Shown: piece by piece, positions 1 through 64,000 of the stretch
Numbering within the stretch: position 1 is the stretch's first letter
Layout: every line of letters begins with the position of its first letter
Assembly (NCBI RefSeq): GCF_000175935.2
Contig: NC_014840.1
Span: forward strand, 124,001 to 188,000
Origin: Pantoea sp. At-9b
GTDB taxonomy: Bacteria > Pseudomonadota > Gammaproteobacteria > Enterobacterales > Enterobacteriaceae
Reading direction: 5' to 3'
DNA length: 64,000 nucleotides
The notes under the pieces: model-generated
Told to the model about the DNA's origin: nothing
What the model saw: the letters and a program-made list of their open reading frames with translations, nothing else
Databases searched by the model: none
Made by a program: the position numbers and the translations under genes

Positions 1-77
1 TTTAACTGGCTTACATCGACTCCCTGATACTCAGCAAGTTGGCGAAAGCGCCCTTCAATCCGTTTAGCAGTATTCAC
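1..77 (-). CDS. N-terminal part of an unidentified protein, cut by the window edge
   Basis: A GTG start at 77 with GGAG seven bases upstream opens a frame that stays open to the edge, reading VNTAKRIEGRFRQLAEYQGV at its start. It begins 18 bases after the stop of the Gfo/Idh/MocA gene and on the same strand, so it is probably the next gene of that operon. Only 25 codons are visible and I do not recognise the family. The sugar-binding protein at the head of this operon has no ABC partners in the window, so those genes may lie further left, but this N-terminus does not resemble an ABC ATPase. Confidence 0.35.
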   Translation of the reverse strand, partial: MNTAKRIEGRFRQLAEYQGVDVSQL

Positions 78-95
78 AGGGAGTCTCCGCCAGCT

Positions 96-1265
96 TTAAC
101 GATATTTGGGTTTTATCCAGACGGTTCCCTGTTCATGACTGTCAACCACAGCATCAACAAAAGCGACACCTTTAAGACCATCATAGATTTGCGGGACGGC
201 GGCCCCAATACCGTTGATTTCACGCTGCTCGCCACGCGAACGCAACGCCGACGCAAAGCCGCTATACAGGTTAGTGAAAGCCTCGATATACCCTTCCGGA
301 TGTCCCGGCGGTGTGCGGGTACGGGCTTTTGTCAGATCATAGAGATCATCGCGCCCACGTTTGATGACCTGTGTATGACCATTAAGCGGGGTATAAAGCA
401 ACTCATTCGGTTGCTCCTGGAACCAGCTGAGGCTACCTTTTTCGCCATAAACACGTAAGCGCAGTGAATTGGAACAGCCAATCGCCACCTGGGATGACCA
501 CAACATCCCTCTCGCTCCCCCTTCATAACGGATCATGACATGGGCGTTATCATCCAGCGCCCGACCTGCAACAAAGGTAGCCAGATCAGCAATCACGCTT
601 TCAGCCTTCAGTCCGGTGACGTATCCGGCAAGGTGATATGCATGAGTGCCAATATCGCCAATCGATCCTCCTCGCCCGTTTTTTTGCGGATCGACACGCC
701 AGGCCGCCTGTTGATTATTGAGCTCAACGCCTGTCGCCATCCATTCTAATGGGTATTCAACCTGGACAGTGCGCACGGCACCGATAAGCCCTTCTGCAAC
801 CCGGGTGCGAGCTTCCATGATCATCGGATAACCGGAATAGGTATACGTCACCCCGAGGAAGCCACCGGTACTTGTTACAACTTCTGCCAGTGATTCAGCA
901 TCGGCCAGTGTGGTGGTCAGCGGCTTCTCACAAATCACATCAATCCCCGCCTCAAGGAAAGCACGGGCAATCGGATAGTGCGTAAAATTAGGGGTGCAGA
1001 TGGCCACGACATCGACACCTTCCTCCCGTGCCCGCTCCGCAGCCAGCATTGCCTGCCAGTTGTCATAAGATCGCTCGGCAGCAATGTAATTCTCTGCGGC
1101 AAAGGCATGTCCACGCTGCGCATCAATATCGAATGCACCTGCAACCAGTTCATACTCATTGTCCAGACGGGCAGCAAAGCGATGGATGCCGCCAATATAG
1201 GCCCCCTTACCACCACCGATCATTCCAAGCCGGATACGACGTCCTTTTAAAGATTGCTTCGTCAT
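96..1265 (-). CDS. Gfo/Idh/MocA family dehydrogenase
   Basis: NAD(P)-dependent oxidoreductase of 389 residues in the inositol 2-dehydrogenase/glucose-fructose oxidoreductase family. The Rossmann motif GGGKGA lies near residues 17-22, the family hallmark EKPL at 113-116 (catalytic Lys115), and the GDIGTH motif (Asp204, His208) in the C-terminal substrate domain. I chose the ATG at 1265 because GAGGAG lies just upstream; the frame runs 23 codons further up but into the preceding gene. It starts 10 bases after the isomerase-like gene, so the two are probably co-transcribed. The context (iolD and iolE nearby) suggests a cyclitol or sugar substrate such as an inositol, giving an inosose; the exact substrate cannot be read from sequence. 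Confidence 0.9.
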   Translation of the reverse strand: MTKQSLKGRRIRLGMIGGGKGAYIGGIHRFAARLDNEYELVAGAFDIDAQRGHAFAAENYIAAERSYDNWQAMLAAERAREEGVDVVAICTPNFTHYPIARAFLEAGIDVICEKPLTTTLADAESLAEVVTSTGGFLGVTYTYSGYPMIMEARTRVAEGLIGAVRTVQVEYPLEWMATGVELNNQQAAWRVDPQKNGRGGSIGDIGTHAYHLAGYVTGLKAESVIADLATFVAGRALDDNAHVMIRYEGGARGMLWSSQVAIGCSNSLRLRVYGEKGSLSWFQEQPNELLYTPLNGHTQVIKRGRDDLYDLTKARTRTPPGHPEGYIEAFTNLYSGFASALRSRGEQREINGIGAAVPQIYDGLKGVAFVDAVVDSHEQGTVWIKPKYR

Positions 1266-1275
1266 GGTGAGCTCC

Positions 1276-2328
1276 TCAGATACCCAGAATTTTTTTGTTA
1301 ACTGACTGATCAACATAAGACTTACAAAAGTCATCGAAGGATTTATCCGTCACCCGTATAATGTGCTGGTTAATAAATTCAGCACCCTCGCTTGCACCAT
1401 CTTCCGGGTTCTTAAAGCAGCACTCCCACTCCAGCACCGCCCAGCCATCGAAGTCATAGCCGGTCAGTTTTGAGAAAATGGCTGCGAAATCGGTCTGACC
1501 GTCACCGGGTGAGCGAAAGCGCCCTGCACGACGAGTCCAGGGTTGATAGCCACCATAAGCGCCGGTTTTACCATCGGGACGGAATTCGGCATCCTTGACG
1601 TGAAAAGCTTTAATACGTTGGTGGTAGTGATCGATATAGGTCAGATAATCAATTCCCTGAAGCAGCAAATGGCTGGGGTCATACATGATGTTGCAGCGCA
1701 CATGGTTACCGGTCTTCTCCAGGAATCGTTCGAACGTCAAACCATCATGCAGGTCTTCCGTAGGATGGATTTCATAACAAACATCCACACCTTGTTCATC
1801 GAAGGCATTGAGGATGGGCGTCCAGCGTCGAGCCAGTTCATTGAAACCTTCCTCAATCAGTCCTTCCGGCCACTGCGGATAGGGGTAGATATACGGCCAG
1901 AGTAAAGTGCCGGAAAAGGTGACGTGCTTAGTGAGTCCAAAACGGCGTGACGCCCTGGCGGCCAGTAACAGTTGTTCGGTTGCCCAACGCTGACGAAGCT
2001 GAGGGTTCTGATGGACTTCTGGCGGTGCAAAACTGTCGGCGGGCAGATCAAACGCCGGATGTAATGCCACCAATTGCCCCTGAAGGTGACTGGCCAGGTC
2101 GGTTAGTGTTAAACCATACTGATCCAGTGTACCCAGAATTTCATCAACATAAGTCTGGCTCTCCGCCGCCTTGCGCAGGTCAATCAAGCGGCTATCCCAG
2201 CTGGGAATTTCAACACCTTTAAATCCTTTATGCGCCGCCCATTCCGCCATGCCAGCCAGCGTATTAAAAGGCGCACTGTCTCCGGCAAACTGCGCCAGAA
2301 AAACACCAGGACCTTTAATTGTTTTCAT
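1276..2328 (-). CDS. Sugar phosphate isomerase/epimerase-type TIM barrel protein
   Basis: A 350-residue protein of the xylose-isomerase-like TIM barrel (AP endonuclease 2) superfamily, which includes sugar epimerases, inosose dehydratases and hydroxypyruvate isomerases. Characteristic metal-site segments are visible: YEIHPTEDLHDG, the MYDPSHL strand, FHVKDAEF and the C-terminal VLEWECCF. The ATG at 2328 is preceded by GGGAG at normal spacing; a GTG two codons upstream is less likely. It lies downstream of the sugar-binding protein gene, separated by a hairpin with a T-run, and 10 bases upstream of the dehydrogenase. It is longer than, and distinct from, the iolE-like protein at 11302, so the locus carries two proteins of this fold. 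The substrate is unknown. Confidence 0.85.
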   Translation of the reverse strand: MKTIKGPGVFLAQFAGDSAPFNTLAGMAEWAAHKGFKGVEIPSWDSRLIDLRKAAESQTYVDEILGTLDQYGLTLTDLASHLQGQLVALHPAFDLPADSFAPPEVHQNPQLRQRWATEQLLLAARASRRFGLTKHVTFSGTLLWPYIYPYPQWPEGLIEEGFNELARRWTPILNAFDEQGVDVCYEIHPTEDLHDGLTFERFLEKTGNHVRCNIMYDPSHLLLQGIDYLTYIDHYHQRIKAFHVKDAEFRPDGKTGAYGGYQPWTRRAGRFRSPGDGQTDFAAIFSKLTGYDFDGWAVLEWECCFKNPEDGASEGAEFINQHIIRVTDKSFDDFCKSYVDQSVNKKILGI

Positions 2329-2350
2329 ACCCACTCCCGATTAAAAAAGT

Positions 2351-2372
2351 GCACCTGTAGTTTCACAGGTGC
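2351..2372 (-). terminator. Intra-operon hairpin with T-run
   Basis: Read on the minus strand, GCACCTGT-GAAACT-ACAGGTGC is a perfect 8-bp stem with a 6-base loop, followed after AC by six T (positions 2348-2343). It sits between the sugar-binding protein and the isomerase-like gene. It is probably a partial terminator that lets the binding protein be made in excess over the enzymes, as in many ABC operons. Confidence 0.75.
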
Positions 2373-2397
2373 GAAGGACACAGAAAGAAATCTGCCA

Positions 2398-3324
2398 TTA
2401 ATTAGTGATGAATTTCTGGTAGTTTTGCGGTGTAACCAACTGGAAAGGGATAAAGTTAATATCTTTAAGTGTCTCTCCTTTGGCGGCTTTCTCTGCCATA
2501 TCGATCGCGCCAAAAGCCTGTGATTTAGCATCCTGAAACACTGTCACTGTTAATAAGCCTGATTTAATGGCTTGCAATCCATTTGGTCCGCCGTCTGTTC
2601 CGCCAACTAAAATATCTTTACCGATATTCAGACCATTACTTTTTATCGCCATTGCTGCACCAATCGCCATTTCATCCGCATTCGCTGATAAAATATCGAT
2701 CTTCTGTCCGGTCAAAATCCAGTTATTCATCAGATTCATGCCATCTTCACGCATCCATTTTGCGGTATCTTCCATCACAACATGCATATTGGGATGTTTC
2801 GCGATGACTTCTTTTGCGCCCTGCGTTCTGAAGCGGGTGGCGTCATTGCTTAAAAGTCCTTTCATGATCGCAATATTCACATTTTTACGATCCTTGACCA
2901 TATCGGCCAAATATCCCATTTGCAAACGGCCCGCTTCAATTTCATCACTGCCAATATAACTAATACCATCACCCATTTTGGAATCAGACGGCATACGGTT
3001 AAGATAAATTAACGGGACTTTTGCTTTGCGGGCGGCATCACTCATATTCTTCGTTCCCTGTGTGTCAACAGGGTTAACGATGATCACATCAACTTTTCCA
3101 TTGATAAAACTTTGTACCTGGCTGAGTTGTTTATCCACCGCACCTTGCCCATCCTCAAACTGCAACGTCATATCGGGATATTGTTTGGCATGCTCAATCA
3201 GGTAGCCTCTCAGGCGTGAAAGAAATACATCATCCATTTGTGCAATACTGACACCAACCTGGATCGCAAACACTGATGGACTGAGAGAGAGTAATGTAAG
3301 ACAGAGTAAGATGATTTTTTTCAT
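2398..3324 (-). CDS. Periplasmic sugar-binding protein of an ABC transporter
   Basis: A 308-residue precursor with a typical signal peptide (MKKIILLCLTLLSLSPSVFA, cleaved before IQVGV). The mature part resembles the ribose/galactose-type periplasmic binding protein family: QMDDVFLSRL, an INGKVDVIIVNPVDT segment, and ILVGGTDGGPNGLQAI near the end. Start ATG 3324 follows GGAAGG. It would bind a sugar or cyclitol in the periplasm. No membrane or ATPase subunit of this transporter type occurs in the window, so its partners must be left of the edge or elsewhere. By eye the gene is more AT-rich than its neighbours, a hint of separate origin. Confidence 0.9.
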   Translation of the reverse strand: MKKIILLCLTLLSLSPSVFAIQVGVSIAQMDDVFLSRLRGYLIEHAKQYPDMTLQFEDGQGAVDKQLSQVQSFINGKVDVIIVNPVDTQGTKNMSDAARKAKVPLIYLNRMPSDSKMGDGISYIGSDEIEAGRLQMGYLADMVKDRKNVNIAIMKGLLSNDATRFRTQGAKEVIAKHPNMHVVMEDTAKWMREDGMNLMNNWILTGQKIDILSANADEMAIGAAMAIKSNGLNIGKDILVGGTDGGPNGLQAIKSGLLTVTVFQDAKSQAFGAIDMAEKAAKGETLKDINFIPFQLVTPQNYQKFITN

Positions 3325-3548
3325 GATGCCTTCCACAATAGTTATTAATGTCAGAATAAATCTGACCATGAAGGTTTATTATTACTGCCATTACGTAGGG
3401 TTTACTGCTACAACAAAGTTTGCTGATGTTTGCCATCCATTGATGACAGAACGGATAATAATTAAGCCTGTAAGTTCTCGCTCAAAAGTATGAGGAATCC
3501 TTTCCTCGTATTACCTGCTCCTGCTACTTATCCTCACCTCTACGTGAG

Positions 3549-4664
3549 TCAGACCGCAATCCAGCTCCGTTCGCGGCAAGAGAGTAGTGCCGCATCGACC
3601 AGTTTCTGGATCTCGAATGCTTCTTTAAAATCAGGGCCCGTTGGTTTCCCCTGTTTAATAGCCTGAATAAACTCCAGCATCTCAATTGTTTTTAGGTCAT
3701 TAAAACCGAGTTGGTGACCCGCTGCTGGACAAAACAATCCATAAGGTTCATGTTCCGGACCAGCAACCAGTGTCATAAATCCATTTTTATTTTCACTGCT
3801 GCCATATTGGAAAAATTTCAACTCATTAAATCGTTCCTGATTAAATATCAAAGAACCACGAGTGCCGGTAATTTCAAAACCAAGCTGCATTTTATGACCG
3901 GATGCAACCCAGTTCGCTTCAATATGCCCACGACAACCGCGTGCGAATTTTACCGTCAGACGGGCGATATCATCGACTTCTACCGCTTTCATCACGGCAG
4001 AACCTGGCTTCTCAGGACGAAACTTAACCACCGTATCCAAGTCAGCGAAAATTTCCGTCATCGGCCCCAGCAAAAATCTGGCCATCCCCAGAATATGGCT
4101 ACCCAGATCTGCAACCGCACCGGCCCCACCTGCCGGGTCCAGACGCCAGGACCAGGGTACGTTGGGGTCCGTCATAAAATCTTCAGCGTGAATGCCGCGG
4201 AAACCGGTAATTTCGCCGAGATCGCCATCGGCAATCATCTGTTTTGCCAGCTTCAACATCGGGTTCTTGATGTAATTAAATCCAACCTGAGTAATGACCC
4301 CGGCTTTCTCCGCCGCCTGATACATTTCACTGGCGATATCGCTAGTGGGGGCCAGTGGCTTTTCGCAGTGAACATGCTTACCTGCGGCAATCGCCGCCAG
4401 AGACTGCTCTGCATGGAAACGGTTGGGAGAGGTGATGGAAATAACGTCAATTGCCGGGTCATTAATCAAAGACTGCCAGTCGGTTGTCCAGCGGGCAAAG
4501 CCATACCTTTGCGCAGCATTTTCAGCCGCAGCACCATCAATATCGGCCACGCTGACCAATACCGGTTGTATCTCTCCGGCAAAGGTAGCCGCCGCTTTCC
4601 ATGCCATGGCATGCGATTTCCCCATAAAACCGGTGCCAATCAGCCCAATACCTAATTTACGCAT
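3549..4664 (-). CDS. Gfo/Idh/MocA family dehydrogenase
   Basis: A second NAD(P)-dependent oxidoreductase of the inositol dehydrogenase family, 371 residues. It shows GTGFMG at residues 10-15, EKPL at 101-104 and an AVADLGSHILG segment with the catalytic Asp/His pair. It is the last gene of the operon that starts at 7941 and begins 21 bases after the 2-hydroxyacid dehydrogenase. It differs clearly from the dehydrogenase at 96-1265, so two substrates or two stereoisomers may be handled. The family includes enzymes for myo-, scyllo- and chiro-inositol and for sugar acids, and sequence alone does not choose among them. Confidence 0.9.
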   Translation of the reverse strand: MRKLGIGLIGTGFMGKSHAMAWKAAATFAGEIQPVLVSVADIDGAAAENAAQRYGFARWTTDWQSLINDPAIDVISITSPNRFHAEQSLAAIAAGKHVHCEKPLAPTSDIASEMYQAAEKAGVITQVGFNYIKNPMLKLAKQMIADGDLGEITGFRGIHAEDFMTDPNVPWSWRLDPAGGAGAVADLGSHILGMARFLLGPMTEIFADLDTVVKFRPEKPGSAVMKAVEVDDIARLTVKFARGCRGHIEANWVASGHKMQLGFEITGTRGSLIFNQERFNELKFFQYGSSENKNGFMTLVAGPEHEPYGLFCPAAGHQLGFNDLKTIEMLEFIQAIKQGKPTGPDFKEAFEIQKLVDAALLSCRERSWIAV

Positions 4665-4685
4665 CGTTCTCTCCCTTTCTCATGT

Positions 4686-5678
4686 TCAGGGCAACTGACT
4701 CATCAGGTCCTGCAACGCAATCACCTGTTGATTTACCACCAGCTGGCTATCAAGCTGACCGTTGAAATAATTAACAATATTGGTCGCCGCCGCGACAGAC
4801 ATGCGCATCGCAGCTTCTTGCGTCAGGCCCGCAGTGTGTGGGCTGAGAATGAGGCGATCGGCTTGCAGCAGCAGAGCCGCACTGAGATCGGCGGGTTCAT
4901 CTCTCAGGACATCCAGGCCAGCACCGCCCAGATGTTCACTCTGTAGCGCAGCCGCCAATGCATCCTCATCAACAATGCCGCCCCTGGCCGTGTTAATGAG
5001 AAAAGCCCCTTGTTTCATCAACGCCAGTTCCCGGTAACCAATCAGTGGCTTATCTCCAATGAGGGGTAAATGCACCGTCACGGCATCCGCGATTTTGAGT
5101 CCATCATCAATTTCACTGACGCGCTCAACCCCATGTTCGGCAAAAACGTTATCGGGCAGGTAGGGATCGTAAGCCATCACTTGCATACGAAAGCTTTTTG
5201 CCAGACGAGCCACTTCGCGGCCAATACGGCCAAAACCAAGGATGAACAAGGTGCGATGGGCAATCTCCACCGCTGAGAATGTATTGCGCTGGTTCCAACG
5301 TCCCTCGCGAATACTGCGGTCAAACCAGGTAACCCGTTTTGCCAAAGCCAGCAACATCGATAAGGCATGTTCTGCAACGGAAAGCGAATTCACATCACCA
5401 ACGATGGTGAGCGGGATATTGCGCTCAGTCAGCGCCTCGACATCAACTGAGTCGTATCCCACACCATGACGGGAGACAATTTTTAACTGCTGCGCGCTGG
5501 CTATTTGTTTGGCGGTCAACGGCTGGGTGCGGATCAGTAGTGCGTCGGCATTGACGATGTGCGGCGCATAGCTTTCAACACTGACGTCAGGCACCAACGT
5601 AAAGGTGATACCCGCCGCATTGCGTAACACATCCATCCCGGCTTCATGGATCTTACCGGCTACCAGTACATGTGGCAT
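4686..5678 (-). CDS. D-isomer-specific 2-hydroxyacid dehydrogenase
   Basis: A 330-residue protein of the phosphoglycerate/hydroxypyruvate dehydrogenase family, interconverting a 2-oxoacid and a D-2-hydroxyacid with NAD(P)H. The NAD-binding GFGRIG is at 148-153, and the catalytic triad is visible: Arg232 in NTARGG, Glu261 in DEP, His281 in SPHTAG. The ATG at 5678 is favoured by GGAGG eight bases upstream and starts one base beyond the stop of the aldolase gene, so translation is probably coupled. In this operon it could reduce a 2-oxoacid (for example tartronate semialdehyde or hydroxypyruvate) released by the HpaI-type aldolase; this is inference. Confidence 0.9.
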   Translation of the reverse strand: MPHVLVAGKIHEAGMDVLRNAAGITFTLVPDVSVESYAPHIVNADALLIRTQPLTAKQIASAQQLKIVSRHGVGYDSVDVEALTERNIPLTIVGDVNSLSVAEHALSMLLALAKRVTWFDRSIREGRWNQRNTFSAVEIAHRTLFILGFGRIGREVARLAKSFRMQVMAYDPYLPDNVFAEHGVERVSEIDDGLKIADAVTVHLPLIGDKPLIGYRELALMKQGAFLINTARGGIVDEDALAAALQSEHLGGAGLDVLRDEPADLSAALLLQADRLILSPHTAGLTQEAAMRMSVAAATNIVNYFNGQLDSQLVVNQQVIALQDLMSQLP

Positions 5679-5679
5679 A

Positions 5680-6498
5680 TCAGTAGCCTCCGGGCTGTTT
5701 GGCAGGAGAGGAATGCGCCTGAGGTTCATTCAGCTCACGAAATTGCTCAATGCTGGCGGTCGCGGCAGAACGAAGCAGCTGCACATCATTAGAGACCGTG
5801 ACCAAATCAAAGCCCCAGGCGGCGGCTTTCGCCGCATAGGTGGCGGTCCCGTTGTGCAAACCGACCTTCTTACCTGCACGATGCGCCACATCGAGAATGT
5901 GTTTAAGTGCTTCGACGATTTCCGGTTCCTCACGGTCAAACCCCGTGCGGTATTTCCTGCCTGTCAGCCCCAGCGTCAAATCGGCTGGCCCGATATACAC
6001 ACCATCAAGACCTGGAGTCGCGACAATCGCTTCGAGATTTCGCACTGCTTCTGCGGTTTCAATCATGGCAAAACACACAACCTGTTCATCCGCAAACTGG
6101 CCGTAATCTTGCCCTGCGGCAAAGCTGACCCGCGTCGGGCCGAAGCTGCGTGTACCATGAGGGGGATAGCGCACACAGGACACCAGTAACTGAGCCTGCT
6201 CGGCGGTATTAACCATCGGACAGATGATCCCCCAGGCTCCTGCATCCAGCGCCTTCATGATGATCCCCGGTTCCAGCCAGGGTACGCGCACCATAGGCGC
6301 AACACCGCTGGCACGCATCGCCTGTAACATGTGTTTTGCCTCTTCATAGCCGACAAAGCCATGCTGCAAATCAATGGTGAGAGAGTCATAACCCTGAGCG
6401 GCCATGATCTCCGCAGTAAAGGCGTTCGCGATACTCAACCAACCATTCAGGACGGTCTGATGGTCACTCCAGCGCGCTTTAATGTTGTTCAGTTTCAT
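5680..6498 (-). CDS. HpcH/HpaI family class II aldolase
   Basis: A 272-residue pyruvate-dependent, divalent-metal aldolase of the HpaI/GarL family, which cleaves 4-hydroxy-2-oxoacids to pyruvate plus an aldehyde. The key residues are in place: His46 in DLQHG, Arg71 in VRVPW, metal ligands Glu147 (MIETAE) and Asp173 (GPADL). Known substrates in the family are 4-hydroxy-2-oxoheptanedioate and 2-dehydro-3-deoxyglucarate. It is preceded by the aldehyde dehydrogenase gene with a 9-base gap and followed by the 2-hydroxyacid dehydrogenase. An aldolase for non-phosphorylated substrates next to iolD and iolE is unusual, since the standard inositol route uses the phosphate aldolase IolJ. Confidence 0.9.
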   Translation of the reverse strand: MKLNNIKARWSDHQTVLNGWLSIANAFTAEIMAAQGYDSLTIDLQHGFVGYEEAKHMLQAMRASGVAPMVRVPWLEPGIIMKALDAGAWGIICPMVNTAEQAQLLVSCVRYPPHGTRSFGPTRVSFAAGQDYGQFADEQVVCFAMIETAEAVRNLEAIVATPGLDGVYIGPADLTLGLTGRKYRTGFDREEPEIVEALKHILDVAHRAGKKVGLHNGTATYAAKAAAWGFDLVTVSNDVQLLRSAATASIEQFRELNEPQAHSSPAKQPGGY

Positions 6499-6507
6499 CC
6501 CTGCTCC

Positions 6508-7941
6508 TTACACCACGATTTGTGCGAGTTTGATGTTCATATAATCGTGGATGCCTTCCGCCCCCCCCTCACGTCCCATCCCGCTGGCCTTAATACCACC
6601 AAATGGCACTTCAGCGGCAGCCAGCGCGTAGCTGTTAATCCCCACCATGCCCGCCTCAAGGCGGGATACTGTTTCACGGATACGTGCAGGATCATGCGTA
6701 AAAGCATACGCAGAGAGCGCGTAGGCGGAGTTGTTCACGCGCCCCCAGAGATCTTCACTGTCTTTAAATGACGTGATAGCCGCGATGGGTCCGAAATTTT
6801 CTTCAGCAATTGCCAGCGCATCATCGGGCAGATCGGCAATCACCGTTGGCGCATAGAAATAACCGCCATGGAGTTCGATACGTTCACCGCCAGTGACGAT
6901 CCGTCCTCCTTTACGGCGCGCATCAGCAACGATCTCTTCAATGGCACGTAAGCGACGGGGGTTGATCAGTGGCCCCATGTTGATGCCTTCGTCCTGACCA
7001 TATCCGACCTTTAATTTGGCGGCCCGGCTGGCGAAACCGGTGACAAAAGCGTCGTAGAGACTTTCATGCACATAGAAGCGATCGCAGGTCACACAGACCT
7101 GGCCGCAATTGGCAAATTTGGTGGCAACAGAGAGGTCGAGTGCCTTTTCCACATCGGCATCGTCATAAACAATCACCGGCGCATTCCCGCCCAGCTCCAT
7201 ACTCAGGCGTTTAATCGTGCCGGAAGAATCACGAATCATCTGCTGCCCAAGCTGGGTTGATCCGGTCAACGACACTTTTTTCACCACCGGGGAGGCGATC
7301 AGCGGTTCATAGGTGTCGGTTGTCGGTCCGACAACCAGGTTCGCCACCCCGGCAGGCAGGCCCGCCTTGCGCAGGCATTCAAAAATCATCATTGCACAAC
7401 CGGGCACTTCACTGGATGGACGCAATACCACCGTGCAACCCGCAGCCAATGCGGGTGCCAATTTACGCGCAACCAAAACCACCGGAAAATTCCACGCGGT
7501 AAAGGCAGCAACCACCCCCACCGGCTCATGCAGCACTTCACAACGGCCACCCGGTACTCGACTTTCGACAATCCGGCCATAAATACGACGAGCCTCTTCG
7601 GCGTACCAGACAAACTGGTCAACTGACAGCTCCCATTCTCGTTTCGCCTGAGCTAAGGGTTTACCGCTCTCCTGCGAAATGGTTAATGCGGCCTCAGCGG
7701 CAGCGGCAACCATTTCTCGCGCGATAGCTTGTAAGAAATCAGCACGTGCCCAAGCCTGGGTTGCACGCCAGCCAGGCAGCGCGTTTTCAGCAGCGTCAAG
7801 CGCATCGTAGGTGTCAGAAGAAGATGCAGGTGAAAATGTCCCTAGCACCTGTCCATTGCCCGGATCGATAACATTGATCGATTCCTGCCCGCTTCCCTTG
7901 CACCATTGACCATTTATGAACTGTCCAACATTCTCGTACAT
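6508..7941 (-). CDS. NAD(P)-dependent aldehyde dehydrogenase
   Basis: First gene of the minus-strand operon, 477 residues, the usual length of the family. Catalytic Glu249 (MELGGNAP) and nucleophile Cys283 (GQVCVT) are present, with the oxyanion Asn in TAWNFP near 151 and the NAD-binding GSTQLG segment near 227-232. It resembles succinate semialdehyde or lactaldehyde dehydrogenases more than the CoA-acylating IolA. ATG 7941 was chosen over an upstream in-frame start because GGAGG stands about 10 bases before it. It may oxidise a semialdehyde produced by the HpaI-type aldolase. Its promoter region carries one GCAA-N6-TTGC site about 130 bases upstream, likely bound by the RpiR-type regulator encoded divergently. 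Confidence 0.92.
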   Translation of the reverse strand: MYENVGQFINGQWCKGSGQESINVIDPGNGQVLGTFSPASSSDTYDALDAAENALPGWRATQAWARADFLQAIAREMVAAAAEAALTISQESGKPLAQAKREWELSVDQFVWYAEEARRIYGRIVESRVPGGRCEVLHEPVGVVAAFTAWNFPVVLVARKLAPALAAGCTVVLRPSSEVPGCAMMIFECLRKAGLPAGVANLVVGPTTDTYEPLIASPVVKKVSLTGSTQLGQQMIRDSSGTIKRLSMELGGNAPVIVYDDADVEKALDLSVATKFANCGQVCVTCDRFYVHESLYDAFVTGFASRAAKLKVGYGQDEGINMGPLINPRRLRAIEEIVADARRKGGRIVTGGERIELHGGYFYAPTVIADLPDDALAIAEENFGPIAAITSFKDSEDLWGRVNNSAYALSAYAFTHDPARIRETVSRLEAGMVGINSYALAAAEVPFGGIKASGMGREGGAEGIHDYMNIKLAQIVV

Positions 7942-8069
7942 GGTTCGTCTTTCCTCCGGCATCTGGTTCAGGCTTATCGCGTTCCCGAACATGTGGCGAC
8001 TGTGCAGACGGCAACTGATTGCAACTTAACGCCACCTGACAGCACTGATGTTTGCAATATTAGTTTTAT

Positions 8070-8086
8070 CGCAACAAAAATTGCAA
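8070..8086 (-). promoter_or_regulatory. Putative RpiR-type operator, site 1
   Basis: On the minus strand this reads TTGCAATTTTTGTTGCG, containing GCAA-N6-TTGC (core 8071-8084). It matches sites 2 and 3 at nearly all of 17 positions. It lies upstream of the aldehyde dehydrogenase operon. Confidence 0.55.
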
Positions 8087-8286
8087 CACCACAACCTTTC
8101 AACAACACAGGCGCAGAATTGGTTAATTAGTCATTACATTTCAATGGATTGAAACTTAGTAGAATTTGACATGGCGTTAACACGCCAAAAATTTAAGTGA
8201 TTTTTTCGAGTGAAATCACAAAACAGGCCAAGACATTTTCACAGGGGCTGACGAATACGTTAGAAATAATTGCATGGAAGTTGAAT

Positions 8287-8303
8287 TTGCAATTTTTATT
8301 GCT
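8287..8303 (+). promoter_or_regulatory. Putative RpiR-type operator, site 2
   Basis: TTGCAATTTTTATTGCT, with a perfect inverted repeat GCAAT-N4-ATTGC at 8289-8302. It is 46 bases upstream of the regulator's own start, consistent with autoregulation. Confidence 0.55.
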
Positions 8304-8348
8304 CTTGATGAAGTAGACTGGTCGCGGTGATTTGCTGAGGAACGGTAA

Positions 8349-9287
8349 ATGGGAAAAGTACAGAAGATGCAGGCCACGTCTAAACCGCTGCCTCATTCAA
8401 CTTATGAACAGGTCGTCAATGACATCACGGCGCGTTATGCGCAGTTGTCCGAACGACATAAACAGGCGGCACGCTATATCACGCAAAACCCGAATACGGT
8501 GGCGCTTGAGTCCATTAATGCTGTCGCGGCTAAATGTGGACTACACCCGTCGGTGCTGGTGCGTTTTGCACAGGCATTTGGCTATAGCGGATTTAAACAA
8601 ATGCAGAGCGTGTTCCAGTCACGCCTTGCCACAGCAGCTCCGGGTTACAACGAACGCCTGAATGCCCTGGAGAATGACCTCCGGAAGAATGATGAACGTG
8701 GCAGCCTGGGGTTTTTGCAGAGTCTGGTTATTCGCGATATCGCGACCTTACAGGAGTTACTGCACAATGTGACAGCCGCCGATCTGGACCTTGCGGCGCA
8801 GCTGCTAAAGGATGCTGACACCATCTATATCATGGGTCAGCTGCGCTCGGAACCTATTGCATTATTACTGCGCTATCTGTTCACCATGCTGAACCGCAGG
8901 GTGGTATTGCTGGATGCTTCAGGTGGCCTGGCACCCCAGATGGCAAAAAATATGCGTGAAAATGATGTGCTGTTTGCCATCGCTTTCCGCCACTACGCGA
9001 AAGAAGTGATTGCCATCGCTGATGATGTTTTTGCCCGAGGACTCCCGATCGTGGCAATTACCGATGGACAGTTGTCACCTTTGGCGAAAAACGCACGCGT
9101 TCTGTTTACGGTGCCGGAAGAAGAGTACAGCTTTTCGCGATCGCTGGCGGCCCCCATGTGTCTGGCTCAGAGCATTGCCATGGCCCTGGCCTCCGCGCTG
9201 CATCCTGAAAAAGCGGAACCGACCATCGAAACCATTACAGAACGAGAAAAGCGCGAAGAAACCGCCCGCAAGCGCAGCCGGGCGTAA
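8349..9287 (+). CDS. MurR/RpiR family transcriptional regulator
   Basis: A 312-residue cytoplasmic regulator. The N-terminal helix-turn-helix domain (about residues 20-100) has the family pattern SERHKQAARYI...VAAKCGLHPSVLVRFAQAFGYSGF; the SIS sugar-phosphate-binding domain (about 130-270) follows, with segments such as ADTIYIMG and NDVLFAIAFR. A basic tail ends the protein. ATG 8349 is preceded by GAGGAA. It sits between two divergent catabolic operons, and a shared inverted repeat (GCAA-N6-TTGC) occurs before both and before itself, so it probably controls the whole locus in response to a pathway intermediate. A terminator follows the gene. Confidence 0.9.
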   Translation: MGKVQKMQATSKPLPHSTYEQVVNDITARYAQLSERHKQAARYITQNPNTVALESINAVAAKCGLHPSVLVRFAQAFGYSGFKQMQSVFQSRLATAAPGYNERLNALENDLRKNDERGSLGFLQSLVIRDIATLQELLHNVTAADLDLAAQLLKDADTIYIMGQLRSEPIALLLRYLFTMLNRRVVLLDASGGLAPQMAKNMRENDVLFAIAFRHYAKEVIAIADDVFARGLPIVAITDGQLSPLAKNARVLFTVPEEEYSFSRSLAAPMCLAQSIAMALASALHPEKAEPTIETITEREKREETARKRSRA

Positions 9288-9303
9288 CCGCCATGCACTT
9301 CTC

Positions 9304-9334
9304 ATCCCTGCCCGCACGTCGGGAAGGGATTTTT
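9304..9334 (+). terminator. Rho-independent terminator after the RpiR-type regulator gene
   Basis: ATCCCTGCCCG and CGGGAAGGGAT form an 11-base stem with one mismatch around the loop CACGT, followed by TTTT. It separates the regulator gene from the iolD-like operon, which therefore needs its own promoter. Confidence 0.8.
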
Positions 9335-9345
9335 AGGCTCAAAAA

Positions 9346-9362
9346 TTGCAACATTTATTGCT
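9346..9362 (+). promoter_or_regulatory. Putative RpiR-type operator, site 3
   Basis: TTGCAACATTTATTGCT, core GCAA-N6-TTGC at 9348-9361. It differs from site 2 at two of 17 bases and lies about 80 bases before the iolD-like start, just after the terminator of the regulator gene. Confidence 0.55.
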
Positions 9363-9440
9363 ATTAATCAGATGTCGCAATTTAACTTGTTAAACCAACC
9401 ATGATGCTGTGTCTGAGCGTCTACTGAGAGTGAGTTAATT

Positions 9441-11285
9441 ATGGCCAAAATTCGTTGCACCACCGCTCAGGCGATTGTTCGTTACCTGAGCAACCAATTC
9501 ACGGAAGTTGACGGTGAACGTGTTCCCCTTTTCCCCGGCGTCTATGGCATTTTCGGTCATGGCAATGTCACCTGCCTGGGTGAAGCACTCGAAGCTGCAC
9601 AAGATGTACTGCCAACCTGGCGTGGTCAGAATGAGCAATCGATGGCTTTTGCGGCTGTCGGTTTTGCTAAGGCCATGGTACGTCGCCAGATTATGGTGGT
9701 CACGGCATCTATTGGACCGGGTACAACGAATCTTTTGACCGCCGCGGGCGTTGCTCATACCAGCCGTTTACCCGTGTTGATGATCTGCGGTGACAGCTTT
9801 GCCCGCCGAATTCCCGATCCGGTGATGCAACAAGTAGAGCACTTCAACGATCCCACCCAAACCGTCAATGACGCTTTCAAAGCGGTATCACGCTATTGGG
9901 ATCGCATAACCTGGCCGGAACAAATCATGTCTTCTCTGCCACAGGCGGTCGCCACCCTGCTTGATCCGGGTGACTGTGGGCCCGCCTTTATCGGTGTCTG
10001 TCAGGACGTACAGGAGATGGCCTATGATTATCCGGAAGAGTTCTTCTCTCCGCGACTGCATACCATGCCACGCCCCCGTCCTGACCGGCGGTTACTGGAA
10101 CAGGCCGTTCAACTGCTGAAAACGGCGAAACGTCCGCTCATTATTTCGGGCGGGGGTGTGCGTTACTCCCAGGCGGAAGCAACGCTCGAAGCCTTCGCCA
10201 CAGAACATGGCATCCCGGTGGTAGAAACCATCGCAGGTAAAGGTGCCTTCACCCATGACCATCCGATGCATATGGGGCCTGTTGGCATCCTCGGTTCAAC
10301 CTCAGCTAATGAATTGGCGGCCAATGCTGACGTGATTATCGCTATTGGCACGCGACTGATGGACTTCGTCACCGGCTCGTGGACCCTGTTCGATCATGGT
10401 GCCCAATTTATCGCGTTAAATGCAGCCCGATTCGACGCCCACAAACATCGTTCCCTTCCTCTGATCTGTGACGCACGAGAAGGCATCGCTGAGATGCATG
10501 CTGCGCTCGGCGCATGGCAGGCTGACGCGGCCTGGCTGGAACGCGGTCGTAACGCTTTCATTAGCTGGAACACGCTGATCGCGGATAAACAGGAGCACAC
10601 TGACCACGGCACAGCCCCTTCTTATGCCCAAGTAATTGGCGTCGTTAATGCCCAGGCCGCCGCCGAGGATTACATCATCAGCGCCGCAGGTGGCCTGCCG
10701 GGTGAGTTAGTTAAAGGCTGGCGGGTTAAAAATCCCGGTACTTTTGATTGTGAGTTCGGATTTTCCTGTATGGGGTATGAACTCTCCGCCGGCTGGGGGG
10801 CCGCGATGGCGGGTAACGCGCGGGATGTGTTCGTGATGATTGGGGATGGAACCTACATGATGATGAACTCCGATATCTACTCAAGTGTACTTTCCGGCCA
10901 CAAATTTATTCTCCTGGTGTGTGACAACGGAGGCTATGCCGTGATTAACCGTCTGCAAAATGCCAAAGGCGGTGCATCATTTAATAACCTGCTGAAAGAC
11001 TGTCGGGTACAAGAGCCTTTCCATGTTGATTTCGTGGCAAACGCGCAGTCGATGGGTGCGCTGGCAAGGAAAGTCACCCGCCTCGATGAGTTAGCAGAAG
11101 CCATTAAATGGGCCAAAGGGAATGATCGTACCACCGTGATTTCGATTGAAACGCATCCCTACACCTGGACGCCAGGGGATGCCTGGTGGGATGTCGGGGT
11201 GCCTGAAGTCAGTGCACGTGACAGCGTTAATCAGGCCCGTGCCGAGCACGTTGCAGGCCGCAAACATCAACGTGCCGGTATTTAA
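9441..11285 (+). CDS. iolD: IolD-like 3D-(3,5/4)-trihydroxycyclohexane-1,2-dione hydrolase
   Basis: A 614-residue thiamine diphosphate enzyme with the three-domain acetolactate synthase fold. The activating glutamate is in RGQNEQSMAF (Glu65), and the ThDP/Mg motif begins at GDGTYMMMN near residue 467. Segments such as FGHGNVTCLGEAL, SIGPGTTNLLTAAG and GEYGFSCMGYE-like CEFGFSCMGYE are typical of IolD. It hydrolytically opens the cyclic diketone formed by IolE to 5-deoxy-glucuronate in inositol catabolism. It is first gene of the plus-strand operon, 16 bases before the iolE-like gene. Control by the RpiR-type regulator is suggested by site 3. Confidence 0.93.
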   Translation: MAKIRCTTAQAIVRYLSNQFTEVDGERVPLFPGVYGIFGHGNVTCLGEALEAAQDVLPTWRGQNEQSMAFAAVGFAKAMVRRQIMVVTASIGPGTTNLLTAAGVAHTSRLPVLMICGDSFARRIPDPVMQQVEHFNDPTQTVNDAFKAVSRYWDRITWPEQIMSSLPQAVATLLDPGDCGPAFIGVCQDVQEMAYDYPEEFFSPRLHTMPRPRPDRRLLEQAVQLLKTAKRPLIISGGGVRYSQAEATLEAFATEHGIPVVETIAGKGAFTHDHPMHMGPVGILGSTSANELAANADVIIAIGTRLMDFVTGSWTLFDHGAQFIALNAARFDAHKHRSLPLICDAREGIAEMHAALGAWQADAAWLERGRNAFISWNTLIADKQEHTDHGTAPSYAQVIGVVNAQAAAEDYIISAAGGLPGELVKGWRVKNPGTFDCEFGFSCMGYELSAGWGAAMAGNARDVFVMIGDGTYMMMNSDIYSSVLSGHKFILLVCDNGGYAVINRLQNAKGGASFNNLLKDCRVQEPFHVDFVANAQSMGALARKVTRLDELAEAIKWAKGNDRTTVISIETHPYTWTPGDAWWDVGVPEVSARDSVNQARAEHVAGRKHQRAGI

Positions 11286-11301
11286 ATAAGGAAACCTGAA
11301 A

Positions 11302-12213
11302 ATGCTGAAAGCCAAACTGGGTATTGCGCCTATCGCCTGGTCAAATGACGACCTGCCACAACTGGGCGGAGATACGCCACTCTCCACCTGCCTCGCTGAA
11401 AGTCACCTGGCAGGTTTTCAGGGCGTCGAGACCGGCGGGAAGTTCCCGAAAACCAGTGAAGAATTGATACCCATCCTGCGTGAATTCAGGCTTGAACTGG
11501 TATCGGGATGGTACTCCGGCACACTCCTCGATAATACGGTAGAAGAGGAAATCAAAAAGTCGCTCCCTCAGATGCAGCTGTTTCGCGATTGCGGAGCCGC
11601 CTGTCTGGTGTACGGAGAGACGGCAGGAACCATTCAGAATCAGCAACATATCCCACTGGTGAATCGCCGTCGCCTGACCGATGCGCAGATGGCTGAATAC
11701 GGTGAGAAGCTGTCTCGCTTCGGTGAATTTTGCATGGATTACGGTGTGCCGCTGGCTTTCCATCATCACATGGGCACCGCGATTGAGGACCAGCATGATA
11801 TCGATCGCCTGATGGCCGCCACCAATGACAAAGTCGGATTGCTGTTTGATTCCGGGCATCTGGTTTTTGCGGGTATAGACCCAATGACCGTTCTGGCTAA
11901 ACACGGTGAACGCATCATTCACGTCCATACCAAAGATATTCGTAAAGATGTACTGGCGACACTGGATTGGAATAAAGACAGCTTCCTGGATGCGGTACTG
12001 AAAGGGGTATACACGGTGCCGGGTGATGGCGGGATCGACTTCACCGCCATCATCAACAAATTAGCGCAAATCGGTTATCAGGGGTGGTTTGTGGTGGAAG
12101 CCGAACAAGACCCGGCAAAAGCCCCTCCCCTCAAATATGCACGTATTGGTAATGGCACCCTGCGTAAAGCGCTGAGCGATGCGGGATACTCACTTGTGGA
12201 AGGAGTTCTTTGA
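11302..12213 (+). CDS. iolE: IolE-like inosose dehydratase
   Basis: A 303-residue TIM barrel protein of the normal IolE length. It would dehydrate 2-keto-myo-inositol to the cyclic dione that IolD hydrolyses. Diagnostic segments are LGIAPIAWSNDDLPQLGG at the N-terminus, QGVETGGKFP, AFHHHMGTAIE, LLFDSGHLVFAG, HVHTKDIR and WFVVEAEQDP, which carry the expected metal-binding Glu, Asp, His and Glu residues. The ribosome binding site AAGGAAA precedes the start. The stop overlaps the next start (TGATG), so the SDR gene is translationally coupled. Confidence 0.93.
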   Translation: MLKAKLGIAPIAWSNDDLPQLGGDTPLSTCLAESHLAGFQGVETGGKFPKTSEELIPILREFRLELVSGWYSGTLLDNTVEEEIKKSLPQMQLFRDCGAACLVYGETAGTIQNQQHIPLVNRRRLTDAQMAEYGEKLSRFGEFCMDYGVPLAFHHHMGTAIEDQHDIDRLMAATNDKVGLLFDSGHLVFAGIDPMTVLAKHGERIIHVHTKDIRKDVLATLDWNKDSFLDAVLKGVYTVPGDGGIDFTAIINKLAQIGYQGWFVVEAEQDPAKAPPLKYARIGNGTLRKALSDAGYSLVEGVL

Positions 12214-13022
12214 TGAATCAATTAAAAGGTAAAGTCGCCGTCGTTACCGGTGGTACTCAAGGCTTAGGGGCCGCGATTGCGCGTCATTTCGCGCTAAACG
12301 GTGCTACCGGCGTGGTGATTTGTGGCAGAAATGAGACCAAAGGCCGTGACATCGCGGCCAGCATCAACGCCGAAGGCAAAGGCAAGGTCGAATTTGTGCA
12401 CGCTGACTTATCCTCTGTTGAAGATTGTCGCACCGTCATTGCTTCCGCAGATGAGTTATTTGGCCGTGTTGACGTGCTGGTGAATGCTGGTGGCATGACG
12501 GATCGCGGCACCATTCTCGATACCGATCCCGAGCTGTTTGACCAAATGTTCGCCACCAATGTCCGTGGACCTTTCTTCCTGATGCAGGACGCCATCAAGA
12601 TCATGCGCCGAGAGAAGATTGAAGGCAGCATTGTGAATATCTGCTCCATGTCCGGACTGGCGGGCCAGCCTTTTATTGCTGCTTATTGCTCATCCAAAGG
12701 CGCACTGGCAACCCTCACCCGCAACACAGCCTATGCTTTGTTACGCAACCGCATTCGTGTCAATGCGCTCAACATTGGCTGGATGGCATCCGAAGGTGAG
12801 GACCGCATCATGAAAACCTACCACGGCGCGGAAGATGGCTGGCTGGAAAAAGCCGCCGCTGAACAACCCTTTGGTCGCCTGATTCAGCCAGAAGAAGTGG
12901 CCCGTGCGGTGGCCTTCCTTGCCAGTGAAGAATCAGGGCTGATGACAGGATCAGTCATCAATTTCGATCAGTCAGTTTGGGGTGGCTACGACCAGGCCGC
13001 AGCTCCCACCAGCGCGCTTTAA
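12213..13022 (+). CDS. SDR family NAD(P)-dependent oxidoreductase
   Basis: A classical short-chain dehydrogenase of 269 residues. The cofactor motif TGGTQGLG is at about 12-19, NAGG near 91-94, and the catalytic Ser (ICSMSG), Tyr and Lys (YCSSK, about 158 and 162) are present. ATG 12213 overlaps the iolE stop by one base and has AGGAG seven bases upstream; a TTG one codon earlier is less likely. As third gene of the iolD-iolE operon it may interconvert a pathway alcohol and ketone, for example a deoxy sugar acid or another inositol epimer. The substrate is not recognisable. Confidence 0.9.
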   Translation: MNQLKGKVAVVTGGTQGLGAAIARHFALNGATGVVICGRNETKGRDIAASINAEGKGKVEFVHADLSSVEDCRTVIASADELFGRVDVLVNAGGMTDRGTILDTDPELFDQMFATNVRGPFFLMQDAIKIMRREKIEGSIVNICSMSGLAGQPFIAAYCSSKGALATLTRNTAYALLRNRIRVNALNIGWMASEGEDRIMKTYHGAEDGWLEKAAAEQPFGRLIQPEEVARAVAFLASEESGLMTGSVINFDQSVWGGYDQAAAPTSAL

Positions 13023-13032
13023 CGACTTCAAT

Positions 13033-13068
13033 GGCATGGTTAGCCGACAAGTGCAGGCTGACCATGCC
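13033..13068. terminator. Stem-loop after the iolD-iolE-SDR operon
   Basis: GGCATGGTTAGCC and GGCTGACCATGCC pair over 13 positions with one G-T pair, around a 10-base loop. No T-run follows, so it may work as an mRNA 3'-end stabiliser or a weak terminator. Confidence 0.5.
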
Positions 13069-13097
13069 TGATATCCGATGTGTTCAGCGAGGATGTG

Positions 13098-13454
13098 ATG
13101 GACATTCAACAACTCAATGAAATCATGAATTTTTATAAGCATTTCCTGGCGAAAATCCGCCTGATGATGTCAGGTTCTCAGTCTGACAGGCAAAAGGATG
13201 AACACCAAACAGAAGAACTCATTGATTGGCTGGCGCGACACAAATTTAACAAGACGTTTGGTACAAACTGCCGTCATGAAATCATGTATATGATTGATCA
13301 AGTCGCAGATGACAGCCTGGCTCAACTCGAGAAGAAAATCAGCACCTTGCAATTGAATTGTGAACTGATCACGCTGGAGCTTGAGGAAAAACATTTCCAG
13401 GAACGGGTCAGAATCAAAAGCAGACATCACTCTTTTCGGCATGAGCGAATTTGA
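13098..13454 (+). CDS. Hypothetical protein, 118 residues
   Basis: A small acidic-to-basic, mostly helical soluble protein with no signal peptide or membrane segment. The middle part (LAQLEKKISTLQLNCELITLELEEKHFQ, given here as two stretches around residues 78-105) has a heptad-like coiled-coil pattern, and the C-terminus is basic. ATG 13098 follows GAGG; a GTG six codons upstream is possible. Its 3' end overlaps the convergent permease gene by 28 bases. I do not recognise the family, and its link to either neighbour is unknown. The codon use looks ordinary and the start signals are good, so I think it is real. Confidence 0.6.
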   Translation: MDIQQLNEIMNFYKHFLAKIRLMMSGSQSDRQKDEHQTEELIDWLARHKFNKTFGTNCRHEIMYMIDQVADDSLAQLEKKISTLQLNCELITLELEEKHFQERVRIKSRHHSFRHERI

Positions 13455-14125
13455 TCGTTCCAACGCCGCTGCACCAGATTCGCCAGCCCGGTGCATAACA
13501 GGTAATAGACCAGACCGGTAAACACAAACAGCGCCGCAGGGTAGACCTGTACCCGATTGTTGACCTGACCTGCCAGCGTCGTCAGCTCTGGTACATTGAG
13601 GATAAAGGCCAGCGACGTATCTTTGATCAGGTTGATGCCGATACCCGCCAGTGAAGGTCTGATGTTGCGCAGCGTCTGCGGCAACAGGATATGCCACAAT
13701 AACTTTCCTGCCGAAAATCCCTGGCTCAGTGCGGCATGATGTTGCCCCGGAGGCAACGCCTGTAACCCGGCCAGCGTGCTATGCATCACCGATGCGGAGG
13801 TGAACCAGGCCAGCGCCAGCGCCACCGTTAACGCGCCGGGCATATCGCTCCCCGTCAGCGCAGGCAGCAGATACCACATCCAGAAGATGACAAAGATCAG
13901 CGGTATCCCGCGAATCAATTCAGCCCACAGAAACAACAGGGAGCGCACCACACCGCTAAACCGCCAGGCGAGACACGCCAGCGCAATCCCCCCCGGAAAC
14001 GCCAGCAGGGCGGCTCCGGCTGCCATCAGCAAGGTCAGTAATACGCCGCCGGGTTCACCCTGCGCCAGATTACCCCACAATAAGTAACCCAGGTTATCGA
14101 TGATCACCTGCAAACCACCGTTCAT
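13427..14125 (-). CDS. Polar amino acid ABC transporter permease (second subunit)
   Basis: A 232-residue inner membrane protein of the HisM/GlnP family with about five membrane segments. The EAA-type coupling loop is visible as AALSQGFSAGKLLWHILLPQTLRNIRPSL. Start overlaps the stop of the preceding permease by four bases (ATGA). It is the last gene of a four-gene operon (binding protein, ATPase, two permeases). The transporter class takes up polar amino acids, including cystine and S-substituted cysteines. Its place directly downstream of an LLM monooxygenase operon suggests, without proving, a sulfur amino acid substrate. Confidence 0.9.
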   Translation of the reverse strand: MNGGLQVIIDNLGYLLWGNLAQGEPGGVLLTLLMAAGAALLAFPGGIALACLAWRFSGVVRSLLFLWAELIRGIPLIFVIFWMWYLLPALTGSDMPGALTVALALAWFTSASVMHSTLAGLQALPPGQHHAALSQGFSAGKLLWHILLPQTLRNIRPSLAGIGINLIKDTSLAFILNVPELTTLAGQVNNRVQVYPAALFVFTGLVYYLLCTGLANLVQRRWNDQIRSCRKE

Positions 14126-14865
14126 CGCACACCATCCTTGATTCGCTGTCCCGGCCCGAGCCAGCTGAATATCAATCCCAACAACAGCCCGGTAGCCAGA
14201 TAGAGCACGGTACCGACCGCAAAGGCTTCCAGCGCATGGGCGTTATAGCTGTCAACCTGACGCACCTGATAGGTCAGCTCCGCAAAGCCGATGCCGCTGG
14301 CAAGGGAAGAGAGTTTCATCAGGTTCAAATACTGGCCCGCTACCGGTTGCCAGGCGTTGGCTAATCCTTGCGGCAATAAAATCCAGCGCAACGCGGCCGC
14401 CGTGGTGAATCCCTGACTCAATGCAGCTTCACGTTGCCCGTCAGGCACGGCATAAAGACCCGCACTCAACTCCTCCACCAGAAAGGCGGAAATGAAGATG
14501 CCGAGTCCCCAGGCCGAGCACAGAAATTCCGGCGTCAGCCAGCCGACGTCGCCGGGCAACAAGGCACCAGGATGGTCGGCATTGATCCAGTCGCGCCAGA
14601 CACGCGGCAACAGATTCCATGCGGAGAAATACCAGAACAGGAACTGAACCAGAATCGGGGTATTACGGAAGAGTGACACCCACAGCGCCACGCCGCGTAC
14701 CGCCAGACGGTTCCCGCTCAGACGCAGGAACAGCAGCAGGATAGCCAGCAGCGTCGCCAGCAATGCCCCGACCAAGCTCACCCACAAGGTGGTCAGATAG
14801 CCATTAACGATCCACTGCAACGGCTGTCCACTCAGCACTCCCTGCCAGTCCAAGTGCAGATTCAT
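14122..14865 (-). CDS. Polar amino acid ABC transporter permease (first subunit)
   Basis: A 247-residue inner membrane protein, HisQ/GltJ-like, with a coupling loop REAALSQGFTTAAALRWILLPQGL and the family segment FRNTPILVQFLFWYF. It overlaps the ATPase gene by four bases at its start and the second permease by four at its end. The two permeases should form a heterodimer with the ATPase encoded at 14862-15677. A longer periplasmic insertion around residues 85-100 (NLLPRVWRDWINADHPGALL) is typical of the GltJ-type subunit. Confidence 0.9.
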   Translation of the reverse strand: MNLHLDWQGVLSGQPLQWIVNGYLTTLWVSLVGALLATLLAILLLFLRLSGNRLAVRGVALWVSLFRNTPILVQFLFWYFSAWNLLPRVWRDWINADHPGALLPGDVGWLTPEFLCSAWGLGIFISAFLVEELSAGLYAVPDGQREAALSQGFTTAAALRWILLPQGLANAWQPVAGQYLNLMKLSSLASGIGFAELTYQVRQVDSYNAHALEAFAVGTVLYLATGLLLGLIFSWLGPGQRIKDGVR

Positions 14866-15677
14866 GACAGGAAGTCCTGGTGCAGCGGATCTAACACTTT
14901 TTTCATGAAGCGCTGAGCGCGTGGATGTTCCGGCTGGAGGAAGAAACGTTCAGGCGCGGCAACTTCGAGGATCTCGCCACCATCGATAAACACCACCCGG
15001 TCCGCAATTTCACGTGCAAACTGCATCTCATGCGTGACAACAATCATGGTGATGCCACTCAACGCCAGCGATTTCATCACCTGTAATACTTCGCCAATCA
15101 TTTCCGGGTCCAGCGCCGATGTTGGCTCATCAAACAAAATGATTTGTGGCGAAGAAGCCAGTGCCCGGCCAATCGCCACTCGCTGCTGCTGACCACCGGA
15201 TAATTGTGCCGGAAGATGCGACGCTTTATCCGCCAGTCCGACATGTGCCAGCAGCTCGCTGGCCCGCTGCACTGCCGCTGCTTTTTTCCAGCCATGTACC
15301 ACCTGTAACGGCACGCTGATATTCTGTAGTGCCGTCAGATGGGCGTACAAATTAAACTGCTGAAACACAAAGCCAATGCGACTGCGCAACTGGCGCAAAC
15401 CCACGCCAGACAGACCCGCTGTCGGGCGATTGTCGATGAGAATTTCACCCTCGCTGAGGTTTTCCAGTTGGTTGATCAGACGGATCAGCGTCGATTTTCC
15501 CGAGCCGGAGGGGCCGATGATGGCCACCACTTCGCCTGACTCAATATGCAGATCAACCCCGCGCAATACCTGCCGGTCACCGTAACGTTTACCGACACGG
15601 CGAAAAGTGACGCTGGCTTGTTGCAGATGTGAAAAATCCGCAGCCTGGACTGCGGATAGCGATTTCATAAACACCAT
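14862..15677 (-). CDS. Polar amino acid ABC transporter ATPase
   Basis: A 271-residue ATP-binding subunit of the GlnQ/HisP family. Walker A is GPSGSGKST, the Q-loop FQQFNLYAHL, the signature LSGGQQQRVAIGRAL, Walker B IILFDEPTSALDPE and the switch histidine lies in VVTHEM. The Q-loop and signature forms are those of amino acid importers. It carries an N-terminal extension of about 25 residues before the core. Start at 15677 is six bases downstream of the binding protein stop; an ATG three codons further in is an alternative. Confidence 0.92.
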   Translation of the reverse strand: MVFMKSLSAVQAADFSHLQQASVTFRRVGKRYGDRQVLRGVDLHIESGEVVAIIGPSGSGKSTLIRLINQLENLSEGEILIDNRPTAGLSGVGLRQLRSRIGFVFQQFNLYAHLTALQNISVPLQVVHGWKKAAAVQRASELLAHVGLADKASHLPAQLSGGQQQRVAIGRALASSPQIILFDEPTSALDPEMIGEVLQVMKSLALSGITMIVVTHEMQFAREIADRVVFIDGGEILEVAAPERFFLQPEHPRAQRFMKKVLDPLHQDFLS

Positions 15678-15683
15678 AGCCGC

Positions 15684-16511
15684 TTACTTCGCTTCAATCC
15701 TGAAGTTACGGGGAGAAGGTGCGGGCGTACCCGGGCCAAACCAGATGTTATAGATCTGTGCCGCCTGACCATTTTTCTCCAGCGCCAGCAGTTCATCATT
15801 CACCGCTTGCAGTAATGCAGGCTGATCTTTTTTCACCCCGACGCCGATTTCCTCTTTACTGAGTAACGCTGGCAGGATTTTAAAGTTTTCCTTGTCCGGT
15901 GCGGCGGCCAGCAATCCGGCCAGGATGGTGCTGTCCTGGGTAATCGCCTGAACGTTGCCATTGCGTAACGCCGTCAACGCCAGCGGAATATCGTCATAGG
16001 CAAGCACTCTGGCCTGCGGATAGCGTTGATGCAGCGCCTGCTCTCCGGTGGTGCCCTTCACCGCGCCAATGCGCGCATGGCTGTATTTATCCAGCTGATC
16101 CGGCGATGTTGCCGGAACGAGGAACTGCTGTCCGGTAACGAAATAGGGCGTGGAGAAATCAATAACCTGCGCACGTTCCGGGGTGATGGTGATATCCGCA
16201 ACAATCAGATCGGCCTTGCCAGACTGGAGCAACGGGATACGGTTGGCCGGATTCGTGGCAACCAGTTTCAACTTCACGCCCAGCGAGTTGGCCAGCGCTT
16301 TGGCGAAGTCCACATCGTAGCCCACCAGCTCATGGCTTTTGGCATCAATCGAACCGAAGGGGGGATTGGCGTCAAAGGTGGCGACCTTGATCACACCGGC
16401 GGCTTTGATATCCGCTAACTGATCGGCACTGGCTGCGGCTGAAACCAGCAGCGTAGCCAGCACGGCAATTGTTAATATATTTTTCTTATGTGTTGCTTTT
16501 AGGTTACTCAT
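15684..16511 (-). CDS. Periplasmic binding protein of a polar amino acid ABC transporter
   Basis: A 275-residue precursor with a signal peptide cleaved after about AAASA, then the SBP family 3 pattern: IKVATFDANPPFGSID, GYDVDFAKALANSLGVKL, LLQSGKADLIVADITITPERA and IDFSTPYF. These segments bind the amino and carboxyl groups of an amino acid ligand. AAAGGA lies five bases before the start. It heads the amino acid ABC operon, 144 bases downstream of the LLM monooxygenase gene on the same strand, with no clear terminator between. The ligand is not known; cystine, glutamate-like and S-modified cysteine binders all belong here. Confidence 0.92.
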   Translation of the reverse strand: MSNLKATHKKNILTIAVLATLLVSAAASADQLADIKAAGVIKVATFDANPPFGSIDAKSHELVGYDVDFAKALANSLGVKLKLVATNPANRIPLLQSGKADLIVADITITPERAQVIDFSTPYFVTGQQFLVPATSPDQLDKYSHARIGAVKGTTGEQALHQRYPQARVLAYDDIPLALTALRNGNVQAITQDSTILAGLLAAAPDKENFKILPALLSKEEIGVGVKKDQPALLQAVNDELLALEKNGQAAQIYNIWFGPGTPAPSPRNFRIEAK

Positions 16512-16655
16512 AAAAATCCTTTAAAATCAGTGCGTGTGTGTACTTCCTACGCTCCCACATCCCTGTGGAGGAAACAAAGAATAAAAAAAACTTATGAAAT
16601 GTCAGAAATGAATAATCGTGGTCCCAACGGTGCCCATGCGCAGGAAGAGGTAGCG

Positions 16656-18059
16656 TTATGCTTTCACCTCTTCATCAGCAGGCTGATCCGCATATTGTGC
16701 GGGGTCGCGATAGCGCTGGGCGGGGTGACTGCCCGGCAAATGTGGCCCCTGTCCGAACAGTTTCTCGCGCAGGGTTTTACCCGGCGGATAAGCCGTGCGA
16801 TAGGCACCACGTCGTTGCAGTTCCGGCACCAGCCAGCTAATCACATCGGCAAAGGTTTCATGCGCCACCACATAAGCGAGGTTGAAACCATCCACATCGG
16901 TCTCATTCACCCAATATTGCAGCTGATCCGCCACGGTCGCGACAGAGCCGATAAACACTTTCCCCAACCCACCGATGCTGCCAAACTCGGCCAGATCCTG
17001 CACCGACCAGTTTTCCTGTTGCGGTGCAAAGGTGTTCACCAGAGAGGCGATCCCCCCGGCGGTATCTTTCTCAATCGGCTGATGCCGCTCCACCGCTGAA
17101 AAATCCTGCCCACTCCAGCCCGAAATCAGCGCCAGCGCGCCTTCAGGCGAGATATATTGCTGGTATTCGCGCCATTTCGCCTGCGCCTTTTCATCGGTTT
17201 CATCGACGATGATAGTGATCAACGCATACACCAGCACACCTTGGGGATCGCGCCCCTCGGCGGCGACCTGTTGACGCAACGTCGAGACATAGCTTTTCAA
17301 CCCTGGTAGCGTGTGCGAATTAACAAAGACACTTTCGGCATTGCGCGCCGCGAATCGGACACCCGCCCCGGACGACCCGGCCTGAAACAGCAGCGGCGTT
17401 CGTTGGGGTGAAGGCTCGCTCATATGCACCCCCGGCACCTGCCAGAATTTGCCGTGATGGCGAATCGCATGCACCTTTTGCGGATCGGCAAACACACCGC
17501 GCTCACGATCGCGCACCACTGCATCCGGCTCCCAGCTGCCTTCAAGCAGTTTATACAGCACTTCCATGTACTCTTCGGCGCGTTCGTACCGGGCGTCATG
17601 CTCCAGTAATTCGTGATTCCCCACGTTGCGTGCACCGCTATCGAGATAGGACGTCACAATATTCCAGCCAATACGGCCACCGGTCAGGTGATCGGCCGTC
17701 GACAACCGTCGGGCGAAGGTATAGGGATGTTCATAGGTGGTGGAGATCGTGATGCCAATTCCGAGATGTTGCGTCGCCATGGCAATCGGTGCAGCCAGTT
17801 GCAATGGGTCATTAACCGGGATTTGTGAGGCCTCACGCACTGCCGTATCAACATTGCCGCCGTAAACATCGTAATAGCCGATGACATCAGCGATGAAAAT
17901 GCCGTCAAACAGCCCCTGCTCCAGCAATTGGGCCAGATCGGTCCAGTAGCTAATGTCTTTGTATTGCCAGGAACGGTCGCGTGGATGACGCCATAACCCG
18001 GATGACTGATGCCCTACACAGTTCATTTCAAAGGCATTAAAACGTATTTGCTTGCTCAT
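16656..18059 (-). CDS. LLM-class flavin-dependent monooxygenase (NtaA/SnaA/DszA family)
   Basis: A 467-residue FMN-dependent, two-component-type monooxygenase with the bacterial luciferase fold. Hallmarks are LFDGIFIADVIGYYDVYGG near the N-terminus, HLTGGRIGWNIVTSY, and SPQRTPLLFQAGSSGAG. FMNH2 must be supplied by a separate reductase, which is not encoded nearby. Start ATG 18059 follows AGGA and lies inside the 3' end of the ATPase gene (23-base overlap), so the two are coupled. Known members cleave C-S or C-N bonds in nitrilotriacetate, dibenzothiophene sulfone and alkylated cysteines. Co-transcription with a peptide-type importer suggests it attacks the imported compound. Confidence 0.92.
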   Translation of the reverse strand: MSKQIRFNAFEMNCVGHQSSGLWRHPRDRSWQYKDISYWTDLAQLLEQGLFDGIFIADVIGYYDVYGGNVDTAVREASQIPVNDPLQLAAPIAMATQHLGIGITISTTYEHPYTFARRLSTADHLTGGRIGWNIVTSYLDSGARNVGNHELLEHDARYERAEEYMEVLYKLLEGSWEPDAVVRDRERGVFADPQKVHAIRHHGKFWQVPGVHMSEPSPQRTPLLFQAGSSGAGVRFAARNAESVFVNSHTLPGLKSYVSTLRQQVAAEGRDPQGVLVYALITIIVDETDEKAQAKWREYQQYISPEGALALISGWSGQDFSAVERHQPIEKDTAGGIASLVNTFAPQQENWSVQDLAEFGSIGGLGKVFIGSVATVADQLQYWVNETDVDGFNLAYVVAHETFADVISWLVPELQRRGAYRTAYPPGKTLREKLFGQGPHLPGSHPAQRYRDPAQYADQPADEEVKA

Positions 18060-19677
18060 TGATGAGTCCTGTTGTCGCGGGTGCAAAAGAAGAAGCCGCC
18101 AGGAGCTGGCGGGTAAAGGCATGTTGTGGCCGAGTGAAAATTTCCTGCACCGTACCTTGCTCGACTACCTTGCCATCGCGCATCACCAACAGGCGGTCGC
18201 ACAGGTGACGAATAACGGCGAGATCATGGGAAATGAACAAATAGGCCACGCCCAGCGAGGTCTGCAACGTATTGAGTAAATCAAGAATCTGCGCCTGAAC
18301 CGACGCATCAAGGGCCGAAACCGGCTCATCGCACAGAATCACATCCGGTTCGGTCGCCAGCGCACGCGCAATAGCAACGCGCTGGCGCTGCCCACCCGAG
18401 AGCTGCTTTGGCCAGTGCTCGGCGAGCGAAAGCGGCAGGCGCACCTGTTCCAGTAACATGGCGATACGCTCCGCATGGGCACTGCGTGGCAGCCCTATCA
18501 CATCCAGGGCATCACTGAGGATTTGACGTACTGACCAGCGCGGGTCAAATGAACTCAGCGGGTCCTGATAAATGATGCTCAGTGCCCGCCGCCGCGCCCG
18601 TCGCTGCGCCTCTTTCAGCGGCGGCTGCGCCTGCGGGTTGACCCACGGCAGACCGGCAAAATCGACCTCGCCGCTATCCGGCTCGATCAATCCCATCACC
18701 ATGCGTGCAGTAGTCGTTTTACCAGAACCCGACTCTCCAATAATGCCGAGCGTCTCGCCCCGGTAGAGCTGAAAACTCACCGTATCAACAGCGGTGATTT
18801 GATGATGCGCACGGGTGTAGGTTTTATGCAGGTTGCGCGCCTCCAGCACCGCAGCTTCTCCCGACTGGCGCTGGCTGCGATGATCCGGTTGCCGACTACC
18901 GGGTGCGGCGGCCAGCAGCTGACGGGTATAATCATGTTGCGGATGACGCAATACCTGCTGCACACCGCCCTGCTCCACCACCACTCCGTGATGCATCACA
19001 ATCACCTCATCAGCCAGCTGCGATACCACATTGAGATCGTGGCTGATAATCAACAACCCGCGCCCCTGCTGGCGGATTTCCTGTAATAACCCGATGATCT
19101 GCGCCTGCACGGTGGTATCGAGTGCCGTAGTCGGCTCGTCAGCAATCAGAATCGGCGGATCGAGCGCTAACGCACTGGCGATTAATGCACGCTGGCGTAA
19201 CCCACCAGACAGCTCCCCGGCTCGCTGGCGTGCACGCAGTGCCGGATGGGGAATCCCTACTTTTTCCAGCAGCGCCAGCATGCGCGCCTGACGTTGTGAG
19301 CACGTACCCCAGCGATGTGCTTGCAGCGATTCAATGATCTCGTCACCGATGGTACGCAGCGGGTCGAGCGACACCAGCGCATCCTGCAATACAAAACCGA
19401 TGCTCTGACCGCGTAACACGCGCCACTCTTTCTCGCTCTGTCGGAGCAATGGGCGATCGCCAAACGTTAATTGCCGTGCCTGTACCTCACAACCCGCAGC
19501 AGACAGGCCAACCAGTGCACGGGCGGTGACGCTTTTGCCCGAACCCGATTCACCAACCAGCGCCACCACTTTGCCCGGTGCCAGGCGAAAAGAAACGTTA
19601 CTCACCAGACGTTTGCGTTCACCGTGTTGATGTACGTCGATGGTTAAGCCATCCACGATCAATTGCTTATCACTCAT
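18037..19677 (-). CDS. Peptide-type ABC transporter ATPase, fused DppD-DppF type
   Basis: A 546-residue protein with two complete nucleotide-binding domains. The first has [24 protein letters not shown] and [11 protein letters not shown]; the second, after about residue 275, has [24 protein letters not shown] and CDEPVSALD. The first signature has L in place of the usual Q (GGLRQ), a feature it shares with the paralogue at 32366 but not with that at 52629. ATG 19677 overlaps the permease stop (ATGA). Fused ATPases of this type energise uptake of oligopeptides, glutathione or related compounds. Confidence 0.93.
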   Translation of the reverse strand: MSDKQLIVDGLTIDVHQHGERKRLVSNVSFRLAPGKVVALVGESGSGKSVTARALVGLSAAGCEVQARQLTFGDRPLLRQSEKEWRVLRGQSIGFVLQDALVSLDPLRTIGDEIIESLQAHRWGTCSQRQARMLALLEKVGIPHPALRARQRAGELSGGLRQRALIASALALDPPILIADEPTTALDTTVQAQIIGLLQEIRQQGRGLLIISHDLNVVSQLADEVIVMHHGVVVEQGGVQQVLRHPQHDYTRQLLAAAPGSRQPDHRSQRQSGEAAVLEARNLHKTYTRAHHQITAVDTVSFQLYRGETLGIIGESGSGKTTTARMVMGLIEPDSGEVDFAGLPWVNPQAQPPLKEAQRRARRRALSIIYQDPLSSFDPRWSVRQILSDALDVIGLPRSAHAERIAMLLEQVRLPLSLAEHWPKQLSGGQRQRVAIARALATEPDVILCDEPVSALDASVQAQILDLLNTLQTSLGVAYLFISHDLAVIRHLCDRLLVMRDGKVVEQGTVQEIFTRPQHAFTRQLLAASSFAPATTGLINEQANTF

Positions 19678-20537
19678 GCTAAACGTCCCTCGCTTTTCCG
19701 TTGCAGATAGCGTCCCAGCACCGAAGTTGACAGGGTGGTTAACACAATAAATAACCCGGGGAAGAAGGTGAGCCACCACGCCTGCTCCACGAAATCACGC
19801 CCCATCGACAACAGGGTGCCCCATTCAGCAGCAGGTGGTGGTGCGCCAAGCCCGAGGAACGACAGTGCCGATGACCAGACAATCGCCTGACCGCACCCCA
19901 TGGTCAGTGCCACCAGCAGCGGACGCAGCGCATTCGGCAGCAGCTGGCGGGTGATAATGCGCGCAGGCGCATGGCCTAACGCCCGCGCGGCATCGATATA
20001 ACTGGCATGGCGCACCGTCAGGATCTGGCCGTAAACCATTTTGGCGTAGCCCGGCGCATTGCTGATGCCGGTGGCGATAATCAACGGGCCAATGCCGCTG
20101 CCAAGATGAGCGCTGAACAGCAGCGCCAGAATCAGGGTCGGAAAGGAAAACAGAATATCCAGTATCCAGCCGGTGATGCGCTGCCCGGTCTCACCACTGA
20201 GTCCCCCCACCAGGCCCAGCGCAATCGCCAGCACCGCAGAGAGCGCCACCGCACCGATCCCCAGTAACAACGACAGCCGGGCGCCATGTATCACCCGGCT
20301 GAACAGGTCACGACCGGACTGGTCAGTACCAAACCAGTGCTGCACACCCGGCTCCTGAAAGGCATCGCGCGGGGAAATTGCCAGCGGGTCATACTGGGTG
20401 AATAAGCCGGGAAACAGCGCGGCCAGCAGCAAAAATAGCAGGAACAGTGTGGCGAACAGCGCGCCAGGCGTGACAGGTTTTCGCCGAGGGCGGGCGCGTT
20501 GCAGGGTGTCTGTCAGCGTAACCGGGGAGCTACTCAT
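19674..20537 (-). CDS. Peptide-type ABC transporter permease, DppC family
   Basis: A 287-residue inner membrane protein. It shows the N-terminal segment typical of DppC subunits (QHWFGTDQSGRDLFSRVIHGAR), about six membrane spans and the coupling loop ARALGHAPARIITRQLLPNALRPL. It overlaps both neighbours by four bases, so subunit synthesis is coupled. Partners are the permease at 20534-21514 and the fused ATPase at 18037-19677. Confidence 0.93.
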   Translation of the reverse strand: MSSSPVTLTDTLQRARPRRKPVTPGALFATLFLLFLLLAALFPGLFTQYDPLAISPRDAFQEPGVQHWFGTDQSGRDLFSRVIHGARLSLLLGIGAVALSAVLAIALGLVGGLSGETGQRITGWILDILFSFPTLILALLFSAHLGSGIGPLIIATGISNAPGYAKMVYGQILTVRHASYIDAARALGHAPARIITRQLLPNALRPLLVALTMGCGQAIVWSSALSFLGLGAPPPAAEWGTLLSMGRDFVEQAWWLTFFPGLFIVLTTLSTSVLGRYLQRKSEGRLA

Positions 20538-21514
20538 GGACGGTTCTCCTCAATGCGGGGATCGATCACAACGTAAAGAATGTCCACCAGCAAGCTGGTG
20601 ACGATATAGGCCAGGGTGATCACCAGCGTGATACCGACGGTCAGTGGCATATCCTGTTTCATCACCGCCTGATAAAGCTGGCGGCCAATGCCCTGTCGCG
20701 AAAAGATCAGTTCAATCAGTACCGCATTGCCCATCAATGCACCGACGGCCCAGGCCGAGAGGCTGACGGCAGGCAATAACGCGTGCCGCAATACATGGCG
20801 CAGACGCACCGTGATATCTCTGACGCCACGCGCGCGGGCGCTGAGCACAAAAGGCTGTTCCATACCAATGTCGAACGCCTCGCGCATCACCTGCGACATA
20901 AAACCCGCAAGCGGAATGGCCAGCGCCAGCGCAGGCAACACCAGACCCGCCAGCCCCTCATCGCTTTCCGGTGGAAACCATTGCAGACCGAAGGCGAACA
21001 CCGACAGCAACACGATCCCCAGCCAGAATTGCGGCAGCGCCGCGCTCAGGGTTTCCAGCGCGGAACCGATGGAGGACAACAGCCGGTGACGGCTGGCTGT
21101 GCTAAGCACAGAAATCAGCGCCAGCAGCCAGGCGAACAGCAACGCCGCCAGCGTCAGTTGCAGCGTCGGCCCGATCTGTTCGGCAATCACCTCGGCCACC
21201 GGCTGATGCTGAGAAAAGGAAACGCCAAAATCCCCACTCAGTAGCCGCTTAAGCCAGATGAGATACTGCTCTGCCACTGGCTTATCAAGACCAAACTCTC
21301 TGATGGTGGCAGCAATGGTTTCCGGCGTCGGATTGGCCGATGGCCCCCCGAGCAGGGCGCGCACCGGATCGCCGGGGGTGAGTTTTAACGCGAAGAAGGT
21401 GACAGTGGCGGAGGCCCACAACACGATAATCCCGCCCAGCAACCGTTGTAGCAGGCGACGTGTGTGCTTCGTTAGTCCCGCCCGTCCCGGGCTTTCGTTC
21501 AGCAGGATACTCAT
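20534..21514 (-). CDS. Peptide-type ABC transporter permease, DppB family
   Basis: A 326-residue inner membrane protein with the DppB N-terminal pattern LTPGDPVRALLGG and PTPETIAATIREFGLDKPVAEQY, six predicted spans, and the coupling loop SARARGVRDITVRLRHVLRHALLP. ATG 21514 overlaps the stop of the binding protein (ATGA). It has a short N-terminal extension with a twin-arginine-like RR pair that is probably just the positive-inside signal of the first span. Confidence 0.93.
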   Translation of the reverse strand: MSILLNESPGRAGLTKHTRRLLQRLLGGIIVLWASATVTFFALKLTPGDPVRALLGGPSANPTPETIAATIREFGLDKPVAEQYLIWLKRLLSGDFGVSFSQHQPVAEVIAEQIGPTLQLTLAALLFAWLLALISVLSTASRHRLLSSIGSALETLSAALPQFWLGIVLLSVFAFGLQWFPPESDEGLAGLVLPALALAIPLAGFMSQVMREAFDIGMEQPFVLSARARGVRDITVRLRHVLRHALLPAVSLSAWAVGALMGNAVLIELIFSRQGIGRQLYQAVMKQDMPLTVGITLVITLAYIVTSLLVDILYVVIDPRIEENRP

Positions 21515-23175
21515 TTGCTGACCCACGCGTCATACAGCCACGTCACCGTCAGCGAGGGTTCGAGACGGACATCATGGGCTGTTTTGTAGATGCCTAAACG
21601 GGTACTTTGTGGATAGGTGCGTAACTGGAGATAGTTATCCGCGATGATTTTCTGCGCCTGATAGTAAAGCTTGCGACGCGCCTCGCTGTCCTGAGTCTCC
21701 AGCGCCTGTTGCACCAGCGTATCGAATTGGGGATTGTTGAACCCGGTATCGTTCTGGTGATAACCGCCCGAGCCAGCGGCACCGAGAAACGCTGAGCCGA
21801 ACAGGATACGCAACACATCTGGCGTATTGGTATTCCAGTAACCGAGGCTGACATCGTAGTCCCATTTGCCCTGCAAATCGGTCGATTCCGCATCGCTTAC
21901 CGGTTGCAGCTGGACATCAAAGCCCACCTGGCGCGCCGTAGCCTGGACCTGTTCCCACAGGGTGCGCTCCGGCGTACTGGTCGAAGCGCCAATCGGAATA
22001 TGCACCGTCAATGGTTTGCCATTGCGGGTGCGGATGGCACCTGGTGCCGATTGCGTCCAGCCTGCTGCTTCCAGCAATTGTGCCGAGCGCTTCGGATCGT
22101 AATCATCAGCATGAGCAAAGTCCGGGCTGTAGAACGGCGTTACCGGGCTGAGTGGGCCACTGGCACGGTGGAAATGGTTAAAGAAGATGCTCGCCAGCGC
22201 GCCATCAATATCTGCCGAGCGTACAAACGCCTCTCGCACTTTGACATCGTTGAACGGTTCGCGTCGGGTGTTCAGCGCGCCATAGGTGGGGTTGCCAGGC
22301 CGATCTTTTACCAGCACGGCGAGATTACTGTTCCTGCCTGCGGCAGTTTCCGACTCCGGCGGCAGCGCCTCAATCACATCCACTTTGCCACTGCGCAACG
22401 CGGCGAACCTGACCGAAGGCTCAGGGATAAAGCGCCAGATGATCTGGTCAAGATACGCCGGTCCCTGATGGTGGGCATAAGGCGGTGCCCAGTTGTAATC
22501 AGGATTGCGCTCCAGCACCACCTGGTTTTGGCGCTCCCACTTCACCACTTTAAACGGCCCTGAACCGACCGGTGCCTGACAGTTTTCATCACGCGAGCGC
22601 GCCAAGGCCGATGGGGCTTCAATCCCTAAAAATCCCTGAGCCAGTACTTCGAGGAACGCCGCATAAGGAGTGGAAAGGTGCACCACGGCGGTATAGTCAT
22701 CTGGCGTGTCGGTCGAAACATATTGGCGAATATAACCACCGGCGGTGGAGGATTGCGTGGCGGGATTTGCCATATGGTCGAGATTGGCTTTTACCGCCTG
22801 CGAAGTAAATTTCTCACCATTGGTGAATTTCACATCGTCGCGTAAATGGAACGTATAGGTTTTGCCATCAGCAGACACGTCCCAGCTTTTTGCCAGCCAG
22901 GGATGGATCGCCCCTTTATCATCCATCGACACCAATGAGTCGAGAAATTGTTGCGCGACGAACACCTGCGGCATATCGCCATCGACATGCGGATCGAGGC
23001 AGGTTGGCTCGCGGTCAGTGGCGTAAATTAACGTTCCACCTTTAACTGGCGTCTCTGCCGCCGATGCTTTCGCCGCCATGCCAAGGCTACAGAGAATAAA
23101 TAACGGCGTGAATAACCAGCGATGCGTCTTAATTCCTTGCTTAAACGAAACGTTTTTATTTTTTAATAAAGTCAT
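21511..23175 (-). CDS. Periplasmic binding protein of a peptide-type ABC transporter
   Basis: A 554-residue SBP family 5 precursor. The signal sequence ends near KASAAETPVKGG; the mature part shows YATDREPTCLDPHVDGD, AKSWDVSADGKTYTFHLRDDVKF and GSGPFKVVKWERQNQV. Two cysteines, in EPTCLDPH and DENCQAPVGSGPF, recur at matching places in the binding protein at 35861, suggesting a shared disulfide. ATG 23175 has only a weak AGAG upstream; the frame extends 29 codons further up without a better start. It heads the module 16656-23175. A palindrome 140 bases upstream may be its operator. Confidence 0.93.
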   Translation of the reverse strand: MTLLKNKNVSFKQGIKTHRWLFTPLFILCSLGMAAKASAAETPVKGGTLIYATDREPTCLDPHVDGDMPQVFVAQQFLDSLVSMDDKGAIHPWLAKSWDVSADGKTYTFHLRDDVKFTNGEKFTSQAVKANLDHMANPATQSSTAGGYIRQYVSTDTPDDYTAVVHLSTPYAAFLEVLAQGFLGIEAPSALARSRDENCQAPVGSGPFKVVKWERQNQVVLERNPDYNWAPPYAHHQGPAYLDQIIWRFIPEPSVRFAALRSGKVDVIEALPPESETAAGRNSNLAVLVKDRPGNPTYGALNTRREPFNDVKVREAFVRSADIDGALASIFFNHFHRASGPLSPVTPFYSPDFAHADDYDPKRSAQLLEAAGWTQSAPGAIRTRNGKPLTVHIPIGASTSTPERTLWEQVQATARQVGFDVQLQPVSDAESTDLQGKWDYDVSLGYWNTNTPDVLRILFGSAFLGAAGSGGYHQNDTGFNNPQFDTLVQQALETQDSEARRKLYYQAQKIIADNYLQLRTYPQSTRLGIYKTAHDVRLEPSLTVTWLYDAWVSK

Positions 23176-23316
23176 AATTATTCTCTGATTGCGATGGTAC
23201 GTTACCCGAAAATGACAAGCAGATAACTGATAGCAACCCGAAGAAATCTTGTCTAACAACAAAAGCGCAATAATTATTCCCGCTCGTTTATATCAAAAAT
23301 GAGATTTCTTATTTAA

Positions 23317-23336
23317 ATTCACCACTGGTGGTGAAT
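23317..23336. promoter_or_regulatory. Perfect palindrome in the divergent intergenic region, possible operator
   Basis: ATTCACCAC-TG-GTGGTGAAT, a perfect 9-bp inverted repeat with a 2-base centre, followed by seven A. It lies 142 bases upstream of the binding protein start at 23175 (minus) and just before the LLM remnant. A dimeric regulator could bind it; a terminator role is also possible. Confidence 0.4.
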
Positions 23337-23353
23337 AAAAAAATACCCTGGCG

Positions 23354-23790
23354 ACGGTTATCTATTCCGGTGAGGAGACCGACGATTTCTACCAGGCACA
23401 ACGGACGCAAATTCAGCTTTATCAGGTCTGCTTCAGCCGCGCATCGCGCTGGGTCGCGTGATCATTCCCGCCGATAGCGCGGATAAAGCCACTCGCCAAG
23501 GTTACCAGCGCTTTGCCGACAGCCGATATGAACGAACGCTGACTCCGCAGGGACCGTGACGCACCCTGTTTTCAAGGGATATCGTTGGCAGCGCAGAACA
23601 GATTCTCGAACGCCTGTATCAAGATCCGGTGATACCTCTGGTGACAGAATTGCGCATCGAGTTGCCTTATGAGTTTAGCTTTGCGGAATACAGCCATATT
23701 ATCAGCGATTTTGCGACGTGGATTGCGCCGGAATTAGGCTGGAAAGCCACAGACACACCCCCTCCATTTAGTACCATTCTTAACCATTAA
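23354..23790 (+). pseudogene. Remnant of an LLM-class flavin monooxygenase (C-terminal third)
   Basis: Conceptual translation in two joined frames recovers the C-terminal end of a luciferase-like monooxygenase of the short alkanal type. The first frame reads YSGEETDDFYQAQRTQIQLY and stops at a TGA; after a one-base shift the second reads RVIIPADSADKATRQGYQRF, passes an in-frame TGA following LTPQGP, and goes on through RDIVGSAEQILERLYQDPV, ELRIELPYEFSFAEY and SDFATWIAPELGW to a TAA at 23788-23790. One frameshift, one internal stop and the missing N-terminal part make it non-functional. It lies between two transporter operons, so an intact fourth monooxygenase once stood here. Confidence 0.75.
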
Positions 23791-23909
23791 TTTACTAAGG
23801 TTGTTTCATTATTTGTTATAGCTTTTGATTGTTAGACACCTGGACGATGGCAGATTAATTTTCAGTTTTTGTAAATTGATATTGCAATCATAGTGATGAG
23901 GGATCGCCA

Positions 23910-25613
23910 TTGATCAGGTTAATAAATCAGCAAAAGACAAAATCTGCACGTTTCGCAATCGCATTCAACCTGGCCATTCTGGGTGGTGTGACGGCATTTT
24001 CAACCATGAGCTATGCCGATGAAACACTGAAGGAAGGGATTACCCCGGCAACGGATGCCAGTCAGATTCCGGCAGCAGCCAAACTAAGAAAAGACACGGT
24101 GGTGGCCGGAATATCCGAACCCCAGGGGATCTTCAACCCCTATTTCTTTGTTAATGGCTGGGACGAAAACGTCACTAACGTCATCTTTTCGCGCCTGATT
24201 GACTGGGACAGTCATGGCAATCTGGTGCCGGGCCTGGCAGAGAGTTGGACCGTCAGCCCGGATAACAAGGTGTATACCATCAAGTTACGGCCGAACCTGA
24301 CCTTTAGCGACGGCTCACCGCTGACCGCCGAAGACGTTGCCTTCACGCTAACCGTGCTTTACGACCCCAAATACGATGGCGATACCGATATCACCCTCGC
24401 GCATATTGCCGGCGGTGCCGAGTATAAAGCCGGTACCGCAGACAGCGTCAGTGGCCTGAAAGTGATCGACCCGCTCACGTTACAGGTCACCACCACCGAG
24501 CCCGGCGCAACCACGCTGGCTAAAATCGGCGGGCCGGTGCTGTCGAAAGCGTATTACGGTAAAGGTTATCAGCGCGGCAATCTTGATTACCTGCGGACCC
24601 TGCATGGTAAGCCGCTGGGCAACGGGCCTTACGTGTATGACAAATATATCCCTGGCCAGGAAATCCGTTTCCATGCCAACAGCCACTTCTATCGTGGCAC
24701 GCCGCCGACTGCACGCTTTATTTATCGCGTCACCAATCCATCAACCAACTTCCAGCTCTTCCAAACCGGTGAGACAGACTATGACGCCTTCACCTCGCGC
24801 CCGGATGATATCGAGCAACTGAAACTGTTGGGCTTTGCCAATATCAATCTCTACGGTTCCAGCGATTACAGTAAGGTCGAGTTCAACGTGCGCCGCCCGG
24901 CATTGCAGGACGTGAAGGTGCGCCAGGCCCTGATTTATGGCCTGGATCGCCAGAAGTTGATCGATGTGGTGTATCAGGGGTACGGCAAGGTGGCGATTGA
25001 ACCCATCGCGCCCATCTCCTGGGCGTATAATCCTGATGGCGTAAACCCATATAAATACGACCCGGCTCAGGCCAAAAAACTCCTTGATGAAGCAGGCTGG
25101 AAGCCAGGCCCGGACGGCATCCGGGTGAAAGACGGCAAACGTCTTGAACTGACACTGCTGGTCAGCAAGAAAGTATTGAATGATGCCTTAATCCCCATCG
25201 CCAAAGAGAACTGGCAGCAAATTGGCGTGGTACTTAAGCCCCAGGTGGTGGATTTCAATGCCTTGATGGCACAGCGTAAGGCTGGGAATTATGATCTGGC
25301 CTCCTTCAGCACCAGCACGTTAAACGACCCACACGATGGCGTATGGGACTACTACAGCACTGAGGCAAAGGAATCGGGCTATAACAATCCGCAAGTCGAT
25401 AAGCTGATTAATGAAGGCAATGCAGTGCTGGATGTGGCGCAACGCAAACCGATTTACCATCAGTTGTACCAAGTGCTGGCTGACGACCCGCCCGTGATTC
25501 TGCTCGGCTATCGCCAGATCTTATCGGCGAGTAGCGCCCGCGTCAGCGGCTTCAAACCGGATATCTATAACGGTCTCACCGGCAGCCTGCCGGACGTAAA
25601 AGTCATTAAGTGA
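23910..25613 (+). CDS. Periplasmic binding protein of a peptide-type ABC transporter
   Basis: A 567-residue SBP family 5 precursor with signal peptide ending AFSTMSYA. Typical segments are EPQGIFNPYFFVNGWDENV, AESWTVSPDNKVYTIKLRPNLTFSDG, GNGPYVYDKYIPGQEI and KLLDEAGWKPGPDGI. The start is TTG at 23910, with GAGG eight bases upstream; no ATG in this frame precedes the signal peptide, so the rare start seems real and may limit expression. It is first of five genes (binding protein, DppB, DppC, DppD, DppF types). Unlike the three other peptide-type systems here its ATPases are separate and no monooxygenase is attached. Confidence 0.92.
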   Translation: MIRLINQQKTKSARFAIAFNLAILGGVTAFSTMSYADETLKEGITPATDASQIPAAAKLRKDTVVAGISEPQGIFNPYFFVNGWDENVTNVIFSRLIDWDSHGNLVPGLAESWTVSPDNKVYTIKLRPNLTFSDGSPLTAEDVAFTLTVLYDPKYDGDTDITLAHIAGGAEYKAGTADSVSGLKVIDPLTLQVTTTEPGATTLAKIGGPVLSKAYYGKGYQRGNLDYLRTLHGKPLGNGPYVYDKYIPGQEIRFHANSHFYRGTPPTARFIYRVTNPSTNFQLFQTGETDYDAFTSRPDDIEQLKLLGFANINLYGSSDYSKVEFNVRRPALQDVKVRQALIYGLDRQKLIDVVYQGYGKVAIEPIAPISWAYNPDGVNPYKYDPAQAKKLLDEAGWKPGPDGIRVKDGKRLELTLLVSKKVLNDALIPIAKENWQQIGVVLKPQVVDFNALMAQRKAGNYDLASFSTSTLNDPHDGVWDYYSTEAKESGYNNPQVDKLINEGNAVLDVAQRKPIYHQLYQVLADDPPVILLGYRQILSASSARVSGFKPDIYNGLTGSLPDVKVIK

Positions 25614-25626
25614 TGCAGCCCACTGC

Positions 25627-25653
25627 CCAGCCGTCGGATTAACCGGCGGCTGG
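25627..25653 (+). other. Stem-loop between binding protein and permease genes
   Basis: CCAGCCGTCGG-ATTAA-CCGGCGGCTGG forms an 11-bp stem with one G-T pair and a 5-base loop, without a T-run. It sits 13 bases after the binding protein stop. Such hairpins usually protect the upstream binding protein mRNA and raise its level over the permeases. Confidence 0.65.
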
Positions 25654-25665
25654 CATGAGAGAGCC

Positions 25666-26625
25666 ATGAGAAATTTTATCCTCAGAAGATTGCTGCAAAC
25701 CTTGCCGATGCTGCTGTTTGCCTCCTTCATTATTTTTATGCTGTTTGCCGCCACCCCTGGCGACTTTATTGACGGCAATGTGACACTCACCGCCGCCCGT
25801 GCCGCCGAACTGAAAGCCATTTACGGCCTCGATCAGCCGTTACTGACCCGTTATCTGCACTGGCTGGGTCAACTGCTGCAAGGCGATTTGGGTTTTTCCC
25901 TGCAATATCAGATTCCTGTCAGTCAGTTGCTGAATCAATACATCTGGAACTCATTCCTGCTTGCCATCATTGCGCTGGTTTTTTACTGGGGCATTGGCCT
26001 GGCGGTGGGTATCGCTTCGGCACTAAAACCGAATTCGCTGTTTGATCATCTGGTCAGTGTCATGGTGTTTGCCGCCATGTCGTTCCCCACCTTCTTTCTC
26101 TGCCTGCTGCTGATCAAGTGGTTTGCGGTTGATCTGCATTGGCTCCCGGTCGGCGGGATGACCAATACCGGCAGCGATGACACCGGCTGGGGGTTAGTGG
26201 TTCAGGTGGCGGCTCACCTGGTGTTACCGGTGATGGCGCTGGTGATGCTCCAGGCTGGCAGCCTGACGCGTTATTTTCGTGCCAGCATGCTCGATGTGGT
26301 GAAGATGGATTTTATCCGCACGGCGCGTGCCAAAGGACTGCGCGAACGGACAGTGATTCTGAAACACGCGCTGCGCAATGCGCTGTTGCCGATTATTACC
26401 CTGCTCGGTTTTGAACTACCGGGGCTGTTCTCCGGGGCCATCATCACCGAGAAGGTGTTTAACTGGCCGGGCGCGGGGCATATCCATATCGATTCGCTGG
26501 CCGCCCGCGATTACCCGGTGCTGATGGGGTTCACCCTGTTCCTGGCGGTATTAACTATCCTCGGTAACCTGATTGCCGACGTGCTCTACGCGTGGGCTGA
26601 CCCGCGCATTCGCGTGAGGTCATAA
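25666..26625 (+). CDS. Peptide-type ABC transporter permease, DppB family
   Basis: A 319-residue inner membrane protein with six predicted spans. It shows MRNFILRRLLQTLPMLLFAS at the N-terminus, ATPGDFIDGN, YGLDQPLLTRYLHWLGQLLQGDLGFS and the coupling loop RTARAKGLRERTVILKHALRNALLP. Its stop shares a base with the next start (TAATG). It should pair with the product of 26625-27572. Confidence 0.93.
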   Translation: MRNFILRRLLQTLPMLLFASFIIFMLFAATPGDFIDGNVTLTAARAAELKAIYGLDQPLLTRYLHWLGQLLQGDLGFSLQYQIPVSQLLNQYIWNSFLLAIIALVFYWGIGLAVGIASALKPNSLFDHLVSVMVFAAMSFPTFFLCLLLIKWFAVDLHWLPVGGMTNTGSDDTGWGLVVQVAAHLVLPVMALVMLQAGSLTRYFRASMLDVVKMDFIRTARAKGLRERTVILKHALRNALLPIITLLGFELPGLFSGAIITEKVFNWPGAGHIHIDSLAARDYPVLMGFTLFLAVLTILGNLIADVLYAWADPRIRVRS

Positions 26626-27572
26626 TGCTCAGTTCGCTTTTTTCCACGCAACGCCGTCTGCGGAAAGCAGCAATACCGGCGCTGGCCCAGGTGACGCCTT
26701 CTCCATGGCGACAGGCCTGGCAAGCATTGCGCCGTAACCGGCTGGCGATGTTTTGCCTGTTTTTACTGTTGGTGATGGCAGCCTGGTGCGTACTCGGTCC
26801 TATTTGGTCACCGTGGCAGGATGACGCTACCGATGCGCTGATGATCAATAAGCCCCCCGGCACCCTGCACTGGCTGGGAACCGATTTCCTCGGTCGCGAC
26901 GTCTATACCCGGTTACTGCTCGCGGGCCGTATTTCATTGATTATTGGTCTGCTTACGATGGTGTTGTCCGTAGCGCTCGGCTATCTGCTGGGTGCGGTAT
27001 CCGGTTACGCCGGTGGCCTGACTGACAAACTGATCATGCGCCTGGCGGATGTGGTGATGACCATCCCGAGCCTGCCGCTGCTGATTGTGGCGGGTGCCAT
27101 GCTCGCCGAGCTCGATTTCTCGCCAGACTCACGCATCTATATGGTTATCGTCATGTTAAGTCTGCTGGAGTGGCCTAAGCTGGCGCGCCTGGTACGCGGG
27201 CAAATTCTTTCTCTGCGCGAACGCGACTTTATGCTGGCAACACAGGTGCTGGGGCTGTCACCACGGCGGCGTCTTTTCGGTCATTTATTACCGAACACCG
27301 TCCCGATTCTGGTGGTGATGGCGACGATGGCGGTGGCGAACGCCATTCTGAGCGAGTCAGCACTGAGCTACCTTGGACTCGGCGTCGTGCCACCGACGCC
27401 CTCGTGGGGCAATATGATGGATGCCGCCAACAGTTTAATCGACTTTCAACGCCGCCCGTGGCTATGGATGCCGCCCGGTATCGCTATTTTTATCACCGTT
27501 GTTGCCATTAATGTGTTGGGTGATGGACTGCGTGATGCCCTCGATCCCCGCATGAAACGGAGCCTGAAATGA
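26625..27572 (+). CDS. Peptide-type ABC transporter permease, DppC family
   Basis: A 315-residue inner membrane protein. The cytoplasmic N-terminal segment precedes SPWRQAWQALRRNRLAMFCL, then LHWLGTDFLGRDVYTRLLLAGR and the coupling loop ATQVLGLSPRRRLFGHLLPNTVP. The RQAWxxxxRNRLA pattern is typical of oligopeptide OppC/DppC proteins. It overlaps the following ATPase gene by four bases. Confidence 0.93.
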   Translation: MLSSLFSTQRRLRKAAIPALAQVTPSPWRQAWQALRRNRLAMFCLFLLLVMAAWCVLGPIWSPWQDDATDALMINKPPGTLHWLGTDFLGRDVYTRLLLAGRISLIIGLLTMVLSVALGYLLGAVSGYAGGLTDKLIMRLADVVMTIPSLPLLIVAGAMLAELDFSPDSRIYMVIVMLSLLEWPKLARLVRGQILSLRERDFMLATQVLGLSPRRRLFGHLLPNTVPILVVMATMAVANAILSESALSYLGLGVVPPTPSWGNMMDAANSLIDFQRRPWLWMPPGIAIFITVVAINVLGDGLRDALDPRMKRSLK

Positions 27573-28552
27573 GTGAACCGTTAATCACTTTTGACCGGTT
27601 ATCCGTCTCTTTTGCGGCCGAACAGGGGCGGGTTCGGGCGGTGCAGGATGTCTCATTTACCATCAACCCCGGTCAGACCATCGGTATTGTCGGTGAGTCG
27701 GGTTGCGGCAAAAGCGTGACAGCAATGTCACTGATGGGACTGCTACCGCCACAGGCCGCACGTATCGACGGTGGTGAAATCCGTTTTCAGGGGCAGGACC
27801 TGCTGCGACTGAAAGCGGCAAAAATGGCTGATCTTCGTGGCAACCAACTGGCGATGATTTTTCAGGAACCGATGACGGCCCTGAACCCGGTCCTCACCAT
27901 TGGCGAACAGCTTTGCGAACCACTGATTCGCCATCGCGGTGAGTCACCGAAAAACGCCTGGCAGCACGCCACGCAACTGATTAGCCATGTCGGTCTCGCG
28001 CGGGCAGAGAGCCTGATGAGTAGCTATCCGCATCAGCTTTCCGGCGGCATGTTGCAGCGAATTATGATCGCGATGGCGCTCAGTTGCCGGCCTAAATTGC
28101 TGATTGCCGACGAACCCACCACGGCGTTGGATGTCACCGTACAGGCACAGATTCTGCGTCTGCTGCGCGATGAGGCGCGCGCCAATAAGATGGCACTGAT
28201 GCTGATTACTCATGACCTCGGTGTCATTGCCCAGATGGCGGAAAAGGTGGTGGTGATGTATGCCGGACGCATTGTTGAGCAGGGTCCGGTCGCCGAAGTA
28301 TTGCGCAATCCGCTGCACCCTTACACCAAAGGCCTTATCGCCTCCCGCCCGGTGCCGGGCGAGCGACGTCGCCGCCTCTATTCGATCCCCGGCCAGGTGC
28401 CGGACCTTGCTGACTTGCCACCCTGGTGTGCCTTTGCCGACCGTTGTGCCAATGCCCGTGAAAGCTGCCATGCGGCTATCCCGCCGTTACGTGGGCAGCA
28501 GCAGCAGCAAGCCGCCTGTTTTTACCCTGAATCCCTGGAATCCTTAGTATGA
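27569..28552 (+). CDS. Peptide-type ABC transporter ATPase, DppD family
   Basis: A 327-residue ATP-binding subunit. It shows Walker [11 protein letters not shown]-loop [13 protein letters not shown], signature [15 protein letters not shown], Walker [13 protein letters not shown] and switch histidine ITHDLG. The C-terminal oligopeptide domain carries the cysteine pattern [17 protein letters not shown] that binds an iron-sulfur cluster in DppD/OppD proteins. It overlaps its DppF partner gene by four bases. Confidence 0.94.
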
Positions 28553-29514
28553 GCAGCGAATTTGTGATTGAAGTCGAAGGGTTGAAAAAACACTTCCCGA
28601 TCCGTAATGGCCTTTTTGGTCAGGAAACCGGGCAGCTTCGGGCGGTAGATGGCGTCAGTTTTCGCATCCGTCGTGGCTCCATCTTTGGCCTTGTTGGAGA
28701 ATCAGGCAGTGGCAAAACCACTGTCGGCCGCACCATTCTCGGGCTGTATGACAAAACCGCAGGCAGCATCAAATATCTTGGCAAAGAGTTGCAGGCGCTG
28801 ACAGCGCAGGAGATGCGCACCTTACGGCCAAAAATTCAATTGGTCTTTCAGGACCCTTACAGCTCGCTCAATCCACGCATCCGCGTCGGCGATGCCATTG
28901 GCGAGGCGATGCTGGAACATAAACTCTGTAGCCGGGCGGAACTGCATGAAAAAGTCATTGAGGTAATGAAGATTTGCGGGCTGGCTCCCCAGCATTACAA
29001 CCGTTTTCCCCATGAATTCTCCGGGGGACAGCGCCAGCGAATTGGTATTGCCCGCGCACTGATTCTCAACCCGGATTTCATTGTTGCCGATGAGCCAATC
29101 TCCGCCCTGGATGTCTCCATCCAGGCGCAGATTATCAATCTGTTCTCCGATCTGCGTGATGATCATGGCGTTACTTTCCTGTTTATTTCGCATGATCTTG
29201 GCGTAGTAGAGCATCTGTGCGATGACGTAGCAGTGATGTACCTGGGTCAGTTGGTGGAAACCGCCAGCCGTGATGCGTTGTTCCGTCAACCGTTACACCC
29301 CTACACGCAGGCGCTACTGGCTGCCGTCCCGACGCTCGATCCATTGAGCGAACCGGTCGCGGCCGTGCAAGGCGAGATCCCTGACCCTGCACGCCCGCCA
29401 TCTGGTTGCCGATTTTCGACCCGTTGTCCACGGGCAGAAGCGAAGTGCCATCAGGTTGCACCGACACTACGTGAAGTGTCCCCCGACCACCGGGTCGCAT
29501 GTCATCAGGTTTGA
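28549..29514 (+). CDS. Peptide-type ABC transporter ATPase, DppF family
   Basis: A 321-residue ATP-binding subunit. It shows Walker [11 protein letters not shown]-loop VFQDPYSSLNPR, signature FSGGQRQRIGIARAL, Walker B FIVADEPISALD and ISHDLG. The C-terminal segment PSGCRFSTRCPRAEAKC carries the cluster-binding cysteines. It is last gene of the transporter operon that begins at 23910. Confidence 0.94.
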   Translation: MSSEFVIEVEGLKKHFPIRNGLFGQETGQLRAVDGVSFRIRRGSIFGLVGESGSGKTTVGRTILGLYDKTAGSIKYLGKELQALTAQEMRTLRPKIQLVFQDPYSSLNPRIRVGDAIGEAMLEHKLCSRAELHEKVIEVMKICGLAPQHYNRFPHEFSGGQRQRIGIARALILNPDFIVADEPISALDVSIQAQIINLFSDLRDDHGVTFLFISHDLGVVEHLCDDVAVMYLGQLVETASRDALFRQPLHPYTQALLAAVPTLDPLSEPVAAVQGEIPDPARPPSGCRFSTRCPRAEAKCHQVAPTLREVSPDHRVACHQV

Positions 29515-29909
29515 TTAACAGCGCCAACAGATGATGTTGTTATTCGGTTTGATTCCCCCTACGCCCCGCACGTTTATCGTGAGGGGATAGCAGGCTTGTC
29601 GGGCTATTTCGCACCTGCCTTCCGCTATAATTCCAACCCTCATTTCAACGTCTATATTGATTAAAATACAGACCGACTAAAAAGTGGCTCATCTTATTAT
29701 TTGTGCGATTGAAGGCATTAATCTCAATATCCGTTTTTTCCTGCCCATTCCTCCGCTGTCGCCCATTACAAGGTGATACACCCGTCACAATATAAATGAA
29801 ACTCATACCTTCAGAAGCTAAAACCACCTGATTTATCCGGTCAGGAAAAGATACTCTGAGCGGGAAATAAATAAACCTCTACGATTCGATTACATTTTGG
29901 GAGCCGCAA
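29515..29909. other. Intergenic region without a credible gene
   Basis: No ORF here has coding character. An imperfect hairpin (CCCCGCACG-TTTAT-CGTGAGGGG, 29564-29586, one mismatch) lies 50 bases after the transporter operon and may mark its 3' end, though no T-run follows. The right half is AT-rich and should hold the promoter of the dioxygenase-like gene at 29910. Confidence 0.5.
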
Positions 29910-30890
29910 ATGACAAACCACATAGCCGAGCCATGTCATGATATTGCACATCTGGCACATGTTGAGATGTTCTCAAATAAATTCGAAGAGAGCCTTGATT
30001 TCTTTGTCAATGTCTATGGTCTCACCCTCTCAGCTCAGGACGAAAACCATGCCTGGCTTAGAGCATGGGATGACTACGAATTCCATACGCTGAAACTGAC
30101 TCGTCACCACACGACTGGTGTGGGCCATATCGCCTATCGCGCCAGCTCTGAAGCGGCGTTGATGCGACGCGTCGCGGCTATCGAAGCCAGTAAATATGAT
30201 GTGATCGGCTGGGTGGATGGTGAACCCGGACATGGGCGCGCTTTTCGCTTCTCAGATCCCTTCGGTCATGTGTTTGAAATCTATTACGACACGGTGCGCT
30301 ATCAGGCAGTTGGGGATGAGCGCCCTTCATTAAAAAACCTGGCACAGCGCTATCATGCTCGCGGCGCTTGTCCGCGTCGTCTGGATCATCTCAACCTGCT
30401 GGCTGCTGATGTCCGTGAGTTTAAAAACTTTATGGAAACCTGCCTCGGCTCCCGCGTGACCGAAATGATTCAACTGGATAATGGCCGCATTGGTGGTTGC
30501 TGGTTCACCATTAATAACAAAACTTACGACCTGGCCTGTACCGAGGAACACGCTGGAGGCAATGGCCGCCTGCATCATGTGACTTATGCGACCGATACCC
30601 GGGAAGATATTTTACGCGCCGCAGATATTTTCCTCGAAAATGGGGTACATATCGAAACCGGACCGCATAAGCACGCCATTCAGGGAACATTCTTCTTGTA
30701 TGTCTGGGAGCCTGCGGGCAACCGTGTTGAACTGGCCAATTCAGGGGCACGGCTTATTCTGGCACCTGACTGGCAGACCGTGGTCTGGACGGAAACCGAG
30801 CGTAAAAAAGGACAGGCATGGGGCCTGAAGACCATCGAAACCTTCCATACCCACGGCACACCGCCCACGCCGAAACAACTGGAAGAGTGA
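29910..30890 (+). CDS. Catechol 2,3-dioxygenase-like extradiol dioxygenase (VOC fold)
   Basis: A 326-residue two-domain VOC protein matching type I extradiol dioxygenases, Fe(II) enzymes that cleave catechols next to the diol. The iron ligands are present: His160 (DHLNLL), a His of LHHVTYA (222/223) and Glu274 (GNRVELANSG). The second-sphere His255 (GPHKHAIQG) and Tyr264 correspond to the acid-base His and Tyr of XylE. GGGAG precedes the ATG. No other ring-cleavage genes (hydrolase, 4-oxalocrotonate route) are in the window, so the physiological substrate is open. The neighbouring LLM gene is convergent. Confidence 0.9.
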   Translation: MTNHIAEPCHDIAHLAHVEMFSNKFEESLDFFVNVYGLTLSAQDENHAWLRAWDDYEFHTLKLTRHHTTGVGHIAYRASSEAALMRRVAAIEASKYDVIGWVDGEPGHGRAFRFSDPFGHVFEIYYDTVRYQAVGDERPSLKNLAQRYHARGACPRRLDHLNLLAADVREFKNFMETCLGSRVTEMIQLDNGRIGGCWFTINNKTYDLACTEEHAGGNGRLHHVTYATDTREDILRAADIFLENGVHIETGPHKHAIQGTFFLYVWEPAGNRVELANSGARLILAPDWQTVVWTETERKKGQAWGLKTIETFHTHGTPPTPKQLEE

Positions 30891-30909
30891 TGCATGTAAC
30901 ATCAGTATG

Positions 30910-30936
30910 GCAGGATGCTAAATACGTCCTGCTTTT
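30910..30936 (+). terminator. Terminator after the dioxygenase-like gene
   Basis: GCAGGA and TCCTGC form a 6-bp stem around an 11-base loop, followed by TTTT, 19 bases after the stop. It lies between two convergent genes. Confidence 0.55.
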
Positions 30937-30966
30937 CTGCATCAAACGTTGGTCTCTTTATCCATT

Positions 30967-32346
30967 TCAATCAAGAGACAATTTCCGCTGTGGATGCGAG
31001 TCAGGTAATTTGCTCCCCTTGCGGAAAATCTTCTCGCGCAATGTCCCTGATTGATATGCCGTTTGCGCCAGGCCACGTTTTTGCAGCACCGGAACCACAT
31101 GTTCCACCCACTCGTCCCACCATCCCAGAGTTGTCACTGGCACAACGTTGAAGCCATCCACTCCCGCATCGGCAAACTGTTGTACTTTATCGGCGATTTG
31201 CTCCGGTGTACCGGCGAAACGGCCTGGCAACAAGGCGTGTTTGATCAGATATTCACGCCATGTCAGCACCCTGCCCTGACCATAATCAGCATCCACGGCG
31301 ATGCGGAATTTTGAGCGCATATGCTGGCTGAACTCTTCACGGCGGCTTAGTTCCGTCAACGGCGTGTCCGGGTCAATATTCGCCAGGTCAATACCCGAGC
31401 CACCGCTGTAAAAACCCTGCAATGCATTGATGTCGATATTATCGAACAGATATTGCTGCTTGCGTTTCGCTTCTTCTTCCGTCGAACCAATCACCGTCGA
31501 GAGCATCACCAGCTTTTTCAAATCTTCAGGCTGGCGTCCGTAATCCACCACATCCTGATTGAGACGAGCAATATCCTTGCGCGCAGTCTCAGGGGTTTGC
31601 GATGGCAGGAACGTCACTTCGGCATTGCGCGCCGCAAAATGACGCCCGGCTTCCGAATTGCCTGCCTGGAAGAAGACCGGACTGCGCTGCGGCGAGGGTT
31701 CAACGATATGAGGGCCTTCAACACGGTACCGCTTACCAACATGGTTGATTTTGTGAATTTTATCGGCGTCGAAGAAGCGATTGGTCGCCGGATCGTGCAG
31801 CACGGCACCGTCCTCCCACGACAACTCCCAAAGCTTATAAACGACATCGAGATACTCCTGCGCCCAGATATAGCGCTCATCATGCGGCACGATCTCGTCG
31901 TAACCATAATTACGGAAACCGTTTGATAAGTAGGACGTGACGATATTCCAGCCGATCCGCCCGCGCGTGAATTCGTCCAGCGAGGAGATTTGCCGCGCAA
32001 AAGAAAAGGGATGCGCCTGAATAACGTTGCTGGTGACCACCAATCCTAAATGCTCGGTTGCCAGCCCCAAGGCTGAGAGAATGGTTATGGGATCGGGTTC
32101 CGGGAATTGCGTCCCGGCGCGAATAGTGGTTTTGCCATCGCCATACTCAATGTCGTACACCCCCACCACATCGGCAATGAACAGCGTGTCGAATAAGCCT
32201 TTTTCCAGCGTTTTGACAGTCCTGACATACGCATCCAGCTGATTGTAACCGTACTGCACCTGGCCCTCGGGCGTGCGCCAGTAGCCGTGGCTGTGGTGAT
32301 TAGGGGTCAGATGGAGAAACCCGTTATAAATCAGTTCACGAGACAT
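30967..32346 (-). CDS. LLM-class flavin-dependent monooxygenase (NtaA/SnaA/DszA family)
   Basis: A 459-residue paralogue of the enzyme at 16656. It shows LFDTLFIADVVGVYD, FTRGRIGWNIVTSYLSNGFRN, SPQRSPVFFQAGNSEAG and a C-terminal VVPVTTLGWWDEWVEHVVPVL. ATG 32346 follows GGAG and lies 19 bases after the fused ATPase gene. It is the last gene of module 30967-37477 (binding protein, two permeases, ATPase, monooxygenase). FMNH2 must come from a reductase outside the window. C-S bond cleavage of the imported compound is the likely reaction. Confidence 0.92.
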   Translation of the reverse strand: MSRELIYNGFLHLTPNHHSHGYWRTPEGQVQYGYNQLDAYVRTVKTLEKGLFDTLFIADVVGVYDIEYGDGKTTIRAGTQFPEPDPITILSALGLATEHLGLVVTSNVIQAHPFSFARQISSLDEFTRGRIGWNIVTSYLSNGFRNYGYDEIVPHDERYIWAQEYLDVVYKLWELSWEDGAVLHDPATNRFFDADKIHKINHVGKRYRVEGPHIVEPSPQRSPVFFQAGNSEAGRHFAARNAEVTFLPSQTPETARKDIARLNQDVVDYGRQPEDLKKLVMLSTVIGSTEEEAKRKQQYLFDNIDINALQGFYSGGSGIDLANIDPDTPLTELSRREEFSQHMRSKFRIAVDADYGQGRVLTWREYLIKHALLPGRFAGTPEQIADKVQQFADAGVDGFNVVPVTTLGWWDEWVEHVVPVLQKRGLAQTAYQSGTLREKIFRKGSKLPDSHPQRKLSLD

Positions 32347-32365
32347 AGTTGCTCCGTTAGCCCTT

Positions 32366-34000
32366 TCAGGCCGGTTCAGCCACACCCAGGCGGGGCAGCG
32401 AGGCAAGTAATTTGCGGGTATAAGGATGGTGTGGCCGATAGAAAATCGCATCGGCCGTGCCCTGTTCCACCGCCAGACCGTTTTGCATCACCAACACCCG
32501 ATCGCTCATATGGTGGATGACGCCAAGGTCATGCGAGATAAACAGATAGCTGACGCCCAGTTGCGTCTGGAGATCCGTCAGCAGATCGAGGATTTGCGCC
32601 TGGATGGTGACGTCCAGCGCCGATACCGCCTCATCCAGCACGATGATTTGTGGGTGCGTTGCGATGGCACGGGCAATCGCCACACGCTGACGCTGCCCGC
32701 CTGACATGCGTGCTGGCCACTGACGCAGATGTTCAGCACCAAGGCCAACTGACTCAAGCAGACTGATGGCGCGCTCACGCGGTGTTTGTGTCGCGGGATG
32801 ACGATCCAGTGCGATGGCGTCCAGCAGGATGTCTTCGACCCGCCAGCGTGGATCGAAAGAGGACAGCGGGTCCTGGTAAACCACCGCGATCTGCCGACGA
32901 ATCTCGCGCTGTTCAGCCGCAGAAGCCTGACTCCAGGGTTGGCCGCGAAAACGCACCTCGCCGCTATCCGGTGATTCCAGCGCCAGCGCAATGCGCGACA
33001 GCGTGGTTTTGCCCGACCCCGACTCCCCAACGATGCCCAGCGTCTCACCGCGTTTGAGGGTAAACGAGACATCCGCAAGCGCCGTATGTCCGCGAAAGCG
33101 TTTAACGATATGACGGGCTTCCAGCAGCACCTCATCATCTGGCGCATTTGAGCGGACAGGTTCTGCGCTGGGTGCTGAAGTGGCAGCGGAAAGTCGTTGC
33201 CCTTTGGTGTGCTCGCTCGGAATCGCATCGATCAAACCCTGGGTATAGGCATGACGCGGCCGTTGCAGCACATCCTGCGTCGCCCCAGCCTCCACAATAC
33301 TGCCGCCCTGCATCACCAGAATATGGTCAGCAATCTTCGCGACCACCGCCAGATCGTGGCTGATAAGAATGATACTGGTGCCGCGATCCAGCATCTGCCG
33401 CAGTACCTCCAGCACCTGCGCCTGCACGGTGACATCTAACGCCGTGGTTGGCTCATCGGCTATCAGCACGTCGGGATGCAGCGCAATCGCAGAGGCGATC
33501 AGCGCACGCTGACGTAACCCGCCAGATAACTCGTCAGGACGCTGAGTGGCGCGATGCGCGGCGTGTGGCACACCCACTTCCTCCAGCAAGGCGAGGACCT
33601 TTTCCTGACGGCTGGAGGGGGTGCCCCAGCGGTGCAGTGCCAGCGCTTCAGCGATCTCTTTACCCACGGGACGCAGGGGATCGAGGGAAACCAGCGCATC
33701 CTGCAAAATAAATCCGACTTTCCGGCCACGTATCTTTCGCCACCAGCGATCGCTACGACCCAGCAGATCTTCCTGTTGCAGTGTAAGCGTCTCGGCCTCT
33801 ACCCGGAGCTGCTCACCCGCCAATCCGACCAACGAACGTGCCGTGACACTTTTACCGGATCCCGATTCACCCACCAGCGCCAGACATTGCCCGCGTTGCA
33901 GGTCAAAACTGACGTTTTTCACGATATGACGCGGTTCCGCATGGTCACTGGTTGCCCAAACGTTTAGTCCGCGCACCTCGATTACCTTGTTATCGCTCAT
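32366..34000 (-). CDS. Peptide-type ABC transporter ATPase, fused DppD-DppF type
   Basis: A 544-residue double ATPase. Domain one has [24 protein letters not shown] and [11 protein letters not shown]; domain two (after about residue 285) has [24 protein letters not shown] and VLDEAVSALD. In the last motif the Walker B region reads DEAVS where the usual form is DEPVS. The catalytic Glu remains, so activity is expected. The start overlaps the permease stop by one base. Confidence 0.93.
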   Translation of the reverse strand: MSDNKVIEVRGLNVWATSDHAEPRHIVKNVSFDLQRGQCLALVGESGSGKSVTARSLVGLAGEQLRVEAETLTLQQEDLLGRSDRWWRKIRGRKVGFILQDALVSLDPLRPVGKEIAEALALHRWGTPSSRQEKVLALLEEVGVPHAAHRATQRPDELSGGLRQRALIASAIALHPDVLIADEPTTALDVTVQAQVLEVLRQMLDRGTSIILISHDLAVVAKIADHILVMQGGSIVEAGATQDVLQRPRHAYTQGLIDAIPSEHTKGQRLSAATSAPSAEPVRSNAPDDEVLLEARHIVKRFRGHTALADVSFTLKRGETLGIVGESGSGKTTLSRIALALESPDSGEVRFRGQPWSQASAAEQREIRRQIAVVYQDPLSSFDPRWRVEDILLDAIALDRHPATQTPRERAISLLESVGLGAEHLRQWPARMSGGQRQRVAIARAIATHPQIIVLDEAVSALDVTIQAQILDLLTDLQTQLGVSYLFISHDLGVIHHMSDRVLVMQNGLAVEQGTADAIFYRPHHPYTRKLLASLPRLGVAEPA

Positions 34001-34869
34001 CAGCGCTTCTCCCCTGCGGCACGCTGCTGGATATAGCGGCCGATTTGCGTGAATGACAGCGCCACCAGCACAATGGCGATGCCCGGCAGCACTTCAAGCC
34101 ACCAGGCGACCGTGACGTTAATTTTCCCGGCTTCCAGCAGCGCGCCCCATTCAGGCGAGGGAGGAACCACACCCAGGCCCAAAAATGACAACCCCGATGC
34201 CCAGACCACGGATTGCCCAATCCCCAACGCCACCAGTGAAAACAGCGGGCGGAAAACATTCGGCGCGATATGTTGTAGGAACACCTGATGCCAGCCATGA
34301 CCCAGCGCACGAGCCGCCTCGACATAGCCGGATTGCCGCACCTGCAACGCCTGCGCCCGCACCAGTCGTGCATAGCCAGGGGCAGTGCCGATGCCGACCG
34401 AGATGAGTAAACTGCTGGCGGAAGGTCCCAGCAATGCGACAAACAGCAGTGCCAGTAGCAAAGTGGGGAAAGCCAGCAGAATTTCCAGTAGCCGGTTGAC
34501 CGGTTCGGCCAGCCAGCGCGGACCTAATGCGGCACTGAAGCCCAGCACTATCGCGCCAAACATCGCAATGACCATGGCACCCAGGCCAATCAGCAGCGAT
34601 AGCCGGGTTCCCCAGATAATCCGGCTGTAGAGATCGCGGCCAATATCATCCGTACCCAGCCAGTGAGTCAGCGACGGCGGCTGCAATGCCCGCAGGAGAT
34701 CGGTGCTGAAGGGGTCATGCGTCGCCAGCCATGCCGGTGCGATGGCGGCAACGATAAAGAACAGCGCCACCATGCCTGCCAGCAACACGGAAAACGGTAT
34801 TCTTCGGGTTACGGCTCTGGCCGGTGCTGTGGTTTTCAGCCCGACGTAATCAGAAAGATGAGTTGTCAT
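34000..34869 (-). CDS. Peptide-type ABC transporter permease, DppC family
   Basis: A 289-residue inner membrane protein with LTHWLGTDDIGRDLYSRIIWGTR, about six spans, and the coupling loop ARALGHGWHQVFLQHIAPNVFRP. The gene overlaps the DppB-type gene upstream by four bases and the ATPase downstream by one. Its pattern closely follows the paralogue at 19674. Confidence 0.93.
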   Translation of the reverse strand: MTTHLSDYVGLKTTAPARAVTRRIPFSVLLAGMVALFFIVAAIAPAWLATHDPFSTDLLRALQPPSLTHWLGTDDIGRDLYSRIIWGTRLSLLIGLGAMVIAMFGAIVLGFSAALGPRWLAEPVNRLLEILLAFPTLLLALLFVALLGPSASSLLISVGIGTAPGYARLVRAQALQVRQSGYVEAARALGHGWHQVFLQHIAPNVFRPLFSLVALGIGQSVVWASGLSFLGLGVVPPSPEWGALLEAGKINVTVAWWLEVLPGIAIVLVALSFTQIGRYIQQRAAGEKR

Positions 34870-35864
34870 GACCGACCTCGCAGGCGGGGATCGATGATCA
34901 GGGAGATAAGATCGACCACCAGGTTGATGACGATATAGAGGAAGCTGATGAGGATCACGATCCCCGACACCAGCGCAAAATCTTTATTGCTGACCGCGTT
35001 GACCAGCACATTACCCAGCCCCGGACGGGCAAACACCGCCTCCACCAGCACCGCCCCGGACAGCAGGTTGCCAATTGCCCAGCCGCTCAGGGTGATGGCC
35101 GGGATCAATGCATGACGCAGCACATGGCGTAAACGCACCCCGGCCAGACTCATCCCACGCGCGCGTGCTGATAGAACAAACGGTTGTTGCAACCGGCTTT
35201 CAAATTCCCCACGAATGGCATGCCCGATAAATCCGGCCAGCGGAATCGCCAGCGTGAAAGCTGGCAGTACCGTTCCCCACAGACTGGCACCCCCCACTAC
35301 CGGAAACCAGCGTAGATCGATGGCGAATACAATCAGCAGCAGGATGCCAATCCAGTACGGCGGCAGCCCGGCCATGATGGTCTCCACCGCTGCACCCAAG
35401 GCCCCCAGACGGCGATGCCGCCCGGCGGTCAGTAGCGTCCACGGAATCGCGATCAGCCATGCCAGCAGCAACGCCGCAATGGCCAATGTGAAGGTTGGGA
35501 GCAGTTGTTCAGCAATGATGTGTGACACCGGGCGTTGCAACTCAAAAGAGAAGCCCAGATCGGCATGCAGCAGCCGGGATAAATAATGCAGATACTGCTC
35601 AGCAATCGGCTTATCAAAACCGTATTGCGCGTTGATCGGGGCTAATTCCGCTGGCGTTCGCTCAATCACCTGCCCGGAGGTAATGTTGAGCAAAATGGTG
35701 GCGCGATCGCCAGGCAGCACCGCCAGTACCAGGAAGGTGACGGTGATGGTGCCCCACAGCACGAACACGGCTGCGCCAAGGCGCAGCGCTATCCTGCGCA
35801 GTAACCGCGCGCTGCCACCCACCTGCTGCGCTTCGTGCTCGGGTGCGGAGATAATGTCACTCAT
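34866..35864 (-). CDS. Peptide-type ABC transporter permease, DppB family
   Basis: A 332-residue inner membrane protein. It shows VLPGDRATILLNI, PAELAPINAQYGFDKPIAEQY, ADLGFSFELQRPV and the coupling loop SARARGMSLAGVRLRHVLRHALIP. The start overlaps the binding protein stop by four bases (ATGA). It pairs with the product of 34000-34869. Confidence 0.93.
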   Translation of the reverse strand: MSDIISAPEHEAQQVGGSARLLRRIALRLGAAVFVLWGTITVTFLVLAVLPGDRATILLNITSGQVIERTPAELAPINAQYGFDKPIAEQYLHYLSRLLHADLGFSFELQRPVSHIIAEQLLPTFTLAIAALLLAWLIAIPWTLLTAGRHRRLGALGAAVETIMAGLPPYWIGILLLIVFAIDLRWFPVVGGASLWGTVLPAFTLAIPLAGFIGHAIRGEFESRLQQPFVLSARARGMSLAGVRLRHVLRHALIPAITLSGWAIGNLLSGAVLVEAVFARPGLGNVLVNAVSNKDFALVSGIVILISFLYIVINLVVDLISLIIDPRLRGRS

Positions 35865-37477
35865 GGCTTCTCCTTCACAAAGTAAGCATCGTTAAAATTC
35901 AGCAATCCATTACCCTGGTCCTGCCACAATCCGCGGATGTTATTGGCAATCGCGACGTTGTAGGTGAAGTTGTAGCCACCAATCGCAATCGCCTGATCGT
36001 CAAACCACTGTTGCAGCACCGCAAATTTCTGTTGTCTGAGCTGTGGATCTGGCTCGCGCTGGGCGTCGAGAATCTGCGCTTCGATGCGGGGATTATTGAA
36101 AAACGTGGTGTTATTACCGTTGAACGCACCGTTAAGCGTAGGGTTGTAGACAATGTCGAGAATGTTGGGCGACGGCCACACCCAGTAACCAAAGCTGATC
36201 TCTTTATCCGCTGGCCGCGAGCGAGCGCCAGCAAAGCCTTCGGTTTGTGTCAGCGGAATCAAATCCAGTTTGATGCCCACGTGCTTGACCTGATCCTGCA
36301 CCGCCTGCAACATCAGCGCTCCTTCCTGGTCAATGATCGCCTGAATAAAGGGCAGCCGGGCTTCCAGCGTGGTGCCTTCTTTGGTGCGATAGCCTTCAGC
36401 ATCGCGGCCTGTCCAACCGGCCTCGTCCAGCAGCTGATTCGCTTTGGCGATGTTCTGGCTGTAGCGGTCGTCAACATTCAGATAAAGCGGCGTGCTTTTA
36501 CTGAGCGAACCATTCCCTTCATACGGCACCGCGCCTTTGAACACGGTTTTGACGATCTGTTTGCGGTCCAGCGCATAAGCAAATGCCTGGCGCACACGCT
36601 GATCGGTAAAAGGGCCACGCTGCACGTTAAAGGAAAACGCCTGCGGCCGTCCGGTAGCGACATAAGAGAGGGTCTGATATTGCCGTTGTAGCGCCTGCCA
36701 TTGCGCCGAGGGCGGTTGGTAGATGATGTCAGCACCGCCGCTGACTAACGCCCCCCAGCGCGTGGTGGCATCTGGCACAAATTTCCACTCCAGATGTTTG
36801 ATCCACGGCGGTCCGTTATGGTGCGCATTTGGCGGTGCCCAGCGATAATCATCGTTACGCACAAAGCTGATGCCCTCGCCCCTGACCCAACGCACCACTT
36901 TCCACGGCCCGGTGCCGACCGGACGCAAACATTTCTGTTCGCTGCTGTTATGTGCCAGTGAATCAGGAGACTGAAAACCATAATGTCCATTCGCCAGAAC
37001 ATTATATATTTCCGGATTCGGCTCAGATAAATGCAGCGCGACGGTATAGTCATCGATTTTGCTGAAGCCGGTCATATAGGTAAAACCATGCCAGCCAATT
37101 CCTTTTTGCCATGCCGGATAATTCGCAATCACCGCATCAGCATTAAAGGTGTCGCCATCAGTAAATTTCACGTCGTGCCGTAAATAGAAAGTTATGGTTT
37201 TCCGGTCGGCAGATTCTTTCCAACTGGTCGCCAGCCACGGGCGTATTTTCCCGTTGTCGTAACTCACCAGATAATCAAAAACCTGCCGCGATAAATAAGC
37301 CTGCTGGACCCAGCCACCCCATAAACAGGGCGGTTCCTGTTCATGCAGGTAGATCAACGTGCCATCACTGTACGCGGGCTGCTGTACCTGCGAAGCACTG
37401 GCAGGATTTAGTGCCGTAACCAAGGATATGGCCACCGCAGTGGACAGGAGCGATTGCCGAAAATAATCTTTCATCAT
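35861..37477 (-). CDS. Periplasmic binding protein of a peptide-type ABC transporter
   Basis: A 538-residue SBP family 5 precursor with a signal peptide ending near NPASASQVQQ. Typical parts are YLHEQEPPCLWGGWVQQ, ATSWKESADRKTITFYLRHDVKFTDG and GTGPWKVVRWVRGEGI. Cysteines in EPPCLWGG and EQKCLRPVG match the pair in the binding protein at 21511. The start is one of two adjacent ATG codons; no strong ribosome site is visible. It heads module 30967-37477 and diverges from the DszC/SfnB-like gene at 37734, with a palindrome between them. Confidence 0.93.
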   Translation of the reverse strand: MMKDYFRQSLLSTAVAISLVTALNPASASQVQQPAYSDGTLIYLHEQEPPCLWGGWVQQAYLSRQVFDYLVSYDNGKIRPWLATSWKESADRKTITFYLRHDVKFTDGDTFNADAVIANYPAWQKGIGWHGFTYMTGFSKIDDYTVALHLSEPNPEIYNVLANGHYGFQSPDSLAHNSSEQKCLRPVGTGPWKVVRWVRGEGISFVRNDDYRWAPPNAHHNGPPWIKHLEWKFVPDATTRWGALVSGGADIIYQPPSAQWQALQRQYQTLSYVATGRPQAFSFNVQRGPFTDQRVRQAFAYALDRKQIVKTVFKGAVPYEGNGSLSKSTPLYLNVDDRYSQNIAKANQLLDEAGWTGRDAEGYRTKEGTTLEARLPFIQAIIDQEGALMLQAVQDQVKHVGIKLDLIPLTQTEGFAGARSRPADKEISFGYWVWPSPNILDIVYNPTLNGAFNGNNTTFFNNPRIEAQILDAQREPDPQLRQQKFAVLQQWFDDQAIAIGGYNFTYNVAIANNIRGLWQDQGNGLLNFNDAYFVKEKP

Positions 37478-37596
37478 CGGGTTTTAGTTTTCTCTTATAT
37501 TAGCAGGTGTTTTCTCGACAGATTTTGAATAGAACACAGCATGACCATGTGACAAATATCAATATCAGCAGTGGATATGAAAAAAGTTATTTTTTG

Positions 37597-37611
37597 TTCC
37601 GCATAGCGGAA
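37597..37611. promoter_or_regulatory. Palindrome in a divergent promoter region, possible operator
   Basis: TTCCGC-ATA-GCGGAA is a perfect 6-bp inverted repeat with a 3-base centre, midway between the binding protein start (37477, minus) and the DszC/SfnB-like start (37734, plus). A dimeric regulator encoded elsewhere could control both directions. Confidence 0.45.
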
Positions 37612-37733
37612 GCCAGGTAACTCATCCTCTTTTGACGATTACTTAGCAGAAAAAAACATTAATGCGGGGACAGGGGATAATGCCATAGTGCCTTTTATTG
37701 TGATCGAACATATTATTGCGGGAGACAAATCCA

Positions 37734-38975
37734 ATGTCGCAAACCGATTCTGGCTGGGGTGCTGCCCCTACAGCAAATTACGAACAACTGGCGCAGCAGT
37801 TTCGCCCACTGTTTGCCGACATCCGTGCCGGCGCAATTGAACGCGAATTGCAGCGGCAGTTGCCGTTCGAACAGATTGCATGGTTGAAGCAAAGCGGATT
37901 CACCGCGCTGCGGGTACCGAAGAGCGCCGGCGGCCAGGGTGCCACCCTGCCAGAACTTTTTAACCTGCTGATTGAGTTGGGTGAAGCGGATTCCAACCTG
38001 GTGCAGTCCATACGCGGCCATCTTGGCTTTGTGGAAAATGTCCTCAGCAGCGGCAACAACACCTGGCGCGATACCTGGCTGTCACGTCTGGGGCGCGGTG
38101 AAATTGTCGGCCCTGCCTGGAGTGAAACTGGCGAAGCCCGTCAGTCCACCTTTTCTACCCGCATTCAACGTAGCGGCAACCAGTGGCAGCTGAATGGCAA
38201 AAAATTCTATACCACCGGCTCCCTCTATTCGGACTGGATCGACGTCGGCCTGACAGATGAAAACAACCAAGGTGTCTCCGTCACCGTGTCACGTACCGCT
38301 CCCGGCGTGATGGTACTGGATGACTGGGACGGTTTTGGTCAGACGCTGACGGCGAGCGGGACGGCAATCTTTGACAACGTCGTGATTCAGGATGACGACA
38401 TCAACGAAGAAGCCCACTTCAAATATTCGCCCGCGTTCTTTCAACTGGTCCATCTGGCGACCATTGCCGGGCTGGGACGAGCGCAAAGTAGCGAAGTTGC
38501 CGCGCTGGTGGCAGCTCGAAAGCGCACTTACAGTAACGGCAATGCGTCGCGTGCGGCGCAGGATGCGCAGATCCTTCAGGTCGTCGGACGTCTGCGCGGC
38601 GCAGCCTATAGCAGTGGTGCCATTGTGCTGCATGCTGCCCATGCGCTGGAACGTGCGTTTGTGGCACAACAAAGCGGCGATCAGGAGCAGGCTAATCATG
38701 CGGTTGCGATCGCCGAACTGGAGGTTTCTCAGTCGCTTAACGTCGTTACTGACCTGCTGCTGAATGCCAGCTCCATCCTGTTTGATGCGCTGGGGGCGTC
38801 CGCCACGTTAAAACCGCTGGGATTGGATCGCTTCTGGCGGAATGTCCGTACTTTGTCTTCGCACAATCCACGCGTCTACAAAGACCGGATCGTCGGTGAT
38901 TTTGCGGTGAACGGCACATTGCCACCCGAACAATGGCGTATTGGTGTGGCCGATATCGATAGCGACATAAAATAA
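37734..38975 (+). CDS. Acyl-CoA dehydrogenase-fold flavoprotein, DszC/SfnB-like
   Basis: A 413-residue protein of the acyl-CoA dehydrogenase superfamily, in the branch of flavin monooxygenases (DszC, SfnB) found with sulfur-scavenging genes. The N-terminal helical part (LPFEQIAWLKQSGFTALRVP, LPELFNLLIELGEADSNLVQ), the middle flavin-binding segment (NGKKFYTTGSLYSDWIDVG) and the C-terminal SSHNPRVYKDRIVGDFAVNG are characteristic. ATG 37734 follows GGGAG; a TTG six codons upstream is rejected. It diverges from an ABC/LLM module, so an S-oxygenase or desulfurising role with reduced flavin is likely. A true acyl-CoA dehydrogenase role is less likely because no beta-oxidation genes are near. Confidence 0.85.
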   Translation: MSQTDSGWGAAPTANYEQLAQQFRPLFADIRAGAIERELQRQLPFEQIAWLKQSGFTALRVPKSAGGQGATLPELFNLLIELGEADSNLVQSIRGHLGFVENVLSSGNNTWRDTWLSRLGRGEIVGPAWSETGEARQSTFSTRIQRSGNQWQLNGKKFYTTGSLYSDWIDVGLTDENNQGVSVTVSRTAPGVMVLDDWDGFGQTLTASGTAIFDNVVIQDDDINEEAHFKYSPAFFQLVHLATIAGLGRAQSSEVAALVAARKRTYSNGNASRAAQDAQILQVVGRLRGAAYSSGAIVLHAAHALERAFVAQQSGDQEQANHAVAIAELEVSQSLNVVTDLLLNASSILFDALGASATLKPLGLDRFWRNVRTLSSHNPRVYKDRIVGDFAVNGTLPPEQWRIGVADIDSDIK

Positions 38976-38984
38976 TCTTTAACC

Positions 38985-39022
38985 GGCATTGCACCGCTGG
39001 CGATCACCCCAAGTGCAATGCC
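38985..39022. terminator. Stem-loop between convergent genes
   Basis: GGCATTGCAC and GTGCAATGCC form a perfect 10-bp stem around an 18-base loop, between the DszC/SfnB-like gene and the lipoprotein gene, which converge. It is probably a bidirectional transcription end, though T-runs are short. Confidence 0.55.
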
Positions 39023-39053
39023 GTATGCAAAAACGTCACGATAAGAAAAAGAA

Positions 39054-39410
39054 TTAAATATGATTAGCGCAACCTGGCAACCGGGTATCAATTAACAAAT
39101 CACCCTCAACCTTAATTCCCGTCATACCGACCATTAATGCCCAGTTCAATTGGGTGACCTCGACATTGGTCAGACCTACGGCACAGCGGTCCTGCGCAAT
39201 CGCACTTGAAATCGCCTCACCCACCTTTGGTACGCCTAGCGGAAACATAATCACTGGATAGCGATCATAACCCGTCACCCTTTTCCCTTTGATGAGTTTT
39301 TGATTATCCATCGCAAATTTTTTTGTGCTGGCAACGGTGAGATCACCAATATTTAAAGAGCAAGCAGTAAGCAACGAAACGATACAGGAAATAAATATAA
39401 TCTTCTTCAT
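39054..39410 (-). CDS. Small predicted lipoprotein of unknown function
   Basis: A 118-residue precursor with a lipoprotein signal: MKKIIFISCIVSLLTAC, lipobox LLTAC with lipidated Cys17. The residue after the Cys is Ser, so outer-membrane sorting is expected. The mature part of about 100 residues has two further cysteines (DRCAVG and LPGCANHI), which could form a disulfide. ATG 39410 is chosen because the signal peptide begins there; the frame is open 16 codons upstream. The ribosome site is weak. I do not recognise the family. It is transcribed alone, convergent with the DszC/SfnB-like gene. Confidence 0.7.
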   Translation of the reverse strand: MKKIIFISCIVSLLTACSLNIGDLTVASTKKFAMDNQKLIKGKRVTGYDRYPVIMFPLGVPKVGEAISSAIAQDRCAVGLTNVEVTQLNWALMVGMTGIKVEGDLLIDTRLPGCANHI

Positions 39411-39557
39411 CTTAAACCAGAGCGAAAAAGTTAAAAAATAAGCATAAATTTCTTTCAATCTACCTGAAAGCGCATTTACGCCTTCTTTTCCTATAACCTA
39501 CACAGCAATGGTTTTATTTGCCGTTTCCAGCGGATGCCTATAATTGCTAAGCCTGCA

Positions 39558-40712
39558 TTAACCCTCTGTGACGCTATAAAAGGATTGCCGCCAGCACATA
39601 AGCACCACGATCACCAGCACACCAGTTAATGCCGTACCAAGAAACACGCCAGCGAGGCTACCAGGGATGAACTCCATAAAAGATGAGATAAACTGACCAG
39701 AGAAAATAGCCATTGAAAGCCGTGCCAGATTTTTCCCGCGACGACGTTCGTGACTTCTTTCCACGGTCATGTGATTGACCAGCGGCACAGAAAGACCAAA
39801 GCCGCAACCCATGAACGCACCACCGATGACCAGAACCGGTATGCTGACGGCCAAAGCGAAAACCAACTGGCCCAACACATAACAAATAAAAGCAAGATAG
39901 AGGGTATAAAGCTCGTGCAATTTTGCCACGACCTTTGGCATCGCGGCGGCGGCGAACACCGCAACCAGGGAGATAAACGACAGGAAATAGCCCGTCTCGG
40001 CTGCACCAATATCCATCTGATGGAAGTATTGTGGAATGATGATAATAGCGGTGAAAAAACAGACCATGGAGAATAATGCGGCAAAATAAATCGGGGTAAG
40101 CGCTCTGCGACTCAGATCATCCGTTACGTGAATATCCAATCTTTCCGACACTTCCTGGCGCAATACGGGTTCTGGCACGAAAAGGAACATCATGCCCAGA
40201 AATAACCATGACACCAAATACAGCAGGAATGGCCATTGCCATCCCAAAGTAGCCAGTAGCCCACCGATAAAAAGAAAAATGACCCCGCCCAGCTCAATGG
40301 ACATACCCTGTGTGGCAATCATTTTGAGACGAGCCTGCCCGCTAAAAAACGTAGAGATAAGACTTGTTCCGGCTGACATGACTACTGCCGTCACCCCACC
40401 CAGTAGTAGGCGGTCGATAAGCACTGGCACCATCCCGTGCAGAAACACGCCTCCGGCACCCAAGGCACCATACAGGGCCAGACCACCGCATAACGCTTTG
40501 TACGCTCCGACCCGATCGATAAACCAACCGGCCAGGGGACCAAAAATCACCACGCCAAGAGAGGGAACTGTGACCAGCCAGCTTGCTGCCGCTGGTGTCC
40601 CAAGATTTTCTGCGATTTCTGTCAGGCCAGGCACGATGACGCAGCCGACCATAATCGTCAGACAGGCAACCGCAAGCAGTGTCACTGTGCCCGCTTTGCT
40701 GATTGTTTGCAT
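39558..40712 (-). CDS. MFS transporter
   Basis: A 384-residue inner membrane protein with 12 predicted spans. The motif A region reads GPLAGWFIDRVGAYKAL (between spans 2 and 3), and the second-half equivalent ERSHERRRGKNLARLSM lies between spans 10 and 11. The segment VPSLGVVIFGPLAG places it nearest to the drug:H+ antiporter-like branch, but the substrate cannot be told. ATG 40712 follows GAGGGAG. It diverges from an IclR-type regulator gene, with a clear palindrome close to its start, so it is probably the regulator's target. Confidence 0.88.
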   Translation of the reverse strand: MQTISKAGTVTLLAVACLTIMVGCVIVPGLTEIAENLGTPAAASWLVTVPSLGVVIFGPLAGWFIDRVGAYKALCGGLALYGALGAGGVFLHGMVPVLIDRLLLGGVTAVVMSAGTSLISTFFSGQARLKMIATQGMSIELGGVIFLFIGGLLATLGWQWPFLLYLVSWLFLGMMFLFVPEPVLRQEVSERLDIHVTDDLSRRALTPIYFAALFSMVCFFTAIIIIPQYFHQMDIGAAETGYFLSFISLVAVFAAAAMPKVVAKLHELYTLYLAFICYVLGQLVFALAVSIPVLVIGGAFMGCGFGLSVPLVNHMTVERSHERRRGKNLARLSMAIFSGQFISSFMEFIPGSLAGVFLGTALTGVLVIVVLMCWRQSFYSVTEG

Positions 40713-40745
40713 TGCTCCTCCCTCATGACCATTTAATGGATATGA

Positions 40746-40762
40746 TGTCCAATATGTGGACA
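40746..40762. promoter_or_regulatory. Palindrome before the MFS gene, possible IclR-type operator
   Basis: TGTCCA-ATATG-TGGACA, a perfect 6-bp inverted repeat with a 5-base centre, 34 bases upstream of the MFS start and 184 bases upstream of the IclR-type gene. The position suits repression or activation of the transporter gene. Confidence 0.5.
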
Positions 40763-40945
40763 GATATCTTTCAGCATTTTTCGCCATAAGTCAAAAATGT
40801 TGGCTATCAAATGCTCAGGCATTAGCTATCCAATTGATTAAACGTCATTAATATGGTTAGGTTGAACGCTCTAATCAGGTCGACGCGTTGACAGAAATTC
40901 ATTAGCAAATGGCGTTACATCACAACGATTTTTAAGGCGGGAGTT

Positions 40946-41698
40946 ATGGCTGGCGATTCGGAGCAAAGCGGTTCACAGGTAATAGCACGTGCAGCGATCA
41001 TCCTGCGCACGCTTGAAACTCAACCCAAAGGCCTGACCATTACTGAGCTTGCCAGGCAGACGGGCCTTGCACGCGCCACTGTTCATCGTCTGGTGGCCTC
41101 GCTGGAACAACAGCAATTGTTGATGGCAAACGGTGGTGAGATCCGCCTGGGGCCTGCGCTCGCCAGACTGGCAGCGGCGGCACATACCGATGTGATCGCC
41201 CTGGCCCGCCCGGCTATGGAAACGCTGGGTCGCCGCACACGTGAAACGGTAGATTTGAGTGTTTATCGTGGAAGCCACGCAGTGTCAGTCAGCCAGTATG
41301 TTTCTGATCAGGAACTTCGGGTGGTATCCGCCGTGGGAACAGCGTTTCCCAGCCACTGTACCGCGCATGGCAAAGCCCTGCTCGCACAAATTGATGATCA
41401 GACCATTGCCAGCGTTTTCGGCGAGCAGATTGAAGTACGCACCCAGTATTCACACGGTAATTTAGCGGCATTGTTAGCCGATGTTGCCCAGATTCGTGAA
41501 CGTGGTTATGCAGTGGATACTGAGGAACATGCCCTTGGCGTATGCGGCCTGGGCGTCAGTATCAATGCGCATCTGAATGAACATTATGCTATTTCGCTGG
41601 CCATACCGGCGCTACGCTTTGAGGATAACTTCACCCTACTGTTAAGTGCGTTAAAGCAATGCAAATCAGAAATTGAAGCTCTGGTACGAGCCAATTAA
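40946..41698 (+). CDS. IclR family transcriptional regulator
   Basis: A 250-residue cytoplasmic regulator. The N-terminal winged helix (about residues 12-70) contains GLTITELARQTGLARATVHRLVASL, and the C-terminal effector domain contains VGTAFPSHCTAHGKALLA and the closing GVCGLGVSINAHLN, both typical of IclR. GGCGGGAG lies before the ATG. Its most probable target is the divergent MFS gene. Family members answer to aromatic acids, glyoxylate or sugar acids, so the ligand is open. Confidence 0.92.
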   Translation: MAGDSEQSGSQVIARAAIILRTLETQPKGLTITELARQTGLARATVHRLVASLEQQQLLMANGGEIRLGPALARLAAAAHTDVIALARPAMETLGRRTRETVDLSVYRGSHAVSVSQYVSDQELRVVSAVGTAFPSHCTAHGKALLAQIDDQTIASVFGEQIEVRTQYSHGNLAALLADVAQIRERGYAVDTEEHALGVCGLGVSINAHLNEHYAISLAIPALRFEDNFTLLLSALKQCKSEIEALVRAN

Positions 41699-41777
41699 TT
41701 CCGCCTTTCGATGACTTTCTCAGGTCTCTGGTTGATGACATCGGTGACTTTGCTTGAATGACAACGGAGCCGTGACC

Positions 41778-42467
41778 ATGAAATTAACAGATGAAATTGG
41801 ACAGCTCTATGAACAAACATCTGCTGCCACTCTGAGAAAATGGGCTAACCAACCTCACCACGCAAGATCTCTAACACCTCCCGCCTGGCATCCAACAAAA
41901 TTAGCCATCGTCACCGGCATGACGCCGCCCATGCCCCCAGCGCTAAAACAACTGCGACAACAACTTGCAGCCATGGCGGATGGCGATCAAAAGGCAGATG
42001 TGGTTCCGGCAGCATCATTTCATATCACTTTTATGGCGATTACCGACTCAATCTATGATGGCGCGGTTTTACCTGAACACAGTGATGAGGTGATCCATTT
42101 ATTCCACTCACTGAGACTTCATCACCTACGGTTAAGCGCATTACGCTTAGTGGCCCTGCCCAACCAGTTGCTGATTGCAGGCATTGCCGACGAGAGCTGT
42201 GTGGCTGAACGCAAGAAATTTGCTGATGGTTTGCTTGCCAGTTCATGGTCAGCCTCGGTGAAAAACCGCTACGGCAATATCACCCTGCCGCCGCCTTTCT
42301 GGCACAGCACGCTGCTGCGCTATCGGGCCGAGACATTGCCTGAATGTTACCGCCAGTTTTTTATCCAGCATCGCCAGCTATTGATACCCGAAGTCACCGG
42401 CAAGCTGCGTTTGGTGATGTCGAATTACAACTGGACTGAGGTGCATGACTTTGCTGATTGCACTTAA
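41778..42467 (+). CDS. Possible 2H phosphoesterase-like protein
   Basis: A 229-residue soluble protein of uncertain family. It has two H-x-T motifs, His82-Ile-Thr84 in SFHITFMAI and His176-Ser-Thr178 in FWHSTLLRY, spaced about 94 residues apart, each preceded by a hydrophobic residue and followed by a strand. This is the signature of the 2H phosphoesterase (LigT/cyclic phosphodiesterase) fold. ATG 41778 has GGAG eight bases upstream; a TTG eight codons earlier is rejected. It follows the IclR-type gene by 79 bases on the same strand. The substrate (RNA 2',3'-cyclic ends, NAD derivatives or another phosphodiester) is unknown. Confidence 0.65.
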   Translation: MKLTDEIGQLYEQTSAATLRKWANQPHHARSLTPPAWHPTKLAIVTGMTPPMPPALKQLRQQLAAMADGDQKADVVPAASFHITFMAITDSIYDGAVLPEHSDEVIHLFHSLRLHHLRLSALRLVALPNQLLIAGIADESCVAERKKFADGLLASSWSASVKNRYGNITLPPPFWHSTLLRYRAETLPECYRQFFIQHRQLLIPEVTGKLRLVMSNYNWTEVHDFADCT

Positions 42468-42598
42468 AGCAGGAGGGAAATCATGTAATTAACACCGGGC
42501 TTCCGGCTTTGTGTAACCAGGCTGTAACTATTTTTTCTCAACTCATCTACTGAAAATCCTAATCCCTCCGATAACTCCTCCATGTCGTTTTTAAATTA

Positions 42599-42614
42599 AA
42601 AAATGATCATTTTT
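42599..42614. promoter_or_regulatory. 16-bp perfect palindrome with a GATC centre upstream of the adhesin operon
   Basis: AAAAATGATCATTTTT lies 90 bases before the heptosyltransferase start. The centre is a Dam methylation site, the only GATC in this gap. Methylation-dependent control is known for the related Ag43 gene, but there three GATC sites are used; here the role is speculative. Confidence 0.35.
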
Positions 42615-42704
42615 GAGGTCATTCGGGAGTGCGTGTGAGGGGATATATTTACCGCTTAATGTGGCGGGTTCGCTTGTTAACAATAAAACAGAGCGGAGCC
42701 AGCC

Positions 42705-43937
42705 ATGACTGAAATTATCCCGGTGGTGAGCCTGGCGGCATCTGCATCTGACAATGCCGCAGAGTCAGTCCCTTATCCCTTCGTCCTTCCTCCCGATCGT
42801 CCTTCAATCAAGGGACCCGCGGGCATTTTCTACGACTTCAATGATGGCGTGCGGATCCTGCTGCCCGCAGGGCGCTGGCGTGTTGCCATACTGGACAACG
42901 ACTCAGACAACATCCTGTTTCATTGTGAGTCCGGGGCGGGCTGGGTCACGTCGGCAAAGAAGTATTTTGTCTGTTTCCGCATCCAGGTCTGGCGTGGTGA
43001 TGAAAAGGTTCCCTTGCTGGATGAAACCCTGTCATTGAAAGGCCGGGACGTACTGATTTCTTTCCCCACCGGCACGCTCGGCGACCTGCTCGGCTGGTTT
43101 CACTACGCAGAGCGTTTCCGCGTGCGACACCAGTGCCAACTGGAATGCGTAATGGCACCGAACATCATTGCCCTGCTGGAAGGCCAGTACCCGGATATAC
43201 GCTTCTCCAGCCCGGACGCCGTCGTGCAGCGTTCCCCGTATGCCACATATCGGGTTGGCTTGTTCTTTGGCGGCAACGATACCCACCAGCCGATTGACTT
43301 CCGCCAGACCGGTTTCCACCGCATCGCCGGACATATTCTCGGCGTGGACCCTCGCGAGGCGCCCCCGCGCCTCAACCTGAGCGCGCCGCGCACCATCACC
43401 GAGCCTTATGTCTGCATCGCTGTCCAGTCCACCTCTCAGGCCAAGTTCTGGAACAACGGGCACGGCTGGGCGGAGGTGGTGGCGCACCTGAAATCTCTGG
43501 GCTACCGGGTACTGTGCATTGACCGTGAGGCCCGCACCGGTCGCGGCTTCGTCTGGAATCACATCCCCTTTGGCGCCGAAGACTTTACCGGCAACCTTCC
43601 CCTGCAAGATCGGGTGGACCTGCTCCGTCACGCCAGTTTCTTTATCGGCCTGGCCAGTGGACTGTCCTGGCTTGCCTGGGCAGCACAGATACCGGTGGTG
43701 CTTATCAGCGGATTCAGCCTGCCGGGTGCCGAATTTTATACACCCTGGCGGGTGTTCAGCAGTCACGGTTGCAGCGGCTGTTGGGACAGCCTGCAGGAGA
43801 CCTTCGACCATCGGGACTTCTTTTGGTGTCCCCGTCACAAGGGAACCGACCGACAATTCGAGTGCACCCGCCTGATTACCGGAAAACAGGTCTGTCGCGT
43901 AACTGACCAGCTCCATGCGCAACTGCATGGGCATTAA
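42705..43937 (+). CDS. Autotransporter O-heptosyltransferase (TibC/Aah/BAHTCr family)
   Basis: A 410-residue cytoplasmic glycosyltransferase of the GT9-like family that transfers heptose from ADP-heptose onto serines of AIDA/TibA-type adhesins before export. The C-terminal iron-finger cysteines are recognisable: Cys356, Cys359 (CSGC), Cys375 (FFWCP) and Cys387 (FECTR). In TibC four such cysteines hold a ferric ion and support a dodecamer. The nucleotide-binding part includes FPTGTLGDLLGWFHYAERF and YVCIAVQSTSQAKFWNN. GGAG precedes the ATG. It is 60 bases upstream of the autotransporter gene, its expected substrate, and probably shares its transcript. Confidence 0.95.
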   Translation: MTEIIPVVSLAASASDNAAESVPYPFVLPPDRPSIKGPAGIFYDFNDGVRILLPAGRWRVAILDNDSDNILFHCESGAGWVTSAKKYFVCFRIQVWRGDEKVPLLDETLSLKGRDVLISFPTGTLGDLLGWFHYAERFRVRHQCQLECVMAPNIIALLEGQYPDIRFSSPDAVVQRSPYATYRVGLFFGGNDTHQPIDFRQTGFHRIAGHILGVDPREAPPRLNLSAPRTITEPYVCIAVQSTSQAKFWNNGHGWAEVVAHLKSLGYRVLCIDREARTGRGFVWNHIPFGAEDFTGNLPLQDRVDLLRHASFFIGLASGLSWLAWAAQIPVVLISGFSLPGAEFYTPWRVFSSHGCSGCWDSLQETFDHRDFFWCPRHKGTDRQFECTRLITGKQVCRVTDQLHAQLHGH

Positions 43938-43997
43938 AAAACTACACACAAGGTGACCTGTTCACCTGCATACAATAAAACAAAGAGAGACTGGGAA

Positions 43998-46900
43998 ATG
44001 AATAAGGCTTACAGGATTGTCTGGAGCGCTGCGCGTCAGGCGTGGGTAGTGGCATCAGAGCGCGCCGGCAGCGGTGGACGTCCACCGTTGGCGGTAAAGA
44101 AGGCGGCAGGCGCAATCCTGCTGCTGGGGGCTGGTATCGCATCACAGCCAGTCTGGGCGACATATTACATGGGCACCGTTGTTTCAGGAGCCGGCGTCTC
44201 GCAAACGCTTAACAATGGTGATGACGCAGAAAATGTTACTGTGACCAGCAATGCCCGGCAGTACATCAGTGCCGGTGCTGAAGCAACGTTAACGACAGTG
44301 ACCAACAGTGGCAATCAGGTGATTTACTCCGGGGGCTTAGCGTATTCGACGACGTTAAGTGACAGCGGATCTTATCAGTACGTCAACAGTGGTGCCGAGG
44401 CATGGTTCACAACGGTCAACAATGAGGCAACACAATATGTCTCAGCGGGTGGTTACGTTTACTGGACCATCCTGAGTAGTGGCGGCACTCTCGAACTGAC
44501 GCCGAATGCCTCGGCTTATGATATTACCGTGAATTCCGGCGGGCGAGCGCATATTGCTGGTGGTTCAGCCGGTTGGATAACGCTGAATTCAGGTGGTGCC
44601 TTAACGGTAACAGCTGGCGGTGTCGCCACGGCTATCTCTCAGCTGGCTGGTGGGGCATTGACGGCGGATACCAGTACCACGCTTGACGGCAACAATAGCC
44701 TCGGCGCATTTTCTGTCAGCGGCGGGCAGGCCAATAACCTGCTGCTGGAGAATAACGGCATATTCAGTGTGCTGTCCGGTGGTAACGCGACGAATACCAC
44801 CGTTGGCTCCGCAGGGTTGGCTGTCGTTATGAGCGGCGGCACGGCTGACGGCACCACCGTGAATAGCGGTGGCAGACAGATCATTTACAGTGGTGGCTCC
44901 GCTACCGCTTCAATACTCAATGGCGGACTGGAAACGGTAGAGGGGACGGCAACGGGCACCACCATTAACCAGTATGGTGAGCAAGACGTCAACACGGGTG
45001 GTCTGGCCATTGGCACTACCATCAATTCAACGGGTACTCAGTATGTCTACGGCACGGCCACTTCCGCCATCGTGAATTCCGGCGGTGTGCAGTATGTGCA
45101 GAGCGATGGCAGTACCAGCGCCACCACCGTGAACAGCGGTGGCTACCTGACGATCTACGGCGGAGGCTCCTCCACCTCTTCAATACTTAATGGTGGACGG
45201 GAGACGGTAGAAGGAACGGCCACGGGGACCACTATTAACGAAAATGGCGAGCAAGACGTCATTATCGGGGGCCTTGCCACCAGCACTGTCGTCAATTCTG
45301 CGGGTACTCAGGAAGTCTATGGCAGCGCCACGGCTACCACCGTGAATTCTGGCGGTGTGCAGTTCGTAGAAAGCGGTGGCAACGCCAGCGCAACGACCGT
45401 CGAGGGCGGAAACCAGTTCGTCGTCAGCGGCGGTACAGCAACTGGCACGGTGGTGAATGCGGGCGGCCAGCTGAATACCTACGGCAGTGTGACCTCCGCC
45501 ACCCTTAATGCTGACGGTAGAATGTTCCTCTACGGTACAGGATCGACAGTTTCGACGCAGATCAATTCGGGTGGCAGCGAGTATGTCAATTCAGGTACAT
45601 CAAGCACTTCCGCCACGGTGAATGCAGGTGGCTACCAGACGGTATACGCCGGAGGATCAGCCGTCGCTGCTACCGTGTCAGGTGGTACTCAGCAGGTCTT
45701 CGGTGAGGCCACGTCAACCACGCTGAATTCCGGCGGCGCGCAGTATGTTTACAGCGGCGGTACGGCGACCGATACGCTGATCGGCAGTGGTGCCGCGCAG
45801 GGCATCTCCGGGACGGCCAACTCAACCACGGTCGCGGCTGGCGGTGCACAATACGTTTACAACAGCGGCAGTGCGAACTGGACCACCGTGACCAATAACG
45901 GTTACATGAACGTCATGAGCGGCGGCGCTGCGTCGGGTACCAAAGTGAACTCCGGAGGCACGCTGTCTGCCAATGATGGTGCTGTCGTCACCGATTTGAC
46001 GCTGGCATCCGGCGCAGTGCTGAATACCACCACCAGTGCAACCTTGGCCGGTACCAACGCGCTCGGTGCCTTTTCCATCAGCGGCGGGCAAGCGCAGAAT
46101 GTGCTGCTTGAGAACAACGGCTTCCTGAACGTGGAAACCGGAGGCACGGCAACCGGAACGGTCATTAATCAGGGCGGCTGGGAATACATTAACGGCAGTG
46201 CCACCGGCACCACCGTGAATTCAGGCGGATTGCAGTCGGTGACATTCGGTGGCACCACCACTGATACCGTGGTGAACTCAGGCGGTGAGCAAGATGTCGC
46301 GGGCACCGCCATCTCAACCACCGTCAACTCCGGTGGTACGCTGACCGTGTTTAACGGCGGCCTCGCCTCCAGTTCTGTCATCAACAACGGCGGCCAGCTA
46401 ACGGTTAACAGTGGTGGTACCGCTACTGACACAACGGTGGCGTCGGGTGGCCTGCTGAACATTGCTGACGGCGGCATTCTGACGCTCGCAAACAACGGCT
46501 TCGTGAACGACGGCGTTACTACCTATGACACCAGCACCGATGTCGCGCTGAACACCACCATCTCCGGCAGCGGGCAACTGACCAAGAACGGTTCCGGGGC
46601 ACTCACGTTGGGTGGCACCTTTAGCCAGTCGCAGGTTAACCTGAATGACGGTTCGTTGATCATGGACGGCCTGCAGGCCACCACCAACATTGTGGCACAG
46701 TCCGGTACGTCCCTGTCGCTGGTCAACAGCACCACCCTGACCGGTATCATCGACCCGACTGACGTGAGTATTGACCAGAGCAGTAGCTGGAACATCACCG
46801 GCGACTCACTGGTAGATACCCTGACTAACGCCGGCAGCATCACCTTCGTTCCGTCGCAAGGGGCATTTACCCCTTATACCCTGACCGTGACCAATCTGGT

Positions 46901-48227
46901 CGGCAATGGCGGCACCATCACGATGTATACCGTGGCGGGTGACAGCAGTTCACCGACCGATAAACTGGTGATCGACGGCGGGCAGGCGACGGGCAGTACC
47001 GGACTGCTGGTGCTGAACCGCGGCGGGCTGGGTGCCCAGACCACCGGCAACGGCATCGCATTGATTGAGGCGATTAACGGAGCGACGACAGATGTGGGCG
47101 CGTTCACCCTCAATCAACCGTTGGTGGCCGGTGCGTACTCTTACACCCTCTACCGCAATGCCGATCAGAGCTGGTATCTGACTTCCCAGCTGACGCAAAC
47201 CCCTGACACAGATACCGGCACCACGGATCCTGATGACAGCGGTTCCACACCGTCCACTGGCGTGACTGAACAGGCGAACTACCGCGACGGTATGTGGAGC
47301 TACGCGGCACTGCCGTCGCTGTCGCTCGACTTCGATCGCCTGGTGGCAGGTTCGGCTGACACGCGTTTCCATTATGCACCGGACAGCCGGATGTGGGGAC
47401 GTCTGGCAGCAGGCCAGTCCCACCATGCTGACAGTGGAACCCTGACCGGCGGCAGCGTGCCGCAAAGCAACAGCGCGTATACCTTCCTGCAACTGGGTGG
47501 TGATCTCTGGCAACTTGACGGCGCAAATGCCGACTGGCGGGCAGGTGTCTATGCGGCCTCCGGTCTGATGCGTAGTGACGTCTGGCGCGACCATGGCCGC
47601 AATGCAGCGGGTACGGACCGCGACACAGCCTATACCGGCGGTGCCTACCTGTCGGGCCGCAGTCACGCGGGCTTGCATCTTGACGGCCTGGTACAGGCAA
47701 CGCACCACAGCATCTCGACCGATTCGAACGACGGCACACGCCTGTCAACCAACGGTACCGGCTGGCTGGCAACGGCGGAAATCGGGCAGGCCTTCAGCGT
47801 GGGATCAGGTCTGTCACTGGAACCGCAGTTGCAGTACACGGTACAAGGCCTGAGTCTGGATGATGGGCAGGATGGCGCGGCCTCACTCAACTGGTCCGAT
47901 ACTCACCGTCAGTCGGTGCGCGCCGGACTGAAGGTGGGTACGTCGGAGGATACCAAGGCGAAGTTAAGCTGGTGGGTAACCCCATCGTTAACGCAAAGCT
48001 ACGGTGGTCATAGCGGGGTAACGGCATCAGTACCGGGCGTGGCGGATTCAGAAGCGTCATTCCGCAGCAACCTGTCAGGCACTGGCGTCGGGATCAACGG
48101 TGGTGTGGATGCACATATCCGTCAGAACGTGACGTTGGGTGTGCAGGCAGGCTGGTCTGATGCACTGCACGGCGGAGAATCCGGCGGCTACTACGGTCAG
48201 GTCAGACTGGGTGTGTCGTTCCGGTAA
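43998..48227 (+). CDS. AIDA/TibA-type autotransporter adhesin with ESPR signal and strand-loop-strand repeats
   Basis: A 1409-residue type Va secreted adhesin. Residues 1-54 form an extended signal peptide (MNKAYRIVWSAARQAWVVASE, then a hydrophobic core, cleavage near QPVWA). From about 60 to 880 run imperfect repeats of roughly 19 residues with the pattern GTxVNSGGxQxVxSGGxA, the glycosylated strand-loop-strand beta-helix. A linker rich in Asp, Thr and Pro (about 1064-1095) leads to a beta-barrel of about 280 residues that begins near MWGRLAAGQ and ends LGVSFR. The last residue is Arg after the usual terminal Phe, which is unusual. ATG 43998 was chosen for the ESPR motif. The preceding heptosyltransferase should modify it; adhesion, aggregation or biofilm formation is the likely role. 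Confidence 0.95.
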   Translation: MNKAYRIVWSAARQAWVVASERAGSGGRPPLAVKKAAGAILLLGAGIASQPVWATYYMGTVVSGAGVSQTLNNGDDAENVTVTSNARQYISAGAEATLTTVTNSGNQVIYSGGLAYSTTLSDSGSYQYVNSGAEAWFTTVNNEATQYVSAGGYVYWTILSSGGTLELTPNASAYDITVNSGGRAHIAGGSAGWITLNSGGALTVTAGGVATAISQLAGGALTADTSTTLDGNNSLGAFSVSGGQANNLLLENNGIFSVLSGGNATNTTVGSAGLAVVMSGGTADGTTVNSGGRQIIYSGGSATASILNGGLETVEGTATGTTINQYGEQDVNTGGLAIGTTINSTGTQYVYGTATSAIVNSGGVQYVQSDGSTSATTVNSGGYLTIYGGGSSTSSILNGGRETVEGTATGTTINENGEQDVIIGGLATSTVVNSAGTQEVYGSATATTVNSGGVQFVESGGNASATTVEGGNQFVVSGGTATGTVVNAGGQLNTYGSVTSATLNADGRMFLYGTGSTVSTQINSGGSEYVNSGTSSTSATVNAGGYQTVYAGGSAVAATVSGGTQQVFGEATSTTLNSGGAQYVYSGGTATDTLIGSGAAQGISGTANSTTVAAGGAQYVYNSGSANWTTVTNNGYMNVMSGGAASGTKVNSGGTLSANDGAVVTDLTLASGAVLNTTTSATLAGTNALGAFSISGGQAQNVLLENNGFLNVETGGTATGTVINQGGWEYINGSATGTTVNSGGLQSVTFGGTTTDTVVNSGGEQDVAGTAISTTVNSGGTLTVFNGGLASSSVINNGGQLTVNSGGTATDTTVASGGLLNIADGGILTLANNGFVNDGVTTYDTSTDVALNTTISGSGQLTKNGSGALTLGGTFSQSQVNLNDGSLIMDGLQATTNIVAQSGTSLSLVNSTTLTGIIDPTDVSIDQSSSWNITGDSLVDTLTNAGSITFVPSQGAFTPYTLTVTNLVGNGGTITMYTVAGDSSSPTDKLVIDGGQATGSTGLLVLNRGGLGAQTTGNGIALIEAINGATTDVGAFTLNQPLVAGAYSYTLYRNADQSWYLTSQLTQTPDTDTGTTDPDDSGSTPSTGVTEQANYRDGMWSYAALPSLSLDFDRLVAGSADTRFHYAPDSRMWGRLAAGQSHHADSGTLTGGSVPQSNSAYTFLQLGGDLWQLDGANADWRAGVYAASGLMRSDVWRDHGRNAAGTDRDTAYTGGAYLSGRSHAGLHLDGLVQATHHSISTDSNDGTRLSTNGTGWLATAEIGQAFSVGSGLSLEPQLQYTVQGLSLDDGQDGAASLNWSDTHRQSVRAGLKVGTSEDTKAKLSWWVTPSLTQSYGGHSGVTASVPGVADSEASFRSNLSGTGVGINGGVDAHIRQNVTLGVQAGWSDALHGGESGGYYGQVRLGVSFR
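44851..45390 (+). repeat. 270-bp tandem duplication inside the autotransporter passenger
   Basis: Bases 44851-45120 and 45121-45390 align at a constant offset of 270 (90 codons), for example CACCACCGTGAA at 44852/45122 with one change, GGAGGCTCC-like at 44891/45161, and GGCGGTGTGCAG at 45081/45351. It is an in-frame unit of several 19-residue repeats, so the passenger has grown by recombination. Confidence 0.8.
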
Positions 48228-48291
48228 TCAGACGGCGGTGCCGCGGTGCCGCAATACTGATAGTTTAAAGAGCGATTGATCGGTCCTTAAT

Positions 48292-48320
48292 AACGGCTTC
48301 CATATCAGGAAGCCGTTTTC
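48292..48320 (+). terminator. Rho-independent terminator after the autotransporter gene
   Basis: AACGGCTTCC-ATATCA-GGAAGCCGTT is a perfect 10-bp stem with a 6-base loop, ending in TTTTC, 64 bases after the stop codon. Confidence 0.9.
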
Positions 48321-48380
48321 TTATGTCGTTAGCCCTGCCGATTTTCTGTTTGATTCAAAACCTATTTTTTAACCAATGCA

Positions 48381-48476
48381 TCACAAACGATGGGCTTCAG
48401 CGGTATTTTGGAGTACAGCCCGCGTTTCCCACTGCTCATTATCTGCAAGGGGTAATTGGGTAAAAATTTCTGACAT
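48381..48476 (-). pseudogene. Remnant of a Fic family protein N-terminus
   Basis: A 31-codon frame from ATG 48476 reads MSEIFTQLPLADNEQWETRA followed by VLQNTAEAHRL and a TGA. It resembles the start of Fic_N domain proteins (PLP...ETxAVLxxLxEAHRALAELKG), AMP-transferases, cut exactly where the conserved ALAELKG would continue. Nothing Fic-like follows. The rest of the 48228-48700 interval is AT-rich and holds no gene. The match is short, so this is tentative. Confidence 0.4.
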
Positions 48477-48704
48477 ATATAGATTCCAATCTTTTTTATA
48501 TCTGTAAATTTTTACGTGTATAAATAATCGAGAAAAATATATATGACCCCTAAAACATGTATAGTTTTCATCACTTTTTATACACGTTTTTCCTGTCAGC
48601 CCTCCGCGCAAACGTACCCGATTTATCCATTATAGTGACTCAACACAGGGCACTGGCAGCGGGTGAGGAATTGATATTGAGTTGGTATTTCGCTGATTTT
48701 CTTG

Positions 48705-48740
48705 CAAAAAGAGAGGCCCCCGACCATCGAGATCGGGGGC
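48705..48740 (-). terminator. Rho-independent terminator of the GNAT-ABC-LLM-M20 operon
   Basis: On the minus strand GCCCCCGA-N9-TCGGGGGC forms a perfect 8-bp stem (48740-48716), followed by CTCTCTTTTTG. It lies 25 bases after the stop of the last gene (48765), giving a clear end to the operon. Confidence 0.88.
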
Positions 48741-48764
48741 ATTACAGCACTGCCGGGCATTTTT

Positions 48765-50069
48765 TTATACCGCTGTTTGTCGCAACGGAGCCAGTTCAAG
48801 GCTGCTGCGGAAATCATCGCCCTGATAATCCGTGTCCAGTAGCTTCCTGCGACGCAGTTCCGGTAACAAGCCGTTCAGTAATAAATCCTGCTGATCCGGT
48901 TGTCCCAGCCCATGCAGGGAAATCACATCCAGCACCCCGGCCTGATAACGTTGTTCAATGGCATCCGCCAGCGTGGCAGGCGTCCCGGCAACAAACCAAT
49001 GCCCGGTCTCTTCTGCTTTAATAATCAGCTCACGCAAGGTCATTCCTTCCAGCGCATACTGGCGGAAAATCGCGGCGCGGCCCTGACGGCGCTGTACCTG
49101 CGCCACTTGTGGGATCAACGCGGCAGGCAAGGGACGATCCAGCGGTTGATCGTGCAAATCCACCTCGCCGCCGAGCATATCCGCCACGCGCAACCGGCCC
49201 TGCTCATAGTCGATGCGTTCATGTTTTTCTCGCAGACGACGCGCCACATCCGCGTCGCTGTCTCCAATAATCGAATGGAATGAGTTCATGATCAGCGGTG
49301 GATGATGCTCACGTCCGAAACGCCGCGCACGCTGGTGTACGTCCGCCACAAACGCCTGTGCCGCTTCAAAGCTGGGTTGTGAGGTGTAGATCACCTCGGC
49401 GTAGCGCGCCCCCAGCGTGACACCTGCCTCCGATTGTCCGGCCTGGAACTGCACCGGGCGACGTTGCGGTGAAGGCGGTACATTCAGTGGTCCCGCAACC
49501 TGGAAATAGTCGCCCCGATAGTTGATCGGGTGCAGCCTGGCAGGATCAATGCGTATCCCGCCACTGGCGGTGCGCTGTGCCGCTTCGCGTTCGTTCGCGT
49601 CATAAAGCGCATTCATCACCTCGATAAACTCCGTGGCACGCGCATAGCGTTCCTGCGGTGGCGGCAGCGGGCTGTCGCCAAAATTCTCCTCACCAACGGA
49701 AGAGGTTACCGCATTCCAGCCTGCACGCCCGCCGCTCAGGTGATCGAGCGTACCCACCTGGCGTGCCAAATGGTAAGGATGCAACCAACTGGTGCTGACG
49801 GTGGCGATCAAACCAATCTGTGACGTGGCCTGACTCAGTGCCGCGAGCACCATCAGCGGATCCTGGCTGCCGGTGGTGCCAGCCAGTCCGGCAGGATCGG
49901 CCTGTAATAAATCAGCGGTAAATAACCCGGTGATCTTCTCGCGCTCTGCAATTTTTGCCAGTTCAATGGCGCGCGCGATGCCCAGCCCCGGCTGGCTGTC
50001 ATTGCCTGCCGAAATGACGCTGCTGGCACCCACCAGCGTCTTGAGTTTTCTGCGATAGGGTTGCGACAC
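48765..50069 (-). CDS. LLM-class flavin-dependent monooxygenase (NtaA/SnaA/DszA family)
   Basis: A 434-residue enzyme and last gene of the operon. Family segments are ITGLFTADLLQADPAGLAG, HLSGGRAGWNAVTSS and SPQRRPVQFQAGQSEAG. The start is GTG 50069 with GGAG six bases upstream, 10 bases after the M20 gene; no ATG in this frame gives a better N-terminus. It differs from the other LLM enzymes here in lacking the usual SYL/SPL insert after GWN.VTS (it reads SSVGEENFG), so the active-site rim and substrate probably differ. As the second LLM enzyme of one operon it may handle a second class of thioether or a later oxidation step. Confidence 0.9.
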   Translation of the reverse strand: MSQPYRRKLKTLVGASSVISAGNDSQPGLGIARAIELAKIAEREKITGLFTADLLQADPAGLAGTTGSQDPLMVLAALSQATSQIGLIATVSTSWLHPYHLARQVGTLDHLSGGRAGWNAVTSSVGEENFGDSPLPPPQERYARATEFIEVMNALYDANEREAAQRTASGGIRIDPARLHPINYRGDYFQVAGPLNVPPSPQRRPVQFQAGQSEAGVTLGARYAEVIYTSQPSFEAAQAFVADVHQRARRFGREHHPPLIMNSFHSIIGDSDADVARRLREKHERIDYEQGRLRVADMLGGEVDLHDQPLDRPLPAALIPQVAQVQRRQGRAAIFRQYALEGMTLRELIIKAEETGHWFVAGTPATLADAIEQRYQAGVLDVISLHGLGQPDQQDLLLNGLLPELRRRKLLDTDYQGDDFRSSLELAPLRQTAV

Positions 50070-50079
50070 GGTGTTCTCC

Positions 50080-51279
50080 TTATGGCCGCGTAAAATCAGC
50101 TTTGATGGCTTGCAAGGCCCCGGCATCGGTCAACAGACGCAGGCCGGTGCGAGCCAGTACCCGCGCACCGATCAGCAACGCCTGATAACCCCGTTCCGAG
50201 TTAGCGGCTTCACGAAAGGGCACGGTGTGGAAAATCAGATCGTCGGGACCGATCTTCAGCCAGGGATGTGCGGTCGGCACCGCGTGGCTGATATCCCCGG
50301 CATCCGTCGAGACTTTGTTCTTTTGTGGCGACAGATCGACCTGTTCACCCGCAGCGGTGAGTTCTTCCAGCAGCAGCGCATCCAGCGCCGGATTCAGGCG
50401 AAAATCGCGCGGACCAACCTGATGATCGATCTCAACCCGGGTGCCGGTAGCCAGCGCAACGCCTTTGGCAATCGCGCGCAGGCGCGGCTCCAGCAACTCC
50501 AACTGCTCGCGGCTGTCGGCACGGATGTAGTAATGCGCTGAGGCATATTCCGGGATCACATTCGGTGCCTGGCCGCCGTTGGTGATAATGCCGTGCACAC
50601 GCACGCCATCCGGTAGTTGCTGGCGCAGTACGCTGATGCCGTTGTACAGCAACACCAACGCATCGAGCGCGTTAATCCCTTCATGCGGCGCACTGGCGGC
50701 GTGCGACGGCTTACCGTAGAAGTGAAAATAGAGGTGATTATTCGCCAGCGTGGCTTCAGTAAGGCGTGTTTTCCCGGCGGGGTGCACCATCAGCGCCGCA
50801 TCAATCCCTGTCAGTAATCCCGCCTCAACGAAACGTTTTTTCACATTGCCTTTCGGACCGCCCTGTCCCGCCAGACCGCCTTCTTCCGCAGGCGTGCCCA
50901 GTACCACTACCCGCCCGCCGGTTTCCGCCAGCACCTGTGCCAGGGTGATGGCCGCCGCCACGCTGGTGGTGCCAATCAGGTTGTGGCCGCAGGCATGACC
51001 AATCCCGATCAGCGCATCGTATTCCGCCAGAAAAGCGATGGTCGGCCCCGGTTTGTCGCTACTTTTCTCCGCGTAAAAGGCGGTTTCATGCCCGGCAACA
51101 TTACGCGTCACCCGGAACCCCTGCGCCTGCAACAACCCGGTCAACTGTTCGCTGGCGAAGTATTCATTGTTGCCGGTTTCCGGGCGCTGAAAGATGGTTT
51201 TGGCGATGGCAATGTACTGTGCGCTGTGGTGTTCAAGGCTGCTTGCCAGCGCCTGCTGCCAGTGGGTGATATCGCTCAT
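50080..51279 (-). CDS. M20 family metallo-amidohydrolase (SndA/YxeP/AbgB-like)
   Basis: A 399-residue cytoplasmic hydrolase with two-domain M20D architecture. Metal-site residues are visible: Cys97 and His99 in HACGHN, the pair Glu132-Glu133 in PAEEGG, a His in MVHPAGKT and the late FHTVPFREAANSE. The dimerisation domain begins near HFYGKPSHAASAP. ATG 51279 is one base after the upstream stop. Relatives deacetylate N-acetyl-cysteine derivatives (SndA, YxeP) or cleave aminobenzoyl-glutamate (AbgB). Between two LLM monooxygenase genes and with a GNAT gene at the operon head, N-deacetylation of a modified cysteine is the most economical reading. Confidence 0.9.
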   Translation of the reverse strand: MSDITHWQQALASSLEHHSAQYIAIAKTIFQRPETGNNEYFASEQLTGLLQAQGFRVTRNVAGHETAFYAEKSSDKPGPTIAFLAEYDALIGIGHACGHNLIGTTSVAAAITLAQVLAETGGRVVVLGTPAEEGGLAGQGGPKGNVKKRFVEAGLLTGIDAALMVHPAGKTRLTEATLANNHLYFHFYGKPSHAASAPHEGINALDALVLLYNGISVLRQQLPDGVRVHGIITNGGQAPNVIPEYASAHYYIRADSREQLELLEPRLRAIAKGVALATGTRVEIDHQVGPRDFRLNPALDALLLEELTAAGEQVDLSPQKNKVSTDAGDISHAVPTAHPWLKIGPDDLIFHTVPFREAANSERGYQALLIGARVLARTGLRLLTDAGALQAIKADFTRP

Positions 51280-51280
51280 A

Positions 51281-52618
51281 TCAGGCCACCTGCTGACGGC
51301 GCTGCCGGGCAAATTGGTTCTCCGGCGCGGTTAGCCCGAGGTTTTCGCGTAGCGTCGTCCCTTCGTATTCGGTGCGATAAATCCCGCGCTGTTGCAGCAG
51401 CGGAATGACCTGTTCAACGAAGTCATCAAAGGCGGTTGGCGTGCCGCCACGCACGATAAATCCATCGGTCGCTCCGGCGAGGAACCACTGCGCCAACCCC
51501 TCCGCTACCTGTTGTGCGGTGCCGAGGAAACTGGGACGCGGAGTGGCTTCTTCCAGCGCCACCTGGCGCAGCGTCAGACCACGAGCCTGGGCATTACGTT
51601 TAATGGTGTCGGTGGTGCTGCGGAAACTGTTCTCGCCGAGATCGCCGATCTGCGGGAAAGGTTCATCCAGCGGGTACTGGCTAAAGTCGTGATGTTCAAA
51701 GTAGCGGCCAAGATACGCCAGCGCTTTATCGATGGTCACCAGCTCGGCGGTTTGCTGGTAACGTTGCTCAGCGTCCTCTGCGGTCGCGCCGATGATGACG
51801 CTGATCCCCTGGAAGACGCGAATATCGTCGGCATCTCGCCCCTGCGCCACCAGACGGCGGCGCACGTCTGCGCGGAACTCACGCGCCTGCTCCAGCGTTT
51901 CCTGGCGCGTATAGATGGCATCGGCGGCTTCTGCGGCAAACGCTTTACCGGCTTCTGAGGCTCCAGCCTGGAACACAATCGGCCTGCCCTGCGGTGAACG
52001 ACCGACGTTGAGCGGTCCCTGCACGGAGAAATAGGTGCCTTTGTGGTTAAGGGTGTGCAGTTTGTCAGGATCGAAAAACTGTCCACTGCTTTTATCCCTG
52101 ACAAACGCATCCTCTTCCCACGAATCCCACAGGCCTTTGACCACCTGCAAATATTCGCTGGCGACACGATATCGTTCATCATGTTCGGGATGAGTGGCAC
52201 GCGAGAAGTTCCTCGCCGAGCCTGCCAGGGGTGAGGTGACCACGTTCCAGCCGACACGGCCACCACTCAGATGATCAAGACTGGCAAACTGACGCGCGAC
52301 GGTAAAAGGCTCGCTGTAGGAGGTGGAGAGTGTCGCGACCAGGCCAATTTTCTTTGTCACCAGCGACAGCGCGGACAACAGGGTAATGGGTTCAAAACGA
52401 TTGAGAAAATGGGGTATCGACTGGGGCGTGATATACAAACCATCGGCGACGAACAGAAAATCAATTTTCGCCTGTTCGGCTTTGCGTGCCAGATCCAGCA
52501 CATAGTCCACGTTGATGCTGGCATCCGGCACCGCATCCGGATGACGCCAGGCCGACATGTTGCCGGACGCGCCCTGAATAATGGCCCCCAGCCGCAGCTG
52601 GCGTTGTGTCTGACTCAT
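51281..52618 (-). CDS. LLM-class flavin-dependent monooxygenase (NtaA/SnaA/DszA family)
   Basis: A 445-residue enzyme with [61 protein letters not shown] and a C-terminal [24 protein letters not shown] 52618 follows AAGGAG and comes 10 bases after the fused ATPase stop. It is close in pattern to enzymes that oxidise N-acetylated S-alkyl or S-succinyl cysteine (CmoJ, YxeK) and to NtaA. It needs a flavin reductase not encoded here. In the operon model it would cleave the C-S bond after GNAT acetylation and before M20 deacetylation. Confidence 0.92.
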
Positions 52619-52628
52619 ACAATGCTCC

Positions 52629-54242
52629 TTAATATGTGATTGCAGGCTGCCAGTCCGGCAGCACCGGCAACGCCTGTAATAGTTTTTGCGTCCAGGGATG
52701 CTGCGGCGTGGCAAAGACTTCGCGGATCTCCCCGCTTTCCACCACCTGCCCGTCCTGCATCACCAGCACCCGGTCGGCCAGATGCTGGATCACCCCCAGG
52801 TCATGCGAAATAAACAGCAGTGCCGTGCCGTGTTCGGCCTGCATTTCTGCCAGCAGATCGAGCACCTGCGCCTGTACCGACACATCAAGGGCGCTGACCG
52901 GCTCATCCGCCACCAGCAGCGCCGGGTTTGGCGCAAAAGCGCGGGCGATCGCCACCCGCTGCCGCTGACCACCGGATAACTGCTGCGGATAACGTTGCAG
53001 GAAGCGTTCGCCAAGCTGCACTTCATCGAGCAACTGACGCACGCGCTGGCGACGGGCATCGCCATAAATCCCCACGCTGTCGAGGCTTTCGCCGATGATT
53101 TTTTCCACCGTGTAACGCGGATCGAAGGAACTGAACGGGTCCTGCGCAATGAATTGCAGACGGGCGCGGCGCGCGCGGCGGGCTTTTTCGCTGATGTGCT
53201 GCCAGCGACTGCCTTCCAGCAGCAGCGTGCCGCTATCTGGCTCAGTCAGTCCCATGACCACTTTGACCAATGAAGTTTTGCCGGAACCGGACTCGCCCAC
53301 CACGCCAAGGGTTTCCCCGGCGTGCAGACGGAAGCTGATGTCTTTCAGCACCTGACGATCACCATAGGTTTTATGCAGGCCGATGGCTTCCAGTAACGGC
53401 GCGGCTCCCGGCTGAGGGCGCGCGGGCAATGGTGTTGGTTCGGCCGCACTGAGGCGTAAACCACGCGTGGCGGGCGTGGGCACCGCACGCAGCAGGCGTT
53501 GCGTCCAGGCATGACGAGGACGATGCAGCAGTGGGCCACTCTCGCCCTGCTCCACCACTTCACCATCGCGCATCACCAGCACTCGGTCTGCCAGCTCGGC
53601 AACCACCGCCAGATCGTGACTGATCAGCAGCAGGCCATGCCCTTCACGCCGCCGTGCGGCGAGAAGCTGGAGAATCTGACGTTGCACCGTCATGTCCAGC
53701 GCGGTGGTGGGTTCATCGGCGATCAACAATGCCGGACTGCCCGCCAGCGCACTGGCTATCAACGCACGCTGGCGCTGACCACCGGAAAGTTGATGGGGAT
53801 AACGCGCGAGGCGACTTTCCGCATCCGCGATCCCCGCCGCACGCAGCAGTTCAAGGCTTTTCTGTTGCAACGTCGCCGGGCCACGATAACCGGCGGCGGT
53901 CAGGGCATCCGCCAACTGCTGACCAATGCGGCGTAGCGGATCGAGAGAAACCAGTGCATCCTGCAACACGTAACCGATACGGCGGCCACGCAGGGCGCGC
54001 CAGTCATGGCGGCTGGCGTTCAGCATGTCGCGTCCGTCGATGACAAACTGGTCGGCGCTGAGTTGCGCCCCTTCCGGTAGCAAGCCAAGCAGGCTCCGGG
54101 CGGTGAGGGTTTTTCCCGAGCCGGACTCGCCCACCAACGCCACGGATTCGCCCGGCCATACCTGCAAGCTGAGATTTTTAACCACCTGCTGGGGACCAAA
54201 GCGAATGGAAAGATTACGGATATCAATCACTGGCTGGCTCAT
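52629..54242 (-). CDS. Peptide-type ABC transporter ATPase, fused DppD-DppF type
   Basis: A 537-residue double ATPase. Domain one has [24 protein letters not shown] and [11 protein letters not shown]; domain two (after about residue 285) has [24 protein letters not shown] and [11 protein letters not shown]. The first signature is the canonical GGQRQ, unlike the GGLRQ of the two paralogues. The start overlaps the permease stop by four bases. It drives the importer formed by the products of 54239-57693. Confidence 0.93.
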
Positions 54243-55072
54243 GAGGTTCTCCCTTCAAAACGTGCCTGCCAGTAGCGGCCCAGCGTATTCACGGCAATCA
54301 CCGTCAGGGTAATAAACACCCCCGGCCAGACCGCGATCCACCAGGCGTTACGCAGGTAGTTCCGTCCTTCTGCCAACATCAGGCCCCACTCCGCCGTCGG
54401 CGGCTGCGGCCCCATGCCAAGGAAACTCAATCCCGCCGTACCAATAATCGCCGTCCCCAGCCCCAGCGTTGCCAGCGCAGGCACCTGCGCGATGGCATGC
54501 GGCAGGATATGACGAACGATCAGCGTAAAGCGCGACAAACCAAAGGTGCGCGCCTGTTCCACATAGCCGGAGGTCATCACGCGGTAGGTCTGCGCGCGCA
54601 CCACGCGGGCAAAGCGCGGTACCGAGGCCACGCCGAGCGCAATAATCAGGTTGTTGGTCCCGGGGCCGGTAAACGCAATCAGCATCAGCGCCAACAACAG
54701 ATCGGGAAAGGCTGAGATGACGTCAACCGCACGGCTCAACAGCTCGTCCAGCACACCGCGCGCCAGCGCGGCGGTTAAGCCCAGCAGCGTGCCGAACAGC
54801 ACCGCCAGCGCCATCGCCGCGACGCTGATCAGCAACGAATAACGGCTGCCGTAGATCACCCGAGTCAGCAGATCGCGCCCCAGTTGATCGGTGCCCAGCC
54901 AGTGCTGGGCCGAGGGCGGTAACTGCGCATTAACCGGATCGGCCAGCAGCGGGTCACTGGACGTCAGCCAGTGCGGTGCCACAACTGCCAATGCCACCAG
55001 CAGCAGATAGAGGATCGCGATCCCTACCGTGGCAGGCAGCGCGGCAGGAAAGCGTTGCAGGATGGCTTGCAT
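54239..55072 (-). CDS. Peptide-type ABC transporter permease, DppC family
   Basis: A 277-residue inner membrane protein showing AQHWLGTDQLGRDLLTRVIYGSR, about six spans and the coupling loop ARTFGLSRFTLIVRHILPHAIAQ. Its start shares a base with the DppB-type stop (TAATG). It is shorter at the N-terminus than its paralogues at 19674 and 34000. Confidence 0.93.
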   Translation of the reverse strand: MQAILQRFPAALPATVGIAILYLLLVALAVVAPHWLTSSDPLLADPVNAQLPPSAQHWLGTDQLGRDLLTRVIYGSRYSLLISVAAMALAVLFGTLLGLTAALARGVLDELLSRAVDVISAFPDLLLALMLIAFTGPGTNNLIIALGVASVPRFARVVRAQTYRVMTSGYVEQARTFGLSRFTLIVRHILPHAIAQVPALATLGLGTAIIGTAGLSFLGMGPQPPTAEWGLMLAEGRNYLRNAWWIAVWPGVFITLTVIAVNTLGRYWQARFEGRTS

Positions 55073-56061
55073 TATTTGCTCTCCCCACGCAAACGCGGAT
55101 CAATCCACAGCGCCAGAATGTCCACCAGCGTGCTCATCACCACGTAAATCAGCGCCGAGAGGATGGCAACCGCCAGCACCACCGGCAGATCCTTCGCCAG
55201 CACTGCATCCACCGTCAGCTTGCCGAGTCCGGGACGACCAAACACCTGTTCAGTGATCACCGCCCCACTCAACAGCCCTCCCACCAGCCAGCCGGTTAAG
55301 GTCACCGCAGGCAGGGCGGCGTGGCGCAACGCATGCCGCAGCCGAATCGTGGTTTCACCCACGCCCCAGGCGCGAAGTGTCAGGGTAAACGGGGACTCCA
55401 GCGCGCGTTCCAGTTCACGGCGCAGCACCTGCGCGATGACTGCCCCTTGGGCGAGGCCGAGCGACAATGCCGGGAGCACCAGCGAGGAGAGATGACGGTC
55501 GCCCGCCACCGGAAACCAGCGCAGCGTAAAGCTGAAGATAAACAGCAGGACGATCCCCATCCAGAACGAGGGCGTGGAGGCCAGCAACAGTTCCAGACCA
55601 TTGGCGATCCGGCGGCCCCAGCGCCGATGCGCCGTGGTCACCGCGATCGTTACGGCAAATACGGCACTGACCAGCAGCGCCGCAAGGGTGAGTTTCAGGG
55701 TGGGCCACAACTGCGTCGCCAGCAGTTGGCTTACCTCGGTGTTGAGGATGTAAGAACGTCCGAAATCGCCGTGCAGCACTCGCCACAGATAATGCAGATA
55801 CTGCCACCACAGCGGTTCGTTCAGCCCCCATTCAGCGCGGATCGCCGCCTCTATCGCCGGTGTGCGGATCTGCTCCCCAATCAGCAGGCTGACAATGTCG
55901 CCCGGAGCCAGATGCACCCCAAGAAACGCCAGGGTAACAGCCGCCCACAGCACCAGCACGCCACCGAGCAGGCGCGCAACGATGCGGCGCGCCAGTTCAC
56001 TGCGCCACAAAACTGGCCCTGGTGTTCTGGGGTTACGGGTAATGATGCTCTCCAGACTCAT
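55072..56061 (-). CDS. Peptide-type ABC transporter permease, DppB family
   Basis: A 329-residue inner membrane protein with HLAPGDIVSLLIGEQI, RAEWGLNEPLWWQYLHYLW, GDFGRSYILNTEV and the coupling loop TLRAWGVGETTIRLRHALRHAALP. ATG 56061 follows GGAGGCGAGG; an in-frame GTG four codons up is part of that ribosome site. It begins 15 bases after the binding protein gene. Confidence 0.93.
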   Translation of the reverse strand: MSLESIITRNPRTPGPVLWRSELARRIVARLLGGVLVLWAAVTLAFLGVHLAPGDIVSLLIGEQIRTPAIEAAIRAEWGLNEPLWWQYLHYLWRVLHGDFGRSYILNTEVSQLLATQLWPTLKLTLAALLVSAVFAVTIAVTTAHRRWGRRIANGLELLLASTPSFWMGIVLLFIFSFTLRWFPVAGDRHLSSLVLPALSLGLAQGAVIAQVLRRELERALESPFTLTLRAWGVGETTIRLRHALRHAALPAVTLTGWLVGGLLSGAVITEQVFGRPGLGKLTVDAVLAKDLPVVLAVAILSALIYVVMSTLVDILALWIDPRLRGESK

Positions 56062-56076
56062 CCTCGCCTCCACGTA

Positions 56077-57693
56077 TTAGTGTTCGCTCAGCCAGACGTC
56101 GTAGACGTTTTCCGGCATCTGTTTAAAACTGCGGAACCCGACACCGTGCACATAACTGGCCGCCGCAATCTGGTCTTCCGGTTCATACAACGGCACCGCC
56201 AACGCCTGCTGCGGCAGAGCATATTGCTGGAGCTGGCTGTAGAATTTACGGCGCTGATTGATATCCAGCGTGGCAGCAGCCTGGTCGAGCCAGCCGTTGA
56301 TTTCCGGGCTGTTGACGCGGCTGTAGTTAATCGGCCCACCGGCTTTTACCGGGCGGTAGTGGTTTTCGATATCGATGCCATCGGTCTCCGTGTTGGAGTT
56401 GGCAATCGAGCCAAACTTGCCGGTATTGCGCACCTCAACGTAAGTGCCGGAATCGACATAACGCAGCTTCAACTCCACGCCCAGACGCTGGCGGGCCTGT
56501 GCCTGAATGGCCTGCAACAACACATCACGCTGGTCACGCACCGTCGCCTGCGCCTGGATCACCTCAATACTCAGACGCTGGCCGTCTTTGGTGCGGAAAC
56601 CGTCGGCATCGCGCGTTTTCCAGCCCGCGTCATCGAGCAAGGCGTTGGCAGCCGCCGGATTGTTGCCATATTTTTCTTCCAGATCGTTGTTGTAGAGCGG
56701 ATCAATCGGTGAGGTGATGCCCCAGGCGCGGGTGCGCTCACCGCGATACACCGATTTGAGGGTCGGATCGATATCCAGACCCTGTAACAGTGCCTGACGC
56801 ACCTTCACATCTTGCGTCGGTCCATACTCCACGTTAAGGAACAGTGAATACGGCGTGCCGGTATTTAATGCGTGCTGGTAGGTGAAATCACTGCTGTCTT
56901 TAAACTCACCGGCATCGTTACCGGAGATCCCTTCAATCACATCCACCTGGCCGGACAGCAATGCCCCGGTACGCACTGACGATTCCGGCAAGAATCGGTA
57001 GGTGACACGGTCGAGATACGCCGCTCCCTGATGGTTCGCGGTGGCGGGTGCCCAGTTGTAGTGGGGATTTCTGACGAAGGTAACCTGTTGGCCTTTCTCG
57101 TAGCTTTCCAGAATAAAGGGACCGGTCCCGGCGATTTCCTTGCCGCCCGCTTTGAGCTGCGATGAGTGCCAACTGGCCGGAGCGAGGATTTGTAACTTAG
57201 CGGCGAAGGCGAGGAACGGTGAATAACCCTGCTTCAGGGTGATAGCGACCGTATGATCGTCCGGGGTGCTGATGGTGGCGATACGTGCGCCGATAGCGCA
57301 CAGGCTACTACCGGCACAATAGGCCGCGTCCTGCAAATGCCGGAAGTTCTCCGCCACCGCACTGGCATCAAGCTTTTCGCCGTTTGAGAACGTCACGTCA
57401 CGCCGCAGGTTAAAACGGTAGCTTTTACCGTCCGGGCTGGCCTCATAACTTTCCGCCAGCCAGGGCACAAAGCTGCCATCATTACGACGCGCCAACAACG
57501 ATTCCCAGACGTTACGCAGCACTACTTCTGCTTTCGACTGGCCATTGAGCTGGGGATTGAACGGTACGGGCTCGGTTTCAACCCCATAAGTCAAACTGCC
57601 GCCGCTACGCGGTTGCTCGGCGGCAAAAGTATGGGATGCACTTCCCAGCAGGCAAGAGAGACCCAGCGCGAGAGTCAAGGCATTCGCTTTCAT
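56077..57693 (-). CDS. Periplasmic binding protein of a peptide-type ABC transporter
   Basis: A 538-residue SBP family 5 precursor; the signal peptide ends at SHTFAAEQPRSG. It shows YGVETEPVPFNPQLNG, AESYEASPDGKSYRFNLRRDVTFSNG and GTGPFILESYEKGQQV. It lacks the two cysteines shared by the paralogues at 21511 and 35861, though it has another close pair (AAYCAGSSLCAIG). ATG 57693 is preferred to the one four codons upstream because AAGG precedes it. It lies 27 bases after the GNAT gene, within one operon. Confidence 0.93.
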   Translation of the reverse strand: MKANALTLALGLSCLLGSASHTFAAEQPRSGGSLTYGVETEPVPFNPQLNGQSKAEVVLRNVWESLLARRNDGSFVPWLAESYEASPDGKSYRFNLRRDVTFSNGEKLDASAVAENFRHLQDAAYCAGSSLCAIGARIATISTPDDHTVAITLKQGYSPFLAFAAKLQILAPASWHSSQLKAGGKEIAGTGPFILESYEKGQQVTFVRNPHYNWAPATANHQGAAYLDRVTYRFLPESSVRTGALLSGQVDVIEGISGNDAGEFKDSSDFTYQHALNTGTPYSLFLNVEYGPTQDVKVRQALLQGLDIDPTLKSVYRGERTRAWGITSPIDPLYNNDLEEKYGNNPAAANALLDDAGWKTRDADGFRTKDGQRLSIEVIQAQATVRDQRDVLLQAIQAQARQRLGVELKLRYVDSGTYVEVRNTGKFGSIANSNTETDGIDIENHYRPVKAGGPINYSRVNSPEINGWLDQAAATLDINQRRKFYSQLQQYALPQQALAVPLYEPEDQIAAASYVHGVGFRSFKQMPENVYDVWLSEH

Positions 57694-57720
57694 ATTACCC
57701 TTCATGGTTGCAGGTGTTTT

Positions 57721-58233
57721 TTAATGTGAGGTTGCGGCACCGGTATTAAATTCCTTTTTCAGAAAAACCAATGCTTCACCTAATGGATTGGTGCGATGAT
57801 AAAAAGGTTGATAGCCGCGACGCAGATAGAGATCGCTCAACCAGGGATGTTTTGTTGCGGTCGCCAAATAAACACCCGGTGCTTTTAATGTCTCTTTCAG
57901 CAATATTTCTTCGGCCCAGTTAATTATTTCCCGTCCATAGCCCTGGCCCTTAAAATCCGGGTCGACGGCAAACCAATGAATAAAGGGCAGTGATGAAGGG
58001 GCATTGTCATCCTGTTGCCACGGGAAACGCACGGTCAGCGTCGCCACGGCCCGTTTCCACTTGCGCAGCACCAGCACCGTTTCCTGCTCAATGGTGCGCC
58101 GCACCTGATCGACATTGCCCCTGGAAATGGTGAAATGGACATCCAGTGCCACCAGTGAGGCATAAGCGCGTTGTAATAATGCAAAAACCTCTTCCGCGTC
58201 GTCGGGGGTTGCCACCAGGATGGACTGACTCAT
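57721..58233 (-). CDS. GNAT family N-acetyltransferase
   Basis: A 170-residue acetyl-CoA-dependent acetyltransferase. The acetyl-CoA loop is in FAVDPDFKGQGYGREIINWAEE, and the last conserved part is LYLRRGYQPFYHR. It is the first gene of the eight-gene operon ending at 48765 and precedes the binding protein by 27 bases. ATG 58233 is preceded by GGAAGCGGAAATA. By analogy with SnaA/YtmI and YxeL, which N-acetylate S-modified cysteines before oxidative cleavage, it probably acetylates the amino group of the imported compound or its hydrolysis product. Detoxification of another amine is the main alternative. Confidence 0.88.
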   Translation of the reverse strand: MSQSILVATPDDAEEVFALLQRAYASLVALDVHFTISRGNVDQVRRTIEQETVLVLRKWKRAVATLTVRFPWQQDDNAPSSLPFIHWFAVDPDFKGQGYGREIINWAEEILLKETLKAPGVYLATATKHPWLSDLYLRRGYQPFYHRTNPLGEALVFLKKEFNTGAATSH

Positions 58234-58776
58234 TATTTCCGCTTCCATGTTAAATCATGGGGAAATTATCAAAATCCACCTGTGTAAAGTAAAATGAAAA
58301 GAATGAGAATGGTTTGTTAAAATGTGGGAATCAGACGGGAAGTGATGATATAAAAATAACGCATAAGGTAATGAGTAATCTTCTCTTCTTCTGGTTTTGA
58401 ACATCAGGAGGGAATACGGGCGGATTTTACTACTGGCATCCATGATGTCTGCAAGGCATCAGTTCCAGATAGAAAGAAACACCCCCAGCGGCTCATTCTG
58501 CCCCCTGACGTTTAACCAGGACGTTTATCCCGAGCGTGACGGCCCAAAACCCCTGTCTCTGAAGCCAATCGCGACCCTGCCATCGCCATCCGGTTATAAG
58601 TCACATTATATTGGATGTTCTTATCACCTGAGCTACCTCTGCATTATTTATCTTACTCGCCTTAAGTGGTTTTGAAAAAACAAAAATCTCTTATCAGGCT
58701 ATTCACATCTATAGCTTTATCAAACACATTTAATGTTATAAGTTAAAGGCGTGATGGCTTAGCACAGGTAACATAA
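58234..58776. other. AT-rich intergenic region without a recognised gene
   Basis: The left part should hold the promoter of the operon starting at 58233. A 92-codon plus-strand frame at 58397-58675 has no recognisable domain, no good ribosome site and unusual composition; I do not call it a gene. The right part, AT-rich, should hold the promoter of the diguanylate cyclase gene. Confidence 0.5.
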
Positions 58777-59670
58777 ATGCCCTTCAGATTACACAGCAAA
58801 TTAATTCATGAAGTCGGTAGTCCAAAAGGTCTTCTGTACAGGATGATAATTTCCTATGCATTCACCTTAGTGCTGGTGATAATTGCAGCAGCAAAACTCA
58901 AAACCGGCACATTGAATGTCAACATTTACTTTATAATTAACTTCCTAACGGTTTTTTTGCTCACCTGGTTTATCAGGAAGTCATTCAATATTCTCTCGCA
59001 AGACAGGCATCTGGCCACATTCAGAATAGGGCTTTTCCTCCTCCTCAATTCTACACTGGCGTCTACCGCAGGAGGCCTGAAAGTCATAGATCGCGACATG
59101 ACATCTCTCATCGCAGCGGTACTCTACGCACCCGCCATCTTATTGTTTATTCACTCATTTAATAGATTTATCTACTTTGTCAATGAACGGTACAGATCAG
59201 CGGTAGGCTTGTCGCTAACAGATGAGCTTACCCGTCTTCCTAACCGACGGCATATGAATATGAAATTACGTGATACCGAACAGATTGCAGGCATGTTTTG
59301 CATCATGGATATCGATGATTTTAAAAAGATAAATGATACATACGGGCATGAAGTCGGTGACAGCGTGCTCAAACAGACTGGAAATATACTCCGCCATTTC
59401 ATTAATGATAAAACGTTTATCGCGCGTTCCGGTGGAGAAGAGTTCTCCATCATCCTGACAGGTGATGGTCAATCAAAGGAGTGCATTGAGGAAATAAAAC
59501 ACGCGCTTTCGGCTATTTCAATTGATAATCATCCTGTCACATTTAGTTTCGGTGTTGCCGTGAAAAAGGAGCAACAAACTACATCATCGGCATTATCAGC
59601 TGCCGACTGCGCATTATACGACTCAAAAAGACATGGAAAAAATAGGATCACCTACCACGCCGCCAAATAA
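58777..59670 (+). CDS. Membrane-anchored diguanylate cyclase (GGDEF)
   Basis: A 297-residue protein with four predicted membrane spans in residues 20-130 and a C-terminal GGDEF domain. The domain shows LTDELTRLPNRR, DIDDFKKINDTYGHEVGD and the active-site motif GGEEF at 219-223, so it should make cyclic di-GMP from GTP. The inhibitory I-site position, RxxD four residues before the Arg of RSGGEEF, reads NDKT, so product inhibition is probably absent. The gene stands alone, is AT-rich and has no clear link to its neighbours. Cyclic di-GMP often controls adhesion, and an adhesin is encoded at 43998. Confidence 0.92.
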   Translation: MPFRLHSKLIHEVGSPKGLLYRMIISYAFTLVLVIIAAAKLKTGTLNVNIYFIINFLTVFLLTWFIRKSFNILSQDRHLATFRIGLFLLLNSTLASTAGGLKVIDRDMTSLIAAVLYAPAILLFIHSFNRFIYFVNERYRSAVGLSLTDELTRLPNRRHMNMKLRDTEQIAGMFCIMDIDDFKKINDTYGHEVGDSVLKQTGNILRHFINDKTFIARSGGEEFSIILTGDGQSKECIEEIKHALSAISIDNHPVTFSFGVAVKKEQQTTSSALSAADCALYDSKRHGKNRITYHAAK

Positions 59671-59716
59671 AATCAGTTAAGCACAACTCACGGATAATAA
59701 GGCTTTTCCTAAACCT

Positions 59717-59995
59717 TCAGTGACAAGCAAATATTTCTTCATGGCAAAGAAAAATGAAACAATGCCGCTGACCAGAGAAGAAAAGTTTCAAGCAACGGTA
59801 TATCTGCCAGGTCATGCCTGTGAATGATGATTGCTGAGCGCGGTATCGGCTGGCGGTCTGATCCAGCGCCGAGACAGATTCATCAGCAATGATCACCTGG
59901 GGCTGTACGGCCAGCGCCCGTGCGATGCAGATGCGTTGACGTTGGTCGCCTGAGAACTGATAGGGTAAGGCACTACACACGAATGCCTGCACCAT
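59717..59995 (-). pseudogene. Frameshifted remnant of a peptide-type ABC ATPase
   Basis: The first 45 codons read [20 protein letters not shown], then [17 protein letters not shown], which is the signature-to-Walker B stretch of DppF-type ATPases with Asp in place of the second Gly (SGDQRQ). After this the frame is lost, but another frame continues [10 protein letters not shown], matching the switch-histidine segment. The N-terminal Walker A part is missing. It is a decayed copy, probably left by a deletion that removed another transporter. Confidence 0.75.
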
Positions 59996-60000
59996 GATAG

Positions 60001-60039
60001 CGACGAACTCACACAGCTTGGGTTAACGTGAGTTCGTCG
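60001..60039. terminator. Strong stem-loop at the 3' end of the tartrate operon
   Basis: CGACGAACTCAC and GTGAGTTCGTCG pair perfectly over 12 bp around a 15-base loop, 22 bases beyond the stop of the hydrolase gene (60061, minus). No T-run follows on the minus strand, so it may act as a transcript end with Rho or as an RNA stabiliser. Confidence 0.6.
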
Positions 60040-60060
60040 TGGTGTTTATATTGTCTATGA

Positions 60061-60915
60061 CTACGAATTAAGTGACTGAATCGCCCTCAAACCCGCTACT
60101 CGATTCGATAAACGCCCTATCCCGCTGATTTCAACTTCGATCGTATCACCCTCTTGCATAAATAACGGTGGGTTGCGTTTCTTACCCACACCGCCCGGCG
60201 ATCCCGTAATAATCACATCCCCTGGATTAAGAGGGCTGAAACGAGAGATATAAGCAATAAGCTCTGCCACAGAACGCACCATATTTTGCGTTGAGTCGTG
60301 TTGCACCCGTTGCCCGTTCAGCCAGGTATTGATAGACAGCGTCTGAGGATTTGCAATTTCATCGCTGGTCACCATCCAAGGGCCAAATGCCCCGGTTCTC
60401 TGCCAGTTTTTCCCCGAGGTGAACCAGGTGTACTGCATATCACGCACCGAACCATCCATAAAGCAGCTGTAGCCAGCCACATACTCCAGCGCGTTGTTTC
60501 GGCTCACATTACTGGCATGCTTGCCAATTATGACCGCTAACTCACCTTCATAATCAAATTCATCGCTGCTCTCCGGCTTGCACAACTCGGTACTGTGGGC
60601 TGTCAGCGAATCTGGAAAACGCACGAACAACGTCGGAGCATCAATGGTTTGTTCAAACTCAATACGTTTATCCTGATAGTTCATACCCACACAGAATATT
60701 TTACCCGGGTTGTCGATCACCGGCAGAAAGGTGATTTCAGCCAAGGGAAACGCCGGAAATTGCCCATCAACGGGGTGCATATCGTGCAGAAAATTACTCA
60801 TCAAGGCGGTTTTTAAATCCGGGCAATGACGACCCAAATCATAAACTTGATCATTCTGATGATATCCCCACGTTCTTTTTCCACTATTGGGATGAATAAA
60901 ACTCAACAGTTTCAT
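60061..60915 (-). CDS. Fumarylacetoacetate hydrolase family protein
   Basis: A 284-residue enzyme with the FAH fold. The metal ligands Glu123, Glu125 (DYEGELAVIIG) and Asp154 (CFMDGSVRD) are present, with the C-terminal PGDVIITGSPGGVG. Family members cleave C-C bonds of beta-dicarbonyl acids, or act as oxaloacetate decarboxylase/tautomerase (FAHD1). As the last gene of the tartrate operon, 20 bases after ttdB, it could convert the oxaloacetate made by TtdAB to pyruvate, or keep it in the right tautomer. Both readings are inference from context. Confidence 0.9.
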   Translation of the reverse strand: MKLLSFIHPNSGKRTWGYHQNDQVYDLGRHCPDLKTALMSNFLHDMHPVDGQFPAFPLAEITFLPVIDNPGKIFCVGMNYQDKRIEFEQTIDAPTLFVRFPDSLTAHSTELCKPESSDEFDYEGELAVIIGKHASNVSRNNALEYVAGYSCFMDGSVRDMQYTWFTSGKNWQRTGAFGPWMVTSDEIANPQTLSINTWLNGQRVQHDSTQNMVRSVAELIAYISRFSPLNPGDVIITGSPGGVGKKRNPPLFMQEGDTIEVEISGIGRLSNRVAGLRAIQSLNS

Positions 60916-60935
60916 ATAAACCCTCAGCCATCAGG

Positions 60936-61544
60936 CTATTTAATAAATTTAACCTGCTGGTTAATCTCTTCAATAATGGGCAATTTCCGCTCATTATAAA
61001 CCTGCTTATTACCTTCGATCAGGTTGTTGCCTTCCGTATCAATTGAAATGATCAGTGGGCCAAATTCTTTCACCCGGCATACCCATAACGTCTCTGGCAT
61101 ACCTAAATCCCGCCACTGCGCATCCTCAATTTCTTCTACGCAGGTGGCCGCCAACACCGCACAACCGCCGGGGAATATCGCATGTACCGCTTTATGCTCA
61201 CGGCATCCCTGCTCGGTATTGGGCCCCATGCCGCCTTTGCCGACGATCAGCTTCACACCGGTTTTCTCAATAAATTCTTTTTCGAATTTTTCCATACGCA
61301 TACTGGTCGTCGGGCCAATTGAGATCATCTGGAACTGGTTGTCCCCTTGTTCGACGACGATCGGCCCAGCATGGAAGATGGCGAGGCCACGCAGATCCAC
61401 CGGAAGTTCACGGCCCAGTTCAATCAAACGACGGTGCGCCACATCGCGGCAGGTCACCAGCGTCCCGGTCAGGTAAACCACCTCGCCGGGTTTTAATGCC
61501 AGTAAATCTTCGTCTTTAATCGGTGTTGTCAGAATTTTTTTCAC
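60936..61544 (-). CDS. ttdB: L(+)-tartrate dehydratase beta subunit
   Basis: A 202-residue protein closely following E. coli TtdB in length and sequence: [14 protein letters not shown] at the start, [54 protein letters not shown] and [13 protein letters not shown]. With TtdA it forms the class I fumarase-type iron-sulfur dehydratase that converts L-tartrate to oxaloacetate. The start overlaps the ttdA stop by four bases (ATGA). A broader class I fumarase-like substrate range remains possible. Confidence 0.93.
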
Positions 61545-62440
61545 AGTACCGCCCCCTTGTGAGACAGAATTTCATACGACAAATCAGCAGAGAAACGGAT
61601 GGCTCCACGTCGATGCGCCCAGCAGCCGGTCGATACCGCGACACCGATGGTGGAAGGATGGCGCGCCGAGGATTCAATATTGACGCCCATCACCGACGCA
61701 TTGCCGCCCAGCCCCTGAGGTCCCAGTCCGACCTGGTTCAGGCCCGCTTCCAGCAACCTTTCCATTTTTGCCGCATCAGCATTGGGATGGCATGAGTCGA
61801 CCGGGCGCAGGATGGCTTTTTTCGACAGCCGTGCTGCGGTCTCTACCGAGGTGGACACCCCTACACCCACCAGCAGCGGCGGACAGGCATTGATGCCGTA
61901 GGAGGTGATGACGTCAAACACGAACTGGTTCACCCCTTCATAGCCCTGACCGGGCATCAGCACTTTAGCCGCGCCGGGTAACGAGCAACCACCCCCTGCC
62001 ATATACACTTCAATGGTGCAGCCGTCGTCCTCTGGAATGATTTCCCAGTCCAGCCAGGGCACGCGCGAACCGGTATTGGTCCCGGTATTCTTTTCGACAA
62101 AGGTTTCCACCGCGTTATGACGCAAAGGTGCCTTCCGTGTCGCGGCCAAAGTGGCGCTCCGCAGCACCTCCTCAAGTTCACCGAGGTAAGGAAAACGCGC
62201 ACCCGCCGTAATAAAGTATTGAATCACGCCGGTGTCCTGGCAGGACGGGCGGTCCAGTTCATCTGCACGTTTCTGGTTTTCAAACATCGAGTCATAAACG
62301 GCGCAGGCTAAAGGGGCCGTCTCCTGCTCACGCAGCGCTTCCAGTTTTTTCATCACGTCCGTAGGCAGACGTTTACCGACGTAGCCCGTGAATCGGGTCA
62401 TGATGTCCGTCAGGTTTTCAACAGCATTTAATGTGCTCAC
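61541..62440 (-). CDS. ttdA: L(+)-tartrate dehydratase alpha subunit
   Basis: A 299-residue protein, close in length to the E. coli TtdA. The three cysteines that hold the 4Fe-4S cluster are in place: Cys67 (RPSCQDTG), Cys186 (INACPP) and Cys273 ([10 protein letters not shown]). Other shared parts are [22 protein letters not shown] and [15 protein letters not shown]. It begins 20 bases after the MFS gene and is translationally coupled to ttdB. The enzyme is oxygen-sensitive in its known form, so function may be largely anaerobic. Confidence 0.94.
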
Positions 62441-62460
62441 AAGGGTTCTCCGACAAGAAT

Positions 62461-63756
62461 TCAGGCAAGGGAATTGTTCACCGCTTCCCGTTTGCGGTTA
62501 ATTTGCAAAGAAAGGGTCAGGATGGCCGACAGCAGCAACATTCCCGCCACGCAATACATCGCAAGCGAAAAGCTGCCAGTGGTTTCTTTCAGCCAGCCAA
62601 TAATCGCTGGCCCGGCAAAACCACCAAGGTTGCCAATTGAATTGATCGCTGCCAGTCCGGCTGCGGCTGCCGGGCCTTTCAGAAATAGCGAAGGAATGCT
62701 CCACAGCGGCGGTTTACAGGACGAGATACCGACGCTGGCCATAACCAGAGCCACCACCGCCAACGTTAAGCTGTGCACCGAACCGGCCAGAATGAAACCG
62801 ACGCATGCCAGTAAACAGGCTGACACCACATGCCAGGTGCGTTCATGAGTTTTGTCTGAGTGTTTCGCCCAGCTGATCATCGCAATAATCGACAACGCGG
62901 CGGGCAGCGCATTGATAAAACCGGTTTGCAGCGTGGTCAGGCCAAAGGATTTAAGAAATTGCGGGGACCAGATGTTGAGAGAATACAGCCCCGCCGAAGT
63001 GCCGAAATAAACGATAGCCAGCGTCAACACACGAATATCGGACAGCCCTTTCCACAGGCTGGTTTTTTCTCCCGGCGCTTTATTCTTGCCTTCCTGTTCG
63101 AGGGTGGTGATTAACCATGCGGTCTCGCGCTTATCCAGCCAGTTATTTTTTTCCGGCCGATCATTCAGATAAAAGAAGGTAAAAATACCGAGCAGGATGG
63201 CGGCAATCGCGTCCAGCAAAAACATTAACTGCCAGCCTTTCAGGCCCAGCGCACCGTGCATGCTGAGAATACTGGCCGCCAGCGGCGAGCCAAGCATGGC
63301 GGAGATCGGTGCTGCCGCCATAAAAAAGGCAATGACCTGCGCACGACGTTTTATCGGGAACCAAGTGCTCAGATACAGGATGATACCGGAGAAAAATCCG
63401 GCTTCCGCCACCCCCAACAGGAAACGTAATAAATAGAATCCGCTGGCACTTGTCACAAACATCATGCAGGCGGCAATCACACCCCAGCTAATCATAATGC
63501 GGGCCAGCCAGATACGCGGGCCAACCTTTTGCAAAATAACATTTGAAGGAACATCGGTAATAAAATACCCCACAAAAAATAACCCGGCACCCAGACCAAA
63601 AACCGAAGAAGAAAAGCCCAAATCCTGATTCATGGTTAATGCCGCAAAACCAATATTTATTCGATCAAAAAAGGCAATGAAGTAGGCAAACATTACAAAA
63701 GGGACGATACGCCACGTTATTTTCCTCAACGTGAGATGTTCAATATCATTACTCAT
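62461..63756 (-). CDS. MFS transporter, anion:cation symporter family (probable tartrate uptake)
   Basis: A 431-residue inner membrane protein with 12 predicted spans. ACS family features are FAYFIAFFDRINIGFAALTM, GLGAGLFFVGYFITDVPSNVIL, and WFPIKRRAQVIAFFMAAAPIS. Known relatives carry tartrate, 4-hydroxyphenylacetate, glucarate and phthalate. As first gene of the operon with ttdA and ttdB it most likely imports tartrate. E. coli uses an unrelated antiporter (TtdT) for this step, so this operon is a different assembly. The promoter region lies at 63757-64000. Confidence 0.92.
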   Translation of the reverse strand: MSNDIEHLTLRKITWRIVPFVMFAYFIAFFDRINIGFAALTMNQDLGFSSSVFGLGAGLFFVGYFITDVPSNVILQKVGPRIWLARIMISWGVIAACMMFVTSASGFYLLRFLLGVAEAGFFSGIILYLSTWFPIKRRAQVIAFFMAAAPISAMLGSPLAASILSMHGALGLKGWQLMFLLDAIAAILLGIFTFFYLNDRPEKNNWLDKRETAWLITTLEQEGKNKAPGEKTSLWKGLSDIRVLTLAIVYFGTSAGLYSLNIWSPQFLKSFGLTTLQTGFINALPAALSIIAMISWAKHSDKTHERTWHVVSACLLACVGFILAGSVHSLTLAVVALVMASVGISSCKPPLWSIPSLFLKGPAAAAGLAAINSIGNLGGFAGPAIIGWLKETTGSFSLAMYCVAGMLLLSAILTLSLQINRKREAVNNSLA

Positions 63757-63912
63757 ATTTTCCAGCCTTATAAATATTATCGTAAAGTAGGTTACGGACT
63801 GTTCTTTAGGTTGTGCTGGAAAAACTATAATGAATTAAACTTATGCAATCATTGCGCCTTGGTTATATAAATAATTCACATAATCCAAAAGCCATCACCT
63901 GAGAGCATTTTG

Positions 63913-63928
63913 ATTGACCTGGATCACT
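63913..63928. promoter_or_regulatory. CRP-like site before the tartrate operon
   Basis: ATTGACCTGGATCACT matches the CRP consensus TGTGATCTAGATCACA at 11 of 16 positions, with an intact TCAC half. It lies about 160 bases upstream of the MFS start, so cAMP-CRP activation is possible. Confidence 0.3.
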
Positions 63929-63968
63929 TAAATCAGGTGATAATTATTTATTTTTACAGCGAGACAAA

Positions 63969-63986
63969 CTTAATCACACGATTAAG
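63969..63986. promoter_or_regulatory. Palindrome before the tartrate operon, possible operator
   Basis: CTTAATC-ACAC-GATTAAG is a perfect 7-bp inverted repeat with a 4-base centre, about 215 bases upstream of the MFS start. The spacing suits a LysR-type activator, which may be encoded divergently just beyond the right edge. No such gene begins inside the window. Confidence 0.4.
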
Positions 63987-64000
63987 AAACAATTACGCGC

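Follow-up and report, generated by a model that had tools for sequence, protein, structure and literature searches.

What is the function of an eight-gene operon of Pantoea sp. At-9b that joins an ABC importer to an acetyltransferase, two flavin monooxygenases and an M20 hydrolase? The window, i.e., the whole stretch of DNA that was analysed, is 64,000 nucleotides long. All eight open reading frames are present on its minus strand, from 58233 to 48765, in the order given by the initial annotation, which had not specified the strand. Gene starts were picked against the annotated Pantoea vagans copy; the intergenic gaps, in gene order, are 27, 15, -1, -4, 10, 1 and 10 bases, so that the limit of 27 bases claimed previously is confirmed. 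Judged by gene order and spacing, the genes form an operon with the following features.

58286..58313, minus strand: 28-base upstream block common to other copies, candidate regulatory element (alignment of eight upstream regions)
57721..58233, minus strand: GNATa, GNAT N-acetyltransferase, gene 1 (Pfam PF00583, 8.3e-9)
56077..57693, minus strand: SBP, extracellular solute-binding protein of family 5, NikA/opine side (PF00496, SBP_bac_5)
55072..56061, minus strand: ABC permease B (PF00528, BPD_transp_1)
54239..55072, minus strand: ABC permease C (PF00528, BPD_transp_1)
52629..54242, minus strand: fused ABC ATPase with two ABC_tran domains (PF00005, two stretches)
51281..52618, minus strand: LLM1, CmoJ/YtnJ-like flavin monooxygenase (Bac_luciferase; YtnJ similarity)
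50080..51279, minus strand: M20h, M20 peptidase of the HmrA/PM20D2 branch (Peptidase_M20; HmrA similarity)
48765..50069, minus strand: LLM2, NtaA/DmoA-family monooxygenase of an uncharacterised branch (Bac_luciferase; TIGR03860)
48716..48740, minus strand: intrinsic terminator-like hairpin at the operon end (10 pairs, 8 of them G-C, then CTCTCTTTTT)

The hairpin lies 24 bases beyond LLM2, the last gene, where a closing terminator had been proposed. Terminator-like sites occur in the 14-kb region at the background rate overall (14 found versus 13.6 expected), and the hairpin at 48740-48716 has the highest number of G-C pairs among the 14. Raw match counts for the 28-base upstream block are 21 to 28 of 28 in seven upstream regions and 14 in that of locus L123. 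No Rfam family was found in the window at the gathering threshold.

The first indication of function comes from LLM1, which is identical to YtnJ/CmoJ of Bacillus subtilis at 247 of 429 ungapped positions (57.6%) and scores 580 bits against the YtnJ structures 1tvl/6ask. CmoJ/YtnJ is the C-S monooxygenase of N-acetyl-S-alkylcysteine sulfoxides, and the same activity is predicted for LLM1, its close relative by sequence. Among the ten NtaA/DmoA enzymes of the genome, only LLM1 and a paralogue in locus L009 (56%) come that near to YtnJ, the next one being 45% identical. This closeness supports an organosulfur reading, and the earlier claim of a CmoJ-like monooxygenase holds for LLM1. LLM2 is a dissimilar enzyme, as had been stated (37% identity to LLM1); its best PDB relative is again YtnJ, at 201 bits. 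Both proteins exceed the cut-off of 279.7 bits of the NtaA/DmoA model TIGR03860 (554.9 bits for LLM1 and 347.4 for LLM2), and LLM2 belongs to an uncharacterised branch of this family.

Like the window operon, the B. subtilis Cmo operon combines an N-acetyltransferase, an ABC importer and CmoJ in one unit, and this likeness leads us to expect O2- and flavin-dependent C-S cleavage here too. The operon appears to build on a known Bacillus pathway, from which it differs in its importer, its hydrolase and an extra uncharacterised oxygenase. The importer is a Tcy-type amino acid system in B. subtilis, whereas the window encodes a family-5 binding protein with a fused ATPase; CmoO, CmoI, RibR and SndA are absent from the window operon; and the HmrA-type M20 enzyme and LLM2 are found in the window only, not in the Bacillus Cmo operon as listed. 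It should be noted that CmoO and a deacetylase of the SndA/YxeP type, parts of the B. subtilis unit, are both missing from the window operon, which counts against our best reading. Candidates are present elsewhere in the genome: locus L009 encodes a CmoO-like LLM (C2:564041-565171) of the MsnO8 family, to which B. subtilis CmoO presumably belongs, and YxeP-type M20 genes, two in total, are present in L009 and L010. The latter, a yxe-like locus, contains a GNAT, the YxeP-type M20, an MmgE/PrpD protein and its own LLM; genes for an ATPase and a permease of the amino acid type follow at a distance of about 2.4 kb. GNATa resembles the L010 GNAT (35% identity over 156 residues), which makes an acetyltransferase of the type initially proposed plausible, although a link to SnaA could not be drawn from the sequence. 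The CmoJ likeness of LLM1, the likeness of GNATa and the CmoO-like genes found near relatives of the operon fit a logic of acetylation, oxidation and cysteine recovery; within the acetylate-oxidise-deacetylate set originally suggested, the assignment of the M20 enzyme as an SndA/YxeP-type deacetylase is not supported.

We therefore read the operon as a Cmo-type salvage system for S-substituted cysteine, in which M20h would free the cysteine derivative from a small peptide and LLM2 would serve other S-substituents; we put the probability of this reading at roughly 0.55. As to the substrates, the M20 step, the role of LLM2 and the supply of CmoO in trans, we infer the following course. The cargo of the SBP importer would be an S-substituted cysteine; in view of M20h, a short peptide containing such a residue is the likelier cargo, e.g., the Cys(R)-Gly remaining from a glutathione conjugate. 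M20h would split the peptide bond, and the released S-substituted cysteine would be N-acetylated by the GNAT. The CmoO-like enzyme, encoded in trans by sister locus L009 of contig C2, would make the sulfoxide. LLM1, with reduced flavin and O2, would then cut the bond to the S-substituent, yielding N-acetylcysteine sulfenic acid that is subsequently reduced, and the acetyl group would be taken off by the YxeP-type M20 enzymes of the sister loci or by M20h. LLM2 may be a second C-S-cleaving monooxygenase for another set of S-substituents. The operon would be a Cmo-type unit extended by an M20-LLM2 cassette, perhaps for S-substituted cysteinyl peptides.

The peptide step depends on the nature of M20h. 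This protein scores 328 bits against HmrA (3ram), about 202 bits against the Xaa-Arg dipeptidase (8xzc/7yh4), which we take to be PM20D2, and only 42 bits against YxeP (1ysj). The motifs GHACGH (at 105), AEEGG (142), HPAG (177) and FHTVPF (361) of the 410-residue reading frame are kept; they presumably carry the metal ligands. The enzyme is thus assigned by similarity to the HmrA/PM20D2 dipeptidase branch rather than to the SndA/YxeP-like deacetylases with which it had been grouped. Enzymes of the HmrA branch are reported as Met-X carboxydipeptidases, according to the title of a paper cited in PMC11511702. In another genome, a 74% relative of M20h is the first gene of a family-5 importer operon. 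The earlier suggestion of peptide substrates gains partial support from this relative and from the HmrA branch; its original basis, the importer type, is insufficient by itself. A related logic, i.e., import of an S-conjugated Cys-Gly, cleavage by an M20 enzyme and breakage of the C-S bond, is described in the accessible part of a report on the staphylococcal Cys-Gly-3M3SH route, which comprises peptide uptake, the M20A dipeptidase PepV and a C-S lyase (PMC11742315). That route uses an M20A enzyme and a beta-lyase, with no acetylation named in this part of the report, whereas the window combines an M20D enzyme with a flavin monooxygenase.

Alternatively, a Cmo-type pathway could be restricted to plant cysteine sulfoxides or to S-substituted cysteines in free form; the amino acid itself would then be the cargo of the importer, with M20h as an N-acetylcysteine deacetylase and no peptide step. 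HmrA is named among M20D enzymes with aminoacylase activity in PMC11511702, and in B. subtilis N-acetylcysteine is deacetylated redundantly by three M20-family enzymes (PMC12757645). In the Pantoea group, 8 of 10 loci have M20h directly behind genes for a MetQNI-type importer. An operon without CmoO would suit substrates that are already sulfoxides; no CmoO-type gene adjoins the operon in L037, L047 or the five plasmid copies inspected. Conversely, M20h shares only 24-28% identity with the two YxeP-type enzymes of the genome, and the 74% relative noted above is the leading gene of an operon with a family-5 importer. In addition, among 295 Enterobacterales genomes, CmoJ was found in 16 (E<=1e-150), all of which have a CmoO-like gene (15 at E<=1e-80; in the 16th, G300, a looser search recovered part of such a gene where a short contig ends). 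The sulfoxidase is thus seemingly not dispensed with, and the idea that CmoO is dispensable when only ready-made sulfoxides are used lost its support once the G300 fragment was found. We consider this alternative possible, though unlikely.

A further LLM of another type, with 340-356 residues, is encoded near the operon in L047, L120, L122 and L126; in the genome of the window, a 95% identical counterpart is found on contig C1, away from the operon. It could be a sulfoxidase too. As a CmoO it was rejected: with 46-49 bits it stays below the MsnO8 cut-off of 167 and falls outside the CmoO-like type; its best model is TIGR04027 (95-100 bits, cut-off 413).

The distribution of the genes bears on the peptide-salvage reading. 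The eight-gene order recurs on two Pantoea vagans plasmids, NZ_CP014127.2 and pVag1 (NZ_CP038854.1), as the initial annotation had proposed to check; this operon, annotated by family only, has the same genes in the same order at 87% DNA identity. The match on pVag1 is about 0.8 kb shorter and its ATPase gene is unannotated, so this gene is probably broken. Passages from papers covering the LPP-1 plasmid of Pantoea and the pan-genome of P. ananatis contain nothing on the operon. Close relatives of the operon lack M20h in L037, where a remnant is left, in L047 and on three plasmids, which tells against the peptide-salvage reading and makes the peptide step an apparent add-on, and the seven-gene order without M20 extends to Rhizobiales. 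At the thresholds used, SBP and LLM2 are confined to the same 4 of the 295 Enterobacterales genomes, as is LLM1 at >=79% identity; this holds even in G262, where the genes lie on different contigs.

Across Proteobacteria, LLM2 is often accompanied by importer, CmoO-like and acetyltransferase genes. Counts were made for the best 80 of 129 LLM2 loci: an SBP relative above threshold is present in 47, a CmoO-like gene in 45, a GNAT of either type in 50 and CmoJ in 29, while a GNATa relative shares the locus with the importer in 27; 14 loci have none of the SBP relative, CmoO-like, GNAT, CmoJ or M20 genes. Because a CmoO-like gene is present in 45 of these best 80, the idea that LLM2 stands in for CmoO is weakened. 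In 25 of the 80, the importer is present without CmoJ in the stretch, some of these loci being clipped by contig ends. Replacement of CmoJ by LLM2 is unproven by such loci, since the 16 that were checked, all from Rhizobiales, have CmoJ (54-57%) elsewhere in each genome. We tentatively suggest, at a strength well below that of the main reading, that LLM2 represents a new family of C-S-cleaving flavin monooxygenases working with CmoO, an acetyltransferase and a family-5 importer; with the HmrA-type M20 it would form a cassette that is coupled to various sulfur importers (MetQNI-type, family-5 and perhaps Ssu-type), and cassette and CmoJ unit together would here convert S-substituted cysteinyl peptides to cysteine on large Pantoea plasmids.

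The importer had been labelled DppB/DppC and of glutathione type. These labels are loose, because no curated Dpp or Gsi cut-off is reached (bits/cut-off: SBP, DppA 104/1005 and GsiB 81/594; permease B, DppB 153/590 and GsiC 204/463; permease C, DppC 187/483 and GsiD 218/484) and other models score higher, also below their cut-offs: TIGR04028 (205 bits), NikA (200.7, cut-off 393) and CntA (148) for SBP, Opp2B for permease B (260, cut-off 350) and Opp2C for permease C (254, cut-off 300). The N-terminus of SBP is signal-peptide-like by eye. By these scores, the importer is closer to NikA/opine binding proteins than to Dpp or Gsi, and SBP is remote from every characterised binding protein, a further point against our best reading.

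Uptake and breakdown of an opine, a metallophore or an aminopolycarboxylate (NTA/EDTA-like), rather than of organosulfur compounds, would agree with the top score of SBP against NikA, with the CntA- and AgaA-type proteins among its next-best relatives, and with the membership of both LLMs in a family named for nitrilotriacetate monooxygenase (LLM1 scores 528 bits against 3sdo, annotated as such). However, the alignment places Ala in SBP at the position of NikA Arg137 (residue number and role as we assume them for NikA), LLM1 scores 580 bits against YtnJ versus 208 against EDTA monooxygenase, and relatives of the operon have CmoO-like partner genes. Matches to a 19-base Fur box are 14/19 in the two P. 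vagans copies (reached by 1% and 4% of simulated sequences), but the best match in the window copy is 13/19 (reached by 7%) and P ranges from 0.13 to 0.75 in the remaining five copies. In L037, L120 and L121 the best-matching site sits at the shared upstream block, in the remaining five copies elsewhere. Fur control is unsupported, and the explanation by an opine, metallophore or aminopolycarboxylate is very improbable. Equally improbable is a 2-succinocysteine (scm/yxe) operon with an altered importer: the B. subtilis scm operon shares the acetyltransferase (cf. the 35% identity of GNATa to the L010 GNAT), LLM monooxygenase, M20 enzyme and ABC importer classes, but it has a YxeP-type M20, which the window M20 is not, and YxeQ; LLM1 is closer to YtnJ (58%) than is the L010 LLM (45%), and the separate L010 appears, from its gene content, to be the better yxe counterpart.

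If the salvage of S-substituted cysteinyl peptides by this operon is true, plant- and soil-associated Proteobacteria would possess a peptide-fed route by which cysteine is regained from conjugates of thiols with electrophiles; the route would have a dedicated importer and include a monooxygenase family to which no reaction has been assigned. LLM2 would gain a concrete proposed role, as would an SBP branch whose closest curated names refer to nickel or peptide transport, and simple growth assays could address what becomes of glutathione and mercapturate conjugates in such bacteria.

The operon comprises eight genes on the minus strand, with intergenic gaps of 27, 15, -1, -4, 10, 1 and 10 bases when the start codons follow those annotated for the Pantoea vagans operon. 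The ORF layout and the family models agree with the initial annotation as to the eight genes and their families: a GNAT acetyltransferase (GNATa), a family-5 binding protein, permeases B and C, a fused ATPase, the monooxygenase LLM1, the M20 enzyme M20h and a second monooxygenase, LLM2. Among these eight genes there is no flavin reductase gene. The window sits on contig C4 (321 kb) of a 6.31 Mb genome in six contigs, no Rfam family reaches its gathering score within the window, and its proteins and DNA have their nearest named relatives mostly in Pantoea. The features of the region are:

58233-48765, minus strand: the eight-gene operon
48740-48716: 10-pair hairpin with a T-rich tail, after the last operon gene
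42705-48227: AIDA/Ag43-like autotransporter with strand-loop-strand repeats, ending about 0.5 kb short of the operon terminator, with a TibC-like O-heptosyltransferase in front of it
37716-38975, divergent to the third LLM cluster: SfnB-like sulfur acquisition oxidoreductase (264.6 bits, under the cut-off of 430.9)
30967-37477, minus strand: third LLM cluster, with its own family-5 binding protein
29910-30890: catechol 2,3-dioxygenase-like protein between two importer clusters (288.8 bits against a cut-off of 320.2)
13427-23262, minus strand: second LLM cluster, with a family-5 importer that has a long ATPase gene, an NtaA/DmoA-family LLM (16656-18122) and then amino-acid-type importer genes, i.e., one monooxygenase between two importers

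In a search of solved structures, LLM1 matched B. subtilis YtnJ (PDB 1tvl, 6ask and 1yw1) with 580 bits and 3sdo, an entry named nitrilotriacetate monooxygenase, with 528 bits, the remaining structures scoring at most 321. The alignment with YtnJ is ungapped, with 247 of 429 positions identical. The window genome encodes ten NtaA/DmoA enzymes that exceed the family cut-off; C2 carries six of them, C4 four and C1 (at least 3.1 Mb) none, a distribution that resembles sulfur scavenging kept on secondary replicons. Among the ten, identity to YtnJ is 57.7% (BLAST) for LLM1, 56.3% for its paralogue in the sister locus L009, 45% for the next enzyme and 34% for LLM2, values that set LLM1 and the L009 paralogue apart from the others. 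On sequence grounds LLM1 is CmoJ-like, YtnJ being presumably the same protein as CmoJ. PMC6323116 names cmoJ as a gene of the Bacillus operon. In the Bacillus route, as outlined in PMC10863075, the S-alkylcysteine is acetylated and then converted to the sulfoxide by CmoO; in later steps the C-S bond is cut by CmoJ, the sulfenic acid is reduced, and deacetylation follows. The prediction of C-S cleavage by LLM1 rests on a characterised close relative; N-acetylation, import, and peptide or acyl hydrolysis are predicted from family membership.

The window genome has two sister loci:

L009, contig C2: GNAT, CmoJ, YxeP-type M20, CmoO-like LLM, alpha/beta hydrolase, TIGR04028 importer
L010, contig C2: GNAT, YxeP-type M20, MmgE/PrpD protein, its own LLM

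The L009 CmoJ is 69% identical to LLM1, its CmoO-like protein is assigned to the MsnO8 family by TIGR03558, and its importer exceeds the TIGR04028 cut-off (868 bits). L010, followed at a distance of about 2.4 kb by genes for an amino-acid-type permease and ATPase, looks like the yxe/scm locus, YxeQ being MmgE/PrpD-like. Given this gene content, the window operon could borrow CmoO and a deacetylase in trans.

Named species genomes were scanned with a 17-row LLM2 alignment using two peptide patterns, so that relatives with neither pattern are missed from the 129 found; the best 80 were retained with flanks of up to 10 kb per side. Partners were called by tblastn at fixed identity thresholds, and because contig ends cut some loci and the thresholds drop weaker partners, the partner counts are lower bounds. 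Among these best 80 of 129, the binding protein occurs in at least 47 loci, a CmoO-like MsnO8-family LLM in at least 45, a GNAT of type a or b in at least 50, CmoJ in at least 29, M20h in at least 10 and YxeP-type M20 in at least 7, and 14 have none of these over threshold. Inspection of 13 loci without the window-type importer showed that in two of those 14 (L070 and L082) an L009-type importer adjoins LLM2. The one-strand order GNAT, binding protein, B, C, ATPase, CmoJ, LLM2 is found in 6 of the 80 (L037, L047 and the Rhizobiales L086, L108, L112 and L113), with CmoO ahead of it in L086, L108 and L113. An LLM of another type, 340-356 residues long, lies near the operon in L047 (1720-2790), L120 (2556-3578), L122 (1940-2962) and L126 (13628-14650); its best model is TIGR04027, far under cut-off, a 95% copy lies on C1 of the window genome, and it could be a further oxygenase.

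Several Rhizobiales loci (L051, L053, L057, L058 and others) have the window-type importer with CmoO and without CmoJ, followed by LLM2, and often a different GNAT, GNATb, encoded divergently next to it; in Methylobacterium, GNATb immediately precedes LLM2. Among the best 80 of 129, CmoJ accompanies GNATa in 22 of 27 loci and GNATb in 8 of 24.

Across 295 Enterobacterales genomes, LLM2 (E<=1e-140) occurs in four, and the binding protein (E<=1e-120) and LLM1 (at least 79% identity) occur in the same four. Without a relation, such a match would arise with a probability of 3e-9, but all four genomes come from a single family (three genera), which makes the independent evidence much smaller than this value implies. 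In G262, one of the four, separate contigs carry LLM2 and the importer. CmoJ (E<=1e-150) was detected in 16 of the 295, with a CmoO-like gene (E<=1e-80) in 15 of these and a fragment of one in the sixteenth. CmoJ is present at 54% or more in each of 22 LLM2 genomes tested, and in a test of seven genomes every one contained a CmoO-like gene (at least 53%).

The same eight-gene order was sought in other genomes and is present on two Pantoea vagans plasmid records, NZ_CP014127.2 and pVag1 (NZ_CP038854.1); pVag1 lacks an annotated ATPase gene, and its match is shorter by about 0.8 kb. With a 25-kb query, 18 of 72,556 plasmid records matched some part. A six-gene form ending with CmoJ is found on plasmids pSOD02, SO10 and Erwinia E602, and matches to this part occur on two further Pantoea plasmids. 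In Pantoea sp. SOD02 an M20h-LLM2 pair is chromosomal, beside MetQNI-type genes, with the six-gene form carried by the plasmid. Ten such pairs occur in the best 80 of 129 loci, eight directly after MetQNI-type genes; in L046 and L065 further ORFs intervene, and three of them may, at a guess based on their order, their sizes and a single weak match to an ATPase, be an Ssu-type importer. None of the 80 loci combines M20h with the window-type importer. In the LLM2 tree, the window, P. vagans and L037 copies group together (96/91), next to eight chromosomal pairs.

M20h scored 328 bits against HmrA, about 202 against Xaa-Arg dipeptidase entries and 42 against YxeP, which does not support its initial annotation as an SndA/YxeP-type enzyme. 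The genome's two YxeP-type enzymes share 48% identity with each other but only 24% and 28% with M20h, and that of L009 matches YxeP with 360 bits. M20h is accordingly placed, by these comparisons, in another branch than YxeP. By its title, Jamdar 2015, cited in PMC11511702, describes HmrA, together with two further M20D enzymes, as carboxydipeptidases acting mainly on Met-X dipeptides; PMC11511702 also counts HmrA among enzymes with aminoacylase activity. Since S-alkylcysteines resemble methionine, an HmrA-type enzyme beside CmoJ suggests that M20h hydrolyses S-alkylcysteinyl peptides. Of 148 genomes of the order, two have M20h at E<=1e-100, one being the window genome. A 74% relative of M20h (L124, 7847-9166), from another genus of the same family, is the first gene of an operon that also encodes two permeases, two ATPases and a family-5 binding protein. 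When seven loci were searched, L037 showed an M20 match of 32 residues (9932-10027; 50% identity, E 3e-5) lying between its LLM1 and LLM2 genes, a probable remnant indicating that the L037 operon has probably lost M20h.

The importer had been described as of the dipeptide/glutathione type, a reading that the curated models do not favor: the binding protein scored 205 bits against TIGR04028, 201 against NikA, 148 against CntA, 104 against DppA and 81 against GsiB, reaching none of the curated cut-offs. On these scores, and with an alanine aligned at the position taken as Arg137 of NikA, it belongs to the nickel/opine side of the family-5 binding proteins but differs in its pocket.

Literature searches, including the accessible parts of three papers on the Bacillus pathways (PMC10863075, PMC9706529, PMC12757645), brought up no account of a family-5 importer with CmoJ, or of LLM2, which may be a second C-S monooxygenase. 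Peptides may be the substrates of the operon; a parallel for this logic is the skin staphylococcal route, in which, according to PMC11742315, a Cys-Gly S-conjugate is imported by a peptide transporter and the cysteine conjugate is freed by an M20A dipeptidase. We conclude that the gene cluster is real and a variant of a known pathway, acting on a putative substrate, with an additional, uncharacterised monooxygenase (LLM2) and a peptidase from another branch.
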